Origin: Paramesorhizobium endophyticum
Lineage (GTDB): Bacteria > Pseudomonadota > Alphaproteobacteria > Rhizobiales > Rhizobiaceae
Assembly (NCBI RefSeq): GCF_014640615.1
Contig: NZ_BMHH01000014.1
Span: 1 to 64,000, forward strand
Direction of reading: 5' to 3'
Length of the DNA: 64,000 nucleotides
In this document: positions 1 to 64,000 of the stretch, piece by piece
Layout of the letters: every line of letters begins with the position of its first letter
Numbering within the stretch: the first letter of the stretch is position 1
Program-made: the position numbers and the translations under genes
The notes under the pieces: generated by a model
Databases searched by the model: none
Told to the model about the DNA's origin: nothing
The model's input: the letters and a program-made list of their open reading frames with translations, nothing else

Positions 1-666
1 TGGCTGCGCTGCCCATCGGCACAAAATCAGCCGCCGCGTAGAATTGAGATTCTTCACGGTCGACGAACTTCTCGAACAGAATGGTGGCCAAGAGGTTCGG
101 TCCGGCCCATCCGCGCGGCGTGGCATGAAACGGCGCCGGCGGCTGCGAGATCGTCTCGCAATCGCGGCGGGTGAACTTCTCGCGCACCGTCTGGATCACC
201 TTCCACCGGCGCGGGATCACCTCCAGCGTCTCGGTGATATCTTCACCCATCTTGCTTATGCGGGCCGAACCGCAGCAGCCGCAGGCCACTGGCGCCTCGA
301 CGCCGGGGTCGAGCGTCGCCGGGATCGTCACCCGGCGGCCATTGGCAAGCGCGATCTCGATATGCATGTCGACGCCTGAGGCAGCGGGGCCGGCATGCAA
401 GCTTCGACCGCCTCGGACGAAACCGAAACCGGCACGAAGCCTTGCTGCGCCGCGGCGACAAAGATGCCGCTCCGGTATTCCTTGCGCCAGCGCGTCAGTA
501 GCGACCGCGACAGCCCGTAACGCCGCGCCGTCGCGCAGCCCTGATGGAAGCCTTGCAGACTTTCCTCGACGATCCGGATCTTCTCTTCATCCGTCCAATC
601 CCGCCGGCGGCCTTCGCCACCAGACGGAAGAACATCAATAGCGGTAACAACGCGAGACCATGTCAT
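1..666 (-). pseudogene. IS66-family insertion sequence remnant (tnpA fused to tnpC by deletion)
   Basis: The reading frame starting at 666 (MTWSRVVTAIDV) has the IS66 TnpA helix-turn-helix pattern: WTDEEKIRIVEES, then GLSRSLLTRWRKEYRSG. The frame is lost near 375, where the TnpA tail continues one frame over (MHIEIALANGRRVTIPATLD). That tail runs directly into the interior of an IS66 TnpC-like protein: a paired-cysteine zinc-binding segment (VACGCCGSA), a GEDITETLEVIPRRWKVI block and the PPAPFHATPRGWAGPNLLA block. The whole of tnpB and the start of tnpC are therefore missing. Similarity to TnpC stops near FEKFVD (about position 55), and the window edge hides anything beyond. I see one frameshift plus one large internal deletion, so the element is dead. 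The family call rests on remembered motifs. Confidence 0.72.
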
Positions 667-742
667 AAGGCATGACCTTAAGCCATGCTCTACAAATTGA
701 GCCAGACGGCCCCCAGCGGAGGCATACGATGCAAAGCACCGT

Positions 743-798
743 CCTTCTTCCCTTGTGGGAGAAGGTGGCCGCGCGACAGCGCGGACGGATGAGGGGTT
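743..798. repeat. RIME/Bru-RS-like intergenic repeat, single unit
   Basis: The stretch contains the recognisable string CTTGTGGGAGAAGGTGGC followed by a small GCGCGACAGCGCGGA hairpin and GGATGAGGGG. It is a divergent, half-length relative of the two large palindromes at 41425-41585 and 58865-59015. It lies between the end of the FAD dehydrogenase gene and the IS66 remnant. Confidence 0.55.
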
Positions 799-824
799 GG
801 CCCTCCGTTTAAAAGTGAAATCCA

Positions 825-2516
825 CTAGAAACTCAACCCATGACGGGCTTCAAGCAAGGAGACCGTCATCTCGATCTCCTGCCGGCGTTTTTCGTCGGTC
901 CAGCCCAGAGCGGCTCCGGTTATTGCTGCAATTTCTTCCAAACCGGATCGCGATAAAAGCCCTTCGATTGCCATCGTTGTCCGGCGCATCGCGATATCGG
1001 GGAGATGGGTGATCATCTCCGATCGCGCAATCCAGTCGATCTCGCCCTTGGTGTAGCCGGGGACATGCTCAAGCGACGCTTCGCCTTTGAAATTCCGGAT
1101 GTGAGCCAGAACGCGCTCGGTCGTCGTTCCATAGCGCGCCAGCAGCCGGTCGACGAATTCCGCACTTAATCCGCTGGTGTTACTCTGTGTCTCGATCCAG
1201 TTCTTTCGGCTTGTTTCATCTGTCGGGAATGCGCGTCCGCCTCCAATCGGTTGCATCTGCGTGCTTTGGCGGCGCGGCGCGTCGAGCTGTTTGAGGAGCG
1301 TATCGGCGACTTCTTCCGCAAATCCGCGAAAGGTCGTCCATTTGCCGCCAACGAGGGAGACGATGGAAAAAGGCCGCTCTACCGTTGGAGGGAGAATGGG
1401 AGCGGAATGATCCCGGCTGATTAGCCCGGGCTGGGTGGCATCGGATGCCGGCAGGGGGCGGATGCCGCTATAGGTATAGACGATCTGACTGCGATCAAAA
1501 TGCATGCGCGGCAGCAGCGATTTCAAGCTTGCGAGGAAATAATCGACTTCGTTTTCCTCGCATTTGATGTCGTCTGGATCATTCGCCTTGATATCGGTGG
1601 AGCCGACGAGGGCGAGGCCCAGATATTCGTAAACTAGGCAGATGCGGCCATCGTCTGCTTCGAAATAGATCATCCTTCCTTTCAGGCTCTCGGCCAGATC
1701 GGGATGCCTGAGGAGGATATGCGAGCCCTTCGTCCCGCCAATCAGCTTTGTCGGCTCGCCAAGGCTGGCGTTGATCCTGTCGATCCAGGGGCCACCGGCA
1801 TTGACGACGATCTTTGGCCGGGCGGTAAAGCGGCGGCCCTGATCGTCCTTGAAGGTGAGCACGCCGCCATCGCGGCTTTCGAGTTCGGTATAGTTCCGGG
1901 CGTGGGACTCGGGGCTTGCTTGCAGCCCGTCGCTAATGAGTTCCCAGACCAGCCGCTCGGGCCGGGTGATCCTGGCGTCATAATAGATACCGCCTGCAAC
2001 GATGCGCGGTGTTATTTCCGGCATCTCCTTGAGCGCGGCCTTGCGGAACAGGAACCGATGCTTCGGCATGACACGGTGGCGCGCGCCGTAGACATCATAG
2101 AGCCAGAGGCCGACCTTTATGAGGAGCGCGCCACGGCTGCGGGGCGCGGTGGTCGATCCGGCGAGGGTGCGCAGTGCCGCGAGCGCGCCCTTGGCATAGG
2201 AGAAAGATGGGAGGAACGTCGGAAGAGGCTCTACACAATGGGGCGCATTGCGCAGGAGCAGGTTACGTTCGAGTGTCGATTGGGCAACGAGCCCCAGCTC
2301 GCCGGTTTCGATATATTTGATCCCGCCATGGATCAGCCGGGACGGCGCGGCGCTGGTTCCGGAGCCGAAATCCGCTTTGTCGACAACAAGGCATTTGACG
2401 CCTTGCAGGCAGAGCTCCCGGAAAAGACCGGCGCCATTGATGCCGGCACCGATGATCACCACGTCATAATCGCCGGAGAAATCGGCGTCCGCGCTTTGCG
2501 CAATCTGATCGGTCAT
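825..2516 (-). CDS. GlpD-like FAD polyol-phosphate dehydrogenase, EryB paralogue of unknown substrate
   Basis: The 563-residue protein belongs to the FAD-dependent glycerol-3-phosphate dehydrogenase (DAO) family. The dinucleotide-binding motif IIGAGINGAG sits at residues 21-30, followed by the family block TSAAPSRLIHGGIKYIE and, later, NAGGPWIDRI and LVGGKWTTFR. Enzymes of this family oxidise a polyol phosphate to a ketose phosphate and pass electrons to quinone at the membrane. The start overlaps the stop of the FGGY kinase gene by 4 bp (ATGA), so the two are almost certainly translated together. It resembles EryB but is about 60 residues longer and clearly divergent. I infer that it oxidises the product of the neighbouring kinase; the substrate cannot be read from the sequence. 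A housekeeping GlpD is the alternative, made unlikely by the operon. Confidence 0.85.
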   Translation of the reverse strand: MTDQIAQSADADFSGDYDVVIIGAGINGAGLFRELCLQGVKCLVVDKADFGSGTSAAPSRLIHGGIKYIETGELGLVAQSTLERNLLLRNAPHCVEPLPTFLPSFSYAKGALAALRTLAGSTTAPRSRGALLIKVGLWLYDVYGARHRVMPKHRFLFRKAALKEMPEITPRIVAGGIYYDARITRPERLVWELISDGLQASPESHARNYTELESRDGGVLTFKDDQGRRFTARPKIVVNAGGPWIDRINASLGEPTKLIGGTKGSHILLRHPDLAESLKGRMIYFEADDGRICLVYEYLGLALVGSTDIKANDPDDIKCEENEVDYFLASLKSLLPRMHFDRSQIVYTYSGIRPLPASDATQPGLISRDHSAPILPPTVERPFSIVSLVGGKWTTFRGFAEEVADTLLKQLDAPRRQSTQMQPIGGGRAFPTDETSRKNWIETQSNTSGLSAEFVDRLLARYGTTTERVLAHIRNFKGEASLEHVPGYTKGEIDWIARSEMITHLPDIAMRRTTMAIEGLLSRSGLEEIAAITGAALGWTDEKRRQEIEMTVSLLEARHGLSF

Positions 2517-4051
2517 GATTTCATTCCATAGGCGGCAGGCGACGCCAGCTTCTGAAGCTTCGGCCAGACAGGCTTCATCGCTTCCGTCAGTTCAAGAAAC
2601 ACCTGGTATTTCGCTTCAAAAGCTGCGCGGCGCTCCGGGTCGGGTTGGTAAACCGTTTCGATTTCGCTGATATCCCGGGGATCGTCCGTAGGCGTGGCAT
2701 AAACGCCGATGCCCGCGCCGGCGCACAGCGCCGCACCCCAAGCCGCTGCCTCCTCGGTTTTCGTAGCCGCGACCGGCATTCCCAGCACATCGGCAAAAAG
2801 ACCGGCAACCCTAGGATTTCTGGAAATGCCACCGGTCAGCCGGGCCGTTTTGGGCGAGAAACCATCGCGCAATGCATCGACATGAATCCGGTGATTGAAG
2901 GCGATGCCCTCGATGATGGCCCTGACGATATCGCCTCGATCATGCCACGCGCTGAGGCCGAAGAGCCCGGCGCTCGACGCGCCCGCGAATGGCGAGCCGA
3001 ACAGGTAGGGATGGAAGATGACGCTGGACGCTTTGTCCGCCAAGGCTGCGAGTTCCTGTGCCATCAGCGCATGGATGCTTTCGCCAGCCTCTTCGGCGGC
3101 CTTTGCCTCCTGCGCGCAGAGCCGCTCGATGAACCAGTCATAATTGGCGGTGGAGGCCGGGGATATGGACATATTGTTCCACTCACCGGGCAAAATCCCG
3201 TTCCGGCAGAACCAGCGGGCATCGATTTCAGGCTTGTTCGAAACCGTCTCGTTGATCGAATATGTTCCGGCGACAACAGCCACTACGCCTTCGCCGTAAC
3301 CACCGATACCCAGGGCGGAAGCGGTGACGTCATGCAGTCCCGCGACGACCGGAGTGCCCGCGATGAGCCCTGTCTCCTGCGCCGTCGAAGCCGTCACGTG
3401 ACCGACGACGTCCACCGACGATGCGATAGGAGGGCGTTTGTCCCACAACGCTTCCAGGCCGAAGAGCCCAAAGGCTGCCTCGCTATAGTCCTGCGACCGG
3501 ACATCGGTGAAAGAGGTGCTCGCTTCGGTGCGGTCGGTGCCGATGGTTCCGCAAAGGCGATAGCGTAGCCAGTCCTTGGCCGCCATGAAATGGGCTATGC
3601 CTGCAAAACGGTCCGGCTCATTGTCCTTGATCCAGCGAATGATCGCCGAAGGGGCGGAAGCATGGGGGCGTTGTCCGGTCAGGGAAAGGGAATAGCCGGC
3701 GACGCCGCCGCTATTCCACCGGTCCGCGACATCGACAGCCCTGGTATCCAGCGACAGGATTGCCGGCCCGAGCGGCTGGCTTTCCCGGTCGAGAAGATAG
3801 ATGCCGTCGCCATGGGCGGTTGCGGCGATTGCAATGATGTCGTCTGCGGGCCGTCCCATCGCGTCCACCGCTTCCCGGATCGCTTCGGCTGTCGCCCTCC
3901 ACATGAGCTCCATGTCGCGCTCCACATGGCGCGGCCGGGGAATGATCTGCGGAATGCGGCGGCGGGCAACCGAGAGGACGCGCCCGTCAATATCGAAAAT
4001 GACCGCCTTGGTGACCGTCAAGCCGCTGTCTATGCCGAGAATGCTCGCCAT
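2513..4051 (-). CDS. FGGY-family polyol/sugar kinase, EryA paralogue
   Basis: Start chosen at the internal ATG at 4051 (MASILGIDSG), which has AGGAAG upstream, rather than an ATG ten codons earlier; 512 residues. FGGY kinases phosphorylate a terminal hydroxyl of sugars or polyols. The N-terminal phosphate motif GIDSGLTVTKAV is present, the probable catalytic Asp is D241 in GLHDVTASALG, and the C-terminal nucleotide-binding motif is LTGGISRNPRVAG. The AATAHGDGIYLLD segment parallels AVTGQGDGTWLV of EryA and places it nearer EryA than glycerol kinase. It lies after the DeoR regulator and is translationally coupled to a GlpD-like dehydrogenase. This makes a kinase-then-dehydrogenase module that mirrors EryA-EryB. 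Substrate unknown; another tetritol or a pentitol is the likeliest class. Confidence 0.86.
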   Translation of the reverse strand: MASILGIDSGLTVTKAVIFDIDGRVLSVARRRIPQIIPRPRHVERDMELMWRATAEAIREAVDAMGRPADDIIAIAATAHGDGIYLLDRESQPLGPAILSLDTRAVDVADRWNSGGVAGYSLSLTGQRPHASAPSAIIRWIKDNEPDRFAGIAHFMAAKDWLRYRLCGTIGTDRTEASTSFTDVRSQDYSEAAFGLFGLEALWDKRPPIASSVDVVGHVTASTAQETGLIAGTPVVAGLHDVTASALGIGGYGEGVVAVVAGTYSINETVSNKPEIDARWFCRNGILPGEWNNMSISPASTANYDWFIERLCAQEAKAAEEAGESIHALMAQELAALADKASSVIFHPYLFGSPFAGASSAGLFGLSAWHDRGDIVRAIIEGIAFNHRIHVDALRDGFSPKTARLTGGISRNPRVAGLFADVLGMPVAATKTEEAAAWGAALCAGAGIGVYATPTDDPRDISEIETVYQPDPERRAAFEAKYQVFLELTEAMKPVWPKLQKLASPAAYGMKS

Positions 4052-4108
4052 TCTATCTTCCTGTGTTTTGGAACCGGGCATCCGTCGGCTTATGCGCCGA
4101 CTATCGGG

Positions 4109-4921
4109 TCAGTCCGGCTGCTTGCCGCCCGCGACGACCACATTGATCCCCTTCGAGCGCATCCGGGACAGATGCTCGATAGGCGTGTCCTCGTCGACGA
4201 TGACGGCGTCAAACTCCTCGAGCGCGGCAAACCGGTGCAGCGCGCGGCGTTCGAACTTGGTGTGATCGGCAAGCAGGATCCGCTTCGCCGCGGACTCGAA
4301 CATGGCCCGCTTCGTCTCGATGGTTTCCGGAGATTGGTGAAAGGCGATATCGTCGATGATCGCCGCCAGAGACAGGAAAACCGTGTCCGCGCGCAGGCGG
4401 CGAACTTCGTTGATGGTGATATGACCCATGAAGGCATTGCACCAATTATAGAACTGTCCGCCGAGACTGATCAGGTTGAGGTCACGGATACCCTTGAGTT
4501 CGTTGATAAGGATCAGCGAATTCGTGATGACCGTAAGAGGAACCTTTGAAGGCAGCAAAGCCGTCATCTGCTGGACGGTGGTGGAATCATCGAGGATTAA
4601 TGCCTGCCCGGTCTCGACAAACCGCACCGCGGTCTGCGCAATCGATTTTTTCTCGTTGGCCTGCCGGGTGGCGCGGTAGAGATCGCTCGATTCGATGAGG
4701 CTGGTAGGGGTGGCCGTGACGATGCCGCGGGTTTTGCGGATGATGCCGCGGCTCACCAGGTCATCGACATCGCGATGGGCTGTCATGAGGCTGACGCCGA
4801 AGCGCTCAGTCAGGTCTTCTATTCGGATCGACCCTTCGGCAATTACCGTCTCGGCAATCAGCTGACGCCGGGTCAACTGCCTTGCATGCCTGCTGTCGCT
4901 TGGCATTTCGTCCGACAGCAT
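4109..4921 (-). CDS. DeoR-family transcriptional regulator
   Basis: The protein has the DeoR layout: an N-terminal winged helix (RRQLIAETVIAEGSIRIEDLTERFGVSLMTAHRDVDDL) and a C-terminal ISOCOT/DeoRC sensor domain with the DDSTTVQQM phosphate-binding loop, VITNSLILINEL and LLADHTKF motifs. Such regulators usually respond to a phosphorylated sugar intermediate. The start is uncertain. ATG at 4921 has only a weak ribosome site, ATG at 4906 is possible, and a GTG at 4948 has a good GAGAGGG upstream. It lies between the importer genes and the kinase/dehydrogenase pair in the same direction, so I infer that it controls this operon. It is a paralogue of EryR at 15422-16198. Confidence 0.86.
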   Translation of the reverse strand: MLSDEMPSDSRHARQLTRRQLIAETVIAEGSIRIEDLTERFGVSLMTAHRDVDDLVSRGIIRKTRGIVTATPTSLIESSDLYRATRQANEKKSIAQTAVRFVETGQALILDDSTTVQQMTALLPSKVPLTVITNSLILINELKGIRDLNLISLGGQFYNWCNAFMGHITINEVRRLRADTVFLSLAAIIDDIAFHQSPETIETKRAMFESAAKRILLADHTKFERRALHRFAALEEFDAVIVDEDTPIEHLSRMRSKGINVVVAGGKQPD

Positions 4922-5033
4922 TTCTTTGACGTCGACTTGCTCTTTCACGATCGCCCTCTCCACGAAAATCTGCCTGTCGGGCTTCGTAACCGGTATCTCG
5001 CAGCGGCGCAAAGGTCTCAATCGCCAATCCGGC

Positions 5034-5065
5034 AACCAGGAGGCGCAGGATTACGCCTCCTGGTT
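5034..5065 (-). terminator. Hairpin just after the eryG-type binding-protein gene
   Basis: A perfect 12-bp inverted repeat (AACCAGGAGGCG / CGCCTCCTGGTT) with an 8-nt loop starts 7 bases past the stop codon of the binding-protein gene. There is no long T run. It may be a partial terminator or an mRNA 3' stabiliser that separates high binding-protein expression from the regulator and enzyme genes downstream. Confidence 0.7.
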
Positions 5066-5072
5066 ACCCGCA

Positions 5073-6020
5073 TTATTTGCTCATAACGAACGGAGCGGTG
5101 TACTTGTCGACATTATCCTTGGTGATCAGGATGCAATCGAACAGCTGCTTTTCGCGGTCCACACCGGTTTTGCCGGTCTTGAGGAAGTTGTCCGCCTGCT
5201 TGACGGCGGCTTCCGAGAACACCGCCACGGGCTGAAGCACGGTATACTGAAGTTCTCCGGCCTTGATCGCCGCGACGGCGTCGGGCGAACCGTCAAACCC
5301 GCCGACCTTGACCTGGTTGAGCTTGCCGGCTTCCTTCAGCGCGGCGATTGCACCGAGAGCCATTTCGTCATTGCCGCTGATCACTCCGATGATGTCGGGG
5401 TGCGCCTGCAGCATGGACTGCATCTTGTCGTGCCCCTGGGTGCGGTCCCAGTTCGCCACTTCCTTGGCAACCTTCTCGAGGTCGGGATATTGCGTCAGTA
5501 TGCTCTCGTAGCCGTTCGAGCGGGTGGCCGCATTATTGTCGGAGGGGCTGCCGAAGAGTTCGGCATATTTGCCCTTCTCGCCTACGACTTCCACCCACTT
5601 CTGTGCGCCGAGCGCCGCGCCCTGCGCATTATTCGACACGAGTTGCGCCTTGGCGAGGCCTTCCTGGTTGATTTCTGCATTGACCAGGAAAACCGGAATA
5701 CCGGCTGCTACCGCCTTTTTGACCGCGCCGATCGAGCCATCGGCGTTGGCCGGGTCAAGAATGATCGCGGCGGACTTGTTAGTGATCGCCGTATCGATCA
5801 GGTTGCTTTCCGTGTTTGTGTCGCCTTTGTGTGCGCTGACGACGGCCTTGTAGCCGAGCTTTTCGGCCGTTGCCTTGGCGACCTGGCCTTCCGTGTACCA
5901 GTACGGGTTGGACGGATCATTGACGATGATCGTCATCAGCCCATCAGCCCAGGCTGCGCTGGTGAGCAATGGGACGGCGGCGATTGCCGCCAGAAGTATG
6001 CGCTTGCCTTTGTTGAACAT
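5073..6020 (-). CDS. eryG: Periplasmic sugar/polyol-binding protein of an eryEFG-type ABC importer
   Basis: Start chosen at ATG 6020 with GGGAGTGAG upstream; 315 residues. A Sec signal peptide (MFNKGKRILLAAIAAVPLLTSAAWA) precedes a ribose-binding-protein-like (RbsB, periplasmic-binding type I) domain: NDPSNPYWYTEGQVAKATAEKLGY, ILDPANADGSIGAVKKAVAAGIPVFLVNAEIN and GVISGNDEMALGAIAALKEAG. The protein would capture the substrate in the periplasm for the permease encoded just upstream. The order ATPase-permease-binding protein, divergent from the ery enzyme operon, matches the eryEFG arrangement reported in Rhizobium leguminosarum and Brucella, so erythritol is the likeliest ligand. The kinase/dehydrogenase pair in the same operon leaves room for another polyol. 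Type is certain; the symbol is inferred from context. Confidence 0.82.
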   Translation of the reverse strand: MFNKGKRILLAAIAAVPLLTSAAWADGLMTIIVNDPSNPYWYTEGQVAKATAEKLGYKAVVSAHKGDTNTESNLIDTAITNKSAAIILDPANADGSIGAVKKAVAAGIPVFLVNAEINQEGLAKAQLVSNNAQGAALGAQKWVEVVGEKGKYAELFGSPSDNNAATRSNGYESILTQYPDLEKVAKEVANWDRTQGHDKMQSMLQAHPDIIGVISGNDEMALGAIAALKEAGKLNQVKVGGFDGSPDAVAAIKAGELQYTVLQPVAVFSEAAVKQADNFLKTGKTGVDREKQLFDCILITKDNVDKYTAPFVMSK

Positions 6021-6139
6021 AGTCTCACTCCCTTTCAATGAGTTGAGGTTGCGCCGGTTTCCGGCATTGTTCCCCGCGATCAGTCCCTTAAGTCGCCTCC
6101 TTGCCTCCCGCGGAAGAGCTTGGGTTCGCCGCCACATGA

Positions 6140-7180
6140 TCAGCGGCGGCCGTATTTGATGCTGTTGAGAAGCACGGCCATGACGATCACTGCGCCGGTG
6201 AAGACGGTCTGCCAATAGGCGGAGACGCCGATGATCACGAGGCCGTCGGAGAGAAAGCCGATCACGAACGCGCCGAGCATGGTGCCGATGACAGTGCCGC
6301 GCCCGCCCGTAAGAGCCGCGCCGCCAATCACGACCGCCGCAATGGCCGTCAGCTCATATGTCGTGCCGGCTGTCGGGCCCGCCGAGGTGAGCTGCGACGA
6401 CAACACGAGACCGGCGACCGCCGCGCAGATGCCCGAAAGCATATAGACGGCGATTTTTACACGCTTGACGGGCACGCCGGAGAGTTCGGCCGCGCGCTCA
6501 TTGCCGCCCGAAGAATACAGCCAGCGGCCGAAGGCGGTGCGGGAGAGAAGAATGCCGCACGCGATGGCGAAAATCGCAAGCACCAGCACGCCGATGGGGA
6601 CGCCGGCAAGGCGATTGAAGCCGAGCCAGTCGAAACCGGTATTGCCAAGTTCCGGGCGCCCGCTCAGATTGTTGTAGGTAAGGCCGTTGGTCATCAGCAG
6701 TGCAATACCGCGGGCGACATAGAGGACCCCGAGCGTCGCGACGAATGCGGGAACGCGCAAATAGGCGATGAGCACGCCATTGACCGCGCCGACAACAGCG
6801 CCGAGCAGGCAGGTCAGAATTACGACCACCCAGACCGGCGGATAGAGGATGACGCCGAAATGGGGCAGGGTGACGCCCTGCATGAGAAACCCGGCCACGA
6901 CACCGGCTAACCCCAGGGTGGAGCCGACCGACAGGTCAATGCCGCCATTGAGGATGACCAGCAGCATCCCGATCGCCAACAGCCCGAAAATGGCGACATG
7001 GGATGCCATAATCAGGAAATTGTTGACGGTGAAGTAGTTCGGCGACATCGACGAGAAGACGACAATGATGGCGATCAGCGCGAAGAAGGCGCGGCCTTCG
7101 AACAGCAGCTCTACCAGACTCTTCTTGCGCTTACCCTTCGCACTGGGTTTGCTTGTTTCCACGGAAGTGGTGACCGACAT
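6140..7180 (-). CDS. eryF: Ribose-type ABC permease (EryF-like)
   Basis: Start chosen at ATG 7180 (MSVTTSVETSK), with GGAG upstream; 346 residues. A lysine-rich cytoplasmic N-terminus precedes about eight to ten hydrophobic membrane segments of the RbsC/BPD_transp_2 family. The diagnostic motif LVILNGGIDLSVGSTLGLAG is present, as are VPAFVATLGVLYVARG and the cytoplasmic coupling segment SSGGNERAAELSGVPVKRVK. It forms the transmembrane channel with the ATPase at 7260-8801 and the binding protein at 5073-6020. A 79-bp gap containing a palindromic repeat separates it from the ATPase gene, and 119 bp separates it from the binding-protein gene. Family certain; symbol by context. Confidence 0.87.
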   Translation of the reverse strand: MSVTTSVETSKPSAKGKRKKSLVELLFEGRAFFALIAIIVVFSSMSPNYFTVNNFLIMASHVAIFGLLAIGMLLVILNGGIDLSVGSTLGLAGVVAGFLMQGVTLPHFGVILYPPVWVVVILTCLLGAVVGAVNGVLIAYLRVPAFVATLGVLYVARGIALLMTNGLTYNNLSGRPELGNTGFDWLGFNRLAGVPIGVLVLAIFAIACGILLSRTAFGRWLYSSGGNERAAELSGVPVKRVKIAVYMLSGICAAVAGLVLSSQLTSAGPTAGTTYELTAIAAVVIGGAALTGGRGTVIGTMLGAFVIGFLSDGLVIIGVSAYWQTVFTGAVIVMAVLLNSIKYGRR

Positions 7181-7213
7181 TTCCGGCGCTCCTTCACTGG
7201 CGCTTGTTTTTAC

Positions 7214-7258
7214 GCATGTCTTTATCCCAAAACCGATTCCCACTTTTGGGAGACATGC
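7214..7258. repeat. Short palindromic intergenic repeat between ATPase and permease genes
   Basis: Two nested inverted repeats (GCATGTCT/AGACATGC and CCCAAAA/TTTTGGG) form an interrupted hairpin. From memory, very similar strings are scattered between genes in Brucella and Ochrobactrum genomes. It overlaps an alternative upstream start of the permease gene, which supports the later start at 7180. Confidence 0.55.
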
Positions 7259-7259
7259 T

Positions 7260-8797
<1,538 letters not shown>

Positions 8798-8801
<4 letters not shown>

Positions 8802-9448
8802 TTTACCTCAAGCCTCACCGGAGTAACGATCCAGTTCTTGGGATTGACCAGCTTGAAGACCCCCACCACGGAGATCGTCTTGCCGGAAAGGGCATTGGGA
8901 TCGATGTTTGCGAGAACGGTCTTCTTGACCTGGTTGTTGATGGCCGTGCCGGCGTCCTGATACTCGATCTGGTTGGTGAACTGATCGAAATGAATTTCGC
9001 CGGTCGAATCCCTCAAATCCGTTCCCGTCAGGGCCGGGCCGGTCTGCACGCGCACGGTGATCTCCGGCGGCAGGCCTTCAATCGCGACGGTGCTGAAGTT
9101 GGATTTGCGTTCGCCCGCAACGCCGGTGAACGACACGGGAAGCACCGGGCCGGTGGAGGTCGCCACGCCGTATTTCTGGCCGGCTGCCTGCTTGTCCGAC
9201 TGGATTGCCTTTGCCAGCTCGACGGCATCGACAGCGCGCTTCTCGACGCTTTCCTGGATTTTCGGGAATTCCTGCGCGCCGAAAGCTTCCGGAGAGAATT
9301 TCTGCTCACGCACGTCATGCTGGGAGCCGATCACGACGACTTTGGTGTTGAAGGCCATGGCGCCCACCAAGGCAATAGCGGCTACGCCTAATATCCACAT
9401 ATGCCGTTTCGACGGTTTGGCGGTATTTCGTCTGGTGCGTTCGGTCAT
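8798..9448 (-). CDS. DUF2291-family periplasmic protein linked to the importer
   Basis: Start chosen at ATG 9448 (MTERTRRNTAK); 216 residues. One N-terminal hydrophobic segment (HMWILGVAAIALVGAMAF) would anchor the protein or act as an uncleaved signal. The rest is soluble, with the pattern KQAAGQKYGVA, FTGVA.., DSTGEIHFDQFTNQIEYQDAGTAIN and VVGVFKLVNPKNWIVTPVRLEV. It resembles the protein at 23029-23679 in architecture (KYG, small beta-rich domain, FNQFRNQI-type motif, closing TPVSV/TPVRL). It is the first gene of its operon and overlaps the ATPase gene by 4 bp. Both family members here sit inside ribose-type ABC operons, so I infer an accessory role in import. The biochemical function is unknown to me. 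Confidence 0.8.
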
Positions 9449-9747
9449 GGGTGTGCCTCGGCAATTCCCCGAAGGGAGCGCTGGTGTCTGTCTGGTGTCA
9501 AGGATTGGAGCGTCGGTTTTCCGTGGCGGCGTGAGCATGAACTAGCAGCGGTTCCAACCAGAAAAGCCGATTACGGGCTTCCGCCTCATGGCGGTAAATT
9601 GTGTTTGCCACGATTTCCTCCCATCGAAATGCCCGGTGGAGGTCTCCCTACTCCGCCCGGCCCAGCGCTCTCCACGATCACTGCGTTATGGTCGTGTTAA
9701 TTAATGCAATTGGTATGTTAAGTTTATGGGCGCTGTCAACGGGTCAT

Positions 9748-9768
9748 GTTTCACATTGTGGGTGAAAC
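9748..9768. promoter_or_regulatory. Candidate operator, 7-bp inverted repeat
   Basis: GTTTCAC, seven bases, GTGAAAC: a perfect inverted repeat with about two helical turns end to end, 300 bp upstream of the DUF2291 start. It could bind the DeoR protein of the minus-strand operon or EryD/EryR. No experimental or conservation evidence is available from the sequence alone. Confidence 0.4.
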
Positions 9769-10031
9769 GATTCCGATCTTATCGGAGCTTCACGCCGCAA
9801 TCCGTCCTCAATCCTTCTTTATCCGGCGTGCTGTGCATCTTCTGAAAGCACAAAATAATTGGGCGCGGCAAGACATGGTCTCTAGATAAGTCTCTGATAT
9901 ATTTGCACAAATAGCACGAGCGTGCACGGGCGGCCCCGCGCGGCAGGATATTTTCGGTTTGTCGTTGCACGCGCAGGCTTTGTCCGGCAACGAGGACTCC
10001 GGCTATCGGCGAGAGTGAGCGTCTCGGATTA

Positions 10032-10067
10032 TTGTATATGAAAAAAAATTCTTGTAGAGAAAAAAAA
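10032..10067. promoter_or_regulatory. Phased A-tract direct repeat upstream of eryA
   Basis: TTGTATATG followed by eight A, and TTGTAGAG followed by eight A, are spaced 20 bp apart in an otherwise GC-rich sequence. Phased A-tracts bend DNA and can act as UP elements or architectural-protein sites. The spot is about 190 bp upstream of eryA. Confidence 0.4.
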
Positions 10068-10257
10068 TACAAAGCCTATGTTATGTTTGTGGTATATATG
10101 CCTTAAGTGGTCATTGTCGGCTTTGCAGCGTGGTTCGTATTCCGGGCGGAGTGGATGCCTGAAGCGCCTTTGTGCGGCTGTGCAGGGAGGAGTGAGATGG
10201 ATTTGATCGGTTTAGCGCCTCCGTCGGGCGCAAATGTGATGCACCGCGAGGCTGGTC

Positions 10258-11808
10258 ATGGCTGAAACGCAGGATCTCATCATCGGGATCGATGCAGGCA
10301 CTTCGGTCATGAAGGCGGTTGCCTTCACGCTTGCCGGGCAGCAGATCGCGTCCGCAACCGTCCGTAACACCTATAGCGCCAAAGCCGATGGCTCGGTGAC
10401 GCAGTCGCTTTCCAGCACATGGGCGGATTGTGTGAAGGCGCTGCGCGGCCTTTCCGAGAAAGTCGAACATCTTTCCCAAAGGGTGGCGGTCATTGCCGTC
10501 ACCGGACAGGGGGACGGCACCTGGCTGGTGGGCAAGGACAATCGGCCTGTTGCCGATGCGTGGTTATGGCTCGATGCGCGCGCTGCGCCGACAGTGGTGC
10601 GCCTTTCGGCGCTTGAAGCCGATCGTGCCCGCTTCGAGGCGACGGGAACCGGCCTCAATACATGCCAGCAGGGCAGCCAGATGGCGCATATGGACCGCCA
10701 TAATCCGGAATTGCTCGATCATGCCGAAGCCGCCATGCATTGCAAGGACTGGCTTTATCTCAACCTGACGGGCGTACGGGCGACCGATCCGTCCGAAGTG
10801 AGCTTCACCTTCGGCAATTTCAGAACCCGTAATTATGATCCGGTGGTTCTCGAAGCTCTCGGTCTCAGCCATCGGCGCAATCTCTTGCCCGATGTTCTGG
10901 AGGGAACGCAGACGACCCATCCGCTGAGCGCCGAAGCTGCGTCGGCCTGCGGCCTGGCGGCGGGTACGCCCGTATGTCTTGGCTATGTGGATATGGTGAT
11001 GACGGCGCTTGGTGCCGGGGTGCGAAGCGGTGGCCAAAATGCCGCCTGTTCCGCCATCGGCTCCACCGGAGTCCACTTGCGCGCCAAGGCGGTTGCCGAT
11101 GTCACCCTGAACCAGGAGAAGACGGGCTATGTGATCGCCTTGCCGATCCCCGGCATCGTGACGCAGGTGCAGACGAATATGGGCGCAACCATCAATCTCG
11201 ACTGGTTGCTGCAGGTGGGCGCAGACCTGTTGGCGGATTTCGGGATCGAGGTGACGCTGGAGAATCTCATCGCTCGGGTGGATCATTGGTTCGCCTCGAG
11301 TAACCCGGGCGACATCGTCTATCATCCTTATATATCCGAGGCGGGCGAGCGCGGCCCCTTCGTCAATGCTGAGGCTCGCGCCAATTTCAGCGGGCTCTCC
11401 AGCCGGCATCGCTATCCCGATCTGGTTCGCGCTGTGATTGAAGGACTGGGGATGGCGACCCGCGACTGTTACGCGGCAATGGGCACCTTGCCGCCGGAAA
11501 TCCGCATCAGCGGGGGCGCAGCCCGCTCCAACGCCCTGCGCCAAACGCTTGCCGCCGCTCTCGATGCGCCCGTGCGCGTCAGTTCGCGGGAGGAGGCCGG
11601 CGCTGCGGGCGCGGCCATGATGGGGGCGGTCGCCATTGGCGCCTACCGGAACATGGACGATTGCATCGCCGATTGGGTGGCGCCGTATCTGGGAAAGGCG
11701 GAGACCGCAGACAAGGCGGCCACAGAGCGGATGCAGCGGCTCTTCGCGGCCTACCAGACCATTCGAATGGGCGTGACCCCTGCCTGGAGCATCCTGGCGG
11801 GCCATTGA
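10258..11808 (+). CDS. eryA: Erythritol kinase EryA
   Basis: A 516-residue FGGY kinase. The phosphate motif GIDAGTSVMKAVAF lies at residues 10-23, the probable catalytic Asp is D245 in GYVDMVMTALG, and the C-terminal nucleotide motif is ISGGAARSNALRQ. In Brucella, EryA phosphorylates erythritol to L-erythritol 4-phosphate. Length and the following gene order eryB-eryC-eryD match the Brucella operon. It is the first gene of the plus-strand ery operon, preceded by a long AT-rich control region. The gap to eryB is 69 bp. The substrate call rests on the operon, which is distinctive. Confidence 0.95.
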   Translation: MAETQDLIIGIDAGTSVMKAVAFTLAGQQIASATVRNTYSAKADGSVTQSLSSTWADCVKALRGLSEKVEHLSQRVAVIAVTGQGDGTWLVGKDNRPVADAWLWLDARAAPTVVRLSALEADRARFEATGTGLNTCQQGSQMAHMDRHNPELLDHAEAAMHCKDWLYLNLTGVRATDPSEVSFTFGNFRTRNYDPVVLEALGLSHRRNLLPDVLEGTQTTHPLSAEAASACGLAAGTPVCLGYVDMVMTALGAGVRSGGQNAACSAIGSTGVHLRAKAVADVTLNQEKTGYVIALPIPGIVTQVQTNMGATINLDWLLQVGADLLADFGIEVTLENLIARVDHWFASSNPGDIVYHPYISEAGERGPFVNAEARANFSGLSSRHRYPDLVRAVIEGLGMATRDCYAAMGTLPPEIRISGGAARSNALRQTLAAALDAPVRVSSREEAGAAGAAMMGAVAIGAYRNMDDCIADWVAPYLGKAETADKAATERMQRLFAAYQTIRMGVTPAWSILAGH

Positions 11809-11877
11809 AGTTAACCGAGTGTGCAATATGCGGCGCGAAGTGATCGTGTCTACGGCGCGCCGAGGGAGTTGGCAGGA

Positions 11878-13389
11878 ATGACGGAACCCGAAACATACGA
11901 CCTCTTCGTGATCGGTGGAGGCATCAATGGTGCCGGCATTGCCCGGGATGCCGCAGGGCGCGGATTGTCGGTCCTCATGTGCGAGAAGGACGATCTTGCC
12001 GAAGGCACCTCTTCACGTTCCGGCAAGCTCGTCCATGGCGGATTGAGATATCTCGAATATTATGAATTCCGCCTCGTCCGCGAAGCGCTAATCGAGCGGG
12101 AAGTGCTGCTGAACTCCGCCAGCCACATCATCTGGCCGATGCGCTTCGTCTTGCCCCACAGCCCGAATGACCGCCCGGCATGGCTGGTCCGTCTCGGCCT
12201 TTTCCTTTACGACCATCTGGGCGGACGCAAGAAGCTGCCCGGCACCCGCACCATCGACCTGCGCCGCGATCCCGAGGGCGCCGCGATAGAGGATCAATAT
12301 ACCAAGGCGTTCGAATATTCCGACTGCTGGGTGGATGATGCCCGCCTCGTTATCCTCAACGCCATGGATGCCGCCGGAAAAGGCGCGAAGATATTGACGC
12401 GCACGGCGTGCGCCAGCATTCGCCGCGAAAAGGGAATGTGGATTGCGCAGCTTCGCGACATCAATAGCGGCGCTGTCACCAGCATTCGCGCCCGCGCCGT
12501 CGTCAACGCCGCCGGTCCCTGGGTCAACGATGTGATCGGCAGGATCGCCGGCGCCAACAGCCGCCGTTCGGTACGCCTCGTCAAGGGAAGCCATATCATC
12601 GTGCCGAAGTTCTGGAGCGGGCAGAATGCCTATCTGGTTCAGAACAGCGACAAGCGTGTGATCTTCATCAATCCTTACGAGGGCGACAAGGCCCTGATCG
12701 GCACCACCGACATCCCCTATGAAGGGGCACCTGAAACGGTCGCTGCCGACGAGGCGGAAATCGATTATCTGATCAAGGTGGTTAATCGCTATTTCAAGGA
12801 GAAGCTGCGCCGGTCCGATGTGATCGAAAGCTTCTCCGGCGTGCGCCCGCTTTTCGACGATGGCCAGGGCAATCCTTCAGCCGTCACCCGGGACTATGTC
12901 TTCGATCTCGACGAGACGGATGGCGCGCCGCTACTCAACGTGTTCGGCGGTAAGATCACGACATTCCGCAAGCTCTCCGAGCATGCTTTGCAAAAATTGG
13001 AGAAATATTTCCCGAAAATGGGAGGGGACTGGACAGCCAAGGCCACACTGCCGGGCGGCGATATCCCCAACGCCGATTACGTAGCGTTCTTCGAGACCTT
13101 GCGTGCGGATTATCCGTGGATGCCGCGCCATCTCATCGATCATTATGGCCGGCTTTATGGAACGCGGTTGCGTGAAATCATCGGCCATGCGGCCTCGCTG
13201 GATGGGCTTGGGCGTCATTTCGGCGGCAATCTCTATGAGGCGGAGGTTCGTTATCTGGTTAAAAAGGAATGGGCACAGACCGCTGAGGATGTGGTGTGGC
13301 GGCGGACCAAGGAGAGCCTGCGCATGACGCCGCAGCAGAAGGCTGATTTTGCCGCGTGGTTCCGGTCGGAATTGGCGAACGCCGCGTGA
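11878..13389 (+). CDS. eryB: L-erythritol-4-phosphate dehydrogenase EryB
   Basis: Start chosen at ATG 11878 (MTEPETYDL), giving 503 residues, close to the length I recall for Brucella EryB (about 502). An earlier in-frame start would add 19 residues without resemblance to the family. The FAD motif VIGGGINGAG lies at residues 11-20, followed by TSSRSGKLVHGGLRYLEYYEF, NAAGPWVND and FGGKITTFRKLSE, all typical of GlpD-type dehydrogenases. It oxidises L-erythritol 4-phosphate to L-3-tetrulose 4-phosphate, presumably passing electrons to the respiratory chain. It is followed by eryC after about 30 bp. Confidence 0.94.
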   Translation: MTEPETYDLFVIGGGINGAGIARDAAGRGLSVLMCEKDDLAEGTSSRSGKLVHGGLRYLEYYEFRLVREALIEREVLLNSASHIIWPMRFVLPHSPNDRPAWLVRLGLFLYDHLGGRKKLPGTRTIDLRRDPEGAAIEDQYTKAFEYSDCWVDDARLVILNAMDAAGKGAKILTRTACASIRREKGMWIAQLRDINSGAVTSIRARAVVNAAGPWVNDVIGRIAGANSRRSVRLVKGSHIIVPKFWSGQNAYLVQNSDKRVIFINPYEGDKALIGTTDIPYEGAPETVAADEAEIDYLIKVVNRYFKEKLRRSDVIESFSGVRPLFDDGQGNPSAVTRDYVFDLDETDGAPLLNVFGGKITTFRKLSEHALQKLEKYFPKMGGDWTAKATLPGGDIPNADYVAFFETLRADYPWMPRHLIDHYGRLYGTRLREIIGHAASLDGLGRHFGGNLYEAEVRYLVKKEWAQTAEDVVWRRTKESLRMTPQQKADFAAWFRSELANAA

Positions 13390-13418
13390 CTTCATCCCGA
13401 ATTTATCGAGATCCAGAT

Positions 13419-14354
13419 ATGCCCCTCACTCTGTCGCTGAACACAAATCCGCTCGTCAACCGCTTCGCTGACCCAGACGATCTTATCGATACGGTCGCGC
13501 AGCAGTTGAAGATCAGGGACTTGCAGCTGACCCACGAATTCATCAATCCGAGCTGGCACGCACCGGTAATCAGCCGGCTAATCCGCCAGATGAGGGGAGC
13601 CTTGCAGCGCACGGGTGTCCGCATCACCTCAGGCATGACGGGTCCCTATGGCCGCCTCAATCATTTCGGCCACCCGGACCGGGATGTGCGCTGCTATTAT
13701 GTCGACTGGTTCAAGACATTTTCCGATATCACAGGGGAACTTGGCGGCACGTCCGTCGGCACGCAGTTCGCCATTTTCACCTATCGCGATTACGACGATC
13801 CCGCTCGCCGGGAAGAGCTCATCGACATAGCAATCGATTGCTGGGCTGAAGTTGCCGAGCATGCCCGTGCGGCGGGCCTCTCCTATGTGTTCTGGGAGCC
13901 GATGAGCATCGGGCGTGAGTTCGGTGAGACGATCGAGGCCTGCATGGCGTTGCAGGATCGAATCGCCGCGGCGAAAATGGCTATCCCCATGTGGATGATG
14001 GCCGATATCGACCATGGCGACGTCACCTCCGATAATCCTGATGATTACGATCCCTATGCATGGGCGCGCGCGGTGCCGCCTGTCTCGCCGATCATCCACA
14101 TCAAGCAGAGCCTTATGGATAAGGGTGGGCACCGTCCGTTCACCGCGGAGTTCAACGCCAAAGGTCGGATACAGCCCGAACCGCTGCTTGAAGCTTTTCG
14201 CCAGGGCGGTGCGGCGGATAATGAAATCTGCCTTGAATTGTCCTTCAAGGAACGGGAGCCGAACGACCGGCTGGTCATTCCGCAGATTGCCGAAAGCATT
14301 GCATTCTGGGCGCCGTATATCGACACCGGCGCATCGGAGCTTAATATCGGCTGA
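13419..14354 (+). CDS. eryC: Tetrulose-4-phosphate racemase EryC
   Basis: 311 residues from ATG 13419 (MPLTLSLNTNPLVNRF), near the 309 residues I recall for the Brucella protein. It is a xylose-isomerase-superfamily TIM barrel. Visible features are GMTGPYGRLNHFGHPD, FWEPMSIGREFGET, MADIDHGDV and a closing ELSFKERE segment that fit metal-dependent sugar-phosphate isomerases. It was long annotated as a dehydrogenase, but no Rossmann nucleotide motif is present. Work on Brucella (Barbier and colleagues, 2014) showed that EryC interconverts L- and D-3-tetrulose 4-phosphate. The start is weakly marked (GAG only), and an upstream GTG overlapping the eryB stop is an alternative. Confidence 0.92.
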   Translation: MPLTLSLNTNPLVNRFADPDDLIDTVAQQLKIRDLQLTHEFINPSWHAPVISRLIRQMRGALQRTGVRITSGMTGPYGRLNHFGHPDRDVRCYYVDWFKTFSDITGELGGTSVGTQFAIFTYRDYDDPARREELIDIAIDCWAEVAEHARAAGLSYVFWEPMSIGREFGETIEACMALQDRIAAAKMAIPMWMMADIDHGDVTSDNPDDYDPYAWARAVPPVSPIIHIKQSLMDKGGHRPFTAEFNAKGRIQPEPLLEAFRQGGAADNEICLELSFKEREPNDRLVIPQIAESIAFWAPYIDTGASELNIG

Positions 14355-14395
14355 AGCCCTATGGGGCGGGAGTCGCGGAGACAGTAGCATTCGTC

Positions 14396-15334
14396 ATGTC
14401 GGATTATGAAAACTCGCTGGCTGTAAGGGCTGCCTGGCTGCATTATGTCGGCGGGTTGACGCAAGCTGCCGTGGCGAAAAGGCTCGGCATTCCATCCGTG
14501 AAGGCCCACCGGCTGATTGCGCGCGCTGTTGCCGAAGGCGTGGTCAAGGTGAGCATTGACGGCGAGATTGCCGAATGCGCCGATCTGGAAACGAGACTGT
14601 GTCAGCGTTTCGGCCTCGATTACTGCGAGGTCGCGCCTGACATTGACGGAGACGATGGCCTCGCTCTCACAACGCTCAGCCATGCCGGCAGCCGTTTCCT
14701 GAGGCAGGAGATCGAAATGGGAGAGAGCAAGGTCATCGGTTTCGGCCATGGCCGGACCCTTTCCGCTGCGGTAAGCCAGATGCCGCGCATATCGGCCAGC
14801 GGCAAGACGTTCGTCTCCCTCTTGGGTGGCCTCACCCGCAACTACGCCGCCAATCCGCACGATGTCATGCATCGGCTGGCTGAGAAGACCGGGACGCAGG
14901 CCTATGTCATGCCCGTGCCCTTCTTCGCCAATTCCGAGGAGGACAGGGACGTCTTCCTTGCCCAGCGGGGGGTGCGGGAGATTTTTCAGCTGGCAAGCAG
15001 CGCCGATCTCAAGATCGTCGGTATCGGTACCGTGGATGCCGACGCGCATCTCTTCAAGTCCGGGATGCTGGAAAAGCAGGAGATTGAGGAAATTGCCGCT
15101 CTAGGCGGTGTCGGCGAACTGTTGGGGCATTTTTTCGACAACAGAGGCCGGATCCTGCAGACCTCCGTCACGGCTCGCACATTGGCGGCGCCGCTCCCCG
15201 ATACCGGCAAAGACCGGCTCGTGGCGATTGCGGGCGGATCCATGAAGATTGCCGCGATCAACGCTGTTCTACATAGCAACAAGCTTCACGGTCTTATCAC
15301 GGATGAGGCGACGGCCACGGCGCTGCTCGGATAA
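14396..15334 (+). CDS. eryD: Erythritol operon repressor EryD (SorC family)
   Basis: 312 residues with an N-terminal helix-turn-helix (WLHYVGGLTQAAVAKRLGIPSVKAHRLIARAV) and a large C-terminal SorC/DeoR sugar-binding domain. The C-terminal part shows GESKVIGFGHGRTLSAAVSQMP, FVSLLGGLT and the closing VAIAGGSMKIAAINAVLHS...LITDEATA typical of this family. In Brucella, EryD represses the ery operon and is relieved by erythritol. It sits directly after eryC as in Brucella. Confidence 0.93.
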   Translation: MSDYENSLAVRAAWLHYVGGLTQAAVAKRLGIPSVKAHRLIARAVAEGVVKVSIDGEIAECADLETRLCQRFGLDYCEVAPDIDGDDGLALTTLSHAGSRFLRQEIEMGESKVIGFGHGRTLSAAVSQMPRISASGKTFVSLLGGLTRNYAANPHDVMHRLAEKTGTQAYVMPVPFFANSEEDRDVFLAQRGVREIFQLASSADLKIVGIGTVDADAHLFKSGMLEKQEIEEIAALGGVGELLGHFFDNRGRILQTSVTARTLAAPLPDTGKDRLVAIAGGSMKIAAINAVLHSNKLHGLITDEATATALLG

Positions 15335-15421
15335 GGCAATCGAAATCACAAAAATTATGTGACTTTGTTAAAGTACGGTGTTATTTCTAAAACGAGCGCT
15401 CCCACGGTAGAAAGCTGGTTA

Positions 15422-16198
15422 ATGAAACGCGAAGAACGCAGGCAGGAAATCATAAACCTTCTGGTTGAAAACCGGGCGGTCGACCTTGATAACCTGGCCG
15501 AGCGCTTTGCGGTATCGAAAATGACCATTCACCGGGATCTCGACGATCTCGAATCTGCGGGCGTCCTTCGCAAGATTCGTGGCGGCGCGACCATCGATGC
15601 CGGTACGCAATTCGAAAGCGATTTCCGCATCCGGCAGATGCAGGAGGCCGAAGTCAAGCAGGCGATCGTCCGTGTCGCGGTCGATCTCGTGGAGCCGGGG
15701 ATGACTGTCATCGTCAATGATGGGTCGATGGCCGCGGTCTTCGGTGAACTGCTTCTGGAAAAACGCCCGCTGACCATCATGACGAACAATGCGGCGATCA
15801 TGGAAAGGGTCAAGGGCGAAAGCGGCATCCGCTTGATTGCCCTCGGCGGCGTCTATTCGCCGAAGTTCAATGCTTATCTCGGAATTATGACGGAAGAATC
15901 CCTGTCACGGCTGCGCGCGGACATTGCCTTCGTGTCCACGCCGGCGGCGTCGGGCCGGTTTGCCTATCACATGGATGAAGATGTCGTGCGGACGAAGCGT
16001 GCGATGATGAAATCCAGCCGGCAGACCTGCCTGCTCATCAACAGCAGGCGTTTTGGCCACACGGCGCTGCATGTGCTGGGCGAGCTTTCCGAATTCAACA
16101 CAATCATATCGGACAAGCCGCTGCCGGAAGATATTTCCGCTGAGCTTGTCCGTGCCGGTACGACAATCAAGATCGCGAGACGGGAGGAAGACAATTGA
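15422..16198 (+). CDS. eryR: DeoR-family regulator of the ery operon (EryR)
   Basis: Start chosen at ATG 15422 (MKREERRQEII), where the DeoR helix-turn-helix begins; 258 residues. An upstream ATG at 15359 would add 21 unconserved residues. The winged-helix segment is NLAERFAVSKMTIHRDLDDLESAGVLRKIRGGA. The sensor domain carries VNDGSMAAVFGELL, IMTNNAAIMERV and ALGGVYSPKFNAYLG. It is placed between eryD and the two isomerase genes, and its stop overlaps the TTG start of the next gene by 4 bp. In Brucella the gene at this position has been called eryR. Confidence 0.9.
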   Translation: MKREERRQEIINLLVENRAVDLDNLAERFAVSKMTIHRDLDDLESAGVLRKIRGGATIDAGTQFESDFRIRQMQEAEVKQAIVRVAVDLVEPGMTVIVNDGSMAAVFGELLLEKRPLTIMTNNAAIMERVKGESGIRLIALGGVYSPKFNAYLGIMTEESLSRLRADIAFVSTPAASGRFAYHMDEDVVRTKRAMMKSSRQTCLLINSRRFGHTALHVLGELSEFNTIISDKPLPEDISAELVRAGTTIKIARREEDN

Positions 16199-16965
16199 GC
16201 CAGGAACGGCGCTATTGGGTCGGCACCAGCTGGAAGATGAACAAGACGCTGGCGGAGGCCTTGGCTTTTGCGGCGGGCTTGAAGGAGGCCGACGCTAATC
16301 GGCACCCCCGGATACAGCAATTTGTCATCCCGCCTTTCACCGCGGTGCGGCAGGTAAAGGAGGCCTTGGGCGATACATCCGTCAAGGTCGGCGCGCAGAA
16401 TATGCACTGGGCGGACCAGGGCGCGTGGACCGGCGAGATTTCTCCCCTCATGCTGAGGGATTGCGGCCTCGATATCGTCGAACTCGGCCATTCCGAACGC
16501 CGCGAATATTTTGGCGAAACCGACGAGACGGTTGGACTGAAAACGGAAGCCGCCGTCCGCCACGGCCTGATACCGCTGATCTGCATCGGCGAGACCCTTG
16601 ACGACCGGGAAAGCGGCAGGGCCTCGGAGGTGCTGGCCCGGCAGGTGAGGGGGGCTTTGTCGCGTCTGGCAGGCGAGCAGAAGCAGGCGGAAGTTCTTCT
16701 TGCCTATGAGCCGGTCTGGGCCATCGGCGAAAAGGGCATCCCGGCCACCGCCGATTATGCCGATGCCCGCCATGCGGAGATTGCCGCTTTTGCCGAGGAG
16801 ATCATGAGGCGGAAGATTCCCTGCCTCTATGGCGGCTCGGTTAACCCCGAGAATTGTCAGGAACTCATCTCTTGCCCGCATATCGACGGGCTCTTCATCG
16901 GCCGCTCGGCCTGGCAAGTCGAAGGCTATCTCGACATCCTGGCGCGCTGCGCCGCAACCATCTGA
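16195..16965 (+). CDS. eryH: D-3-tetrulose-4-phosphate isomerase EryH (TpiA2)
   Basis: A 256-residue triose-phosphate-isomerase homologue starting at TTG, with a strong GGAGG ribosome site; the start overlaps the eryR stop (TTGA). The TIM catalytic set is intact: K14 in SWKMNK, H100 in ELGHSERRE and E173 in [10 protein letters not shown]. The C-terminal phosphate loops are [10 protein letters not shown] and GLFIGRSAW. In Brucella this enzyme (TpiA2, renamed EryH) converts D-3-tetrulose 4-phosphate to D-erythrulose 4-phosphate. It is therefore a paralogue recruited for C4 chemistry, not the glycolytic enzyme. Confidence 0.92.
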
Positions 16966-16975
16966 GGAGACGCAA

Positions 16976-17437
16976 ATGAAACTTGCAATTGCCGGAGACA
17001 GCGCAGGCGAGGGACTCGCCAAGATTCTCGCCGATTACCTTAGGGATCGCCATGAGGTCGCGGAAATTTCCCGTACCTCGCAAGGTCCTGATACCTACTA
17101 CGCCAATCTCTCGGACCGGGTGGCATCCGCCGTTCTGGCGGGAGAATATGACCGCGCCATTCTTGTTTGTGGTACCGGCATTGGCGTCTCTATCGCTGCG
17201 AACAAAGTCCCGGGCATCCGGGCAGCTCTGACCCATGACACTTATTCCGCCGAGCGAGCGGCCCTGTCCAACAATGCGCAGATCATCACGATGGGCGCCC
17301 GGGTGATCGGTCCGGAGCTCGCGAAGGCGATCGCGGATGCCTATCTCGCGCAGACCTTCGACGAGAACGGCCGTTCCGCAGGCAATGTGAACGCCATCAA
17401 TGAGGTCGATGCCAAGTACAATGCGAAGAAGGGCTGA
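16976..17437 (+). CDS. eryI: D-erythrose-4-phosphate isomerase EryI (RpiB-like)
   Basis: 153 residues from ATG 16976, with TGAGGAGA upstream. RpiB/LacAB fold: IAGDSAGEG near the N-terminus (D8), catalytic Cys C65 in [15 protein letters not shown] and [27 protein letters not shown]. In Brucella, RpiB (renamed EryI) isomerises D-erythrulose 4-phosphate to D-erythrose 4-phosphate, which enters the pentose phosphate pathway. It is the last gene of the ery operon, 10 bp after eryH, and is followed by a hairpin. Confidence 0.92.
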
Positions 17438-17468
17438 CTGCCCTAGCTAGATATCCCTTCGCGGATCA

Positions 17469-17502
17469 AGGTGAGTTCGGTGACAAGTCAGCGAACTCAC
17501 CT
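17469..17502. terminator. Hairpin between eryI and the convergent GntR gene
   Basis: A perfect 11-bp inverted repeat (AGGTGAGTTCG / CGAACTCACCT) with a 12-nt loop lies 31 bp past eryI and 50 bp past the end of the convergent regulator gene. It has no clear T run. Its place between convergent genes suggests a shared terminator. Confidence 0.65.
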
Positions 17503-17552
17503 ATATGAAGGAAGCTGCTGCCGTTATTGAGTCGTACGGTCCCAACTGCGGT

Positions 17553-18260
17553 CTATTCTTTTTTATAAAGCGTGCGCGAACGCTCCAAATGACGACGCAT
17601 GGCGGCTTCGGAGCGGTTTGCATCGGCGGCGGCAAGGCAATCCAATATTTCCTCATGCTCCACCAGAGTATATTTTTCCTTGCCGGTCCAGATGAGCATA
17701 TGCGTGTGGTATTCCTTCAGCCACGCCAGCATCGCCTCACTGACGGCAGTCATGATCGGGTTGCCGCAAATTTTGGCAATGCGGATGTGGAAATCCATAT
17801 CGGCAGCGATGAAGGCATCGGCATCACCGAGCGATTTACGCTGCCGCTCGATTATCTCCTTCAGCTCGGTCACGTCCTGACTGGATATCTTGTGAACGGC
17901 CTCGCGCACGATACCGCTTTCGAAGAAAATACGCGCGCTCTTCAGGTGCTCCAGCGTGTCCATCGACTGGGCGAGCATGATTTTCGCTGTCGGATCCACC
18001 TGTTGAAAAATCGACCGGGCGGTTAACCGGAGAACTTTCGCGCGCTCGCCGTGAGAAATGCTGATCAGTCCCATCTTGGCGAGCGATTGCATTGCCTCGC
18101 GAATCGCGGGGCGTCCCACGCCAAAACGTTCCATGAGCACGCGTTCGGACGGCATTTCGTCCCCCGGCTGCAACTCGCCGGACGTGATCATGCTTTCGAG
18201 CCTGTCAAAAACTTCGTCGGATAATTTGCGACGGACGATAGGTTCGAATTGTTGGGTCAT
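17553..18260 (-). CDS. FadR-subfamily GntR regulator, probable apiose-operon repressor
   Basis: 235 residues. N-terminal winged helix: DEVFDRLESMITSGELQPGDEMPSERVLMERFGVGRPAIREAMQSLAKMGLI. The C-terminal FCD effector domain has probable metal ligands in AADMDFHIRIAKICGN, HMLIW and VEHEEILDCLAA. It is divergent from the apiose operon with 188 bp between them. A TGGTtatACCA sequence, the FadR-family operator form, lies inside that operon at 21070-21084. I infer that it represses the apiose genes. The ligand may be a pathway acid such as apionate. Confidence 0.86.
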   Translation of the reverse strand: MTQQFEPIVRRKLSDEVFDRLESMITSGELQPGDEMPSERVLMERFGVGRPAIREAMQSLAKMGLISISHGERAKVLRLTARSIFQQVDPTAKIMLAQSMDTLEHLKSARIFFESGIVREAVHKISSQDVTELKEIIERQRKSLGDADAFIAADMDFHIRIAKICGNPIMTAVSEAMLAWLKEYHTHMLIWTGKEKYTLVEHEEILDCLAAADANRSEAAMRRHLERSRTLYKKE

Positions 18261-18369
18261 TGCTTCTCACCACTCACGTGCCTTGTGTCCTTATGCCTTT
18301 TCGGCTGTCCCGAGAAAAGGTGTTTACCCATCGAGCGAGGCTCCCTCACCATTTTTCGCTTGCGTGATT

Positions 18370-18388
18370 GGAATACTCATTATACCAG
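18370..18388. promoter_or_regulatory. Possible regulator-binding site upstream of oiaX
   Basis: GGAATACTCAT-TATACCAG. The same block, GGAATGCTCATT...TATACCAG, occurs at 21057-21083 upstream of apnO, but with GACTGGT inserted so that it becomes a full palindrome there. The site lies about 60 bp upstream of oiaX and 110 bp upstream of the divergent regulator gene. The shared context suggests a common operator or promoter. Confidence 0.45.
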
Positions 18389-18448
18389 ATAATGCATGTA
18401 CGCTAAGCGATTATCGCGGCGCGACGGACGCATAGTTTTGAAATCGCC

Positions 18449-19705
18449 ATGCACATCAGCCTGACCTATCGCATCGAGACCACCGGCAGCATTGAAAAGA
18501 TGGCTGCCAAGATCGCAAGTGATCAGTCGACCGGCACTTTTGTCGCTGTTCCCGGAGAAACCGAAGAACTGAAGGCACGCGTCGCAGCGCGTGTGCTGGA
18601 AATCCGCCCTCTGGAGGACGCAACTACTCCCGCATGGCCCGAACTTGAACCCGGGCATGGCCCGATCAATCGCGCCGATGTCGACATCGCTTTTCCGCTC
18701 GAGGCCATCGGCACCGATCTGGCTGCATTGATGACGATTGCGGTGGGTGGCGTTTACTCGATCAAGGGCATGACCGGGATCCGCGTCATCGATATGAAGC
18801 TGCCTGAGGCTTTCCGCAGCGCGCATCCCGGCCCGCAATTCGGCATTGCCGGAAGCCGCCGCCTGACCGGTGTCGAAAAGCGCCCGATCATCGGCACCAT
18901 CGTCAAGCCCGCCCTTGGCCTGCGCCCGGAAGAAACAGCGGAGCTTGTGGGTGAGTTGATCGCATCCGGGGTCGATTTCATCAAGGATGATGAAAAGCTG
19001 ATGAGCCCGGCCTATTCGCCGCTGGAAGCGCGCGTCAAGGCAATCATGCCGCGCATTCTCGATCATGAGCAGAAGACTGGAAAGAAGGTGATGTATGCCT
19101 TCGGCATTTCACATGCCGATCCGGATCAAATGATGCGCAACCATGATCTGGTGCTCAAAGCCGGTGGCAATTGCGCCGTCATCAACATCAATTCCATCGG
19201 TTTTGGCGGCATGAGCTTTCTGCGCAGGCGCTCCGGCCTCGTGCTGCATGCGCACCGCAACGGCTGGGACGTCCTCACCCGCAATCCGGGTGCGGGCATG
19301 GATTTCCGCGTATACCAGCAGTTCTGGCGCCTGCTCGGCGTGGACCAGTTCCAGATCAACGGCATTCGCGTCAAATATTGGGAGCCGGACGAAAGTTTCG
19401 TCAATTCGTTCAAGGCTGTCAGCACGCCGCTGTTTACGCCTGCTGACTGTCCGCTTCCGGTTGCGGGTTCAGGCCAGTGGGGCGGACAAGCGCCCGAGAC
19501 CTATGAGCGCACGGGCCGCACGACGGACCTGCTTTATCTGTGCGGCGGCGGCATTGTCAGCCATCCGGGCGGTCCTGCTGCCGGCGTTCGCGCCGTCCAA
19601 CAGGCGTGGGAAGCAGCCGTCGCCGGCATCCCGCTTGAAACCTATGCGCTCGACCACCTCGAACTTGCAGCGTCGCTCGCCAAATTCGGCAAGGGAGGCG
19701 AATGA
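18449..19705 (+). CDS. oiaX: RuBisCO-like 3-oxo-isoapionate-4-phosphate transcarboxylase/hydrolase
   Basis: 418 residues of RuBisCO large-chain family. The active-site region GTIVKPALGLRP (K153) and the carbamylated-Lys motif DFIKDDE (K179, D181, E182) are kept, as is HAHRNG at 267-272. The loop-6 region that should carry the carboxylation Lys reads VAGSGQWGGQAPE, with no Lys. It therefore cannot be a CO2-fixing RuBisCO. In the D-apiose route described by Carter and colleagues (2018), OiaX splits 3-oxo-isoapionate 4-phosphate, as I recall to 3-phosphoglycerate and glycolate. The next genes are oiaK and apnO, which strongly supports this over the methionine-salvage RLP role. Confidence 0.92.
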   Translation: MHISLTYRIETTGSIEKMAAKIASDQSTGTFVAVPGETEELKARVAARVLEIRPLEDATTPAWPELEPGHGPINRADVDIAFPLEAIGTDLAALMTIAVGGVYSIKGMTGIRVIDMKLPEAFRSAHPGPQFGIAGSRRLTGVEKRPIIGTIVKPALGLRPEETAELVGELIASGVDFIKDDEKLMSPAYSPLEARVKAIMPRILDHEQKTGKKVMYAFGISHADPDQMMRNHDLVLKAGGNCAVININSIGFGGMSFLRRRSGLVLHAHRNGWDVLTRNPGAGMDFRVYQQFWRLLGVDQFQINGIRVKYWEPDESFVNSFKAVSTPLFTPADCPLPVAGSGQWGGQAPETYERTGRTTDLLYLCGGGIVSHPGGPAAGVRAVQQAWEAAVAGIPLETYALDHLELAASLAKFGKGGE

Positions 19706-21052
19706 ATGACACGGGCTGCCGAGCGCTTGCTGCTGTCCTATTATGGGGACGACCTCACCGGATCGACCGATGTGATGGAGGCTCTGGCGTCCAATGGCGT
19801 CGATACGGTTCTGTTCATGAACGTGCCGGATACCGCATTGCTCAGCCGCTTCTCGCATTGCAGTGCCATCGGCCTAGCGGGAACCAGCCGGAGCGAAACG
19901 CCGGAATGGATGGACGAACACCTCACGCCGGCATTCAACTGGCTGAGAAGCCTCGACGCAGCGATCTGCCATTACAAGGTATGCTCGACCTTCGATTCCG
20001 CGCCGCATGTCGGAAATATCGGCAAGGCAATCGAAATCGGCAAAGCCGTTTACCAGCAAGCCTATGTGCCGCTGATCGTCGGAGCGCCGCAACTCAAACG
20101 TTATACGTCTTTCGGCAATCTATTCGCCGCGTATCAGGGCGACGTCTATCGCATCGACCGGCATCCGGTGATGAGCCGGCATCCGGTTACGCCCATGCGC
20201 GAAGCGGACCTTCGCCTGCATCTGGCCGCACAGACCTCGCTCAAAACCGCGCTCGCCGATCTCGCGACGCTTGCGGCAAGCGACGCCGATGAGCGCGTCG
20301 GCGCAATCGCCAGGGGTACGGACGGTATCCTGTTGTTCGATGTGGATAGCCACGAAAGTCAGTCGCAGGCCGGCGAACAGGTCTGGCGCCTGCGGACTGA
20401 GACAGGCTGGTTCGTTGCCGGGTCGTCTGGCGTGGAATATGCGCTTCTTGTCGCCTGGGCGAAGGCGGGGCTGATCGGCGCTCAAAAGCATTTCCCGCTC
20501 CCCGGCAGAACTGACCGTATCGCGGTTGTTTCGGGAAGCGTATCGCCGACCACTGAACGCCAGATCCGCCATGCAACGGCATCGGGCTTTACGGGCATCA
20601 ACCTCGATCCGCTCGGTCTCCTCGGCGAGAACGGCAGCCAAGCTATCGAGAACGCCATTGCCGAGGGCCAGAAGGCGCTTCAGCAGGGCAACAGCGTCAT
20701 TCTCAACACAGCGCTTGGCCCATCCGCGGACCGCGGTGCGGAAATTGACCGTATCGCAGGCAGCCGCCACCGGCTTGGCCGCATTCTGGGCCACATCCTC
20801 CGCAATCTGGTTGAACGCGAGGGGCTGACGCGTGTGGTCGTTGCGGGTGGAGACACATCCAGCCACGCATTGCGTGAATTGCATGTCGATGCGCTGACAA
20901 CGCTTCTGCCTCTGCCACAAACCCCAGGCTCTCCGCTTTGCACCGCGCACGGCGCTTACCCCGCCACCAATGGCCTGCAGGTAGCGCTTAAGGGCGGCCA
21001 GGTCGGCTCGGACGGCTATTTCACCCAGATTCGCGACGGAATTGCCGCTTAA
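19706..21052 (+). CDS. oiaK: 3-oxo-isoapionate kinase (DUF1537 family)
   Basis: 448 residues in the two-domain DUF1537 four-carbon acid sugar kinase fold. The N-terminal domain begins YYGDDLTGSTDVMEAL, the family hallmark, and contains HYKVCSTFDSAPHVGNIGKA. The C-terminal nucleotide domain contains VVSGSVSPTTERQI and VVAGGDTSSHALREL. It phosphorylates 3-oxo-isoapionate to the 4-phosphate that OiaX uses. The start ATG follows the oiaX stop directly, with AAGGGAGG as ribosome site inside oiaX. Confidence 0.91.
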   Translation: MTRAAERLLLSYYGDDLTGSTDVMEALASNGVDTVLFMNVPDTALLSRFSHCSAIGLAGTSRSETPEWMDEHLTPAFNWLRSLDAAICHYKVCSTFDSAPHVGNIGKAIEIGKAVYQQAYVPLIVGAPQLKRYTSFGNLFAAYQGDVYRIDRHPVMSRHPVTPMREADLRLHLAAQTSLKTALADLATLAASDADERVGAIARGTDGILLFDVDSHESQSQAGEQVWRLRTETGWFVAGSSGVEYALLVAWAKAGLIGAQKHFPLPGRTDRIAVVSGSVSPTTERQIRHATASGFTGINLDPLGLLGENGSQAIENAIAEGQKALQQGNSVILNTALGPSADRGAEIDRIAGSRHRLGRILGHILRNLVEREGLTRVVVAGGDTSSHALRELHVDALTTLLPLPQTPGSPLCTAHGAYPATNGLQVALKGGQVGSDGYFTQIRDGIAA

Positions 21053-21069
21053 ATCTGGAATGCTCATTG

Positions 21070-21084
21070 ACTGGTTATACCAGT
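21070..21084. promoter_or_regulatory. FadR-type operator upstream of apnO
   Basis: ACTGGTTATACCAGT, a perfect 6-bp inverted repeat around TAT. It matches the TGGTnnnACCA form bound by FadR-subfamily GntR proteins. It lies 36 bp before apnO and 18 bp after oiaK. Together with the related block at 18370-18388 it suggests that the regulator at 17553-18260 controls both oiaX and an internal apnO promoter. Confidence 0.62.
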
Positions 21085-21119
21085 TAAGCTAACAAACACA
21101 CGGGAAGGGAAATACGATC

Positions 21120-22977
<1,858 letters not shown>

Positions 22978-22984
22978 TCCGGCG

Positions 22985-23008
22985 GCCGGGAGCATTCGTG
23001 CTCCCGGC
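22985..23008 (+). terminator. TTCG-capped hairpin after the apiose binding-protein gene
   Basis: GCCGGGAGCA-TTCG-TGCTCCCGGC: a perfect 10-bp stem with a very stable UUCG loop, 7 bases past the stop codon. No T run follows. It most likely protects the upstream mRNA end or partly stops transcription so that binding protein is made in excess over the membrane parts. Confidence 0.7.
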
Positions 23009-23028
23009 AATATTCCAATGTCGAGGAT

Positions 23029-23679
23029 ATGTTCATGTCAGTGCTGAAGTCAGCTTCCATCATCCTGCTGGCCTGCGGCGTTGCACTCTCGGGCTGCAAG
23101 ATCGTCAAGACGCAGTCGGCAGAAGAAGCCGCAGAGGCACGCGGCGACAATTTCAACGCTGATCGTTCGGTTGCCGATATCTGGGAAACCAAGCTCAAGC
23201 CGTACTTTGCCGGAAAGACAGCCTCCCTTGACGAGGTCATGGCCGCAGCCAGCGCAGATGCCGATGCCGCGGGCGCCAAATACGGCCATAGAGAAAACCG
23301 GGGCGATGCTCCCTGGACGTTCATGGCTAAGCTTGAAGGTACGGTGGTTGCCGCTCAAACCAAGTCGCGCGCGGCTTATGTCGATGTCGACAGCAATGGC
23401 GACGGCAGGGCGGATGCGCGTGTGCAGATCGGTCCGACGGTGCGCGGCAGCGCAATCCGCGACAGCCTTTCCTTCCTGAATTTCAATGATTTCCGCAACC
23501 AGATCGACTGGGCGCAGTTCGGCAAGGCCCTCAATGTTCGCGTCAATGAAGAGGTTTTGTCCAAGCTGCCGCGCGAAGACCTGATCGGAATGAAGATAGA
23601 GGCTCAAGGCGCTTTCCCGCTGCCGTCGAAAGGTCAACTTCCGCTTGTTACCCCGGTTTCCGTTTCTTTGGAGAAATAG
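23029..23679 (+). CDS. DUF2291-family lipoprotein of the apiose importer operon
   Basis: 216 residues from ATG 23029, with GAGG six bases upstream; ATG 23035 is also possible. A lipoprotein signal with lipobox LSGC (about residues 20-23) marks it for lipid attachment. The mature part has GAKYGHRENRGDAPWTFMAKLEGTV, SFLNFNDFRNQIDWAQFGKALN and a closing LPLVTPVSVSLE. It shares its overall design with the DUF2291 protein at 8798-9448. It lies between binding-protein and ATPase genes, 3 bp before the latter. Function unknown; an accessory envelope role with ribose-type ABC importers is my inference. Confidence 0.82.
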   Translation: MFMSVLKSASIILLACGVALSGCKIVKTQSAEEAAEARGDNFNADRSVADIWETKLKPYFAGKTASLDEVMAAASADADAAGAKYGHRENRGDAPWTFMAKLEGTVVAAQTKSRAAYVDVDSNGDGRADARVQIGPTVRGSAIRDSLSFLNFNDFRNQIDWAQFGKALNVRVNEEVLSKLPREDLIGMKIEAQGAFPLPSKGQLPLVTPVSVSLEK

Positions 23680-23682
23680 GCC

Positions 23683-25269
23683 ATGGAAACGGAAGCAAAT
23701 CGGAAAGACGATATTGTCCTCAGGCTCGAGGACGTCTCCAAGGTCTATTCGGGCATTGTGGCCGTCAAGCGCGCCAATCTCGAATTGCGCCGTGGTTCGG
23801 TCAATGTGCTTGTCGGCGAAAATGGTGCGGGCAAGTCGACATTGATGAAAATCATTGCCGGCGTCGAACGGCCGACCATGGGGAAGATCATTCTCGACGG
23901 CGAAGAAGTGTTCTTCGACAGCCCCGCCGATGCGCAACGGCGCGGCATTGCGATGATCTTTCAGGAACTGAATCTGTTTTCCAACATGTCGGTCGCGGAA
24001 AACATCTTCGCCACCCGTGAAATCACACGCGGCTTGCGCGGCATCGATCACAAGGCGCAAGTCGCGAAGGCCAGCGAATATCTTGACCGTCTCGATGCGG
24101 GCATTAACGCCAATACGCTTGTCGCCGATCTTCCCATCGGCCAGCAACAGCTCGTCGAAATCGCAAAAGCCATTTCGCTCGATGCGCGTATCGTCATCAT
24201 GGACGAACCTACATCGGCGCTGTCCGCCGCCGAAGTCGATATCCTGTTCAAGGTGATTGCCGAACTGAAAAGCCAGGGCGTGGCAATCGTCTATATTTCG
24301 CATCGCCTGGAAGAGCTGATGCGGATCGGCGATTTCATCACGGTTCTGCGGGACGGAAAGATCACCGGCCAGGAAGAAATCAGGAATATCGATACGCAGT
24401 GGATCGTGCGCTCGATGATCGGTTCCGAGGCAAAGGATTTCGCCAAGCTCGGCACCCATGCGATGGGCGCGGAAAGGTTTCGCGCGGAAAACATCACCTT
24501 GCCCCGTCCCACGGGCGGGCTCGCGGTTGACGATGTATCGCTGTCGGTTCTCGCGGGCGAGATCCTCGGCATTTACGGCCTCATGGGTGCTGGACGCTCG
24601 GAATTCTTCGAATGCGTCATGGGACAGCACGGCCATTCCACCGGCCGCATCTATATCGATGGCGAGGAGGTGAAGGAGCGCGATACGACGCGGCGCATCC
24701 GCCGCGGCCTTGCGCTGATACCGGAAGACCGCCAGCGTGAAGGCCTGGTGCAGATATTGTCCATCGCCAGCAATCTGACGCTGGCGAGTCTTGAGCGGCT
24801 GGCGCAGTTCTTCCACATTATGCCGAAGCGTGAAAAGCAGGCCATTCAGCAGGCGATCGAGGATCTTTCGATCAAGGCGCCAAACCCGCAATTCGAAGTA
24901 ACTTCGATGTCTGGCGGCAATCAGCAAAAGGTCGTCATCGGCAAGGCGCTGATGACCAATCCAAAAGTTCTCCTGATGGACGAGCCATCGCGCGGCATAG
25001 ATGTGGGGGCCAAGGCGGATGTCTTCCGAACCATGCGCCGGCTTGCCGCCGGAGGGCTTTCGATCCTGTTCTCGACCTCCGATCTGGAAGAAGTCATGGC
25101 GCTTTCCGATCGCATCGCGGTGCTCAGCAACGGCAAGCTGATCGCCATCTTCGACCGCGACGAAGCAACGGAAGCCGACATCGTTGCCGCCTCAGCCAAG
25201 GGCCACGGGCATGCGTCAGGGCAAGTGCGGGACAACGACCATAACAGACAAACAAGGGAACGCGTGTGA
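23683..25269 (+). CDS. Double-domain sugar ABC ATPase, probable D-apiose importer
   Basis: 528 residues, RbsA/MglA type. First domain: Walker A GENGAGKST at 45-53, signature PIGQQQLVEIAKAI, Walker B IVIMDEPTS. Second domain: degenerate Walker A GLMGAGRSE, signature MSGGNQQKVVIGKAL, Walker B VLLMDEPSR. It powers import together with the permease whose start overlaps its stop. The C-terminal tail past DEATEADIVAASA is poorly conserved and polar. Confidence 0.87.
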   Translation: METEANRKDDIVLRLEDVSKVYSGIVAVKRANLELRRGSVNVLVGENGAGKSTLMKIIAGVERPTMGKIILDGEEVFFDSPADAQRRGIAMIFQELNLFSNMSVAENIFATREITRGLRGIDHKAQVAKASEYLDRLDAGINANTLVADLPIGQQQLVEIAKAISLDARIVIMDEPTSALSAAEVDILFKVIAELKSQGVAIVYISHRLEELMRIGDFITVLRDGKITGQEEIRNIDTQWIVRSMIGSEAKDFAKLGTHAMGAERFRAENITLPRPTGGLAVDDVSLSVLAGEILGIYGLMGAGRSEFFECVMGQHGHSTGRIYIDGEEVKERDTTRRIRRGLALIPEDRQREGLVQILSIASNLTLASLERLAQFFHIMPKREKQAIQQAIEDLSIKAPNPQFEVTSMSGGNQQKVVIGKALMTNPKVLLMDEPSRGIDVGAKADVFRTMRRLAAGGLSILFSTSDLEEVMALSDRIAVLSNGKLIAIFDRDEATEADIVAASAKGHGHASGQVRDNDHNRQTRERV

Positions 25270-26336
25270 TGACAGCCAACACTTCCGCGGCGGCCGCTGA
25301 CTCCACCATCAATGCCGGTTCGGCCCTGCTGACCCTCATGAAATTGAGAACCTTCATCGCGCTTTTCGCGGTGTTCATCTTCTTCTCGTTCGCAGCGCCG
25401 AACTTCCTGTCCGCCGCCAACCTCATCCTCATGTCGAAGCATGTGGCCCTCAATGCGTTCCTTGCGATGGGCATGACCTTCGTCATCATCACCGGGGGCA
25501 TCGACCTTTCGGTCGGCTCCATCGTCGGACTTTGCGGCATGGTGGCGGGTGGTCTTCTGATCTACGGCATCGACCTTGGCATCGGCTATACGATCTACTT
25601 CAACATCATCGAGATATCGCTGATTACGCTCGCCGTTGGGGTCGGGGTCGGCTTCATAAACGGGCTATTGATAACCAAGCTGAATGTGGCGCCTTTCATC
25701 GCAACGCTCGGCACGCTCTATGTGGCGCGCGGCCTCGCTCTCCTTTCGTCCGACGGTCAGACCTTTCCAAATCTCGTTGGCCGTGAGGAGCTTGGCACCA
25801 CCGGGTTCGGCTTCCTCGGTTCGGGCAGCATCCTGGGCCTGCCGGTTTCGATCTGGATACTGATCGCTGTGGCATTGATCGCAGCCTATGTCGCCCGCTA
25901 CACACCGCTTGGTCGCCAGATTTTCGCGGTCGGCGGCAACGAGCGCGCGGCCCGGATGTCGGGTATCCGCGTAGATCGCGTAAAGATGTTCGTTTACATG
26001 TTTTCCGGCTTCTGCGCGGCGATTGCAGGCCTTATCATCTCCTCCGAGCTGATGTCGTCGCATCCGGCGACGGGCAATTCCTTCGAACTCAACGCCATCG
26101 CGGCAGCCGTTCTCGGCGGCACTTCCATGTCGGGCGGGCGCGGCACCATTGGGGGCACGATCATCGGCGCGTTCGTGATCGGCATTCTCTCGGACGGTTT
26201 GGTGATGATGGGCGTCTCGTCCTTCTGGCAGATGGTCATCAAGGGTCTCGTCATCATCATCGCCGTGGTGGTCGACCAGGCACAACGCCGCCTGCAGCAG
26301 CGCGTGACGCTGATGCAGATGGCGAAAGCAGGATAA
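25269..26336 (+). CDS. Ribose-type ABC permease, probable D-apiose importer
   Basis: 355 residues from ATG 25269; a GTG one codon upstream is an alternative start. RbsC/BPD_transp_2 family with multiple membrane segments, the hallmark FVIITGGIDLSVGSIVGLCG, VAPFIATLGTLYVARG, the coupling segment AVGGNERAARMSGIRVDRVK and AVLGGTSMSGGRGTIGGT. It is a paralogue of the permease at 6140-7180. It overlaps the ATPase stop and precedes apsD by 12 bp, indicating one transcript. Confidence 0.87.
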   Translation: MTANTSAAAADSTINAGSALLTLMKLRTFIALFAVFIFFSFAAPNFLSAANLILMSKHVALNAFLAMGMTFVIITGGIDLSVGSIVGLCGMVAGGLLIYGIDLGIGYTIYFNIIEISLITLAVGVGVGFINGLLITKLNVAPFIATLGTLYVARGLALLSSDGQTFPNLVGREELGTTGFGFLGSGSILGLPVSIWILIAVALIAAYVARYTPLGRQIFAVGGNERAARMSGIRVDRVKMFVYMFSGFCAAIAGLIISSELMSSHPATGNSFELNAIAAAVLGGTSMSGGRGTIGGTIIGAFVIGILSDGLVMMGVSSFWQMVIKGLVIIIAVVVDQAQRRLQQRVTLMQMAKAG

Positions 26337-26348
26337 AGGGGAGACCAA

Positions 26349-27383
26349 ATGGCAGAATTGAACGGCGCCCTGATTGGCTGCGGTTTCTTCGCGATCAATC
26401 AGATGCATGCATGGAATGATGTTTCAGGCGCCAAAATCGTGGCGATCTGCGACCGTGATCCCGAACGGCTGAGAATTGTCGCGGACCAGTTCGGCATCGA
26501 GCGCCGCTATACGGATGCGCAGGCGCTCTTCGCTGACGGCGGCTTCGATTTTGTCGATATCGCCACCACCGTTTCAAGCCATCGCCCCTTGGTGGAACTT
26601 GCCGCCGCATATAAGATACCGACGATTTGCCAGAAGCCTTTCGCCGAGACTCTCGACGACGCAAAGGCGATGGTGAAAGCCTGCCGCGAGGCGGGCGTTC
26701 CGCTTATGGTGCACGAAAACTTCCGCTGGCAAACGCCCATTCAGGCCGTTCGGCACGCGCTCGACAGCGGCGCAATCGGCACCCCCTTCTGGGGTCGTTT
26801 CTCGTTCCGCTCCGGCTTCGATGTCTTCTCCGGCCAGCCCTATCTTGCGGAAGGCGAGCGCTTCATTATCGAAGACCTTGGTATCCATACGCTCGATATT
26901 GCACGCTTCATTTTGGGGGACGTCACGAGCCTCGTCGCACGCACCAGGCGCGTCAATCCGAAAATCAAGGGCGAAGACGTAGCGACCATTCTCATGGATC
27001 ACGAAAACGGCGCGACTTCAGTCGTCGATGTGAGCTATGCGTCAAAATTGGAAAACGATCCCTTCCCCGAAACTCTGATAGAGCTCGATGGCACGGAAGG
27101 CTCGATCCGGCTTCGTCAGGGCTACCGTCTTGAATTGATCACATCCGCCAAAACCGTAGTTTTGGACGTTCCTCCGAAGCTGCTGCCCTGGGCTTCGCAA
27201 CCCTGGCACAATATTCAGGAAAGCGTTTATGCCATCCAGCAGCATTGGGTGGACAGGCTCCGCTCCGGTGAAGAAACGTCCACTTCCGGTATCGACAATC
27301 TCAAAACTTTTGCCCTCGTCGAAGCGGCCTATGAAAGCGCCGCCACCGGCGAGCGCGTCGATGTTACGGCTTTACTCAAATGA
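26349..27383 (+). CDS. apsD: D-apiose dehydrogenase (Gfo/Idh/MocA family)
   Basis: 344 residues. N-terminal Rossmann motif LIGCGFFA (G10-x-G12), the family Lys in CQKPFAE (K96) and the active-site region EDLGIHTLDIARF with D176 and H180. In the apiose pathway ApsD oxidises D-apiose to D-apionolactone with NAD. Its last codons overlap the apnL start (ATGA), and the lactonase for its product is the next gene, so the substrate call is well supported by context. Confidence 0.9.
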   Translation: MAELNGALIGCGFFAINQMHAWNDVSGAKIVAICDRDPERLRIVADQFGIERRYTDAQALFADGGFDFVDIATTVSSHRPLVELAAAYKIPTICQKPFAETLDDAKAMVKACREAGVPLMVHENFRWQTPIQAVRHALDSGAIGTPFWGRFSFRSGFDVFSGQPYLAEGERFIIEDLGIHTLDIARFILGDVTSLVARTRRVNPKIKGEDVATILMDHENGATSVVDVSYASKLENDPFPETLIELDGTEGSIRLRQGYRLELITSAKTVVLDVPPKLLPWASQPWHNIQESVYAIQQHWVDRLRSGEETSTSGIDNLKTFALVEAAYESAATGERVDVTALLK

Positions 27384-29206
27384 ACAGCGACGATCCCTTC
27401 CTGCTCTATGGAACCCGCGAAGCGGAAGCCCGCCCCCGGAATCTCAAGGCCGGGCTGCTTACAGTCGATCTCAGCGGCGGTAATCTTCGTACCATAACCT
27501 ATGACAGCGTCGAGGTCCTGCGTGGCATCTCGTATCTCGTGCGCGACAGGGATTGGGGTACTTACAGTCTTCAAATCCATGATCTAAAAGTGGAAACCAG
27601 CGAGAGCGGTTTCGCTGTGACCTATCGGGCATGCTGCCATGGCCCTGACGATACGCAACTGATGATCGATGCGCACATCGAGGCGGACGTCAGCGGAACG
27701 CTGGTCTTCGACACCTTGGCCCAGACACCCAGCGGCTTCGAAACGAACCGTTGCGGCTTCTGCATTCTGCATCCGATTGTAGGGCTGGCCGGATCACCCG
27801 TAACCGTCGAGCATATCGACGGAAAGCGTATAGATACTCGCTTGCCCGACCTGATCGAGCCGTGGCAGCCTTTCATGAACATGCGTGCCATCACCCACGA
27901 AGTCGTTCCAGGCGTCCTGGCGGAATGCCGGATGGAAGGCGATACGTTCGAGATGGAAGACCAGCGCAATTGGTCGGATGCGTCTTATAAGATCTATGTG
28001 CGCCCGCTCGCGTTGCCATGGCCGTACTGGATGGAAGCCGGTACGCCGGTTCATCAACGCATCGTGCTCAATATCCGCGACACACGACAAACGAAGCCTG
28101 CGCGCAGAGCGGGGACTGCAGAGCCGATAAACATCACGCTCGGTGAAGCTACCGGTGTGATGCCCAATATCGGCATCATTGTCACACCGGAAGAAGCCAA
28201 AGCGACCCTTGCAGCAATCGAGCTGCTGGAGGAGATCGCCCCTCAGGATCTGCTGTTCCATTATGACCCGCTGGAAGGCCATAACGGGGGCGCCTTCGCA
28301 GAATTCGCGGCCCTGGCAGCCAGGCACAAGGGACGCGTCTCGCTTGAAATCGCCTTGCCTTGCGAAAGCGCGCTTATCGACGAGACGATGGCGATCGCCA
28401 ACGACATGAAAGCCGCCGGCTTCATGCCGGACGCAATCATTGTTTCGCCTTCCATCGACCGGCAATCCACCCCTCCCGGCAGTGAATGGCCGCCCTGTCC
28501 GCCGCTGAAAGATGTCTATGCCGCGACGCGAGCGGCTTTTCCGAATGCTCGTCTTGGCGGCGGGATGCTGAGTTATTTTACCGAACTTAACCGCAAGCGC
28601 GTTCCGGGCCATCTGATCGATTTCGTCACCCATTGCACCAACCCGATCGTGCATGCAGCCGACGATCTGAGCGTGATGCAGACGCTTGAAGCGCTGCCAT
28701 TCATCACGCGCTCGGTGCGCGCCATTTATGGCGCCAAGCCTTATCGCATCGGGCCTTCCACCATCGCCATGCGCCAGAATCCCTATGGCAGCCGGACGAT
28801 GGATAATCCGGACGGCAAGCGCATCGCCATGGCCAACCGCGATCCTCGCCATAACGGAAAATTCGCGGCAGCCTTTGCGATGGGCTATGCAAGATCCGTA
28901 TTGGACGCAGGTCTCGACAGTCTCACGCTTTCGGCGCTAACCGGCCAGTTCGGGCTCATTGCGGGCGAACGCGAGCCTTCATCGGCGGGAGGGAAGCGGC
29001 CAATTTTCGAAACAGTGAAGACGCTCGCTGCCATGGCTGGTCGAAACTGGCGGGAGTGTGTCTCGTCGAAGCCATCGCAAGTTGTTGGATTTGCCGTGGA
29101 CGACACGGTTCACCTCGTCAATTTGTCCGCGATGGAACTGACAGTTTTCGTTTTGAAGAAAAAAGTCACGCTGCCGCCTTACGCAACCGAAATAGCGGCA
29201 ATGTAA
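27380..29206 (+). CDS. apnL: D-apionate lactonase
   Basis: 608 residues, starting inside the apsD stop. It has no signal peptide and no familiar small-domain motifs. The first half (about 1-240) looks beta-rich (GGNLRTITYDSVEVLRGISYLVRDRDWG, NRCGFCILHPI). The second half looks like a TIM barrel (NIGIIVTPEEAKATL, DLLFHYDPLEGH, IIVSPSIDRQSTPPGSEWPP, GGMLSYFTELNRKRVP). This matches the large lactonase that opens D-apionolactone to D-apionate in the pathway of Carter and colleagues. It ends the apiose operon; the convergent LysR gene ends 63 bp away. Confidence 0.87.
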   Translation: MNSDDPFLLYGTREAEARPRNLKAGLLTVDLSGGNLRTITYDSVEVLRGISYLVRDRDWGTYSLQIHDLKVETSESGFAVTYRACCHGPDDTQLMIDAHIEADVSGTLVFDTLAQTPSGFETNRCGFCILHPIVGLAGSPVTVEHIDGKRIDTRLPDLIEPWQPFMNMRAITHEVVPGVLAECRMEGDTFEMEDQRNWSDASYKIYVRPLALPWPYWMEAGTPVHQRIVLNIRDTRQTKPARRAGTAEPINITLGEATGVMPNIGIIVTPEEAKATLAAIELLEEIAPQDLLFHYDPLEGHNGGAFAEFAALAARHKGRVSLEIALPCESALIDETMAIANDMKAAGFMPDAIIVSPSIDRQSTPPGSEWPPCPPLKDVYAATRAAFPNARLGGGMLSYFTELNRKRVPGHLIDFVTHCTNPIVHAADDLSVMQTLEALPFITRSVRAIYGAKPYRIGPSTIAMRQNPYGSRTMDNPDGKRIAMANRDPRHNGKFAAAFAMGYARSVLDAGLDSLTLSALTGQFGLIAGEREPSSAGGKRPIFETVKTLAAMAGRNWRECVSSKPSQVVGFAVDDTVHLVNLSAMELTVFVLKKKVTLPPYATEIAAM

Positions 29207-29269
29207 AGACGCCGCCGGAGCGAACTGTTTTGGCGAAGATGAGAACGCCTGCCCAGCGCTGCGTGTAAC

Positions 29270-30163
29270 TTATAGCGTGTCCTGTTTTTGTGGCAGGGTA
29301 CGCATTTCGCGGATGAGCCATTTCTCCAGTGCCAATATATCTGGCTGCCTTGCCTTATGCGGCGCGATCCAGAGCACCATACGGCGCGGCCCTGGGCGAA
29401 AGCCGAAAGGTGCTACAAGCCGCCTCGAGGCAATATGTTCAGCCACCAGCATATGCGGGACCGCTGCCACGCCCAGTCCACACAACATCGCCTGTATCAG
29501 CAGATAGAAATGATGAAATGTGGATTTCGGCTCTGGAGACTGAAAATCCATATCGGCTGCTTTCTTCCAGTCTGCAAAGGCCTCCGGACGCGTTTGGGTG
29601 GCAAGCACCGTCGCCTCTGTAACATCGCCGGGATCTGCCAGCGGACATTGCGCAAGATAGGATGGCGCGCAGATCAGGCCGATTTCCTCCGACCCCAGAT
29701 CCCTCGTAATCGCGCCTGCGGGCGGCTCGATAACGCTGGAGCGGATCGCTATGCTGATTTTATCTCGCATGAAATCGATGCGGTCATAGTTCATGTTGAA
29801 CTGCAACTCGATGTTCGGGTAGCGATGATGAAAGCGGCCGATACGTGGAATGATCCATTCCATCATGATTGAAGAAGAGCATGACAAAGTCAGGGGCCCC
29901 GGCTCGATGCGCTCGATGCTGCCTTCGATGATTGAAAATGCGCTGGCCAGACCTTCGGCCAGCCGCGCGCCCTCCGGTGTGGGATCACTTAATCGCGCGT
30001 TGCGTGTAAGAAGTATGACGCCGAGCGTTTCTTCCAGGGATCTGATCTGACGGCTGACCGCACCATGCGTGACGCATAGTTCCTCTGCTGCCTTTGTCAT
30101 TGAGCGGTGACGTGCAACCGCCTCAAAGGTTTTCAGTGCATTTAACGATGGCAGCGGGCGCAT
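29270..30163 (-). CDS. LysR-family regulator (GcvA-like)
   Basis: Start chosen at ATG 30163 (MRPLPSLNALKTFEAV), the usual N-terminus of GcvA-type LysR proteins; 297 residues. The winged helix is EAVARHRSMTKAAEELCVTHGAVSRQIRSLEETLGV, followed by a type II periplasmic-binding-like effector domain. It is divergent from the MFS gene with a 193-bp gap, so control of that carrier is likely. It is convergent with the apiose operon. Confidence 0.88.
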   Translation of the reverse strand: MRPLPSLNALKTFEAVARHRSMTKAAEELCVTHGAVSRQIRSLEETLGVILLTRNARLSDPTPEGARLAEGLASAFSIIEGSIERIEPGPLTLSCSSSIMMEWIIPRIGRFHHRYPNIELQFNMNYDRIDFMRDKISIAIRSSVIEPPAGAITRDLGSEEIGLICAPSYLAQCPLADPGDVTEATVLATQTRPEAFADWKKAADMDFQSPEPKSTFHHFYLLIQAMLCGLGVAAVPHMLVAEHIASRRLVAPFGFRPGPRRMVLWIAPHKARQPDILALEKWLIREMRTLPQKQDTL

Positions 30164-30356
30164 GATTACTCCGATAGCATATGAGTATACCTGTGAGATT
30201 ATATCACGGAGAGGGGACAATAAATCGATTGTGGGGAAATGCCGCATTCTTTAGCACCTTCCTGCATTTAGGGAGCGATAGCGCCGCTGAATCGAACAAT
30301 ACGTATTCAGCAGTTCTCTTCGCTCTTGTCACATGCGCACACAGGGAGGAACTGTA

Positions 30357-31694
30357 ATGCAGCAAAAATCTCACGACTTGGCGGTCGTTGAAAAGTCAGC
30401 CATATCAAAAATTTCAATCCGGTTAGTTCCGTTCATCGCGCTGATGTTCTTCATCAATTTCCTGGACCGCACCGCAATTTCCTTTGCTGGACCAAGCGGG
30501 ATGACGGCCGATCTCGCGCTGTCAGCGGCACAGTTCGGCTTCGCGGCCGGTATCTTCTTTGTGGGCTATATTATCCTCGAAATTCCCAGCAACCTCGCAT
30601 TGCACAAGTTTGGCGCACGCAAATGGTTAGCCCGCATCATGGTCACGTGGGGCATCGTCGCAATCCTGTTTACCTGGGTTTCCAGCGCGACCGAGCTCTA
30701 CATCCTGCGCTTCCTGCTGGGAGTTGCCGAAGCGGGGTTCTTTCCCGGCGCAATTCTCTTTCTTTCGACCTGGGTTCCTTCGCGTCACCGCAACAAGATC
30801 CTTGCGCTGTTCTATCTTGCCCAGCCGCTAACGACCGTGATCGGCGCGCCTCTCGCCGCACAGCTTATCGAAATGCATGGCGCCTTCGGCCTTGAAGGCT
30901 GGCGCATCATGTTTTTCGGAGTCGCGGTGCCTGCAATCATCGTAGGCATCATCACGTGGTTCTACTTGCCGGACACGCCGAACGACGCCAATTGGCTTAC
31001 TCAGGACGAACGCGACTGGCTCAATGGCGAGCTCGCGCAAGAGGAGAAGATCAAGGAGAAGGCGCGTGATAGCCACAAAACTGGCCTCGCTCTTGCGGAC
31101 AAGCGCGTCTGGCTTCTGTCCATTATCTATTTCGGATTGATCTACGGCCTCTATGCGCTGGCTTTCTTCCTGCCCACGATCATTGGTGGCTTCGAGCAAC
31201 AGTTCAACAGCAAGTTCGGTATGCTTGAGAAAGGCCTCATCACCGCGATCCCCTATCTACCGGCGGCCATCGCTCTCCATTTCTGGAGCCGCGATGCAGC
31301 CAGGCGCGGCGTTCGTCCGTGGCATATCGGGATCCCGGCACTCGTGGGCGCCGTGGCGATCCCGACGGCCCTCTTCATGCCGACGCCCGCGACAACGATC
31401 CTCATGATCACCTTGACCGCCTGCGCCATTTTCTCGGCGCTGCCGAACTTCTGGGCCATACCGTCCCGTTTCCTGACTGGTTCTGCGGCGGCGGCAGGCA
31501 TTGCGCTCATCAATACGATTGGCAATATTGCAGGCTTCGCAGCTCCATACATTACCGGGCTCGTCAAGGAGTGGACCGGTCTTTATGAGATGCCGATGTT
31601 CATCGTTGGCGTGGCTATGCTGATTTCGTCGCTGTTGGCCTTCTCGCTGACGGGCCGTTTCAAAGACCAGTCAGAACTCCAGCAGGCGAAATAG
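30357..31694 (+). CDS. MFS transporter, anion:cation symporter type
   Basis: Start at ATG 30357 with GGGAGGAA upstream; 445 residues. About twelve hydrophobic segments. The early motif FINFLDRTAISFAGP and the following ILEIPSNLALHKFGARKWLARIM are typical of the ACS family, whose members carry sugar acids, tartrate, phthalate and similar carboxylates. DARRRGVRPWHIG lies at the mid-loop. It is divergent from a LysR gene and convergent with the sugar-acid operon. I infer uptake of a sugar acid or other carboxylate; whether it serves the apiose pathway on its left or the dehydratase operon on its right is open. Confidence 0.86.
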   Translation: MQQKSHDLAVVEKSAISKISIRLVPFIALMFFINFLDRTAISFAGPSGMTADLALSAAQFGFAAGIFFVGYIILEIPSNLALHKFGARKWLARIMVTWGIVAILFTWVSSATELYILRFLLGVAEAGFFPGAILFLSTWVPSRHRNKILALFYLAQPLTTVIGAPLAAQLIEMHGAFGLEGWRIMFFGVAVPAIIVGIITWFYLPDTPNDANWLTQDERDWLNGELAQEEKIKEKARDSHKTGLALADKRVWLLSIIYFGLIYGLYALAFFLPTIIGGFEQQFNSKFGMLEKGLITAIPYLPAAIALHFWSRDAARRGVRPWHIGIPALVGAVAIPTALFMPTPATTILMITLTACAIFSALPNFWAIPSRFLTGSAAAAGIALINTIGNIAGFAAPYITGLVKEWTGLYEMPMFIVGVAMLISSLLAFSLTGRFKDQSELQQAK

Positions 31695-31704
31695 GCCGCT
31701 TCGA

Positions 31705-31739
31705 AGAAAAGCCGCGTCGGATAGCGGCGCGGCTTTTCT
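31705..31739. terminator. Bidirectional terminator between MFS and RraA genes
   Basis: AGAAAAGCCGCG / CGCGGCTTTTCT: a 12-bp perfect stem whose outer end gives an A-tract on one side and a T-tract on the other, 11 bp after the MFS stop and 25 bp before the end of the convergent gene. This is a standard bidirectional rho-independent terminator. Confidence 0.85.
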
Positions 31740-31763
31740 CGCTTGTCCGTCGATGATCGTCAT

Positions 31764-32489
31764 CTACCGCCCCTTCACCTTGCGCCACTCGGCAAATTCC
31801 TTCCGGGGTGCATCGCTTGTGGCGGGATAGAGGCCGATGATGGTTGCGCCGGCCAGCACCTTTTCTGTGACGAAATCCTCATAGGCCGTCATCTCCACCG
31901 TCTCGTCGGCGATCTCATCGGCCAGATGCGCGGGGATGGCGATAACGCCTTCATCATCGCCGACGATCACATCGCCAGGCCAGACCGGAACGTCGCCGCA
32001 GCCGATGGGAACATTGATGTCGAGCGCCTGGTGCAGCGTCAGATTGGTCGGGGCGGAAGGCCGGTTGTGATAGGCGCGGATGTCGAGCGCGGCGATTTCC
32101 GGTGTATCGCGGAAGCCGCCATCGGTGACGACGCCCGCCACTCCGCGCACCATCAGGCGGGAGACGAGGATGGAACCCGCAGAAGCGGCCCGCGCGTCCT
32201 TGCGGCTATCCATGACAAGCACCGCGCCGGGCGGGCATTGCTCCACGGCGGCGCGCTGCGGGTGATCCGGATTCTTGAAGACCTCGAGGCTATTCAGGTC
32301 CTCGCGCGCGGGGATGTAGCGCAAGGTGAAGGCCTGTCCCACCATGTTCCGCTTCTTGGGGCTAAGCGGATGCACATTCTGAATGAACTGGTTGCGCAGG
32401 CCGCGTTTGTAAAGCGCCGTCGCGATGGTGGGAGTGGCGACGCCCATCAGCTTCTGCCGCGTGGCTTCGCTCAAGATATAGCCGGTCAT
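31764..32489 (-). CDS. RraA-family protein, putative class II pyruvate-type aldolase
   Basis: Start at ATG 32489, with AGGAA placed eight bases upstream; 241 residues. RraA/DlpA family with the motif VVTDGGFRD (D123, G124-G125, R127, D128) found in metal-dependent 4-hydroxy-2-oxo-acid aldolases, plus GDVPVWPGDVIVGDDEGVIAIPAHLA. Despite the RraA name, members beside catabolic genes are usually enzymes and not RNase E inhibitors. It follows a sugar-acid dehydratase by 17 bp. I infer cleavage of the 2-keto-3-deoxy sugar acid that the dehydratase makes, to pyruvate and a short aldehyde. Hydratase or decarboxylase activity is an alternative. Confidence 0.82.
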   Translation of the reverse strand: MTGYILSEATRQKLMGVATPTIATALYKRGLRNQFIQNVHPLSPKKRNMVGQAFTLRYIPAREDLNSLEVFKNPDHPQRAAVEQCPPGAVLVMDSRKDARAASAGSILVSRLMVRGVAGVVTDGGFRDTPEIAALDIRAYHNRPSAPTNLTLHQALDINVPIGCGDVPVWPGDVIVGDDEGVIAIPAHLADEIADETVEMTAYEDFVTEKVLAGATIIGLYPATSDAPRKEFAEWRKVKGR

Positions 32490-32506
32490 ACTCATTTCCT
32501 TCTTGG

Positions 32507-34243
32507 TCAGTAAATGTCGGGTTCGCCCGGGGCGGGGCCGAAGCCTGTTTCCAGGAAGTCGAAATCGCAGCCGGTATCGGCCTGTCCGACATGGCGGGCG
32601 AACATCCAGCCATAGCCGCGGCCGATCTTTTCCTCCGGCTTCGCCCATTCGGCGCGGCGGCGTTCCAGTTCTTCGTCATCCACCAGCATGTCGATGCGGC
32701 GGGCTGCGAGGTCGAGGCGGACGATGTCGCCGTTTTTCAAAAGCGCCAGCGGGCCGCCGACATGGGATTCCGGCGCGACATGCAGGATGCAGGCGCCATA
32801 GCTGGTACCGCTCATGCGCGCGTCCGATATGCGCAGCATGTCGCGATGGCCCTGTTTCAAGAGCGCCTTGGGTATCGGCAGCATGCCCCATTCCGGCATT
32901 CCCGGCCCTCCTTGCGGGCCGGCGCCGCGCAAGACCATGACATGCTCGGGCGTGATGTCGAGGTTCTCGTCATCCACCGCCGCCTTCATCTCCGGATAGC
33001 TGTCGAAGACGAGGGCAGGGCCTTCATGCTTGTGAAAGCGCGGGTCGCAGGCGGCGGGCTTGATGACGGCGCCGTCGGGGGCGAGGTTACCCTTCAGCAC
33101 GGCGAGCGAGCCCTCATGATACACGGGGTTGTCGAGCGAGCGGATGACATCGTCATTGAAGCACTCCGCGCCCTCCAGCGTCTCGCCCAGCGTTTTGCTT
33201 GAGACGGTCATTGCCGAGAGGTCGAGGAGGTCGCCCAGCTTCGCCATCAGGGCACGCAGGCCGCCGGCATAGTAGAAATCCTCCATCAGATAGGTCTTGC
33301 CGGTGGGGCGGATATTGGCGAGGACAGGCGTTTTGCGGCCCGCCCGGTCGAGATCATCGAGCGTGAGACTAACCCCGGCGCGTCTTGCCATGGCGAGCAG
33401 ATGCACCACGGCATTGGTGGAGCAGCCCGTCGCCATGGCCACCGTGACGGCGTTATGCACCGAGGCGGGAGTGATGATCTGCGAGGGAACCAGATCCTCC
33501 CACACCATCTCGACGATGCGGCGGCCGACGGCGGAAGACATGCGGATATGGTTGGAATCTGCCGCTGGGATGGAGCTTGCGCCGGGCAGGGTGAGGCCCA
33601 GCGCCTCGGCGATGGCCGTCATGGTGCTGGCCGTGCCCATGGTCATGCAATGGCCGTAGGAACGGGCGATGCCGGCTTCCGCTTCCACCCATTCGCGCTC
33701 GCTCATCAGACCGGCTCGGCGTTCGTCCCAGAACTTCCAGGCGTCGGACCCGGAGCCAAGCGGCTGGCCGCGGTAATTGCCGCGCAGCATCGGCCCGGCG
33801 GGCAGGTAGATCATCGGCAGCCCCATGCTGATGCCGCCCATGACGAGGCCCGGCGTGGTCTTGTCGCAGCCGCCCATCAGCACCGCGCCATCGACCGGAT
33901 GGGAGCGCAGCAACTCCTCCGCCTCCATGGCGAGCATGTTGCGGTAGAGCATCGTCGTCGGCTTTACATAGCTCTCGGAGAGCGACAGCGCCGGAAGCTC
34001 CAGCGGGAAGCCGCCCGCTTGCAAAATGCCGCGCTTCACATCCTCGACCCGGTGCTTGAAATGGGCGTGGCAGGGATTGGCATCCGACCAGGTGTTGAGG
34101 ATGGCGATAATTGGCTTGCCTATCCACTCTTCCAGCGCATAGCCCATCTGCATGGTGCGGGAGCGGTGGCCGGAACTTCTCAAATCGTCGGGCGCAAACC
34201 AGCGCGCGCTGCGCAGCGCCTCGGCAGTCTTTTTCTTTTGCAT
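32507..34243 (-). CDS. Sugar-acid dehydratase, IlvD/EDD family (L-arabinonate-dehydratase-like)
   Basis: 578 residues. The three Fe-S cluster cysteines are visible as C58 (DANPCHAH), C126 (GGCDKTTPG) and C199 (YGHCMTMGTAST), with K128 in the metal site. Spacing and length match the L-arabinonate dehydratase of Rhizobium leguminosarum that I recall (C59/C127/C200, K129, 579 residues). These enzymes dehydrate aldonic acids to 2-keto-3-deoxy acids. It is 39 bp after a TauC/SsuC-type permease gene and 17 bp before the RraA-like gene. The exact substrate could be L-arabonate, D-fuconate or a related acid; branched-chain amino acid synthesis is unlikely. Confidence 0.87.
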   Translation of the reverse strand: MQKKKTAEALRSARWFAPDDLRSSGHRSRTMQMGYALEEWIGKPIIAILNTWSDANPCHAHFKHRVEDVKRGILQAGGFPLELPALSLSESYVKPTTMLYRNMLAMEAEELLRSHPVDGAVLMGGCDKTTPGLVMGGISMGLPMIYLPAGPMLRGNYRGQPLGSGSDAWKFWDERRAGLMSEREWVEAEAGIARSYGHCMTMGTASTMTAIAEALGLTLPGASSIPAADSNHIRMSSAVGRRIVEMVWEDLVPSQIITPASVHNAVTVAMATGCSTNAVVHLLAMARRAGVSLTLDDLDRAGRKTPVLANIRPTGKTYLMEDFYYAGGLRALMAKLGDLLDLSAMTVSSKTLGETLEGAECFNDDVIRSLDNPVYHEGSLAVLKGNLAPDGAVIKPAACDPRFHKHEGPALVFDSYPEMKAAVDDENLDITPEHVMVLRGAGPQGGPGMPEWGMLPIPKALLKQGHRDMLRISDARMSGTSYGACILHVAPESHVGGPLALLKNGDIVRLDLAARRIDMLVDDEELERRRAEWAKPEEKIGRGYGWMFARHVGQADTGCDFDFLETGFGPAPGEPDIY

Positions 34244-34282
34244 GATGTCAGCCTTATGCGTGGAGATGAAACCGGGACCGGC

Positions 34283-35152
34283 TCATTCCTTCATTCCCCA
34301 TTTCTGGATCGTGTGGCGCTCGATCGTCTGGAACACGAGATTCTCGACGATGAGGCCGATGATGATGACGGTGAGCAGCCCGGCGAACACGGCAGGAATG
34401 TCGAGGAGATTGCGGTTTTCGAAGATGAACCAGCCAAGCCCGCCCTGGCCTGATGACACGCCGAAGACGAGTTCGGCGGCGATGAGCGTGCGCCACGCAA
34501 AGGCCCAGCCGATCTTGAGGCCGGTCAGAATGGAGGGGAATGCCGCCGGAACGAGGATTTTCAGGACGTATGACAACCCGGTCAGCCCGTAATTCGCGCC
34601 GACCATGCGCAGCGTCCGCGACACGCCGAGAAAGCCGGAGTGAGTATTGAGCGCCACTGCCCAGAGCACCGAATGGATCAGTACGAAGACGAGGCTTGAC
34701 GCGCCGAGGCCGAACCAGATCAGCGCCAGCGGCAGGAGCGAGATGGCGGGGAGGGGATTGAACATTGCCGTCATCGTCTCGAGGAAATCCGTGCCGATGC
34801 GCGTGTTGATGGCGATGATCGTCAACAGCGCCGCCAGCACCGTTCCGGCGAAATAGCCCATGGAAAGCACTTGCAAAGTGGTCCAGATGCGGTTGGGCAG
34901 TGTGCCGTCGATGAAGCGGTCGTAGAGCGTTTTGAGCGTGTCGCTTAAGGTGGGGAAGAGCAGCGGATTATCGAGATACGTGGCATAGACCTGCCAAAGA
35001 ACCGCCAGCACAAGAATGATGACCGTCTTGCGGACCGCGCCAATCCCCCAGATTGTCTCGAGGGGCCCAAGCTTCTGCTCGACCGCATTGATATTATCAA
35101 GCGGCTGGCCATGCTTCGCATCCGAAGCGAGAATGATCTGCGCTGAGGTCAT
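34283..35152 (-). CDS. TauC/SsuC-type ABC permease
   Basis: Start at ATG 35152 (MTSAQIILASDAK), with AAGGAG just inside the end of the upstream gene; 289 residues. About six membrane segments of BPD_transp_1. The coupling motif region AWRTLIAAELVFGVSSGQGGLGWFI and RMVGANYGLTGLSYVLKILVPAAFP is typical of the nitrate/sulfonate/taurine permease group. It works with the ATPase and binding protein encoded upstream. The transporter family is named for sulfonates, but its members carry many aromatic and aliphatic acids. Confidence 0.87.
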   Translation of the reverse strand: MTSAQIILASDAKHGQPLDNINAVEQKLGPLETIWGIGAVRKTVIILVLAVLWQVYATYLDNPLLFPTLSDTLKTLYDRFIDGTLPNRIWTTLQVLSMGYFAGTVLAALLTIIAINTRIGTDFLETMTAMFNPLPAISLLPLALIWFGLGASSLVFVLIHSVLWAVALNTHSGFLGVSRTLRMVGANYGLTGLSYVLKILVPAAFPSILTGLKIGWAFAWRTLIAAELVFGVSSGQGGLGWFIFENRNLLDIPAVFAGLLTVIIIGLIVENLVFQTIERHTIQKWGMKE

Positions 35153-35156
35153 CGGC

Positions 35157-35966
35157 TTACTCCTTGTGGCCCGGTTCGGAGGCGAAGAGAAGGTTGTGGA
35201 TGTCGCGCTCCAGCGCGGCGGCGCTGCCATCATCGGGCCGCACCTTGTCCACATCCACCACTTCCGCCTTTACCCGTCCTGGATGCGGTGAGAGGAGCAG
35301 AATTCGGTTGGCGATCTTGATGGCTTCGGCGATAGAGTGGGTGACGAAGATGACCGTGAACTTTGTGTCTTCCCACAGTTGCAGAAGCTCGTCCTGCATT
35401 TGCCGCCGGGTCAACGCGTCGAGCGCGGCGAAGGGCTCGTCCATCAGCAATATATCCGGCTGCATCGCCATGCCGCGAGCGATGGCAACACGCTGTTTCA
35501 TGCCGCCGGAAAGCGTGTGCGGGTAACTGTCGACCGCGCGCGTCAGCTTGACCTTGTCGATATAGCTGCGTGCGATGGCCTCAGCCTCGGATTTTGGCAG
35601 CTTGCGCGCCACGACGAGCGGGAACATCACGTTCTCCAGCACGGTCTTCCATGGCATCAGCTGATCAAATTCCTGGAACACCATCATCCGGTCCGGCCCC
35701 GGCCGCTTCACCTCCCGCCCATTGATATGGATCGAGCCTGCGGAAGGCTGCAAATAGCCGCCGATGGCCTTCAAAAGCGTGGATTTCCCGCAGCCCGATG
35801 GGCCGAGAAGCACGAATCGGTCCGATTGCGCGACACTGAAGCTCACCCCTTCCGTCGCGGTGATCAGCAGATTGGGTGTTTTGTAGCGCAGCGTGACTTG
35901 ATCGACTTGAAGAAGCCGCGGCTTCGTACCCGAAAGGGATTGTGGGCTGATTGCTGCTTGCAGCAT
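35157..35966 (-). CDS. TauB/SsuB-type ABC ATPase
   Basis: 269 residues. Walker [10 protein letters not shown] at 55-63, Q-loop VFQEFDQLMPW, signature LSGGMKQRVAIARGM, Walker B ILLMDEPFAALD, switch His in VTHSIAEA. Single-domain ATPase of the nitrate/sulfonate/taurine group. It lies 4 bp before the permease gene and 61 bp after the binding-protein gene, with a hairpin in that gap. Confidence 0.88.
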   Translation of the reverse strand: MLQAAISPQSLSGTKPRLLQVDQVTLRYKTPNLLITATEGVSFSVAQSDRFVLLGPSGCGKSTLLKAIGGYLQPSAGSIHINGREVKRPGPDRMMVFQEFDQLMPWKTVLENVMFPLVVARKLPKSEAEAIARSYIDKVKLTRAVDSYPHTLSGGMKQRVAIARGMAMQPDILLMDEPFAALDALTRRQMQDELLQLWEDTKFTVIFVTHSIAEAIKIANRILLLSPHPGRVKAEVVDVDKVRPDDGSAAALERDIHNLLFASEPGHKE

Positions 35967-35988
35967 AAATCTACTCCGTGGAAATGGC

Positions 35989-36010
35989 AGCGGGGAGGGG
36001 ACTCCCCGCT
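35989..36010 (-). terminator. Hairpin after the TauA-type binding-protein gene
   Basis: AGCGGGGAG-GGGA-CTCCCCGCT: a 9-bp stem with a GGGA loop (on the plus strand), 17 bases past the binding-protein stop and before the ATPase gene. No T run. Same placement as hairpins after the other binding-protein genes in this window. Confidence 0.62.
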
Positions 36011-36027
36011 CGCTCCGGCGCGGTTCA

Positions 36028-37032
36028 TCAGTTCCCGTTCAGATATGCGGAGTCGGGCAGGTAATAGTCGGTCCAGGCTTTCGGCATGGTCTTGAGCGTG
36101 CCGATCTTGTGGAGATGTTCCGCGAATTTCATCGTGTTCTGCGGATCGGTGCGCCACTCATCCATGTGCGGCTCTTTCAGCATGACGAGAAGATCATCGA
36201 TGCTGGTCTTGTCGCCCGATACCTGCTTATAGGCTTCAAGCGCGGTTCTCGGGTCCTTCTTGATGAAGGCAATCGCCTCTTCAGTGGCGGTGCGCAGCGC
36301 CTTCACCAGTTTCGGATTGTCTTCGGCAAAGTCAGTGGTGGTGAAGAAGGTCGCCTGCGTCAGCGCGCCGCCGAGAATCTCGCGGGAATCGATCACCTTA
36401 TGCACACCCGGCTGTTTCAGCTCGACATACTGAAACGGCGGGGCAGAGAAGTGATTTCTTACCTCGTGCTTCGGATTGGCGATGGCCGCCACAGCGTCTG
36501 GATGGCCCAATTGAACGGTGTTCGGGTCGAACTTCTTGGTCTCGCCGTCGCCATACATCTTCGCCGCCGCCATTTGCAGAAGGATGGCCTGCGTCGAGAC
36601 GCCGACGGTCGGTACCGCGATCTTGTCGGCAGGGCCGATATCGGCCAGCGTCTTGATGCGCGGGTCGTTTGAAACCATGATAACGGGCTGCGCGGAACTG
36701 GTAATAATGCCCTTTACCTTGCCCCGGGTGCGGTCCCAGAGCAGCAGCAGATTGCCGGTGCCGGTGTTGACGATGTCGACATTGCCGGCCAGCAGTGCGT
36801 CGGTCTGCGCTCCGCCGCCGCTGAAGGTCCGCCATTCCACCTTCAAATCCGGCACGCCATCGGCGGTGGCATGCTTTTCAATCAGCTTTTGCGTCTCCAT
36901 CACATGGCTCGCCAGATAAAGAATGCCCGGCTGGCGGGTGATGGATAGGCTGGTTTTTTCCTGGGCGTGGCCAGCGCCGGTAAAACCCAGGACACAAGCA
37001 AGCGCAATCGCGCCGCCGATGAGTGATCGCAT
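36028..37032 (-). CDS. NMT1/TauA-type periplasmic binding protein
   Basis: 334 residues. Signal peptide MRSLIGGAIALACVLGFTGAGHA, then a type II periplasmic-binding fold: SITRQPGILYLASHVMETQKLIEKHA, GNVDIVNTGTGNLLLLWDRT and DKIAVPTVGVSTQAILLQMAAAK. It is the first gene of the binding protein-ATPase-permease-dehydratase-RraA operon. Because the two enzymes in the operon act on sugar acids, I infer an acidic carbohydrate or related carboxylate as ligand rather than taurine or nitrate. A palindrome lies upstream, shared with the divergent GntR gene. Confidence 0.86.
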   Translation of the reverse strand: MRSLIGGAIALACVLGFTGAGHAQEKTSLSITRQPGILYLASHVMETQKLIEKHATADGVPDLKVEWRTFSGGGAQTDALLAGNVDIVNTGTGNLLLLWDRTRGKVKGIITSSAQPVIMVSNDPRIKTLADIGPADKIAVPTVGVSTQAILLQMAAAKMYGDGETKKFDPNTVQLGHPDAVAAIANPKHEVRNHFSAPPFQYVELKQPGVHKVIDSREILGGALTQATFFTTTDFAEDNPKLVKALRTATEEAIAFIKKDPRTALEAYKQVSGDKTSIDDLLVMLKEPHMDEWRTDPQNTMKFAEHLHKIGTLKTMPKAWTDYYLPDSAYLNGN

Positions 37033-37109
37033 GTTTTCCTCCCCTTGTTTGGCGGTCGTGTTCCAATCGGTCCGCTGCCCCCAGCTTCCTCCCGAGGCGG
37101 ACTATGTAC

Positions 37110-37139
37110 ATTGAAGCACTAAAACATCAGTGCATCAAT
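37110..37139. promoter_or_regulatory. Interrupted palindrome between the TauA-type operon and its GntR gene
   Basis: ATTGA-A-GCACT, eight bases, AGTGC-A-TCAAT. Both halves are mirror copies apart from one mismatched A. It lies 78 bp from the binding-protein start and 51 bp from the GntR start, so one site could control both genes. Confidence 0.62.
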
Positions 37140-37189
37140 ACCCATTTTGTGCTTAAGCTCAAATCAGGCAGACAACGGCAGGAGCCATC

Positions 37190-37891
37190 ATGAACGGGAT
37201 GATCAGGGATAGTCAGCTCGACCGGTCGAGGCAGGTCGCCTTACAAATCCACGAGATCTTGCGCGACCGCATCCTCAAAGTGGATCTGGCGCCGGGGACG
37301 GTGCTGTCGCGCGCGTCGCTGCAACTGGAGTTCGGTGTGAGCCAGACCCCGGTGCGCGATGCGCTGATGCGGTTGCAGGAGGAGGGGCTCGTCGATGTCT
37401 ATCCGCAATATGCGACCGTTGTGGCGAAGATCGATGTCAACCATGCCCGGCAGGCGCAGTTCCTGCGTCTTTCCATCGAGCTGGAGGCCGCGCGCCGCCT
37501 GACGCTGGAATCGCCCGCCGAGACAGCGAGGGCACTCGATACGATCCTGAGGCAGCAGAAGTCGGTAGCGTCGCCCGAAACCTTCGATATTTACGACAGT
37601 CTCGACCGGGATTTTCACCGGATGCTCTATGAGCGAACCCAAATTCCGCAGCTATGGGCGAATGTCCGGCGTCAGAGCGTGCATATCGACCGCCTTCGGC
37701 GGCTGAACCTGCCCATGCCAGGCAAGATACAGAATGTGCTCGAAGACCATCAGGCGATTGTCGACGGCATAGGCTCCGGCGATCCGGAGAAAGCCACGAC
37801 GGCGCTGAGAAAGCACCTGACGGGAACGCTTTCGATCATCGACCAGATCGGCGAGAAATTCCCGGATTATATCCGCAAGGAGATGGCCTGA
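37190..37891 (+). CDS. FadR/VanR-type GntR regulator
   Basis: 233 residues. Winged helix: ALQIHEILRDRILKVDLAPGTVLSRASLQLEFGVSQTPVRDALMRLQEEGLVDVYPQ, followed by an all-helical FCD domain with SLDRDFHRMLYERT and VLEDHQAIVDGI as probable metal-binding segments. It is divergent from the TauA-type operon and lies next to the palindrome at 37110-37139, so I infer that it represses that operon. Confidence 0.87.
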   Translation: MNGMIRDSQLDRSRQVALQIHEILRDRILKVDLAPGTVLSRASLQLEFGVSQTPVRDALMRLQEEGLVDVYPQYATVVAKIDVNHARQAQFLRLSIELEAARRLTLESPAETARALDTILRQQKSVASPETFDIYDSLDRDFHRMLYERTQIPQLWANVRRQSVHIDRLRRLNLPMPGKIQNVLEDHQAIVDGIGSGDPEKATTALRKHLTGTLSIIDQIGEKFPDYIRKEMA

Positions 37892-37963
37892 GGATGCTGC
37901 CGACCAGCGCCGGCGCGGGTGACAACCGCAAGATCTTTTCTATTTCAACGTCGGCAACGCGCT

Positions 37964-38083
37964 GGCATCTCCGCCAGCATCGATCCTGAAACCGCGCCAT
38001 GGGCCGGGGCGGTCGTGCCCCTCTCGATCTACATGAACCAGATGCATCTTTTCGATAGCCAGAGCGAGCGTTCTCTGGCTTGA
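37964..38083 (+). pseudogene. C-terminal fragment of a MalK/UgpC-type ABC ATPase
   Basis: One frame reads ...SIDPETAPWAGAVVPLSI then YMNQMHLFDSQSERSLA and stops at 38083. The pattern of a beta-strand, then (L/M)HLFD and a short polar tail is how MalK-type ATPases end; compare [10 protein letters not shown] at the end of the ATPase at 43427-44515. Nothing upstream in the same frame is recognisable. I read it as the last 40 or so codons of a deleted ATPase gene, lying between two GntR-family genes. The evidence is short, so the call is moderate. Confidence 0.5.
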
Positions 38084-38195
38084 CAGGTGCGCGCTTCGGT
38101 CATAGCACTATGATGTCAGACCAATTTACAAGACAACAGGGAACGGGTCTGGCGGGTGCATTCGCCCTTGAGGGGCGCTAGGACAGGAGTCCGAA

Positions 38196-38909
38196 ATGGG
38201 AGAGGGCAAGCTTGCGATCGCGCCGTTGCCATCCATTGACCGGATGGGGCAGGTTACGGGAGCGCTCGCCGGCTATATCGAGACAGCGCAGCTTCAGGCC
38301 GGTGACCGCCTCCCCGCCGAGCGCGAGCTCATGAGTGCGCTGGGCGTCGGGCGCTCCACCATTCGCGAGGCGATCCGGCACTTTCAGGCGCTTGGGGTCA
38401 TCGAGACACGCAAGGGCAGTGGCACCTATCTTCTGAAGCCGGTTTCAGCGGCGACTATCCATATGCCGCTTTCCTTCGATCCAGCGCGATTGCGCGACGC
38501 GCTGTTGCAGACGCTGGAGGTGCGGCGCGGCATCGAGGCCGAGGCAAGCATGGTGGCCGCGCGCAAGCGCACCGCCGAAGACCTCGGCATCATCGAGGAA
38601 AAGCTCGTCGAGATGGAGCGGGTGCATCTGGCCAAGGGCACGTCCGGTCCGCAGGACCTCGCTTTCCACCTCGCCGTTTATGACGCCACCCACAACCCGC
38701 TGTTCCGGCAATTGCTGGAGCAGATGCGCGACGCCTTTTTCCGCTTCTGGACGGAGCCGTTCGACCGGCCGGATTTCGCGCGCCGCACCTTTCCGTTCCA
38801 CCGCACGCTTTTCAACGCCATCGTGGCCCAGGACACCAAGGCCGCGCGGCGGGAAACATTGAAGATCCTCGACATCGTCGAGGAAGACATCAAGGAAATG
38901 TCCAAATGA
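38196..38909 (+). CDS. FadR-subfamily GntR regulator
   Basis: 237 residues from ATG 38196, with ACAGGAG upstream. Winged helix: GYIETAQLQAGDRLPAERELMSALGVGRSTIREAIRHFQALGVIETRKGSGTY; FCD effector domain with DLAFHLAVYDATHNPLF and FPFHRTLFNAIVAQD. It overlaps the PLP-enzyme gene by 4 bp, so regulator and enzyme are coupled. I infer control of the PLP-enzyme/ABC operon. Confidence 0.88.
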   Translation: MGEGKLAIAPLPSIDRMGQVTGALAGYIETAQLQAGDRLPAERELMSALGVGRSTIREAIRHFQALGVIETRKGSGTYLLKPVSAATIHMPLSFDPARLRDALLQTLEVRRGIEAEASMVAARKRTAEDLGIIEEKLVEMERVHLAKGTSGPQDLAFHLAVYDATHNPLFRQLLEQMRDAFFRFWTEPFDRPDFARRTFPFHRTLFNAIVAQDTKAARRETLKILDIVEEDIKEMSK

Positions 38910-40075
38910 TTGACGGGATGGACCCGCTCGATTTCGCCGCGCTGACGGTGGCTCATGACGAGGCGAATGCCTTCGACGCGGTGGTGCCGCCGATCGTGCA
39001 GACCTCGCTTTTCACCTTCCCGAGCTATGACGACATGGTCGCCTCCTATCGCGGCGAGAAGGTGCGGCCCATCTATACGCGTGGGCTGAACCCGACCGTG
39101 CGCGCCTTCGAGGACATGCTGGCGAAGCTGGAGGGCGGCGAGGACGCGCTGGGTTTCGCCAGTGGCATGGCGGCGATTTCGGCGAGCGTGCTGGCCTTTG
39201 TCGAGCCCGGCGACCGCATCGTCGCGGTGCGCCATGTCTATCCCGACGCGTTCCGTCTGTTCGGCACGATTTGCAAGCGCATGCGCATCGAGGTCGAATA
39301 TGTCGATGGCCGCGACGAAGAGGCCGTGGCGCGGGCGCTGCCGGGCGCGAAGCTCTTCTATATGGAAAGCCCGACCAGCTGGATCATGGAAGCGCATGAT
39401 GTCGGCGCGTTGGCGGCGATTGCCAAGCGTCATGGCGTCATGAGCATCATCGACAACAGCTGGGCGAGCCCGGTCTTCCAGCGACCCCTTTCGCTCGGCG
39501 TCGATCTGGTGGTGCATTCGGCCTCGAAATATCTGGGCGGCCATAGCGATGTGGTGGCCGGGGTGGTGACCGGTTCCAGGACACTCGTTGATCGTATTCG
39601 CGCAGAAACCTATCCTTATCTGGGCGGCAAGCTCTCGCCCTTCGACGCCTGGCTGCTCATCCGCGGCATGCGCACCTTGCCCACGCGCATGAAGGCGCAT
39701 GAGGCCTCGGCGCTGGAGATTGCCCGGCGTCTGCAGGCGCTGGAGCAGGTGGAAACCGTCTGCCATCCGGCGCTCGCCAACCGCCTGCCGGCGGGGTTGA
39801 CGGGCACATCGGGGTTGTTTTCGGTCATTTTCCGCGACGGCGTGAATATCCGGCAGCTCTGCAATCACCTGAAACTGTTCAAGCTCGGCGTGAGCTGGGG
39901 CGGCCATGAAAGCTTGATTGTCCCGGGCGAGGTGGTGCTGCAGCAGCGTGCCCAGCCCAACTCCGCCCATACATTCGGCATCGACCCGCGCTCCGTGCGC
40001 CTCCATGTCGGGCTCGAAGGCACGGAAGCACTCTGGAAGGATTTAGAGGCGGCAATCGCCGTATCGACTGCATGA
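38906..40075 (+). CDS. Cys/Met-metabolism PLP-dependent enzyme (cystathionine lyase/synthase family)
   Basis: 389 residues. The PLP Lys is K208 in SASKYLGGHSD, with D183 in IIDNSWASP, the YTRGLNPTV segment at 57-65 and the SGMAAISA phosphate-binding loop at 86-93. Family members cleave or form C-S bonds in sulfur amino acids. This one is translationally coupled to a FadR-type regulator and followed after 40 bp by a sugar-type ABC importer, an odd place for methionine biosynthesis. I infer a catabolic lyase acting on the imported compound. The reaction cannot be fixed from sequence. Confidence 0.86.
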   Translation: MIDGMDPLDFAALTVAHDEANAFDAVVPPIVQTSLFTFPSYDDMVASYRGEKVRPIYTRGLNPTVRAFEDMLAKLEGGEDALGFASGMAAISASVLAFVEPGDRIVAVRHVYPDAFRLFGTICKRMRIEVEYVDGRDEEAVARALPGAKLFYMESPTSWIMEAHDVGALAAIAKRHGVMSIIDNSWASPVFQRPLSLGVDLVVHSASKYLGGHSDVVAGVVTGSRTLVDRIRAETYPYLGGKLSPFDAWLLIRGMRTLPTRMKAHEASALEIARRLQALEQVETVCHPALANRLPAGLTGTSGLFSVIFRDGVNIRQLCNHLKLFKLGVSWGGHESLIVPGEVVLQQRAQPNSAHTFGIDPRSVRLHVGLEGTEALWKDLEAAIAVSTA

Positions 40076-40115
40076 AGTAGACGACTATCCAACAAACAAA
40101 AAGGGGAACGAAAAC

Positions 40116-41378
40116 ATGAAAAAACTGATCGCAACCGCATTCGCTGCCATGCTGATGAGCGGCACGGCGCTGGCCGATACCACGCTGAAGCTCGTGGAGG
40201 TCATCACCAGCCCGGAGCGCACCGAGACGCTGAAATCCATCGTCGCCAAGTTCGAGGCGGCCAATCCCGGCACCAAGGTGGAGATCATCTCGCTGCCCTG
40301 GGGCGAATCCTTTCAGAAATTCGCGACCATGGTTTCGGCGGGCGAAATCCCCGACGTGATGGAAATGCCGGATACCTGGATTTCGCTCTACGCCAATAAT
40401 GGCTTGCTGGAGAGCCTGGAGCCGTATTTGAAGGACTGGCCGGCGACGGCGGACCTGACCGACCGCGCGCTGGAGCTTGGCCGCAGCGTCAAGGGCACGG
40501 CCTATACGCTGCCCTACGGTTTCTATCTGAACGCCATGTTCTACAACAAGAAGCTTCTCTCCGAGGCGGGCGTTTCCGAGCCGCCGAAGACCATGGATGA
40601 ATTCGTGGAAGCTTCGAAGAAGATCGCCGCGCTGCCGGGCAAATCCGGCTATTGCCTGCGCGGCGGGCCGGGCGGGCTCAACAGCTGGGTGATCTTCGGC
40701 GCGTCGATGGCGGGCTCGAATAAGTTTTTCAACGAGGACGGCACCTCGACCATGAACAGCGGTGGCTGGAAGAAGGGCATCGCCTGGGTCGTTGATCTCT
40801 ACGAACAAGGCCTTGCGCCCAAGGACAGCGTCAATTGGGGCTTCAACGAAACCGTGGCCGGCTTCTACAGCGGCACCTGCGCCTTCCTGAACCAGGACCC
40901 GGACGCGCTTATCGCGATTGCCGAGCGCATGAAGCCGGAGGATTTCGGCGTTGCCGTGATGCCGAAGGGACCTGACGGCAAGACCTTCCCGACGATCGGC
41001 TTCGCCGGCTGGTCGATGATGGCCGCCTCAGAGAACAAGGACCTCGCCTGGAAGCTGATCGCGACGCTGGAAGGCCCGGAAGGCAATATCGAGTGGAACA
41101 AGCGCGTCGGCACCCTGCCGGTGCTGAAATCCGCTGAGAACGATCCCTTCTACAAGACGCCGCAATTCAAGGGCTGGTTCGAGGAACTGGCGGACAAGGA
41201 TGTCGTCCCGACCGTCATGCCGACCTATCTGGAAGAGTTCGCCTATTTCAAGGATTCGCTCGTCATAACCACCTCGCAGAAGGCCCTCCTTGGGGAGATC
41301 ACGCCGGATGAGCTGGCCGATCAATGGGCGGAGTATCTGACAAAGGCGCAGCAGAAGTTTTTGGCGGGGAAGAAGTAG
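40116..41378 (+). CDS. Extracellular sugar-type binding protein (family 1) of the PLP-enzyme operon
   Basis: 420 residues. Signal peptide MKKLIATAFAAMLMSGTALA. Family-1 solute-binding layout: ETLKSIVAKFEAANPGTKVEIISLPWGESFQKFATMVSAGEIPDVMEMPDTW, then GTAYTLPYGFYLNAMFYNKKLL and a long C-terminal lobe. Such proteins usually bind oligosaccharides, glycerol phosphodiesters or polyols. Two permeases and a MalK-type ATPase follow. A 161-bp palindrome separates it from the permease genes. Confidence 0.87.
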   Translation: MKKLIATAFAAMLMSGTALADTTLKLVEVITSPERTETLKSIVAKFEAANPGTKVEIISLPWGESFQKFATMVSAGEIPDVMEMPDTWISLYANNGLLESLEPYLKDWPATADLTDRALELGRSVKGTAYTLPYGFYLNAMFYNKKLLSEAGVSEPPKTMDEFVEASKKIAALPGKSGYCLRGGPGGLNSWVIFGASMAGSNKFFNEDGTSTMNSGGWKKGIAWVVDLYEQGLAPKDSVNWGFNETVAGFYSGTCAFLNQDPDALIAIAERMKPEDFGVAVMPKGPDGKTFPTIGFAGWSMMAASENKDLAWKLIATLEGPEGNIEWNKRVGTLPVLKSAENDPFYKTPQFKGWFEELADKDVVPTVMPTYLEEFAYFKDSLVITTSQKALLGEITPDELADQWAEYLTKAQQKFLAGKK

Positions 41379-41424
41379 GCGTTTCAGCGACTCCAAGTCG
41401 CCCCCTCTGCCCGCCGGGCGACAG

Positions 41425-41585
41425 GTTCGCGCCCTCCTTCCCCCTTGCGGGGAAGGTGCCCGCGTAAGCGGTCGGATGGGGGTGGTGACGTTTGCGCTTG
41501 CTTCGAAGACCGTAGCGCAAACGTCACCACCCCCATCCGACCCTATCGGGCCACCCTCCCCGCAAGGGGGAAGGAGGGCGCGAAC
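41425..41585. repeat. 161-bp RIME/Bru-RS-like palindrome between binding-protein and permease genes
   Basis: Left arm 41425-41497 and right arm 41515-41585 are near-perfect inverted copies around a 17-nt centre. Each arm begins with GTTCGCGCCCTCCTTCCCC or its complement. Inside, the arms differ in one block (CCCGCGTAAGC against CTATCGGGCCA), which leaves an internal loop. It resembles the mosaic elements found in rhizobia and Brucella. As RNA it would fold into a very long hairpin 47 bases after the binding-protein stop. Confidence 0.82.
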
Positions 41586-41653
41586 TGACCAGGCAGGGCG
41601 AGAAGACGCTGCCCCGCCGACACATCAAATAAAACCTCCAACGGGAGGCAACC

Positions 41654-42577
41654 ATGCCCACCCCTATCCATAACCAACCCCACCGCAGTCTCCTGCAACG
41701 GCTCGCCCACGCCTCCGAGCCATATCTCTACAGCGCCCCGGCGCTCATTCTGATCGCGACCATCATGCTGGTGCCGCTGGTACTTGGCATTTCCTACGCC
41801 TTCCGGGATATCCAACTGCTCAATCCGTTCTCGGGGGGCTTCGTCGGGCTAGAACACTTTCGCACGCTGGCCAGCGACAGCACCTTTTATGGCGCGCTCA
41901 AGAACACGCTGTGGTGGACCGGCGGCTCGGTCCTCCTGCAATTCGTCTTTGGGCTGATCCTGGCGCTGCTGCTCGACAAGCCCTTTGCCGGGCGTGGGCT
42001 GGCGCAGGCGCTGGTGTTCCTGCCTTGGGCCGTGCCGACGTTTCTCTCCGGCCTCAACTGGGCCTGGCTGTTCAATCCGGTCATCGGCCCGCTGCCGCAC
42101 TGGCTTCACGCGCTCGGCCTCCTCGACGCGCCGGACAATATCCTCTCCGACCCGCATCTCGCCATGTGGGGCATCATCACGGCCAGCGTCTGGTGGGGCA
42201 TTCCCTTCTTCGCCATCACCATGCTCGCCGCGCTGCAGGCTATTCCGCGCGATCTCTACGAGGCAGCGGCCATCGACGGTGCGGGGCCGGTGCAGCGGTT
42301 CCTGTCGATCACCTTGCCCTATCTTGCGCCGACCATGGCGATCACCATCCTCCTGCGCACGGTCTGGATCGCCAACAGTGCCGACCTGATCGTCGTCATG
42401 ACCGGGGGAGGGCCAGCCGACCGCACGCAGATCGTCGCGAGCTATATCTTCACCCAGGCCTTCAAGCGGCTCGATTTCGGCTATGCCTCGGCCATCGCGC
42501 TGGTCCTGCTCGTGCTGCTGCTCGCCTATTCGATGCTGATCGTGCTCCTGCGCCAGACATTGCTGAACAGGGATTAA
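41654..42577 (+). CDS. Sugar ABC permease (MalF/UgpA type)
   Basis: 307 residues from ATG 41654 after GGGAGGCAACC. Six or so membrane segments of BPD_transp_1; the coupling motif is EAAAIDGAGPVQRFLSITLP, preceded by ALQAIPRDLY. It pairs with the permease that starts 4 bp after its stop. Confidence 0.88.
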   Translation: MPTPIHNQPHRSLLQRLAHASEPYLYSAPALILIATIMLVPLVLGISYAFRDIQLLNPFSGGFVGLEHFRTLASDSTFYGALKNTLWWTGGSVLLQFVFGLILALLLDKPFAGRGLAQALVFLPWAVPTFLSGLNWAWLFNPVIGPLPHWLHALGLLDAPDNILSDPHLAMWGIITASVWWGIPFFAITMLAALQAIPRDLYEAAAIDGAGPVQRFLSITLPYLAPTMAITILLRTVWIANSADLIVVMTGGGPADRTQIVASYIFTQAFKRLDFGYASAIALVLLVLLLAYSMLIVLLRQTLLNRD

Positions 42578-42581
42578 GACA

Positions 42582-43415
42582 ATGACCGCTCGCAAAATCC
42601 TTCTCACCGGGGCGCATCGCGGAGCAATCCTACTCTATATCCTGTTCGCCCTGTTTCCGCTGTTCTGGCTCCTGAAAGTCTCGGTCACGCCGAACGACCT
42701 GCTCTATAGCGAAGGCGTGCGGCTCTGGCCGTCGCGCACCACATTTGAGCATTTCAACCACGTACTGACGCATAGCTCCTTTCCGAGTTTCTTCCGCAAT
42801 AGCGTCATCGTTTCCGGCGCGACGGCGATTGTGGTCACGCTCTTCGCCTCGCTTTCCGGCTATGCGCTGTCGCGCTTTGACTTTCGCGGCAAATACTGGA
42901 TCGTTGCGCTGATGCTGCTGACGCAGATGTTCCCGCTCGTCATGCTGATCGCGCCGATCTACAAGATCATGGCGCCGCTGGGCCTCACCAACAGCCTCGT
43001 CGGGCTCGTCATCGTCTATTCGGCCTTCAACATGCCGTTCGCGACCTTCCTGATGCAGTCCTTCTTTGACGGGATTCCGAAGGATCTGGAGGAGGCGGCC
43101 AAGATCGACGGGGCAACCCAGTTCACTGCGTTTCGCCAGATCATCCTGCCGCTGACGCTGCCCGGCATCGCGGCGACGCTCGGCTTCGTCTTTACCGCAG
43201 CGTGGAGCGAACTGCTCTTCGCGCTGATGCTGATCTCGGGCAATGACGCCGCCACCTTCCCCGTAGGCCTCCTCACCTTCGTTTCGAAATTCTCCGTCGA
43301 TTTCGGGCAGATGATGGCGGCTGGCGTCATGGCGCTCATTCCGGCCTGTTTCTTCTTCTTCCTCATTCAACGCTATCTCGTGCAGGGCCTCACCGCCGGC
43401 GCGGTCAAAGGCTGA
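42582..43415 (+). CDS. Sugar ABC permease (MalG/UgpE type)
   Basis: 277 residues. BPD_transp_1 with coupling motif [22 protein letters not shown] and the closing [15 protein letters not shown], which is how most MalG-type permeases end. Starts 4 bp after the partner permease gene and ends 11 bp before the ATPase gene. Confidence 0.88.
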
Positions 43416-43426
43416 AAGGATTTTCC

Positions 43427-44515
43427 ATGGCGTCTATCGACATCCAGTCCGTCCGCAAGAGCTATGGCGATCTTGCCGTCCTCCATGGCGTCGATCTCAC
43501 GATCCGCGATGGCGAGTTCATCGTTCTGGTTGGTCCGTCCGGCTGCGGAAAATCGACGCTGCTGCGCATGATCGCGGGGCTGGAGGAAATTTCTTCCGGT
43601 GAGGTGCGGATCGGCGGTAGGCGCGTCAATGAGCTGCAACCCAGGGATCGCGACATTGCCATGGTGTTCCAGTCCTATGCGCTCTATCCGCATATGAGCG
43701 TTGCCGGGAATATGAGCTACAGCCTTCGCCTGCGCAAAACGCCAAAGGACAGGATCGCTGCCGCCATCAAATCGACCGCGGGCAAGCTCGGCCTCGACCC
43801 GTTGCTGGAGCGCCGCCCCAAGGCGCTCTCCGGCGGCCAGCGCCAGCGCGTTGCCATGGGCCGCGCCATCGTGCGCCAGCCTAAGGCCTTCCTGTTCGAC
43901 GAGCCGCTGTCCAATCTCGACGCCCGCCTGCGCGAGCAGATGCGCGCCGAAATCAAGAAACTGCATGGCGACCTAAAGGCCACCTCGATCTACGTTACCC
44001 ATGACCAGATCGAGGCGATGACGCTCGCCGACCGTATCGTCGCCATGCATGGCGGCGTGGTGCAGCAAGTGGGCTCGCCGCTGGAGCTCTATGACCGCCC
44101 GGCAAATCTGTTCGTGGCCGGGTTCATCGGCTCGCCTGCCATGAATTTCCTCGACGTCACCTATCTCGAAGCGGATGGCGGCCCGCGCCTGAAGCTCGCC
44201 GATGACACGCAGATCCCGCTACCAAAGCTCATGCCGCTTGGCGAAGGCACGAAGGTGACGCTGGGCATCCGTCCCGAACATGTGGCGATCGAGAAGGAAG
44301 GGGGATTGGCGGCGCATGTCGACCTCGTCGAGCCCACCGGCTTCGGCATCATCCTGCATCTCTCCCTGCACGGCCTGCCTTTCAAGGTGTTCACGCTCGA
44401 CCGCGAAGCGCTCCATGCAAAGGGCGCGGTGCAGGTAAGCTTCCCCGCGCAATATCTCCATCTGTTCGACGGGCAGGAAAACCGGGTTGAAACTTCAGGC
44501 GGGAGGTCACAATAA
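43427..44515 (+). CDS. MalK/UgpC-type ABC ATPase
   Basis: 362 residues. Walker [10 protein letters not shown] at 36-44, Q-loop [13 protein letters not shown], signature [15 protein letters not shown], Walker [17 protein letters not shown], switch His in [11 protein letters not shown], and a C-terminal OB/TOBE regulatory region ending [10 protein letters not shown]. Last gene of the PLP-enzyme/ABC operon. I see no clear terminator after it. Confidence 0.89.
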
Positions 44516-44995
44516 TCTGCCAGAGAGCGAGAATTATATCCGCACCGGCCGTTTCAGGGGCTTCGCTTCCGCCACGGGCTGCGCAGCACGCTAAATATCC
44601 TACGCCTGTCGTGGCGGATATCCACCGCGCTCACGACCGAACAACATTTCGTGACATGGATTGTGTCATCCGGTTGCATTGATCCTCCTCAACAGGGCCG
44701 CGATTTGAGTCAATGCCCGTAAGTTCGGGCGTAAGAGCCAATTACCTTTGTTGGCAATGGCATATATTTATCTAGTTATTACAATATGTTGCTAGCATTC
44801 ATACTCGGAATGCTTGTCTTGGCGCCGCCTGTGCGGACTGGCCAGCGGAATACAAGGGCTCTGTGGACGGATTGTCGCAGGCGGCGGGGTTCCGGTGCCG
44901 GAATTTGTCTGAATGATGGCCTGGACGATTCGCATCGTGGCTTTTTTTGGAAAGCGCATCGAACCGTCTACCCACCCAATCGGCAGGAAATGACA
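44516..44995. promoter_or_regulatory. 480-bp gap before the FAD dehydrogenase genes
   Basis: No gene is supported here. The first 200 bp is GC-rich without recognisable content. From about 44740 to 44805 the sequence is AT-rich (CATATATTTATCTAGTTATT) and is the likely promoter region for the dehydrogenase operon. A longer in-frame extension of the small-subunit gene back to 44786 is rejected because the TAT signal should be near the start. Confidence 0.5.
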
Positions 44996-45697
44996 ATGAC
45001 CGACCTTCCCGGATATCCGAGCCGGCGCAGCTTTTTGAAAGCTTCCGCCGCAAGCGCGGTGCTTTCAGGGCTCCCCATCTCCGCCAAAGCGGAACCGAAG
45101 ACGCCTCCCGTTCCACTCGAGCAATATGAGCGGCAATATTTCAACGATGTTGAATGGGCTTTCATCCTCGCCGCGACGGCGCGATTGATCCCGTCCGAGG
45201 GCGATGGTCCCGGCGCCATCGAGACCCGGGTTCCCATTTTCATCGATCTCCAGCTTGCAGGCGATTATGGCCGGGCGGATGATTGGTACATGGTCGGACC
45301 GCATGACCCGTCAGCGGACCCGACGCGGGGCTGGCAGACGCCGCTCAACCCTGCGCAGCTTTACCGGCAGGCCATTCCGGCCTTCAATGGCTGGTGCGAG
45401 CAGAAATATGGCGCGGTGTTCGCGGCGCTGAATGCGGAACAGCAGGATGCGGCGCTGACGGCGCTTCAGAAAGGCCAGGTCGGACTCACGCCCGAACTGC
45501 GCGACTTCTTCACCGTCCTCCTGCAGAACACCAAGGAAGGCTATTTCGCCGATCCGATGTATGGCGGCAATCACGGCATGCAGTCGTGGACCTATATCGG
45601 CTTCCCCGGCGCTCGCGCCAACTACAAGGAATGGGTCGAGCGATACAATGTCCGCTACCCGCTGGGTCCGGTTTCGATCAAGGGGGAGAGGGCATAA
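44996..45697 (+). CDS. TAT-exported small subunit of a gluconate-2-dehydrogenase-type complex
   Basis: Start at ATG 44996, eight bases after AGGAAA; 233 residues. A twin-arginine signal SRRSFLKASAASAV at about 9-22 sends the folded complex to the periplasm. The body belongs to the gluconate 2-dehydrogenase subunit 3 family (RQYFNDVEWAFILAATARLIPSEGDGPGA, PIFIDLQLAGDYG, MYGGNHGMQSWTYIGFPGARANY). The subunit acts as chaperone and export partner for the FAD subunit. Its stop overlaps the start of that gene (TAATG). Confidence 0.88.
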   Translation: MTDLPGYPSRRSFLKASAASAVLSGLPISAKAEPKTPPVPLEQYERQYFNDVEWAFILAATARLIPSEGDGPGAIETRVPIFIDLQLAGDYGRADDWYMVGPHDPSADPTRGWQTPLNPAQLYRQAIPAFNGWCEQKYGAVFAALNAEQQDAALTALQKGQVGLTPELRDFFTVLLQNTKEGYFADPMYGGNHGMQSWTYIGFPGARANYKEWVERYNVRYPLGPVSIKGERA

Positions 45698-47466
45698 TGG
45701 CACGCCAGGAAAAGAAGAAAGACGTCGTCGTCGTCGGCCTCGGCTGGACGGGCGCGATCCTCTCGATGGAACTCGCCCAGGAAGGGCTGGAAATCGTGGC
45801 GCTCGAACGCGGGCCCGACCAGAACACGGTTCCCGACTTCAAATACCCAAACATGATCGACGAGCTGAAATATGGCGTGCGGCTGAAGATGATGCAGCGC
45901 GCCAGCCAGCAAACAGTCACGGTGCGCCGCAACCAGGACGAGGTTGCGCTACCCTATCGCAGCTTCGGCTCCTTCCTGCCCGGCAATGGCGTCGGCGGCG
46001 CGGGCACACACTGGAACGGCCTGAACTGGCGTCCGCAGCCGGAAGAATTGCGGCTGCGCTCCTATGTGCGCGAGCGCTGGGGCGAACAGATCATTCCAGA
46101 CGACATGCTGCTGGGCGATTATCCGATCACCTATGACGAGCTGGAGCCGTTCTTCGACCGATTCGAGCGCGTGGCCGGTATTTCAGGCAAGGCCGGCAAT
46201 ATCAAGGGCCAGATCATCGAGGGCGGCAATCCGTTCGAGGGATGGCGCTCGCGGGAGTATCCGATGCCGCCGATGCCCACGACCTGGGACGGCCGGAAGT
46301 TTGCGGATGCGGCGAAGGCCATGGGATATCATCCGTTCCCGTCGCCGGGCGGTATCGCTTCGACGGCCTATGTCAACGAGTATGGCATGCAGATGGGGCC
46401 GTGCAATCATTGCGGCTTCTGCGAGCGTTTCGGATGCTATCAATATTCGAAGTCCTCGCCGCAGACAGCGGTTCTCGATGCGCTCAAGCGCATGCCGAAT
46501 TTCTCCTATCGCACGGGGGCCGAGGTGCTGCGCGTCGAGATGGCGCCTGATGGGAAGACGGCGACGGGCGTGACCTATTTCGACGAGAATAGCCAGGAAG
46601 AGGTCTTCCAGCCCGCGGATATCGTCGTCCTGGCGTCGTTCCAGCTCAACAATGTGCATCTGGCGCTGCTGTCCGGCATCGGCCAGCCCTACGACCCGGT
46701 GACGGGCGAGGGCGTGACGGGCCGCAATTATGCCTACCAGCTCACCGGCGGCGTATCGCTTTTCTACAAGAACGAAGAGTTCAATCCGTTCATCGGCACC
46801 GGCGCGAATGGCATGTGCATCGATGATTTTGGCGTCAACCAGATCGATTTCGGACGGGAAGGCTTTATCGGCGGCGCTTACTGGCGCGCGGGCCAGACCA
46901 ACGGCCAGCCGATCCGCAGCATGGCGCTGCCCTCGGACACGCCGAGCTGGGGCGCCGGCTGGAAGAAGGCGATCGCCGAATGGTACGGGCATGTCATGAA
47001 TATCGGAACGCACGGTTCCGTCATGTCCTACCGGACCAACCATCTCGACCTCGACCCGATCTACAAGGACCGGCACGGGCGCTCGCTCATGCGGATGACG
47101 TTCAACTGGAATCCGAACGATATCCGGATGACACAGTTCATGAAGCGCAAGGCGGAAGAACTGGCCAGGACCATGAACCCGGACCTGACGCAATCGTCGT
47201 TCAAGAAGGAAGGCGCGCAGTTCGATGTGCGGCCCTATCAGACGACGCACACCACGGGCGGCCACATCATGTCGGACAATCCGCGTGAGGGCGTGGTCAA
47301 CCGCTATTCGCAGGCATGGGACAAGCACAATGTGTTCCTGACCGGCGCGGGCAATTTCGTGCAGAACACGCAGTACAATCCGACGGGGCTGCTTGGCGGG
47401 CTTGCCTATTCCACCGCGCATGCGATCCGCACGCAGTATCTTTCCAAGCCGCGACCGCTGATCTGA
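45697..47466 (+). CDS. FAD/3Fe-4S catalytic subunit, GMC-family sugar or polyol dehydrogenase
   Basis: 589 residues from ATG 45697. FAD motif VVVGLGWTGA at 11-20, GNGVGGAGTHWNG at 97-109, and a C-terminal GMC region THTTGGHIMSDNP ... QNTQYNPTGLLGGLAY. A Cys cluster CNHCGFCERFGC (C236, C239, C242, C247) fits the 3Fe-4S ligands known in the related FAD-glucose and fructose dehydrogenases. It oxidises a sugar, sugar acid or polyol in the periplasm and passes electrons to the cytochrome subunit. It has no signal peptide, so it is expected to ride out with the TAT subunit. Substrate unknown; gluconate, glucose, sorbitol and 2-ketogluconate are candidates. Confidence 0.88.
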   Translation: MARQEKKKDVVVVGLGWTGAILSMELAQEGLEIVALERGPDQNTVPDFKYPNMIDELKYGVRLKMMQRASQQTVTVRRNQDEVALPYRSFGSFLPGNGVGGAGTHWNGLNWRPQPEELRLRSYVRERWGEQIIPDDMLLGDYPITYDELEPFFDRFERVAGISGKAGNIKGQIIEGGNPFEGWRSREYPMPPMPTTWDGRKFADAAKAMGYHPFPSPGGIASTAYVNEYGMQMGPCNHCGFCERFGCYQYSKSSPQTAVLDALKRMPNFSYRTGAEVLRVEMAPDGKTATGVTYFDENSQEEVFQPADIVVLASFQLNNVHLALLSGIGQPYDPVTGEGVTGRNYAYQLTGGVSLFYKNEEFNPFIGTGANGMCIDDFGVNQIDFGREGFIGGAYWRAGQTNGQPIRSMALPSDTPSWGAGWKKAIAEWYGHVMNIGTHGSVMSYRTNHLDLDPIYKDRHGRSLMRMTFNWNPNDIRMTQFMKRKAEELARTMNPDLTQSSFKKEGAQFDVRPYQTTHTTGGHIMSDNPREGVVNRYSQAWDKHNVFLTGAGNFVQNTQYNPTGLLGGLAYSTAHAIRTQYLSKPRPLI

Positions 47467-47477
47467 GGAGAATGGCG

Positions 47478-48830
47478 ATGAAAACTTTTCTGCGCATCAT
47501 CGGCGTTCTCGTCATCATCGGAATTGCCGCACTACTGGCCTTCCTGTTCATACCGGTGCAACTGACCAAGCCGACGAAGGAACTGGCCGCCGGCTGGAAA
47601 CCCGCCCCCGGACAGGGCGAATATGTGATGTACGCCTCGGACTGCATGGCCTGCCACACGGCGGAGGGGGGCAAGCCCTTTGCCGGCGGGCGCCCGATCG
47701 CCAGCCCCATGGGCACGATCTGGACCACCAACATTACCCCCGACCCGGAAACCGGCATTGGCAAATGGACGCTCGATCAGTTCCGCGCCGCCCTCTATGA
47801 CGGCATTCGTGCGGACGGCGCGCATCTCTATCCCGCGATGCCCTATGAGAACTATCGTAAGCTCACCGAGGAGGATGTCCGGGCGCTCTATGACTATTTC
47901 ATGCACCAAGTGCCGCCGGTGAAGAACGCCGTTCAGGAAACGAAGCTCGGTTTCCCGTTCAACATGCGTTTCGGCATTCGCGCGTGGAACTGGCTGGCTT
48001 TGAGGCATGAAGCGGGCTTCACCCCGGCGGGCAAATCCGAGATGCAGGATCGCGGCCAGTATCTCGTGGAAGGACCGGCACATTGCGCGGCCTGCCACAG
48101 CCCGCGCAATCCGCTCATGATGCAGAGCGGGCTCGAGACCGGCGACAAGAACTTCCTCGCCGGCGGCATCGTCGATGGCTGGAACGCTCCCTCCTTGAGG
48201 GGACCGAATTCCGCTTCGCAGAAATGGTCCATGGAGGAGATGGCCGCCTATCTCGCGACGGGCCGCAATGCGAACTCCACCGCCAATGGTGAGATGGGGT
48301 ACGTGGTCAGGGACTCGCTTCAGCACCTGACTGATGCGGACAATCTGGCGATTGCAGCCTTCCTGAAGAGCCTCGATGGCGGCGATATCGAAACGCCGCA
48401 GGGCTTCGCCGTGAAGGCCTCGACGGCGCTTCCCGCCGCCCCGGCGGATTCCGCGGGCGAAAAGACGGCAACCATGTTGACGGAGGCTTCCCCCTCTATG
48501 CCTGTGGGCGCCCGGCTTTACATCGACAATTGCTCCGCCTGCCATTTCGTGACAGGCAAGGGCGCGCCGGGCATTTTCCCCGAACTTGCCGGCAATGAGC
48601 TGGTGACCGGTTCGGAGGCGAAACCGCTGATCTCTATCATCCTCAACGGCGCCGAGGTGCCTTCGACGCAGAAGCGCCCGATGCGGCTGGTGATGCAGGG
48701 CTATGCGGACCGCCTGAGCGACGAAGAAGTCGCGGAACTGGCAAGCTTCGTTCGTTCCGCATGGGGCAATAATGCAAGCGCCGTGAAGGCCTCGGCTGTG
48801 GTGGCGGTGCGCAACAGCCAACCGCATTGA
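47478..48830 (+). CDS. Membrane-anchored triheme cytochrome c subunit
   Basis: 450 residues from ATG 47478; ATG 47472 is an alternative. An N-terminal hydrophobic segment (FLRIIGVLVIIGIAALLAFLF) anchors it, followed by three CxxCH heme sites: CMACH (C56-H60), CAACH and CSACH. This is the layout of cytochrome subunits of membrane gluconate, sorbitol and alcohol dehydrogenases, which pass electrons to ubiquinone or an oxidase. It closes the three-gene operon and is followed by a strong terminator. Confidence 0.9.
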   Translation: MKTFLRIIGVLVIIGIAALLAFLFIPVQLTKPTKELAAGWKPAPGQGEYVMYASDCMACHTAEGGKPFAGGRPIASPMGTIWTTNITPDPETGIGKWTLDQFRAALYDGIRADGAHLYPAMPYENYRKLTEEDVRALYDYFMHQVPPVKNAVQETKLGFPFNMRFGIRAWNWLALRHEAGFTPAGKSEMQDRGQYLVEGPAHCAACHSPRNPLMMQSGLETGDKNFLAGGIVDGWNAPSLRGPNSASQKWSMEEMAAYLATGRNANSTANGEMGYVVRDSLQHLTDADNLAIAAFLKSLDGGDIETPQGFAVKASTALPAAPADSAGEKTATMLTEASPSMPVGARLYIDNCSACHFVTGKGAPGIFPELAGNELVTGSEAKPLISIILNGAEVPSTQKRPMRLVMQGYADRLSDEEVAELASFVRSAWGNNASAVKASAVVAVRNSQPH

Positions 48831-48839
48831 TCGCAATGA

Positions 48840-48876
48840 TAAACCGGCGGCGGAAGAAAGTTCCGCCGCCGGTTTA
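48840..48876 (+). terminator. Rho-independent terminator after the cytochrome c gene
   Basis: TAAACCGGCGGCGGAA / TTCCGCCGCCGGTTTA: a 16-bp perfect stem with a 5-nt loop, 9 bases past the stop codon and ending in TTTATT. Confidence 0.88.
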
Positions 48877-49753
48877 TTGGCACTAGGCCCACTTCATCGA
48901 AATAATCGAGGACAGCCGGACGCTGTTCTGTCCATCGGAACAGAAGTGGCACGTTCGGCTGCCGGTGGTCACGCGGCCTCAACTCCTGCTCGATCTGGCG
49001 GGGCCGCCTGATGTGGTGGCATCGGCGCGGTATCCCGAACGCACCAATTCCGGAAACAGCCGAACTGATAAATCGGAAGATGGCACGCAGGCGACTGTCA
49101 TTCCCTTCTCAACGAGGGCAAATGGCTCTCGCTGTTTTGTGAAAGGCAAATCGGCAAAGGCGCCGGCGTGGTTGTCAGAAACGGCGGTGCGGCAGGTTCG
49201 CTGCCAGGCTTCCGAAGGGGCCACTGAGCGAAACGACGGCCATGCTCGTTCGGCCGGAAGGCTACATCGCCGGCTTCACATGTGGCGCGGAGGAGATATA
49301 CGCAACGTCGACATTCCGCAGAGCTTGCGCATGCGCGATTCTTCCTAGGCAGGAGGATTAAGAATCACAGACGAATTTCATATCGACGATACTGATATGA
49401 CAGTAACGCTCGTCCAAGGTCCGTCCGATGACTTATTGAATCGATAGAATCGGTTAGCGGATTTGGCTTTGCAGGCGGATAGGTTGTGTCCCCTCGTTCC
49501 GCGACTCCGGAAAAACGCCGCGCTCGTATTTTCACTATGCGCACATGGACGATGAATTGTAGAGCTGATGGCGGGAAGTTGCCAACGCTACCCTTCGCCG
49601 GAATGCGCGAGCGCACGAAGTCCTTGAAGTCAGTTTCGGAAAATTCCTCGAGCAGACATCCACCAAAGCCAACAGTCAGCTGAATCAAGCGCCGTTCTGT
49701 AGGAAAAACATATCTGCTGGATGTAAAAACACAGATAAATATCTTGCTTCCAC
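48877..49753. other. 877-bp stretch without a supported gene
   Basis: Short open frames exist on both strands, but none has a good ribosome site, a recognisable motif or a plausible neighbour. One plus-strand frame near 49248-49278 reads MLVRPEGYIAGF, similar to the end of FAD aromatic hydroxylases, so it may be decayed DNA. This is too short to call. The stretch ends at tRNA-Pro. Confidence 0.45.
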
Positions 49754-49830
49754 TGGTCGGAGTGAGAGGATTCGAACCTCCGACCCCCTCGTCCCGAACG
49801 AGGTGCGCTACCAGGCTGCGCTACACTCCG
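49754..49830 (-). tRNA. tRNA-Pro(CGG)
   Basis: 77 nt with a full cloverleaf: acceptor CGGAGTG/CACTCCG, D arm GCGCAGCCTGGTAGCGC, anticodon stem-loop CTCGT-TCGGGA-CGAG with anticodon CGG, T arm GGAGGTTCGAATCCTC, and the CCA end encoded in the genome. It lies upstream of infA on the opposite strand. Confidence 0.95.
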
Positions 49831-50038
49831 TAACCAGTGAGGCGGCTTATAGCGCCGTGTTTTTTCCGCCGCAAGACGTTTTGTCAAAAAAACGCGCGCA
49901 ATAATAAGTGCGCAATCGCCGCATCGGAAGGTGATAATTTTATGTCCGTTGTTCACAAATGAACTTTAATCATATAGGTTCCGCGCAAATTCAGGCCGCC
50001 GACATGTGGCGGCAGGCGGAAAGAGAAACAGGAAACGT

Positions 50039-50257
50039 ATGGCGAAAGAAGAAGTCCTCGAATTTCCCGGTGTCGTGACGGAGCTGCTGCCCAACGCGAT
50101 GTTTCGGGTGAAGCTCGAAAACGAACATGAGATCATTGCCCACACCGCTGGCCGCATGCGCAAGAATCGCATTCGCGTTCTGGCCGGCGATAAGGTGCTT
50201 GTCGAGATGACGCCTTATGACCTGACCAAAGGGCGCATCACCTACCGCTTCAAATAA
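50039..50257 (+). CDS. infA: Translation initiation factor IF-1
   Basis: 72 residues, the standard bacterial length, starting at ATG 50039 after CAGGAAACGT. The S1/OB fold reads [20 protein letters not shown], then [40 protein letters not shown] and [11 protein letters not shown]. It binds the ribosomal A site during initiation. It is followed by maf and yacG, a gene order common in Rhizobiales. Confidence 0.97.
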
Positions 50258-50292
50258 TCCGTTTCGCCTGGCATTCGGCAAGGGACGCACCC

Positions 50293-50919
50293 ATGAGCGC
50301 TCAACAAAAGCTTGTTCTTGCCTCCGGGTCGCCGCGCCGGATCGAGCTTTTGGGGCAAGCGGGCATAGAGCCGGATTTTCTTTATCCGGCCGATATCGAT
50401 GAGACTCCGCTGCGTGCCGAGCACCCTCGCTCGCTGGCGCGCCGTTTGTCGCGCCTGAAGGCGGAGAAAGCCGTGGAAAATCTCCGGGGAGACGCTGGGC
50501 TGGCCGGGGCTTATATGCTTGCAGCCGACACTGTCGTCGGCGTTGGCCGGCGTATCCTGCCGAAGACCGAGTTGCAGGACGAGGCACGGGAGTGCCTGCG
50601 TCTGCTTTCCGGGCGCTCGCACAAGGTTTTCACCGGGGTTTGCCTCGTCACGCCGAAAGGCCGTGTCCGGCAGACGCTGGTTGAAAGCCGTGTGCGCTTC
50701 GAGCGGCTGACCCGCGAGCAGATCGACAGCTATCTTGCCTCGGGCGAATGGCGCGGCAAGGCGGGCGGCTATGCGATACAGGGCTTTGCAGGAAGCTTCG
50801 TCGTCAAACTCGTCGGCTCTTACACCAATGTCGTTGGTCTGCCTTTGCATGAGACGGTCGGCCTTTTGACCGGCGAGGGCTACAATGTTTATAACGCCTG
50901 GACGACGGGCAAGCACTGA
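50293..50919 (+). CDS. maf: Maf-family nucleotide pyrophosphatase
   Basis: 208 residues. The N-terminal motif [14 protein letters not shown], the AADTVVG segment and the [16 protein letters not shown] motif define the Maf fold, which hydrolyses modified or non-canonical nucleoside triphosphates in the cytoplasm. It starts 35 bp after infA and is followed by yacG. Confidence 0.95.
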
Positions 50920-50926
50920 AGATTCC

Positions 50927-51154
50927 ATGAGCGGCAAGAAAGAAATATCGGCGGCGCCCGGCGCCAAGGTGACACCCCTGCGCCCAACGCGGCCTTGCCC
51001 CGAATGCGGCAAGCCTTCAAGCCGCGATTCCTATCCGTTTTGTTCGTCGCGCTGCCGCGATATCGATCTGAACCGCTGGCTTTCGGGTGCTTATGTCATC
51101 CCCGCGGTGGAAGCCGCCGAAGATAGCGACGATTCGGATAAGCGCGAGGAATAG
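50927..51154 (+). CDS. yacG: DNA gyrase inhibitor YacG
   Basis: 75 residues from ATG 50927. Zinc-binding cysteines CPECG and [14 protein letters not shown] are the hallmark; the acidic tail [11 protein letters not shown] is also typical. YacG binds GyrB and limits its activity. An upstream in-frame ATG at 50885 lies inside maf and is not used in my reading. The gene ends 5 bp from the convergent oxidoreductase gene. Confidence 0.94.
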
Positions 51155-51159
51155 CGCCG

Positions 51160-52245
51160 TCACGCGGCTGGGGCAGCTTCTGGTACGGGAGAGCGGGAAA
51201 GCACGATGCCGATGGCGCGCAGTACGGCGACACTGTCGCTGATGGGCATTGCGGGCGATTGCGTTTCGCCCGAGCGCAACGCGTCCATGAGCGCTATTGC
51301 CGGGAATTGCAACCCGCTACCCTGAAAAGGATAATGCTCGATCTGGCGCCCCCAGAGACGGCTCAGGGATGAGGGGAGGCGGGAGAGAAATTTCGCCAAA
51401 GGCCTGTCCCCTTTGGCCGATGGCCCGATGAGGGACGATTTCATCGCCGAGGGCGAATAGAGCGTCAGCTGCTTGGCGCTTGGGAACGGCCCGTCGATCC
51501 GCAGCGCGCCGGCGGTGCCCTCGATAAAGAAGTGATTTGCGCCGTCTCGGTCGAACCCGCAGGAAAGTTCGGCGTCGGCATCCGCATAGTGCAGGTTGAT
51601 TTCAGTGCGTATGTCGACGCCGGTTTTGGCGCTGACCCAGCGGCCCGATACCTGGTCCGGTTCGCCAAGGAAATACATCGCCAGCGATATGGGATAGACG
51701 CCGAGGTCGAGTGCCGCGCCGCCGCCCAGCGCGCGCGAGAAGAAGCGGCTTTCCGGATCAAATTCGCGATAATGGGAAATATCTACGGTGATCTTGCGTA
51801 TCTCGCCAATGCTGCCTGCCTCGATATGCGCCTTTGCTGCCTGGACAGCGGGCAGAAATCGCGTCCACATCGCTTCCATGGCAAAGGTGTTTTGCCGCGC
51901 AGCCTCTCGCTCGATCACCTCCGCTTCCGGGGCGGAAGGCGCGAGCGGCTTCTCGGTGAGCACGGCTTTGCGGCTGCGCAAGGTGCGCAAGGTCTGCGCC
52001 AAATGCAGCGAATTCGGCGTGGCGATATAGATCGCCTTGATACGTGGGTCGGACAGGAAATTATCGATGTTGGAGTAGGCCTTCCGGGCGCCGGTCTCAG
52101 CGCAGAACTGCTCGGCTTTTTCAGGATCGCGCGACAGGACGGCATGTAACGCCGCGCCGGGTGCGAATACCAGATCGGAGGCAAAGCGCCGCGCGATCTC
52201 GCCCGTCCCAACAATTCCCCACCCGATTGTCTTCACCGCCGACAC
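51160..52245 (-). CDS. Gfo/Idh/MocA-family oxidoreductase
   Basis: 361 residues. Rossmann motif WGIVGTGEIARRFA near residues 9-22, the Lys of the family in LTEKPLAPS and the GGGAALDLGVYPISLAMYFLG active-site region that resembles dimeric dihydrodiol dehydrogenases and glucose-fructose-oxidoreductase relatives. It would oxidise or reduce a sugar-like substrate with NAD(P). It is alone on this strand, so context gives no substrate. Confidence 0.87.
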   Translation of the reverse strand: MSAVKTIGWGIVGTGEIARRFASDLVFAPGAALHAVLSRDPEKAEQFCAETGARKAYSNIDNFLSDPRIKAIYIATPNSLHLAQTLRTLRSRKAVLTEKPLAPSAPEAEVIEREAARQNTFAMEAMWTRFLPAVQAAKAHIEAGSIGEIRKITVDISHYREFDPESRFFSRALGGGAALDLGVYPISLAMYFLGEPDQVSGRWVSAKTGVDIRTEINLHYADADAELSCGFDRDGANHFFIEGTAGALRIDGPFPSAKQLTLYSPSAMKSSLIGPSAKGDRPLAKFLSRLPSSLSRLWGRQIEHYPFQGSGLQFPAIALMDALRSGETQSPAMPISDSVAVLRAIGIVLSRSPVPEAAPAA

Positions 52246-52498
52246 CCATCCTCTTCATGCCATAAGAGAATGGGAATGGAAATGCGGGGAAACTAGTGTG
52301 ATTCTAATAATTTGCGCCGCTTTTCCACTGGATTTCATGAAGCGCTTTCACAACGCCGGCTAAATTCGCAGCAACGAAAAAAATCATGAAAATTTTCTGG
52401 TTCGGGTGCTGGACAGTGCCGAATTTAGTGCTATAACCCACGCGCTTCCGGCGGATAGCCAACACCGTCACACTGCTTCGGCAGGTAAAGCAAGGGAT

Positions 52499-52574
52499 GC
52501 CTGGGTAGCTCAGTTGGTAGAGCAGCGGATTGAAAATCCGCGTGTCGGTGGTTCGATTCCGCCCCCAGGCACCA
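52499..52574 (+). tRNA. tRNA-Phe(GAA)
   Basis: 76 nt: acceptor GCCTGGG/CCCAGGC, D arm GCTCAGTTGGTAGAGC, anticodon stem-loop GCGGATTGAAAATCCGC with anticodon GAA, T arm CGGTGGTTCGATTCCGCC, and an encoded CCA end. Confidence 0.96.
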
Positions 52575-52667
52575 TTTTGTTTTTCAACAATATTTCGCGA
52601 AACCAAAACCCTCGGCGCGCATTCCTACAGTTCCACTGTTCGAATCGTTGCTGGACGAGGTGTTAAA

Positions 52668-53039
52668 TTGGAAAGAGCTTTCGGAAGAATTGCGAATACG
52701 GTTGCCACTCTCGCAGGTCAGCCGTTTACCTTTCTCCTGTGCGTATTAGTCGTCATTATCTGGGGCGTAAGCGGGCCACTCTTTCAGTTTTCCGACACGT
52801 GGCAGTTGATCATCAATACCGGAACGACCATTGTAACGTTCCTGATGGTGTTCCTGATCCAGAACACGCAAAATCGCGACGGTGCGGCAATTCAAGCAAA
52901 GCTCGATGAGCTTATTCGCGTCAGCGAGGGACATAACAGCTTTATAGGCATCGAGCATCTGCCCGCCTCGGAGGTGGAAGAATTCCGCCGCAAATGCGAG
53001 GAAGCGGCGAAAATCTTCCACGAGGCAAAGCTGAAATAG
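52668..53039 (+). CDS. Low-affinity iron permease-family membrane protein
   Basis: 123 residues starting at TTG 52668 with GAGG eight bases upstream. No ATG of the frame fits, because the frame runs back into tRNA-Phe. Two membrane segments (FTFLLCVLVVIIWGVSGPLF and LIINTGTTIVTFLMVFLIQNTQ), then NRDGAAIQAKLDELIR and a charged tail, the layout of the low-affinity iron permease family. Real iron transport by the bacterial members is unproven as far as I know. Confidence 0.83.
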   Translation: MERAFGRIANTVATLAGQPFTFLLCVLVVIIWGVSGPLFQFSDTWQLIINTGTTIVTFLMVFLIQNTQNRDGAAIQAKLDELIRVSEGHNSFIGIEHLPASEVEEFRRKCEEAAKIFHEAKLK

Positions 53040-53042
53040 CCG

Positions 53043-53234
53043 TTATTTTTTGTATTTGCGATGCGTAGGCTTATGTGCGGGCGTTTTTGCCGCCTGTTCC
53101 ACATTTTGCCCGGCGCTCTGTGTCGCGTTCACGGCATTGGCCGTGTCCTGTCCCACACCGCGAATGGTGTTGGCGCAGGCCGAAAGGGTCAGGAGGGTAA
53201 CGGCGAGGGTTGCAAGCGTCGTTGTGGTTTTCAT
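53043..53234 (-). CDS. Entericidin-like small lipoprotein
   Basis: 63 residues from ATG 53234; an ATG three codons upstream is possible. Signal plus lipobox LSAC (C20), then NTIRGVGQDTANAVNATQSA, the pattern of EcnA/EcnB entericidins: GxGxD followed by an amphipathic helix. The basic tail HKPTHRKYKK is longer than in E. coli members. Small envelope lipoprotein; in other bacteria linked to stress lysis. Convergent with the gene ending at 53039. Confidence 0.8.
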   Translation of the reverse strand: MKTTTTLATLAVTLLTLSACANTIRGVGQDTANAVNATQSAGQNVEQAAKTPAHKPTHRKYKK

Positions 53235-53396
53235 CGAATCCATCCCATTTTTTGAAATGTACGCGGGATCAACGTTGGCGCCGCTTGAAATGTTCCCGAT
53301 CCGGAATCGCGAGCCTGTACCGCGTCGCGATAAGGCATTGGGAACGAAGGGCCTTTTCCGTGCGTTTCGATCACGAAACCCATTACGGAGAGTGCT

Positions 53397-53804
53397 ATGA
53401 CGGCCGGAAAATCCATATGGCGAAGCTACAGTTACGCGTGGATAACGCTTGGCTTCTTTATCATTACGATTGTGGGGCATTGGCTCTTTGGCTGGTTCGC
53501 TTTCGTGAACGAGCAGCATAGCCGTGGCGAGGCAGCCACGTTCGGCCTGTTTTTCGTCGAGATGATGCGCGATACGCTGGAGAACTGGCAGTCAGAGTTT
53601 CTCCAACTCCTCTGGCAGGTCGGCGGCCTGGCCTTCCTGCTCTTTCTGGGGTCACCCCAGTCGAAGGAGGGCAATGACCGGCTGGAAGCGAAGGTGGATG
53701 AAATGCTTCGACAGCTTGATCCCAAACGCGGCGAAGCGATCATACGCGAAATCGACAACCGTTATTCGGGAAGGCATACGGATAAGCCGCATGCGCACCG
53801 GTGA
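53397..53804 (+). CDS. Small membrane protein of unknown function (DUF6766-like)
   Basis: 135 residues, from an ATG overlapping a weak ribosome site. Two membrane segments (WITLGFFIITIVGHWLFGWFAFV and FLQLLWQVGGLAFLLFLG) separated by NEQHSRGEAATFGLFFVEMMRDTLENWQSE, then a charged cytoplasmic tail with KEGNDRLEAKVDEMLRQLD. I recognise the pattern from widespread proteobacterial hypothetical proteins but know no function. Confidence 0.78.
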   Translation: MTAGKSIWRSYSYAWITLGFFIITIVGHWLFGWFAFVNEQHSRGEAATFGLFFVEMMRDTLENWQSEFLQLLWQVGGLAFLLFLGSPQSKEGNDRLEAKVDEMLRQLDPKRGEAIIREIDNRYSGRHTDKPHAHR

Positions 53805-53807
53805 GGA

Positions 53808-54530
53808 TCATATTTCGCCGTCCAACTCCGGATAATGGCGGAAGAGGCCGGTTTCGTTGAAGGCCAGCCGCCTGTCGGAAGCGAGATAGCGCTTGATGTT
53901 CGGCCGCTCCTCTACCGCATCATGAATCGCGGCAAGGGCGGGATATTTGGCGGCATAATTTTTCATGGCGCGGGGAAAGGCATAGCGCAGACCTTCGATC
54001 ACCTGGAAAAGGGATAGATCCACATAGCTCAGCCGGTTGCCGATGATGTGCTTGCTGCCATGGGGGTTCTGCTGCGCCACGCGCTCGAAATAGCCCAGGA
54101 ATTTGGGCAGACGCTCTTTCAGGAAGGAAGCTGAATAGGCTTTGGCCGCGTCCTTCTGATCTTCGTAATAAAGCGACACCGCGATCGGATGATGGGTGTT
54201 GTGAATCTCCGCGAGGAAATCGGTGATGGTCAGTTGCAGCCCATGCGCAAAATAGCGCAATTTCGCATCCTCAGGGGAGAGGCCAAGCTTCGGTCCGAGA
54301 TATTGAAGAATGTTCGCCACCTGCGAGACGATCACGTCACCATCCCTCAGAAAAGGCGGGGCGAAGGGTATGTATGGCTCATCCCGGCTTTCCATGATCT
54401 CCATCATCGCCGCGGTGCCTCCCGGCTCACGCGCGATGTCGACATAGCTGGCGTCGGCCTCTTCCAAAGCCAGCCGGATGAATTCGCCCCGGCCTTGCAA
54501 GCCGTCCCAATAGTAAAGCCGGTATGTCAT
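53808..54530 (-). CDS. Glutathione S-transferase-family protein
   Basis: Start at ATG 54530 (MTYRLYYWDGLQGRGEF) with GGAGGCTCC upstream; 240 residues. The N-terminal thioredoxin-like domain matches sigma/alpha-class GSTs (YYWDGLQGRGEFIRLALEEADASY, then VSQVANILQYLG). The all-helical C-terminal domain includes the N-cap region GNRLSYVDLSLFQVIEGLRYAFP. A glutathione-dependent detoxification or isomerase role is expected; substrate unknown. Confidence 0.88.
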   Translation of the reverse strand: MTYRLYYWDGLQGRGEFIRLALEEADASYVDIAREPGGTAAMMEIMESRDEPYIPFAPPFLRDGDVIVSQVANILQYLGPKLGLSPEDAKLRYFAHGLQLTITDFLAEIHNTHHPIAVSLYYEDQKDAAKAYSASFLKERLPKFLGYFERVAQQNPHGSKHIIGNRLSYVDLSLFQVIEGLRYAFPRAMKNYAAKYPALAAIHDAVEERPNIKRYLASDRRLAFNETGLFRHYPELDGEI

Positions 54531-54551
54531 GTGGAGCCTCCGTAAGCCAGG

Positions 54552-54596
54552 GTCTCGACCAGGATTCACGCTGCGGGAAGATATCCTGGTCGAGAC
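54552..54596 (-). terminator. Hairpin between the RES toxin gene and the GST gene
   Basis: GTCTCGACCAGGAT / ATCCTGGTCGAGAC: a 14-bp perfect stem with a 17-nt loop, 18 bases past the RES stop. It probably ends the toxin-antitoxin transcript before the GST gene on the same strand. No strong T run. Confidence 0.65.
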
Positions 54597-54614
54597 GATT
54601 ACAATATTTGGCGC

Positions 54615-55118
54615 TTAAGACCGCTTTGCAAGTCGTGCCTCATCGTCGATGAGTGTAAGGCGTGCGGGGGCCGAACCGCCCCATTCCCATAGCACCAGAT
54701 TCATATCCGTTTCATTCGTGCCTGGGGCGAAACTCCGCACCAGCAATGCGCGGTAGCCTTTGGCAATCAACTGCCGGGCAAAAATTTGCGTCCTTGCTTC
54801 TCCGATTGCCTTCATCTGATCGCGCCACGTGCTGTCGGCAAGGCTTGCGGCGTCCATCCCCTCCGACCGGAGTGCCGTATCGTCACGGCTATCGAAAATG
54901 CCGTCGATTTCAGCCTCATAACAAACGAGGGTGGTGGGTTGGAGAGCTCCCACCTGGTTCGCTTCCCTGAGTGCGGTCAGGATCGATAGCGAGGTGTAGA
55001 GCGCCGGGGTTCCTTTCGGGTTGAAGCGGCCCCCATAGAGCGCTGCACCGCGTCCGGAAAGTGGCGCATGGGCATAAACCGGATTCAGCGCGCGAAAGAG
55101 CTGACCGCGATAGAGCAT
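54615..55118 (-). CDS. RES-domain toxin
   Basis: 167 residues. RES family: LFRALNPVYAHAPLSGRGAALYGGRFNPKG at the start, YTSLSILTALREAN, and the region with VCYEAEIDG; the conserved Arg, Glu and Ser that name the family are in these blocks. RES toxins degrade or modify NAD+. The gene starts 3 bp after the antitoxin stop, the usual coupling in Xre-RES pairs. Confidence 0.9.
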   Translation of the reverse strand: MLYRGQLFRALNPVYAHAPLSGRGAALYGGRFNPKGTPALYTSLSILTALREANQVGALQPTTLVCYEAEIDGIFDSRDDTALRSEGMDAASLADSTWRDQMKAIGEARTQIFARQLIAKGYRALLVRSFAPGTNETDMNLVLWEWGGSAPARLTLIDDEARLAKRS

Positions 55119-55121
55119 ATG

Positions 55122-55472
55122 TCAGGCGTAAACGCCGGCATCGACGGCATCAATATAGTCGAGCACCTCGCTTGCGCGTCCGCTGAGCACCAGTTGCATG
55201 GCTGTCTGGCCAGAGAAGCCGGAGAGCGGCTCCGACCGGTACCAGGCATAAGCAATCAGAGCGGAACCAAAACGCGGCTCTACCTTGTTGAGGATTTCCA
55301 CCATCTCGCGCAACCGCCGCTGCGTCTTGTCGGAGTAAAGACGGTCTTTCCGCTGGACCGCATCGCGCCCCAGACCGGCGGTCCGCGCCACTTCTTCGCT
55401 CGTGGTACGCAGCGTTTCGGCTATCTTGCGTGGAGCAAAGAAACCGTGGTCTGCATATTGGGCAAGCGCCAT
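55122..55472 (-). CDS. Xre/MbcA/ParS-type antitoxin
   Basis: 116 residues. An N-terminal helix-turn-helix-like part (FFAPRKIAETLRTTSEEVARTAGL) and a C-terminal DUF2384 domain ([63 protein letters not shown]). It neutralises the RES toxin and usually represses its own promoter. An inverted repeat is found 37 bp upstream. Confidence 0.9.
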   Translation of the reverse strand: MALAQYADHGFFAPRKIAETLRTTSEEVARTAGLGRDAVQRKDRLYSDKTQRRLREMVEILNKVEPRFGSALIAYAWYRSEPLSGFSGQTAMQLVLSGRASEVLDYIDAVDAGVYA

Positions 55473-55508
55473 ACCAACTTTTCCTCAATCAACCATCACA
55501 AATCTTGA

Positions 55509-55532
55509 CGCAATATAGCGTCTATTATTGCG
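55509..55532. promoter_or_regulatory. Candidate autoregulatory operator of the Xre-RES pair
   Basis: CGCAATA, ten bases, TATTGCG, with a second nested repeat GACGC/GCGTC between 55507 and 55522. It lies in the AT-rich promoter gap upstream of the antitoxin gene, where these systems repress themselves. Confidence 0.55.
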
Positions 55533-55553
55533 GTGATCAAGGGCCGCAGACAC

Positions 55554-56639
55554 CTACCGCAGAGCCTTCCCCTCCTTGTTGAAGAGATGCAGCTTGGCCG
55601 GGTCGGCGGTCAGGCGCACCTTGTCGCCGCGCTTGACAGGCTGGGTGCCGGGAAGCTTGACAATCAGCGGCTCGCTGCCATGGTCCACGTCGGCATAAAG
55701 AAGCGTGACTTCGCCCAGCGCCTCGATGATCGCGATCTTGCCTTCGATGATGAATGCCTCGTCGTTGGTGATCGTCAAGTCTTCGGGCCGTACGCCGAAA
55801 TGGACGTTCGCGCCTTTCTCGGACTCAGGCGTGGCTATATCGAGCGTGACGGTTACGTCTTGCGGCAGCGAGACGGTGGTCTTCGCGCCGGTGGTGACGA
55901 TTGTCGCGGGGACGATGTTCATCGCGGGAGAGCCGATGAACTGGGCGACGAACAGATTGGCAGGCCGCTCGTAGAGCTCGAGCGGCGGGCCCGCCTGCTC
56001 GATGCGACCGCTCGAGAGGACGACGATGCGGTCGGCGAGCGTCATCGCCTCCACCTGATCATGCGTCACATAGATCATGGTGGTGTCCGGCATCGACTCG
56101 CTCAATTTGGCGATCTCGATGCGCGTGGCGGCGCGCAGCGCGGCGTCGAGGTTCGACAAGGGCTCGTCGAACAGGAACACTTTCGGGTCGCGGCAGATGG
56201 CCCGGCCGATGGCGACGCGCTGGCGCTGGCCGCCTGACAGCGCTTTGGGCAGGCGGTCGAGATATTCCGTCAATTGCAGGATCTCCGCCGCCGACCGCAC
56301 GCGCCGGTCGATCTCCTCCTTCGATTCCTTCGCGATACGCATGCCGAAGGCCATGTTGTCGTAGACGGTCATATGCGGATAAAGCGCATAGGACTGAAAC
56401 ACCATGGCGATGCCGCGCTTCGACGGCGGGACGTCGTTGACGACTTCGCCGCCGATCTCCAATGTGCCGCCCGAAATATCTTCAAGCCCGGCGATCATTC
56501 GCAAAAGAGTCGACTTGCCGCATCCGGACGGGCCGACGAAGACGACGAATTCGCCTTGCTTGATTTCAAGGTCGATCCCGTGGATCACCTTGTGCGTGCC
56601 ATAGAGCTTTTCGATATTCTTCAGCTTTACCGTTGTCAT
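55554..56639 (-). CDS. aglK: Alpha-glucoside importer ATPase AglK
   Basis: 361 residues, MalK/UgpC type. Walker [10 protein letters not shown] at 36-44, [13 protein letters not shown], signature [15 protein letters not shown], Walker [28 protein letters not shown], and a TOBE region ending LHLFNKEGKALR. Length and neighbours match AglK of Sinorhizobium/Agrobacterium. It follows aglG by 37 bp, with no alpha-glucosidase gene (aglA) between them. Confidence 0.87.
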   Translation of the reverse strand: MTTVKLKNIEKLYGTHKVIHGIDLEIKQGEFVVFVGPSGCGKSTLLRMIAGLEDISGGTLEIGGEVVNDVPPSKRGIAMVFQSYALYPHMTVYDNMAFGMRIAKESKEEIDRRVRSAAEILQLTEYLDRLPKALSGGQRQRVAIGRAICRDPKVFLFDEPLSNLDAALRAATRIEIAKLSESMPDTTMIYVTHDQVEAMTLADRIVVLSSGRIEQAGPPLELYERPANLFVAQFIGSPAMNIVPATIVTTGAKTTVSLPQDVTVTLDIATPESEKGANVHFGVRPEDLTITNDEAFIIEGKIAIIEALGEVTLLYADVDHGSEPLIVKLPGTQPVKRGDKVRLTADPAKLHLFNKEGKALR

Positions 56640-56676
56640 ACGCCGTTCCCTTGGCTGTTTTTGCCGCTCGTTTGAG

Positions 56677-57825
56677 TCATCCGCCCTTCACCGACCCGGC
56701 CAGAAGGCCGCGAACCAGAAAACGCTGGAGCGTGAAGAAGACAATCAGCGGTACGATGATCGTGATGAAGGCTGCGGCGGTGAGGATTTCCCAATTGCTG
56801 CCGCGCGATCCCAGTAGATTGACGAGACGCCCGGTCAGTACCAGCTGGTCGTTGCCCGAGCCCAGGAAGACGAGGGCGACGAGCAGGTCGTTCCAGGTCC
56901 ACAGAAACTGGAAAATCGCGAAGGAGGCGAGCGCCGGGAAGGAGAGGGGCAGCACGATCTTGACGAAGATCTCGAAATCGCTGGCGCCGTCCACCCGCGC
57001 CGATTCAATCACTTCCCGCGGCAAGCCCGCCATGTAGTTCCGCAACAGATAGATGGCGAGCGGGAGGCCGAAGCCCGTATGCGCAAGCCAGATGCCGAGA
57101 TAGCCTTTTGGCGAGAGGCCAAGCGCGGCGCCGACATCGTTGTATAACCGCAGGAGCGGAATGAGCGACATCTGCAGGGGGACGACGAGCAGCCCCACCA
57201 CCAGCGCAATGAAGAGCGCGCGTCCGGGGAATTTCATCCACGCCAGCGCATAGGCTGCGAACGCAGCGATGAGAATGGGAATCACGGTGGAGGGGATCGC
57301 GACTGTCAGCGAGTTGAGGAACGAGCGGCCAAGCCCTTCGGCGGAAAGCACCTCGCGATAATTGTCGAGCGTGAAATGCGGCGGGACCGAGCGGGTGTAA
57401 AAGATGCGCTCGCCACGGCTTCCTTCCATGCGTTGCGGGGAGGAAATGGTGAAGTCGCCGTTCTTCGCCACGGTCAGGGAGGCCCCATCGTCGAGCGGCG
57501 CGGTCTCGCCGGCTTTGAACTCATCGGGCGATTGCACCGTGTCGCCAAAGGCAGCCACGGTGCCTGTGCCTCCGTCGAAGACGTTGCCGCGAATGACGTA
57601 GCGGCCATTTTCCGCCATTTGTGTTTCCGGAGACGGCGCGCGGTAGACGGCGTTTTCCTGCGACGGACTCAGCGCCGTCCACCAGCCGGAAACCGCGATC
57701 TGCTGCTTGTCGCGGATCGAGGAGATCAGGAGCCCCGCCGTTGGCAGCGTCCATAAAAGGACGATGGCCAGAACCGCGAGATGAACGGCGATGGTGAGCG
57801 GCGAGCGTCGGCTGGATGTGATCAT
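56677..57825 (-). CDS. aglG: Alpha-glucoside importer permease AglG
   Basis: 382 residues, about 100 more than a usual MalG-type permease. The extra part is a periplasmic insertion at roughly residues 45-150 (SGWWTALSPSQENAVYRAPSPETQMAENGRYVIRGNVFDGG...). This long form is characteristic of AglG. Coupling motif ESARVDGASDFEIFVKIVLPL; ending QRFLVRGLLAGSVKG. Its start is 1 bp from the aglF stop. Confidence 0.87.
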   Translation of the reverse strand: MITSSRRSPLTIAVHLAVLAIVLLWTLPTAGLLISSIRDKQQIAVSGWWTALSPSQENAVYRAPSPETQMAENGRYVIRGNVFDGGTGTVAAFGDTVQSPDEFKAGETAPLDDGASLTVAKNGDFTISSPQRMEGSRGERIFYTRSVPPHFTLDNYREVLSAEGLGRSFLNSLTVAIPSTVIPILIAAFAAYALAWMKFPGRALFIALVVGLLVVPLQMSLIPLLRLYNDVGAALGLSPKGYLGIWLAHTGFGLPLAIYLLRNYMAGLPREVIESARVDGASDFEIFVKIVLPLSFPALASFAIFQFLWTWNDLLVALVFLGSGNDQLVLTGRLVNLLGSRGSNWEILTAAAFITIIVPLIVFFTLQRFLVRGLLAGSVKGG

Positions 57826-57826
57826 G

Positions 57827-58837
57827 TCAGCGCCCCTCCATCTCTTTGGCCGCGTTGCGGATGTTCCAGATCATGATCGGCACTACGAGCACCATGATGA
57901 CGATGGCGATGGCCGCGCCGCGTCCGAAATCGCCGCCGCCCCGGAACATCCAGTCGAACATGAGGTTGGCGAGCACCTGCGTGTTCCATTGGCCGTTGGT
58001 CATTGCCAGCACGATGTCGAAAACCTTGAGGACGAGAATGGTGATCGTGGTCCACACCACGGCGATGGTGCCCCAGATCTGCGGCACCATGATCTTGAAA
58101 AAAATCTGCAAGGAATTCGCGCCGTCGATGACGGCGGCCTCGATGGTTTCCTCCGGAATTCCGCGCAGCGCCGCCGCGAGGATGACCATGGCAAAGCCGG
58201 TCTGGACCCAGATGAGGATGACCATCAGGAAAATGTTGTTCCAGAAAGGCAGTGTGATCCACGCCTCGGGTGTGCCGCCGAAATAAGTGACGACCGCGTT
58301 GAGAAGGCCGATCTGCGCCGTTCCTTCCGGGCGATAATCATAGACGAATTTCCAGATCACCGACGCGCCGACGAAGGAGATCGCCATCGGCATGAAGATC
58401 AGCGATCGGGCGATGTTACCCCACCATATCCGGTCCGTCAGCGCGGCGATGATCAGGCCGAGAAAGGTGGCGGCGGTGGGGACGATGAGAAGCCAGAGGA
58501 AATTGTTGAGGATCGACTGGCGAAATTCGCTGTCCCTGACCATCCACTGGAAATTGGCGAGGCCAACGAATTCCTGGCCATTTTTGCCATGGAAGCTGAG
58601 CCAGACCGATTCGATGACGGGATAGACGAGGTACAGGCCCAGCGCGAGAAGGGCGGGACCGAGGAACAGCCAGGGCCTCACCATATTGGCGATGCGCAAA
58701 TTGCGAACTTGGTTTTTGCCGCCGCGGCCCCTGGACGGAAATATCCGGTCGAGAGCCCAGTTGCTGGCGAAAAAATAGAGGGCGCAACCGGCGACCCCGG
58801 CTGCCATGGTCATGAGGGCGAAGAGAAGCTGCTGCAT
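57827..58837 (-). CDS. aglF: Alpha-glucoside importer permease AglF
   Basis: 336 residues, MalF type with BPD_transp_1 coupling motif EAAVIDGANSLQIFFKIMVPQ. The N-terminal membrane helix and linker (LFALMTMAAGVAGCALYFFASNWALDRIFPSRGRGG) and VRPWLFLGPALLALGLYLVYPV match AglF. It forms the channel with AglG. A palindromic repeat lies between this gene and aglE. Confidence 0.87.
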   Translation of the reverse strand: MQQLLFALMTMAAGVAGCALYFFASNWALDRIFPSRGRGGKNQVRNLRIANMVRPWLFLGPALLALGLYLVYPVIESVWLSFHGKNGQEFVGLANFQWMVRDSEFRQSILNNFLWLLIVPTAATFLGLIIAALTDRIWWGNIARSLIFMPMAISFVGASVIWKFVYDYRPEGTAQIGLLNAVVTYFGGTPEAWITLPFWNNIFLMVILIWVQTGFAMVILAAALRGIPEETIEAAVIDGANSLQIFFKIMVPQIWGTIAVVWTTITILVLKVFDIVLAMTNGQWNTQVLANLMFDWMFRGGGDFGRGAAIAIVIMVLVVPIMIWNIRNAAKEMEGR

Positions 58838-58864
58838 TCGGGTTGCTCCCTCCCGGTTGAGCGT

Positions 58865-59015
58865 CTTCCCTCCCTCTTGCGGGGAGGGTGGCCCGAAGGG
58901 CCGGGTGGGGGTGGTGACGGCTATACGCTAACGGCATGATCACAGCGCACTGCCTTTACCGCCCCCATCCGCCCGCTGATGCGGGCACCTTCCCCGCAAG
59001 GGGAAGGAGGGCGCC
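58865..59015. repeat. RIME/Bru-RS-like palindrome between aglE and aglF
   Basis: Left arm begins CTTCCCTCCCTCTTGCGGGG and the right arm ends CCCCGCAAGGGGAAGGAGGG; GGTGGGGGTGGTGAC and ACCGCCCCCATCC pair inside. It is of the same family as the element at 41425-41585 but with a different centre and inner blocks. It lies directly after the aglE stop in the direction of transcription. Confidence 0.8.
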
Positions 59016-60371
59016 TTACTTGATCGCGTCCCAGGAGGTCTGGACTTCCTTGGCCGCATCCTCAGCCGACTTGCCGCCGACATAATCGACCATGCCTTTC
59101 CAGAAGGCGCCCGCGCCGATCTTGCCTGGCATCATGTCCGAGGCGTCGAAGCGGAAAGTGGTCGCTTGCAGGAGGATATCGCCCTGCTTCTTCAGGGTAT
59201 CGTTGGCGTACGCCTCCGGATTGACGGTCTTGAGCGGCGTCAGGAAGCCGGATTGGGCCATCCACACTTCATGCGCGATGGGTGTTTTCAGGAAGTCGAT
59301 AAAGGCTCGCGCCGCGGGGCTGTCCTTGGTGATCATCGCCAGCGTGCCGGCGCCGAGGACCGGCTTTCCGAGATTTTCGCCGGCATAGGGCGGGAAATAG
59401 AAGAAGTCCGCGTCTTCTCCCAGCTTTGTGCCCTCGGGGAAAAAGGACGAGATGAACTGTGCCTGATGCATCATGTAGCATTTGGGCGGCAGCGCGAAGA
59501 GGCCGTTCGCGCCCTCGCGGAAATCCGTGGTCAGCACGCCTGCGGTGCCCCCGGCGACGAATTTCTCATTCCTGGCGAACCAGCCGAATTCCTCGATGGC
59601 CTTGATCACCGCCGGATCGGTGAAGGGAATCTCGTTGCTGACCCACTTGTCATAGGTTTCCGGCGAGGCGGTGCGCAGCATCATGTCTTCGACCCAGTCG
59701 GTTGCCGGCCAGCCGGTGGCGCCGCCTGAGCCGAGCGCGATGCACCAGGGCGTTTCGCCATTGGCGGCTATCTTCTCGGTAAGCGCTTTCAACTCCTCCA
59801 TCGTTTTGGGCACTTCATAGCCCGCATCCTCGAAATTCTCCGGGGAATACCAGACGAGCGATTTCAGATCCGCCTTATAAGGGAAGGCGTAGAACTGCGT
59901 CTTGCCGTCCTTGCCCTTGTACTGTCCGAGCTGCGTCCAGGAATCGCCCGCCGCGTAGTTGTCGCGGACGAATTTCTCCGTCTCCTCGCCGAGCGGCGTC
60001 AGCAGGCCCTTGGCGGCGAGATCGGCGATGAGGCCGGGCTGCGGCAGGACGGCGACATTGGGCGGGCTGCCGGCCTGCGTGTCGATGACGATCTGCTGTT
60101 CGTAATTTTCCGACGAGGAATAGTTGAGTTTCGCGCCGGTCGCCTCCTCGAAATAGGCAGCGACGGACTTGAACAGCGTCTCGTCCTCCCCGCGCCATGG
60201 GCCGAACACGGTCAGGCTCTGGCCTTTGAGATCGTGGGAGGATTTGAACTCCTCATAACTTTTCCAGTTGAACCGCTGGTCCTCGCCAGGCTTGAACTTC
60301 AGGTCTGCCGCATGAGCGGAAATGGCGGTCATGAGAGCCGCAGCAACACCCCAGAGAATTGTTCTTCGCAT
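59016..60371 (-). CDS. aglE: Alpha-glucoside-binding protein AglE
   Basis: 451 residues. Signal peptide MRRTILWGVAAALMTAISAHA, then family-1 solute-binding protein features: GQSLTVFGPWRGEDETLFKSVAAYFEEATGAKLNYSSSENYEQQIVIDTQAGSPPNVAVLPQPG and the DWVEDMMLRTASPETYDKWV region. Length and order aglE-F-G-K match the alpha-glucoside (sucrose, maltose, trehalose) importer of rhizobia. First gene of its operon, with a 20-bp LacI-type palindrome upstream. Confidence 0.87.
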   Translation of the reverse strand: MRRTILWGVAAALMTAISAHAADLKFKPGEDQRFNWKSYEEFKSSHDLKGQSLTVFGPWRGEDETLFKSVAAYFEEATGAKLNYSSSENYEQQIVIDTQAGSPPNVAVLPQPGLIADLAAKGLLTPLGEETEKFVRDNYAAGDSWTQLGQYKGKDGKTQFYAFPYKADLKSLVWYSPENFEDAGYEVPKTMEELKALTEKIAANGETPWCIALGSGGATGWPATDWVEDMMLRTASPETYDKWVSNEIPFTDPAVIKAIEEFGWFARNEKFVAGGTAGVLTTDFREGANGLFALPPKCYMMHQAQFISSFFPEGTKLGEDADFFYFPPYAGENLGKPVLGAGTLAMITKDSPAARAFIDFLKTPIAHEVWMAQSGFLTPLKTVNPEAYANDTLKKQGDILLQATTFRFDASDMMPGKIGAGAFWKGMVDYVGGKSAEDAAKEVQTSWDAIK

Positions 60372-60488
60372 CGAATGTCCTCCCCTCTTCGATCCACAAG
60401 ATTAAGGACATATTGTCCGCAACCGAAAGTCAATGCAACGGCCGAAGAATGGTTCCCAAGCGAAGCCGACATTTTGCTACGCCGCAAA

Positions 60489-60508
60489 AATCTGTAACGT
60501 TACAGATT
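60489..60508. promoter_or_regulatory. LacI-type operator upstream of aglE
   Basis: AATCTGTAACGTTACAGATT, a perfect 20-bp palindrome with the central CG typical of LacI-family operators. It is 118 bp upstream of the aglE start. AglR, the usual regulator of agl genes in rhizobia, is a LacI-family protein; none is present in this window. Confidence 0.75.
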
Positions 60509-60645
60509 CAGGAGCAGCGCATATGCAGCAAATTGCCTTGGAAAATTTATTCAATAATTTCAACATATAATGGGAAAATTGCGTTCAAAACGCCTTTCAA
60601 AGCCAATTCTTCCCTTGCATGTGCGGCTGTTTTCAATACGATAAC

Positions 60646-60659
60646 CTGAAACGTTTCAG
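60646..60659. promoter_or_regulatory. LacI-type operator upstream of the glucose/mannose-type operon
   Basis: CTGAAACGTTTCAG, a perfect 14-bp palindrome with central CG, 20 bases before the ATG of the plus-strand binding-protein gene. Its centre AACGTT equals that of the site at 60489-60508, so one or two related LacI-family proteins may act on both operons. Confidence 0.7.
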
Positions 60660-60678
60660 ATTTTGGGAGGATCATCGG

Positions 60679-61920
60679 ATGCGTTATGGTTTGATTGCGG
60701 CTTTGTCCGCTTCGGTTGCATTTTCCAGCATTTCGCTTGCGCAGGCGGCCGACCTTGAGGTCACCCATTGGTGGACCTCGGGCGGTGAAGCCGCTGCTGT
60801 TAAGGTGTTGGCGGAAGAGTTCAACAAGCTCGGTGGCGACAAATGGGTGGATGGCGCGCTGGCCGGCAGCGGCAGCGGTGCGCGTCCGATCATCGTCAGC
60901 CGTATTCTCGGGGGCAACCCGATGGGGGCTACCCAGCTTAACCATGGCCGCCAGGCAGAAGAACTGGTGCAGGCGGGCCTGATGACTGACCTTACCGAAC
61001 TTGCGGAAAAGGAAGGCTGGCGGAATTTCATTCGCCCCTCCAGCCTGCTCGACTCCTGTACCTTTGAGGGCAAGCTCTATTGCGTGCCACTCAACATCCA
61101 TTCCTGGGACTGGATGTGGACCAATCCGGAGGCCTTTAAGAAGGCGGGCGTCGAGCCGCCGAAGAACTGGGAGGAGTTCGTCGCCGCCGCGCCGAAGCTC
61201 AAGGAAAAAGGCATCACGCCGTTGGCGACCGGCGATGGCTGGCAGGTGAGCGGCATGTTCAACGTGATGACGGCTTCCCTTGGCGGCAAGGACCTTTATT
61301 TGAAGGTCAACAAGGACAAGGACCCCGAAGCCTTGCGCGGCCCGGAATTCAAGAAGGTCATCCAGGCGCTCGCCGATGCGCGTTCCTTCGCCGATCCCGG
61401 TTATGTCGGACGCTCGTGGAACGAGGCGACCAACATGGTCATGACCGGCAAGGCAGGCGGCCAGATCATGGGCGACTGGGCGCAGGGTGAGTTTACGTCC
61501 GCCGGCAAGGTCGCGGGCAAGGATTATGACTGCCTCCCGGGACTCGGCGATCACCCCGTGGTGGAATCCGGCGGCGATGCCATCTATTTCCCCAAGAACA
61601 AGGATCCTGAAGTCACCAAGGCGCAGCTGAAGCTCGCCAGCATGCTGGTTTCGAAGCAGGTGCAGGTTGCCTTCAATCTTGCCAAGGGATCGATCCCGAT
61701 CCGAGGTGATATCGACATGGCTTCCGCCAGCTCCTGCATGAAGAAGGGCATCGAGCTTCTCAAAAACCAGGACAATATCATCCCTTCCGGCGATCAGTTG
61801 CGCGCGCCGGACACGCAGGGCCAGATCGAGAGCCTGATGGCGGAATTCTTCTCCAATCCTGACATGACCGTCGACGACATGCAGGAGCGCTTCGCCGAGA
61901 TCATGGAATCCGCTCACTAA
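60679..61920 (+). CDS. Glucose/mannose-type extracellular binding protein (GtsA-like)
   Basis: Start at ATG 60679 after TTTTGGGAGG; 413 residues. Signal peptide MRYGLIAALSASVAFSSISLAQA. The N-terminal block LEVTHWWTSGGEAAAVKVLAEEFNKLGGDKWVDGALAGSGSGARPII and NIHSWDWMWTNPEAFKKAGVEPP match GtsA/GlcE-type glucose-binding proteins. Two permeases and an ATPase follow, the standard set. I infer import of glucose, mannose or a similar hexose. Confidence 0.86.
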   Translation: MRYGLIAALSASVAFSSISLAQAADLEVTHWWTSGGEAAAVKVLAEEFNKLGGDKWVDGALAGSGSGARPIIVSRILGGNPMGATQLNHGRQAEELVQAGLMTDLTELAEKEGWRNFIRPSSLLDSCTFEGKLYCVPLNIHSWDWMWTNPEAFKKAGVEPPKNWEEFVAAAPKLKEKGITPLATGDGWQVSGMFNVMTASLGGKDLYLKVNKDKDPEALRGPEFKKVIQALADARSFADPGYVGRSWNEATNMVMTGKAGGQIMGDWAQGEFTSAGKVAGKDYDCLPGLGDHPVVESGGDAIYFPKNKDPEVTKAQLKLASMLVSKQVQVAFNLAKGSIPIRGDIDMASASSCMKKGIELLKNQDNIIPSGDQLRAPDTQGQIESLMAEFFSNPDMTVDDMQERFAEIMESAH

Positions 61921-61930
61921 GGTGAAGGAC

Positions 61931-61956
61931 GGGCGCGCGTTTCCGTAATCGCGCCC
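61931..61956 (+). terminator. Hairpin after the glucose-type binding-protein gene
   Basis: GGGCGCG / CGCGCCC with a 12-nt loop, 11 bases after the stop and 25 bases before the permease start. Modest stem, no T run; same placement as the hairpins after the other binding-protein genes. Confidence 0.55.
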
Positions 61957-61980
61957 CCAAGCATTTCGGGGAGACCGCCG

Positions 61981-62937
61981 ATGGCTGGCAGAAGCCTGCT
62001 TTTCCGCAATCTTAACGCCAAGGTGGCCGCGCTGCCGATGATCGCGACGGTGCTCGTGGTCTTTATCGGCTGCACGCTGTGGACCGTGCTCTATTCCTTC
62101 ACGTCCTCGCGCTCGCTGCCGATGCTGAATTTCGTCGGCTTCGACCAGTATACGCGGCTGTTCGGCGCGTCGCGCTGGGAAGTTTCGATCAAGAACCTTG
62201 CGATCTACGGGATTTTGTCACTGATTTTTTCCCTCGTCATCGGGTTCCTCCTCGCTGCGTTCATGGATCAGAAGATCCGCTTCGAGAACGCCTTCCGCAC
62301 GATCTTCCTCTATCCCTTTGCGCTGTCGCACATCGTCACCGGCCTCGTCTGGCAATGGATATTGAACCCGCTCGGCATCGAGAAGGTTGTGCGGGATTTG
62401 GGCTTCGAGAGCTTCAGCTTCGCGCTTCTCTCCAACCGCAATCTGGCGATCTATGCCATCGTCATCGCGGGGCTGTGGCAGGGAACGGGCCTCGTCATGG
62501 CGCTGATGCTGGCGGGCTTGCGCAATATCGATGAGGAAATCTGGAAGGCCGCGCGGGTCGACGGTATTCCCACATGGAAGACCTATGTCTTCGTCGTCAT
62601 TCCGATGATGCGCCCGGTCTTCATCACAACACTGGTGTTGATCGCGACGGGCATCGTCAAGCTCTACGACATAGTCGTCGCCATGACCAATGGCGGGCCG
62701 GGCATCTCCACGGAAGTTCCGGCGAAATATGTCTACGATTTCATGTTCGGCTGGGCCAATCTCGGCCAGGGGCTCGCCGCCTCTACCGTCATGCTCACCA
62801 CCGTGCTGATCATCCTCGTTCCCTGGGCGATGCTGGAGTTCGGCGGAAAGAAGGGTGAACGCCGTCAGATCGCCAGGTTTCTCCCTCGACGGAAAGTGGT
62901 GCTAGAGCTAGGCGCCAAGAAAGCAGGGAGGGCCTGA
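61981..62937 (+). CDS. Sugar ABC permease (MalF type) of the glucose-type importer
   Basis: 318 residues. BPD_transp_1 with about six membrane segments; coupling motif KAARVDGIPTWKTYVFVVIPMM preceded by GLRNIDEEIW. A basic C-terminal tail GGKKGERRQIARFLPRRKVVLE. It overlaps or abuts the next permease gene by 1 bp spacing. Confidence 0.88.
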   Translation: MAGRSLLFRNLNAKVAALPMIATVLVVFIGCTLWTVLYSFTSSRSLPMLNFVGFDQYTRLFGASRWEVSIKNLAIYGILSLIFSLVIGFLLAAFMDQKIRFENAFRTIFLYPFALSHIVTGLVWQWILNPLGIEKVVRDLGFESFSFALLSNRNLAIYAIVIAGLWQGTGLVMALMLAGLRNIDEEIWKAARVDGIPTWKTYVFVVIPMMRPVFITTLVLIATGIVKLYDIVVAMTNGGPGISTEVPAKYVYDFMFGWANLGQGLAASTVMLTTVLIILVPWAMLEFGGKKGERRQIARFLPRRKVVLELGAKKAGRA

Positions 62938-62938
62938 G

Positions 62939-63859
62939 ATGGCGAACGCAACAATGGTTCAGGAACATACACGCTCCCATGCGGAGCCGTGGGGCACGCG
63001 ACCCAAGCGGATGTTCTCGCCCCGGACCGTCATGGTCTATGGCGTCCTGATCGTATCGGCGCTCTATTACCTGCTGCCGCTCTATGTGATGGTGATGACC
63101 TCGCTGAAGGGCATGCCGGAAATCCGGCTCGGCAATATCTTCGCTCCGCCGGTCGAAGTCACCTTCGAACCGTGGGTGAAGGCGTGGAGCCAGGCCTGCA
63201 CCGGCCTTTATTGCGAGGGCATTCGCACCGGCTTCTGGAACTCGGTGAAGATCACCATTCCAAGCGTGATCATCTCCGTCCTCATCGCCTCGGTGAATGG
63301 CTATGCGCTCTCCAACTGGAAGTTCAGGGGATCCGAAGTCTTCTTCACCATCCTGCTTTTCGGCGCGTTCATACCCTATCAGGTGATGCTCTATCCGCTC
63401 GTCATCATCACGCGTGAGTTGGGCATTTTCGGCACGCTCTCCGGGATCGTCGTCATCCACACCATCTTCGGCATGCCGATTCTGACGCTGCTCTTCCGCA
63501 ATTACTTCGCAGCGCTGCCACCAGAACTGTTCAAGGCTGCGCGGGTGGACGGGGCGGGCTTCTGGCGCATCTTTCTGCAGATCATGCTGCCGATGTCGCT
63601 GCCGATCTTCGTCGTCGCCATCATCCTGCAGGTGACCGGCATATGGAACGACTTCCTGTTCGGCGTGATCTTCGCGGGCACGCAGAATTTCCCGATGACC
63701 GTGCAGCTCAACAACGTCGTGAACTCGGTTCAGGGCGTCAAGGAATACAATGTCAACATGGCCGCGACGATCCTCACGGGCGCGGTGCCGCTTCTCATCT
63801 ATTTCTTCTCCGGCCGCTATTTCGTCCGGGGCATTGCGGCGGGAGCGGTGAAGGGATGA
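62939..63859 (+). CDS. Sugar ABC permease (MalG type) of the glucose-type importer
   Basis: 306 residues. BPD_transp_1; coupling motif KAARVDGAGFWRIFLQIMLPM, NYFAALPPELF upstream of it and the ending GRYFVRGIAAGAVKG. An insertion with Cys (WSQACTGLYCEGIRTGFWNS) in the first periplasmic loop is typical of the GtsC-like group. Confidence 0.88.
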   Translation: MANATMVQEHTRSHAEPWGTRPKRMFSPRTVMVYGVLIVSALYYLLPLYVMVMTSLKGMPEIRLGNIFAPPVEVTFEPWVKAWSQACTGLYCEGIRTGFWNSVKITIPSVIISVLIASVNGYALSNWKFRGSEVFFTILLFGAFIPYQVMLYPLVIITRELGIFGTLSGIVVIHTIFGMPILTLLFRNYFAALPPELFKAARVDGAGFWRIFLQIMLPMSLPIFVVAIILQVTGIWNDFLFGVIFAGTQNFPMTVQLNNVVNSVQGVKEYNVNMAATILTGAVPLLIYFFSGRYFVRGIAAGAVKG

Positions 63860-64000
63860 TGCTGATGAAGACCGATACAAACTCCGGCACGAGCGTTTCG
63901 ATCCGGGACCTGTCGCTGAATTTCGGCACGGTCAATGTGTTGAAAAAGCTCGATCTCGACATAAGCGAAGGCGAGTTCCTCGTGCTGCTCGGGCCCTCCG
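63859..64000 (+). CDS. MalK/UgpC-type ABC ATPase, N-terminal part (cut by window end)
   Basis: The first 47 codons are present, from ATG 63859 (overlapping the permease stop by one base) or ATG 63865. They read ...SVSIRDLSLNFGTVNVLKKL, then DLDISEGEFLVLLGPS, which stops one step before the rest of Walker A. This is the start of a MalK-type ATPase that would complete the glucose-type importer. Confidence 0.85.
   Translation, partial: MLMKTDTNSGTSVSIRDLSLNFGTVNVLKKLDLDISEGEFLVLLGPS

What the first reader, a model, noticed from the sequence alone, without database searches (positions are those of the whole stretch)
18449..29206. A complete oxidative D-apiose pathway with its own importer, built on a RuBisCO-like protein
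Nine genes in one direction cover every step: uptake, ApsD, ApnL, ApnO, OiaK and OiaX. The RuBisCO-like protein keeps both active-site lysine regions (K153, K179) but has GSGQWGGQAPE where the loop-6 lysine should be, so it is an acid-cleaving enzyme. The scheme follows the apiose work of Carter and colleagues (2018). What may be new is the importer, the DUF2291 lipoprotein and the regulator wired to it.
Basis: partly seen in the sequence, partly recalled or inferred. Interest (0 to 1): 0.7.

Follow-up and report, generated by a model that had tools for sequence, protein, structure and literature searches.

The report
Known D-apiose operon beside erythritol genes
This stretch holds a bacterial operon for importing and breaking down the plant sugar D-apiose with a RuBisCO-like decarboxylase; it is a good copy of a system already known from rhizobia, and it probably borrows its last two enzymes from the erythritol genes next door.

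Summary
In detail: nine co-directional genes at 18449-29206 encode OiaX, OiaK, ApnO, a CUT2 sugar importer with a DUF2291 lipoprotein, ApsD and ApnL. OiaX and ApnL pass curated equivalog cut-offs; OiaK, ApnO and ApsD rest on best hit and conserved order. The same order lies on plasmid p42f of Rhizobium etli CFN 42, whose binding protein from that operon is already crystallised. Importer, DUF2291 and divergent NanR/GntR regulator are therefore not new: among the 80 nearest loci the regulator is in 80, the importer in 72.

OiaX should release L-erythrulose 1-phosphate, which needs LerI and DerI. Here these are tpiA2-rpiB (16195-17437), next to the erythritol genes and the only such copies found in the genome. 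Of 199 family genomes all 34 with OiaX have DerI, against 24 of the other 165.

Added: a conserved operator-like box at 18369-18387, found without mismatch once in the genome; and that a published R. etli 'Rubisco-like' gene, RHE_RS26630, is this OiaX. New member of a known kind; low to moderate interest.

The parts
15359..16198 (+). DeoR-type regulator (eryR position), first gene of the tpiA2-rpiB unit
   Evidence: ORF; name from the eryR-tpiB-rpiB order in PMC3599248 passages; no family search run on it
16195..16965 (+). tpiA2 (EryH/LerI), predicted L-erythrulose-1-phosphate isomerase
   Evidence: TIM-family protein, NF000722 438.9 bits; the only other TIM in the genome is 41% identical; specific function from position and recall
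16976..17437 (+). rpiB (EryI/DerI), D-erythrulose-4-phosphate isomerase
   Evidence: NF051858 254.9 bits, cut-off 240; one match in the own genome
17553..18260 (-). NanR-type GntR/FCD regulator, divergent from oiaX
   Evidence: NF003011 345.7 bits, cut-off 260; FCD and GntR domains; in 80 of 80 loci
18369..18387 (.). operator-like box TGGAATACTCATTATACCA, imperfect inverted repeat between gntR and oiaX
   Evidence: 80 of 81 intergenic regions match TGGNATANNNNNTATNCCA; only zero-mismatch site in the genome
18449..19705 (+). oiaX, RuBisCO-like 3-oxo-isoapionate-4-phosphate decarboxylase
   Evidence: NF042437 786.5 bits, cut-off 700
19706..21052 (+). oiaK, DUF1537-type 3-oxo-isoapionate kinase
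   Evidence: best hit NF042436 473.1 bits, under cut-off 700; orthologs in 5 of 5 related loci tested also score 459.5-482.1
21120..21947 (+). apnO, D-apionate oxidoisomerase (PGDH_C family)
   Evidence: PF16896 241 bits; 88% to the R. etli gene in the same place; no specific model matched
22021..22977 (+). periplasmic D-apiose/D-ribose-type binding protein
   Evidence: PF13407; PDB 5ibq and 4ry0 E about 1e-155
23029..23679 (+). DUF2291 lipoprotein with LSGC lipobox
23683..25269 (+). CUT2 importer ATPase
   Evidence: ABC_tran, two stretches
25266..26336 (+). CUT2 importer permease
   Evidence: PF02653
26349..27383 (+). apsD, D-apiose dehydrogenase (Gfo/Idh/MocA)
   Evidence: PF01408 and PF22725; 79% to the R. 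etli gene in the same place; no specific model reached its cut-off
27380..29206 (+). apnL, D-apionate lactonase
   Evidence: NF049900 1031.1 bits, cut-off 750
10258..15334 (+). eryABCD-like erythritol genes that adjoin the exit genes
   Evidence: ORFs; FGGY kinase, GlpD-family dehydrogenase and DeoR/SorC-type regulator by NCBIfam; gene names from recall and PMC3599248 passages

Best explanation
The locus is an oxidative D-apiose catabolic operon of the OiaX (decarboxylase) type. D-apiose enters by the CUT2 importer (binding protein, ATPase, permease, with the DUF2291 lipoprotein as a partner). ApsD oxidises it to apionolactone, ApnL opens the lactone, ApnO makes 3-oxo-isoapionate by oxidation and hydroxymethyl shift, OiaK phosphorylates it and OiaX decarboxylates it to L-erythrulose 1-phosphate. 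The product then leaves through LerI and DerI (tpiA2 and rpiB, 16195-17437) to D-erythrose 4-phosphate; these two enzymes lie beside the erythritol genes and are shared with them. The divergent NanR-type regulator probably represses its own gene and the operon through the box at 18369-18387. Shown here: the genes, families, order, co-occurrence and box. Inferred: substrate, reaction order, sharing in the living cell, and repression. The reaction chemistry is from recall of Carter 2018 and of the erythritol isomerase work; neither paper could be read here.
For: OiaX and ApnL pass curated equivalog cut-offs; DerI passes. Same gene order in R. etli CFN 42 p42f; a 103-residue stretch of PDB 4ry0 is found letter for letter in the translated binding protein of that operon, and the entry is titled RHE_PF00037 of R. 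etli CFN 42. Passages of PMC6302742 say the RLP of Agrobacterium radiobacter K84 decarboxylates 3-oxo-isoapionate-4-phosphate. All 34 OiaX genomes of 199 have DerI, against 24 of 165 others (Fisher 5e-23, relatedness not corrected). Control: genomes with only a weaker RuBisCO-like match (380-454 bits) have DerI in 4 of 23, no more than genomes with neither, 20 of 142. The own genome has one DerI and one EryH-type TIM. tpiA2-rpiB sit inside the apiose operon in 18 of 80 loci, rpiB alone in 3, and beside ery genes next to the operon in 4. Box in 80 of 81 intergenic regions.
Against: OiaK is under its curated cut-off and ApnO and ApsD match no specific model; they rest on order. The 4ry0 title calls the R. 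etli protein a ribose transporter binding protein; that 5ibq holds D-apiose is recall only. NCBIfam has no model for LerI among the hits, so tpiA2 is named by position. In 55 of 80 loci no ery genes or LerI/DerI were seen within the stretch held, so sharing there is not shown. The box has TGGTATAAT on the - strand, an extended -10 sequence, and could be the gntR promoter rather than an operator. The box is not found next to the exit genes, so how they would be induced by apiose is unexplained.
Confidence: 0.87

Rival explanations
1. The operon degrades D-hamamelose, a branched hexose, with the RuBisCO-like protein acting as an oxygenase that yields 3-phosphoglycerate and glycolate.
For: Such a pathway is reported for Ochrobactrum anthropi (Kim 2018), close to the nearest named relatives; seen only as a sentence in PMC8914248 and a reference in PMC10176493. 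The enzyme set (dehydrogenase, lactonase, dehydrogenase, kinase, RLP) is alike by recall.
Against: OiaX and ApnL equivalog scores. A route ending in 3-phosphoglycerate and glycolate has no use for DerI, yet 34 of 34 OiaX genomes have it. The Kim paper was not read, so which RLP of O. anthropi it studied is unknown to me.
Confidence: 0.06
2. The RuBisCO-like protein is the transcarboxylase/hydrolase kind of apiose enzyme, so LerI and DerI are not needed and their nearness is chance.
For: That kind exists in Xanthobacter (PMC6302742 passage).
Against: OiaX model 786.5 bits, with a clear gap in the family survey: the 34 over the cut-off score 730.6 or more and the next match 453.8; DerI in 34 of 34 OiaX genomes against 4 of 23 with only the weaker RLP.
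Confidence: 0.03
3. The protein is a CO2-fixing RuBisCO-like carboxylase used in biotin-poor growth.
For: PMC8914248 (passages) reports growth phenotypes of mutants in RHE_RS26630, which is the R. etli OiaX, and concludes that it takes part in CO2 fixation.
Against: The loop-6 lysine is absent; the operon is an apiose operon; the 14C values printed in the passage for strain CIAT652 (mutant 1047.3, wild type 630.2) run against the sentence that carries them, and the CFN42 values overlap (1330.1 +/- 272.2 against 1045.5 +/- 216.6).
Confidence: 0.02
4. The importer is mainly a D-ribose or broad pentose importer that happens to sit in an apiose operon.
For: Closest general models are RbsB/RbsA-like and ribose permease; 4ry0 is titled a ribose transporter protein.
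Against: It is present in 72 of 80 OiaX loci, 71 or more by full set with DUF2291 (72 with all four parts), and keeps its place between apnO and apsD.
Confidence: 0.1

Closest known systems
Oxidative D-apiose pathway with OiaX of rhizobia (Carter 2018; recalled, not held; RLP reaction seen in PMC6302742 passages)
   Same: Enzyme families, order and, in R. etli CFN 42, the whole operon with NanR-type regulator, CUT2 importer and DUF2291
   Different: In R. etli LerI and DerI genes lie inside the operon; here they lie upstream, beside ery genes
Erythritol locus eryABCD with eryR-tpiB-rpiB and eryEFG (PMC3599248 passages)
   Same: tpiA2-rpiB unit and ery genes at 10258-17437, a second CUT2 importer with its own DUF2291 at 5073-9538
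   Different: Substrate and upper enzymes; the apiose operon joins it at L-erythrulose 1-phosphate (inferred)
E. coli NanR operator (PMC8012715 passages)
   Same: Regulator family and GGTATA-like half sites
   Different: E. coli has direct GGTATA repeats; here an inverted repeat
TM0957 of Thermotoga maritima, 2f4i
   Different: 17% identity; partner importer differs

Membership tests
OiaX (NF042437) | score over curated equivalog cut-off | tested here: met
   786.5 against 700
OiaX (NF042437) | decarboxylates 3-oxo-isoapionate 4-phosphate | not testable with these tools
   needs enzyme assay
OiaX (NF042437) | downstream isomerase DerI in the same genome | tested here: met
   own genome and 34 of 34 OiaX genomes
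D-apionate lactonase ApnL (NF049900) | score over curated cut-off | tested here: met
   1031.1 against 750
OiaK (NF042436) | score over curated cut-off | tested here: not met
   473.1 against 700; 5 of 5 orthologs from related OiaX loci score 459.5-482.1, so it is called OiaK-like kinase by place
ApnO | PGDH_C domain protein in the operon | tested here: met
   PF16896; activity not testable
ApsD | specific D-apiose dehydrogenase model | tested here: inconclusive
   no such model appeared among the hits; Gfo/Idh/MocA domains present
DerI (NF051858) | score over curated cut-off | tested here: met
   254.9 against 240
LerI/EryH | L-erythrulose-1-phosphate isomerase activity | not testable with these tools
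   TIM family, position beside DerI
NanR/GntR-FCD regulator (NF003011) | score over cut-off, FCD domain | tested here: met
   345.7 against 260; FCD
D-apiose-binding protein | binds D-apiose | not testable with these tools
   80% identical to the R. etli protein
D-hamamelose pathway | RLP oxygenase yielding 3-phosphoglycerate and glycolate | not testable with these tools
   source paper not read; only a sentence seen

The most novel reading that the evidence does not exclude
DUF2291 is an unrecognised fixed partner of one class of CUT2 sugar importers, an OB-fold lipoprotein or membrane-anchored protein that the binding protein, permease or ATPase needs. Both importers of this kind in the window carry one, and these are the only two DUF2291 genes in the genome; in 80 of 80 OiaX loci binding protein and DUF2291 are present or absent together; 16 of 16 DUF2291 genes from a survey of 249 genomes of the phylum lie beside a CUT2-type ATPase.
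Probability: 0.4. Interest if true: 0.45.

Novelty: new member of a known kind. Interest (0 to 1): 0.28.

Why it matters
It shows that a plant-sugar pathway built on a RuBisCO-like protein and the erythritol pathway probably share one exit to D-erythrose 4-phosphate, so each OiaX genome sampled keeps DerI. It also gives a concrete correction to test: the R. etli gene RHE_RS26630, studied as a CO2-fixing Rubisco-like protein, sits in a D-apiose operon and belongs to a decarboxylase family. The conserved box and the DUF2291 pairing are small, testable additions.

Tried and rejected
Methionine-salvage RLP and other DUF1537 kinases: rejected on scores. Structure prediction of the binding protein was poor (mean pLDDT 49.0) and was used only to retrieve the title of 4ry0. 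A sequence search of the PDB found no DUF2291 relative; the fold search did. The Carter 2018 paper is not held. Papers with DUF2291: 0; papers with D-apiose, ABC transporter and Rhizobium: 0; the library holds only open-licence papers, so this does not show absence from print. PMC11005471 held none of the isomerase terms. Promoter and terminator scans of 17400-29500 found no more than shuffles (4 against mean 5.2; 11 against mean 12.1). The box was sought elsewhere as a link between the regulator and the exit genes: none near them; at up to 2 mismatches the window has one more site inside oiaX, no more than chance.

The 80 loci are the best 80 of 428 relatives in the scan, all 85-94% identical, so counts on them speak for near relatives. 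L040 is cut by a contig end and counts among the 8 without importer. In one search some proteins were cut at the nearest ATG and may start late. The tree of tpiA2 and rpiB put copies inside apiose operons and copies beside ery genes on two sides of one branch (rpiB 21 against 5 rows, 100/100; tpiA2 18 against 5 rows, 95/99), which fits dedicated copies in some rhizobia; copies remote from the operon were not included.

Full report
What is there. Nine + strand genes run from 18449 to 29206 with gaps of -4 to 70 bases. By curated models the first is OiaX (786.5 bits, cut-off 700) and the last ApnL (1031.1, cut-off 750); the second is closest to OiaK (473.1) but under its cut-off of 700. The third has the PGDH_C domain, the next four are a periplasmic binding protein, a DUF2291 lipoprotein, a two-domain ATPase and a permease, and the eighth is a Gfo/Idh/MocA protein. 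OiaK orthologs from 5 of 5 related loci tested score 459.5 to 482.1, so the low score is a trait of this group and not of this gene.

It is a known operon. A scan of named genomes gave 428 relatives of OiaX, of which the best 80 were kept, 85 to 94% identical; the nearest named is Brucella pecoris. Around OiaX the divergent NanR-type regulator is found in 80 of 80, and the full importer with DUF2291 in 72 of 80; one of the other eight, L040, ends at a contig end. In R. etli CFN 42 the order is regulator, oiaX, kinase, TIM, RpiB, ApnO, binding protein, DUF2291, ATPase, permease, Gfo/Idh, ApnL, with 53 to 88% identity to the window for the nine genes. The PDB chain 4ry0, titled RHE_PF00037 of R. 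etli CFN 42, matches the translated binding protein of this operon over the 103 residues compared. That 5ibq, the second chain, holds D-apiose is my recall. The 4ry0 title calls it a ribose transporter protein, which speaks against strict apiose specificity.

The exit. Passages of PMC6302742 say the A. radiobacter K84 RLP decarboxylates 3-oxo-isoapionate-4-phosphate. By recall the product is L-erythrulose 1-phosphate, which LerI and DerI turn into D-erythrose 4-phosphate; the same two enzymes end erythritol breakdown. In the window these are tpiA2 and rpiB at 16195-17437; RpiB passes the DerI model (254.9, cut-off 240). The own genome has one match to that model and, besides tpiA2, only a TIM 41% identical to it. 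I therefore tested co-occurrence. In 199 genomes of the family OiaX is over cut-off in 34 and DerI in 58; all 34 are among the 58, leaving 24 of 165. Fisher's test gives 5e-23, without correction for relatedness. As a control, 23 genomes that have only a weaker RuBisCO-like match of 380 to 454 bits have DerI in 4, like genomes with neither (20 of 142). In 33 of the 34 there is one DerI over cut-off; it lies under 5 kb from oiaX in 6, 5 to 35 kb in 7, further on the same contig in 3 and on another contig in 18. In the 80 named loci tpiA2-rpiB lie inside the operon in 18, rpiB alone in 3, and the ery genes adjoin as in the window in 4. Copies inside operons and copies beside ery genes form two sides of one well supported branch. 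The simplest reading is a shared exit, with dedicated copies in some rhizobia.

Regulation. Between gntR and oiaX the string TGGNATANNNNNTATNCCA occurs in 80 of 81 intergenic regions (window and 80 loci); the remaining one, L001, has G at one fixed place, as has R. etli. It is an imperfect inverted repeat. In the own genome it occurs once without mismatch, between gntR and oiaX, and once elsewhere with one mismatch; the reversed control pattern gave 8. E. coli NanR binds direct GGTATA repeats (PMC8012715 passages), so the half site fits and the geometry differs. On the - strand the box reads TGGTATAAT, an extended -10 sequence, so a promoter of gntR is an alternative or additional role. No such box lies at the exit genes; how apiose would raise LerI and DerI is open.

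A link to earlier work. PMC8914248 (passages) made mutants of RHE_RS26630 in R. etli CFN 42 and read the protein as a carboxylase in biotin-independent growth, with neighbours 'related to ribose transport'. RHE_RS26630 is annotated oiaX in the operon above, and the word apiose does not occur in that text. The 14C values printed for strain CIAT652 run against the sentence that reports them. The same paper mentions an RLP in an O. anthropi D-hamamelose pathway; this is the main rival, and DerI co-occurrence speaks against it for OiaX, though the source was not read.

Verdict. The finding is real and correctly read in outline, but ordinary: a new member of a known kind. Interest lies in the shared exit, the box and the DUF2291 pairing. 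The organism is not identified; bench tests in it are referred because its nearest named relatives belong to the genus Brucella.

Noticed in passing
5073-9538 (-): A second CUT2 importer (eryEFG-like) with its own DUF2291 at 8798-9538, whose annotated N-terminal part shows no lipobox.
   Followed up: partly
21948-22017: The gap between apnO and the binding-protein gene holds a perfect 8-pair hairpin GGGAGGGC-GCGA-GCCCTCCC; 66 of 72 related loci have a perfect stem of at least 6 pairs in that gap. No chance control was run.
   Followed up: partly
L026, L041, L076: Of four importer-less loci looked at (L003 the fourth), three seem to have a CUT1-type binding protein and/or permeases just after apnL instead of the CUT2 importer (judged by eye, no family search).
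   Followed up: no
L105 and L104 (G142, same genus): OiaX and regulator beside what looks like a CUT1 transporter without oiaK or apnO nearby, and elsewhere a second RLP (41%) with a DUF1537 kinase and TRAP-like genes.
   Followed up: partly
binding protein, HDNPF motif: The residue after HDNPF is Tyr in the window and in 9 loci with the nearest OiaX, Phe in 55; 8 lacked the exact motif. By recall this is a sugar-stacking place in ribose-binding proteins.
   Followed up: no
825-4081 (-): A GlpD-family dehydrogenase and an FGGY kinase pair beyond the erythritol importer.
   Followed up: no
G000:C21:44124-45017: A second, distant RuBisCO-like match in the own genome, 27% over residues 80-382.
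   Followed up: no
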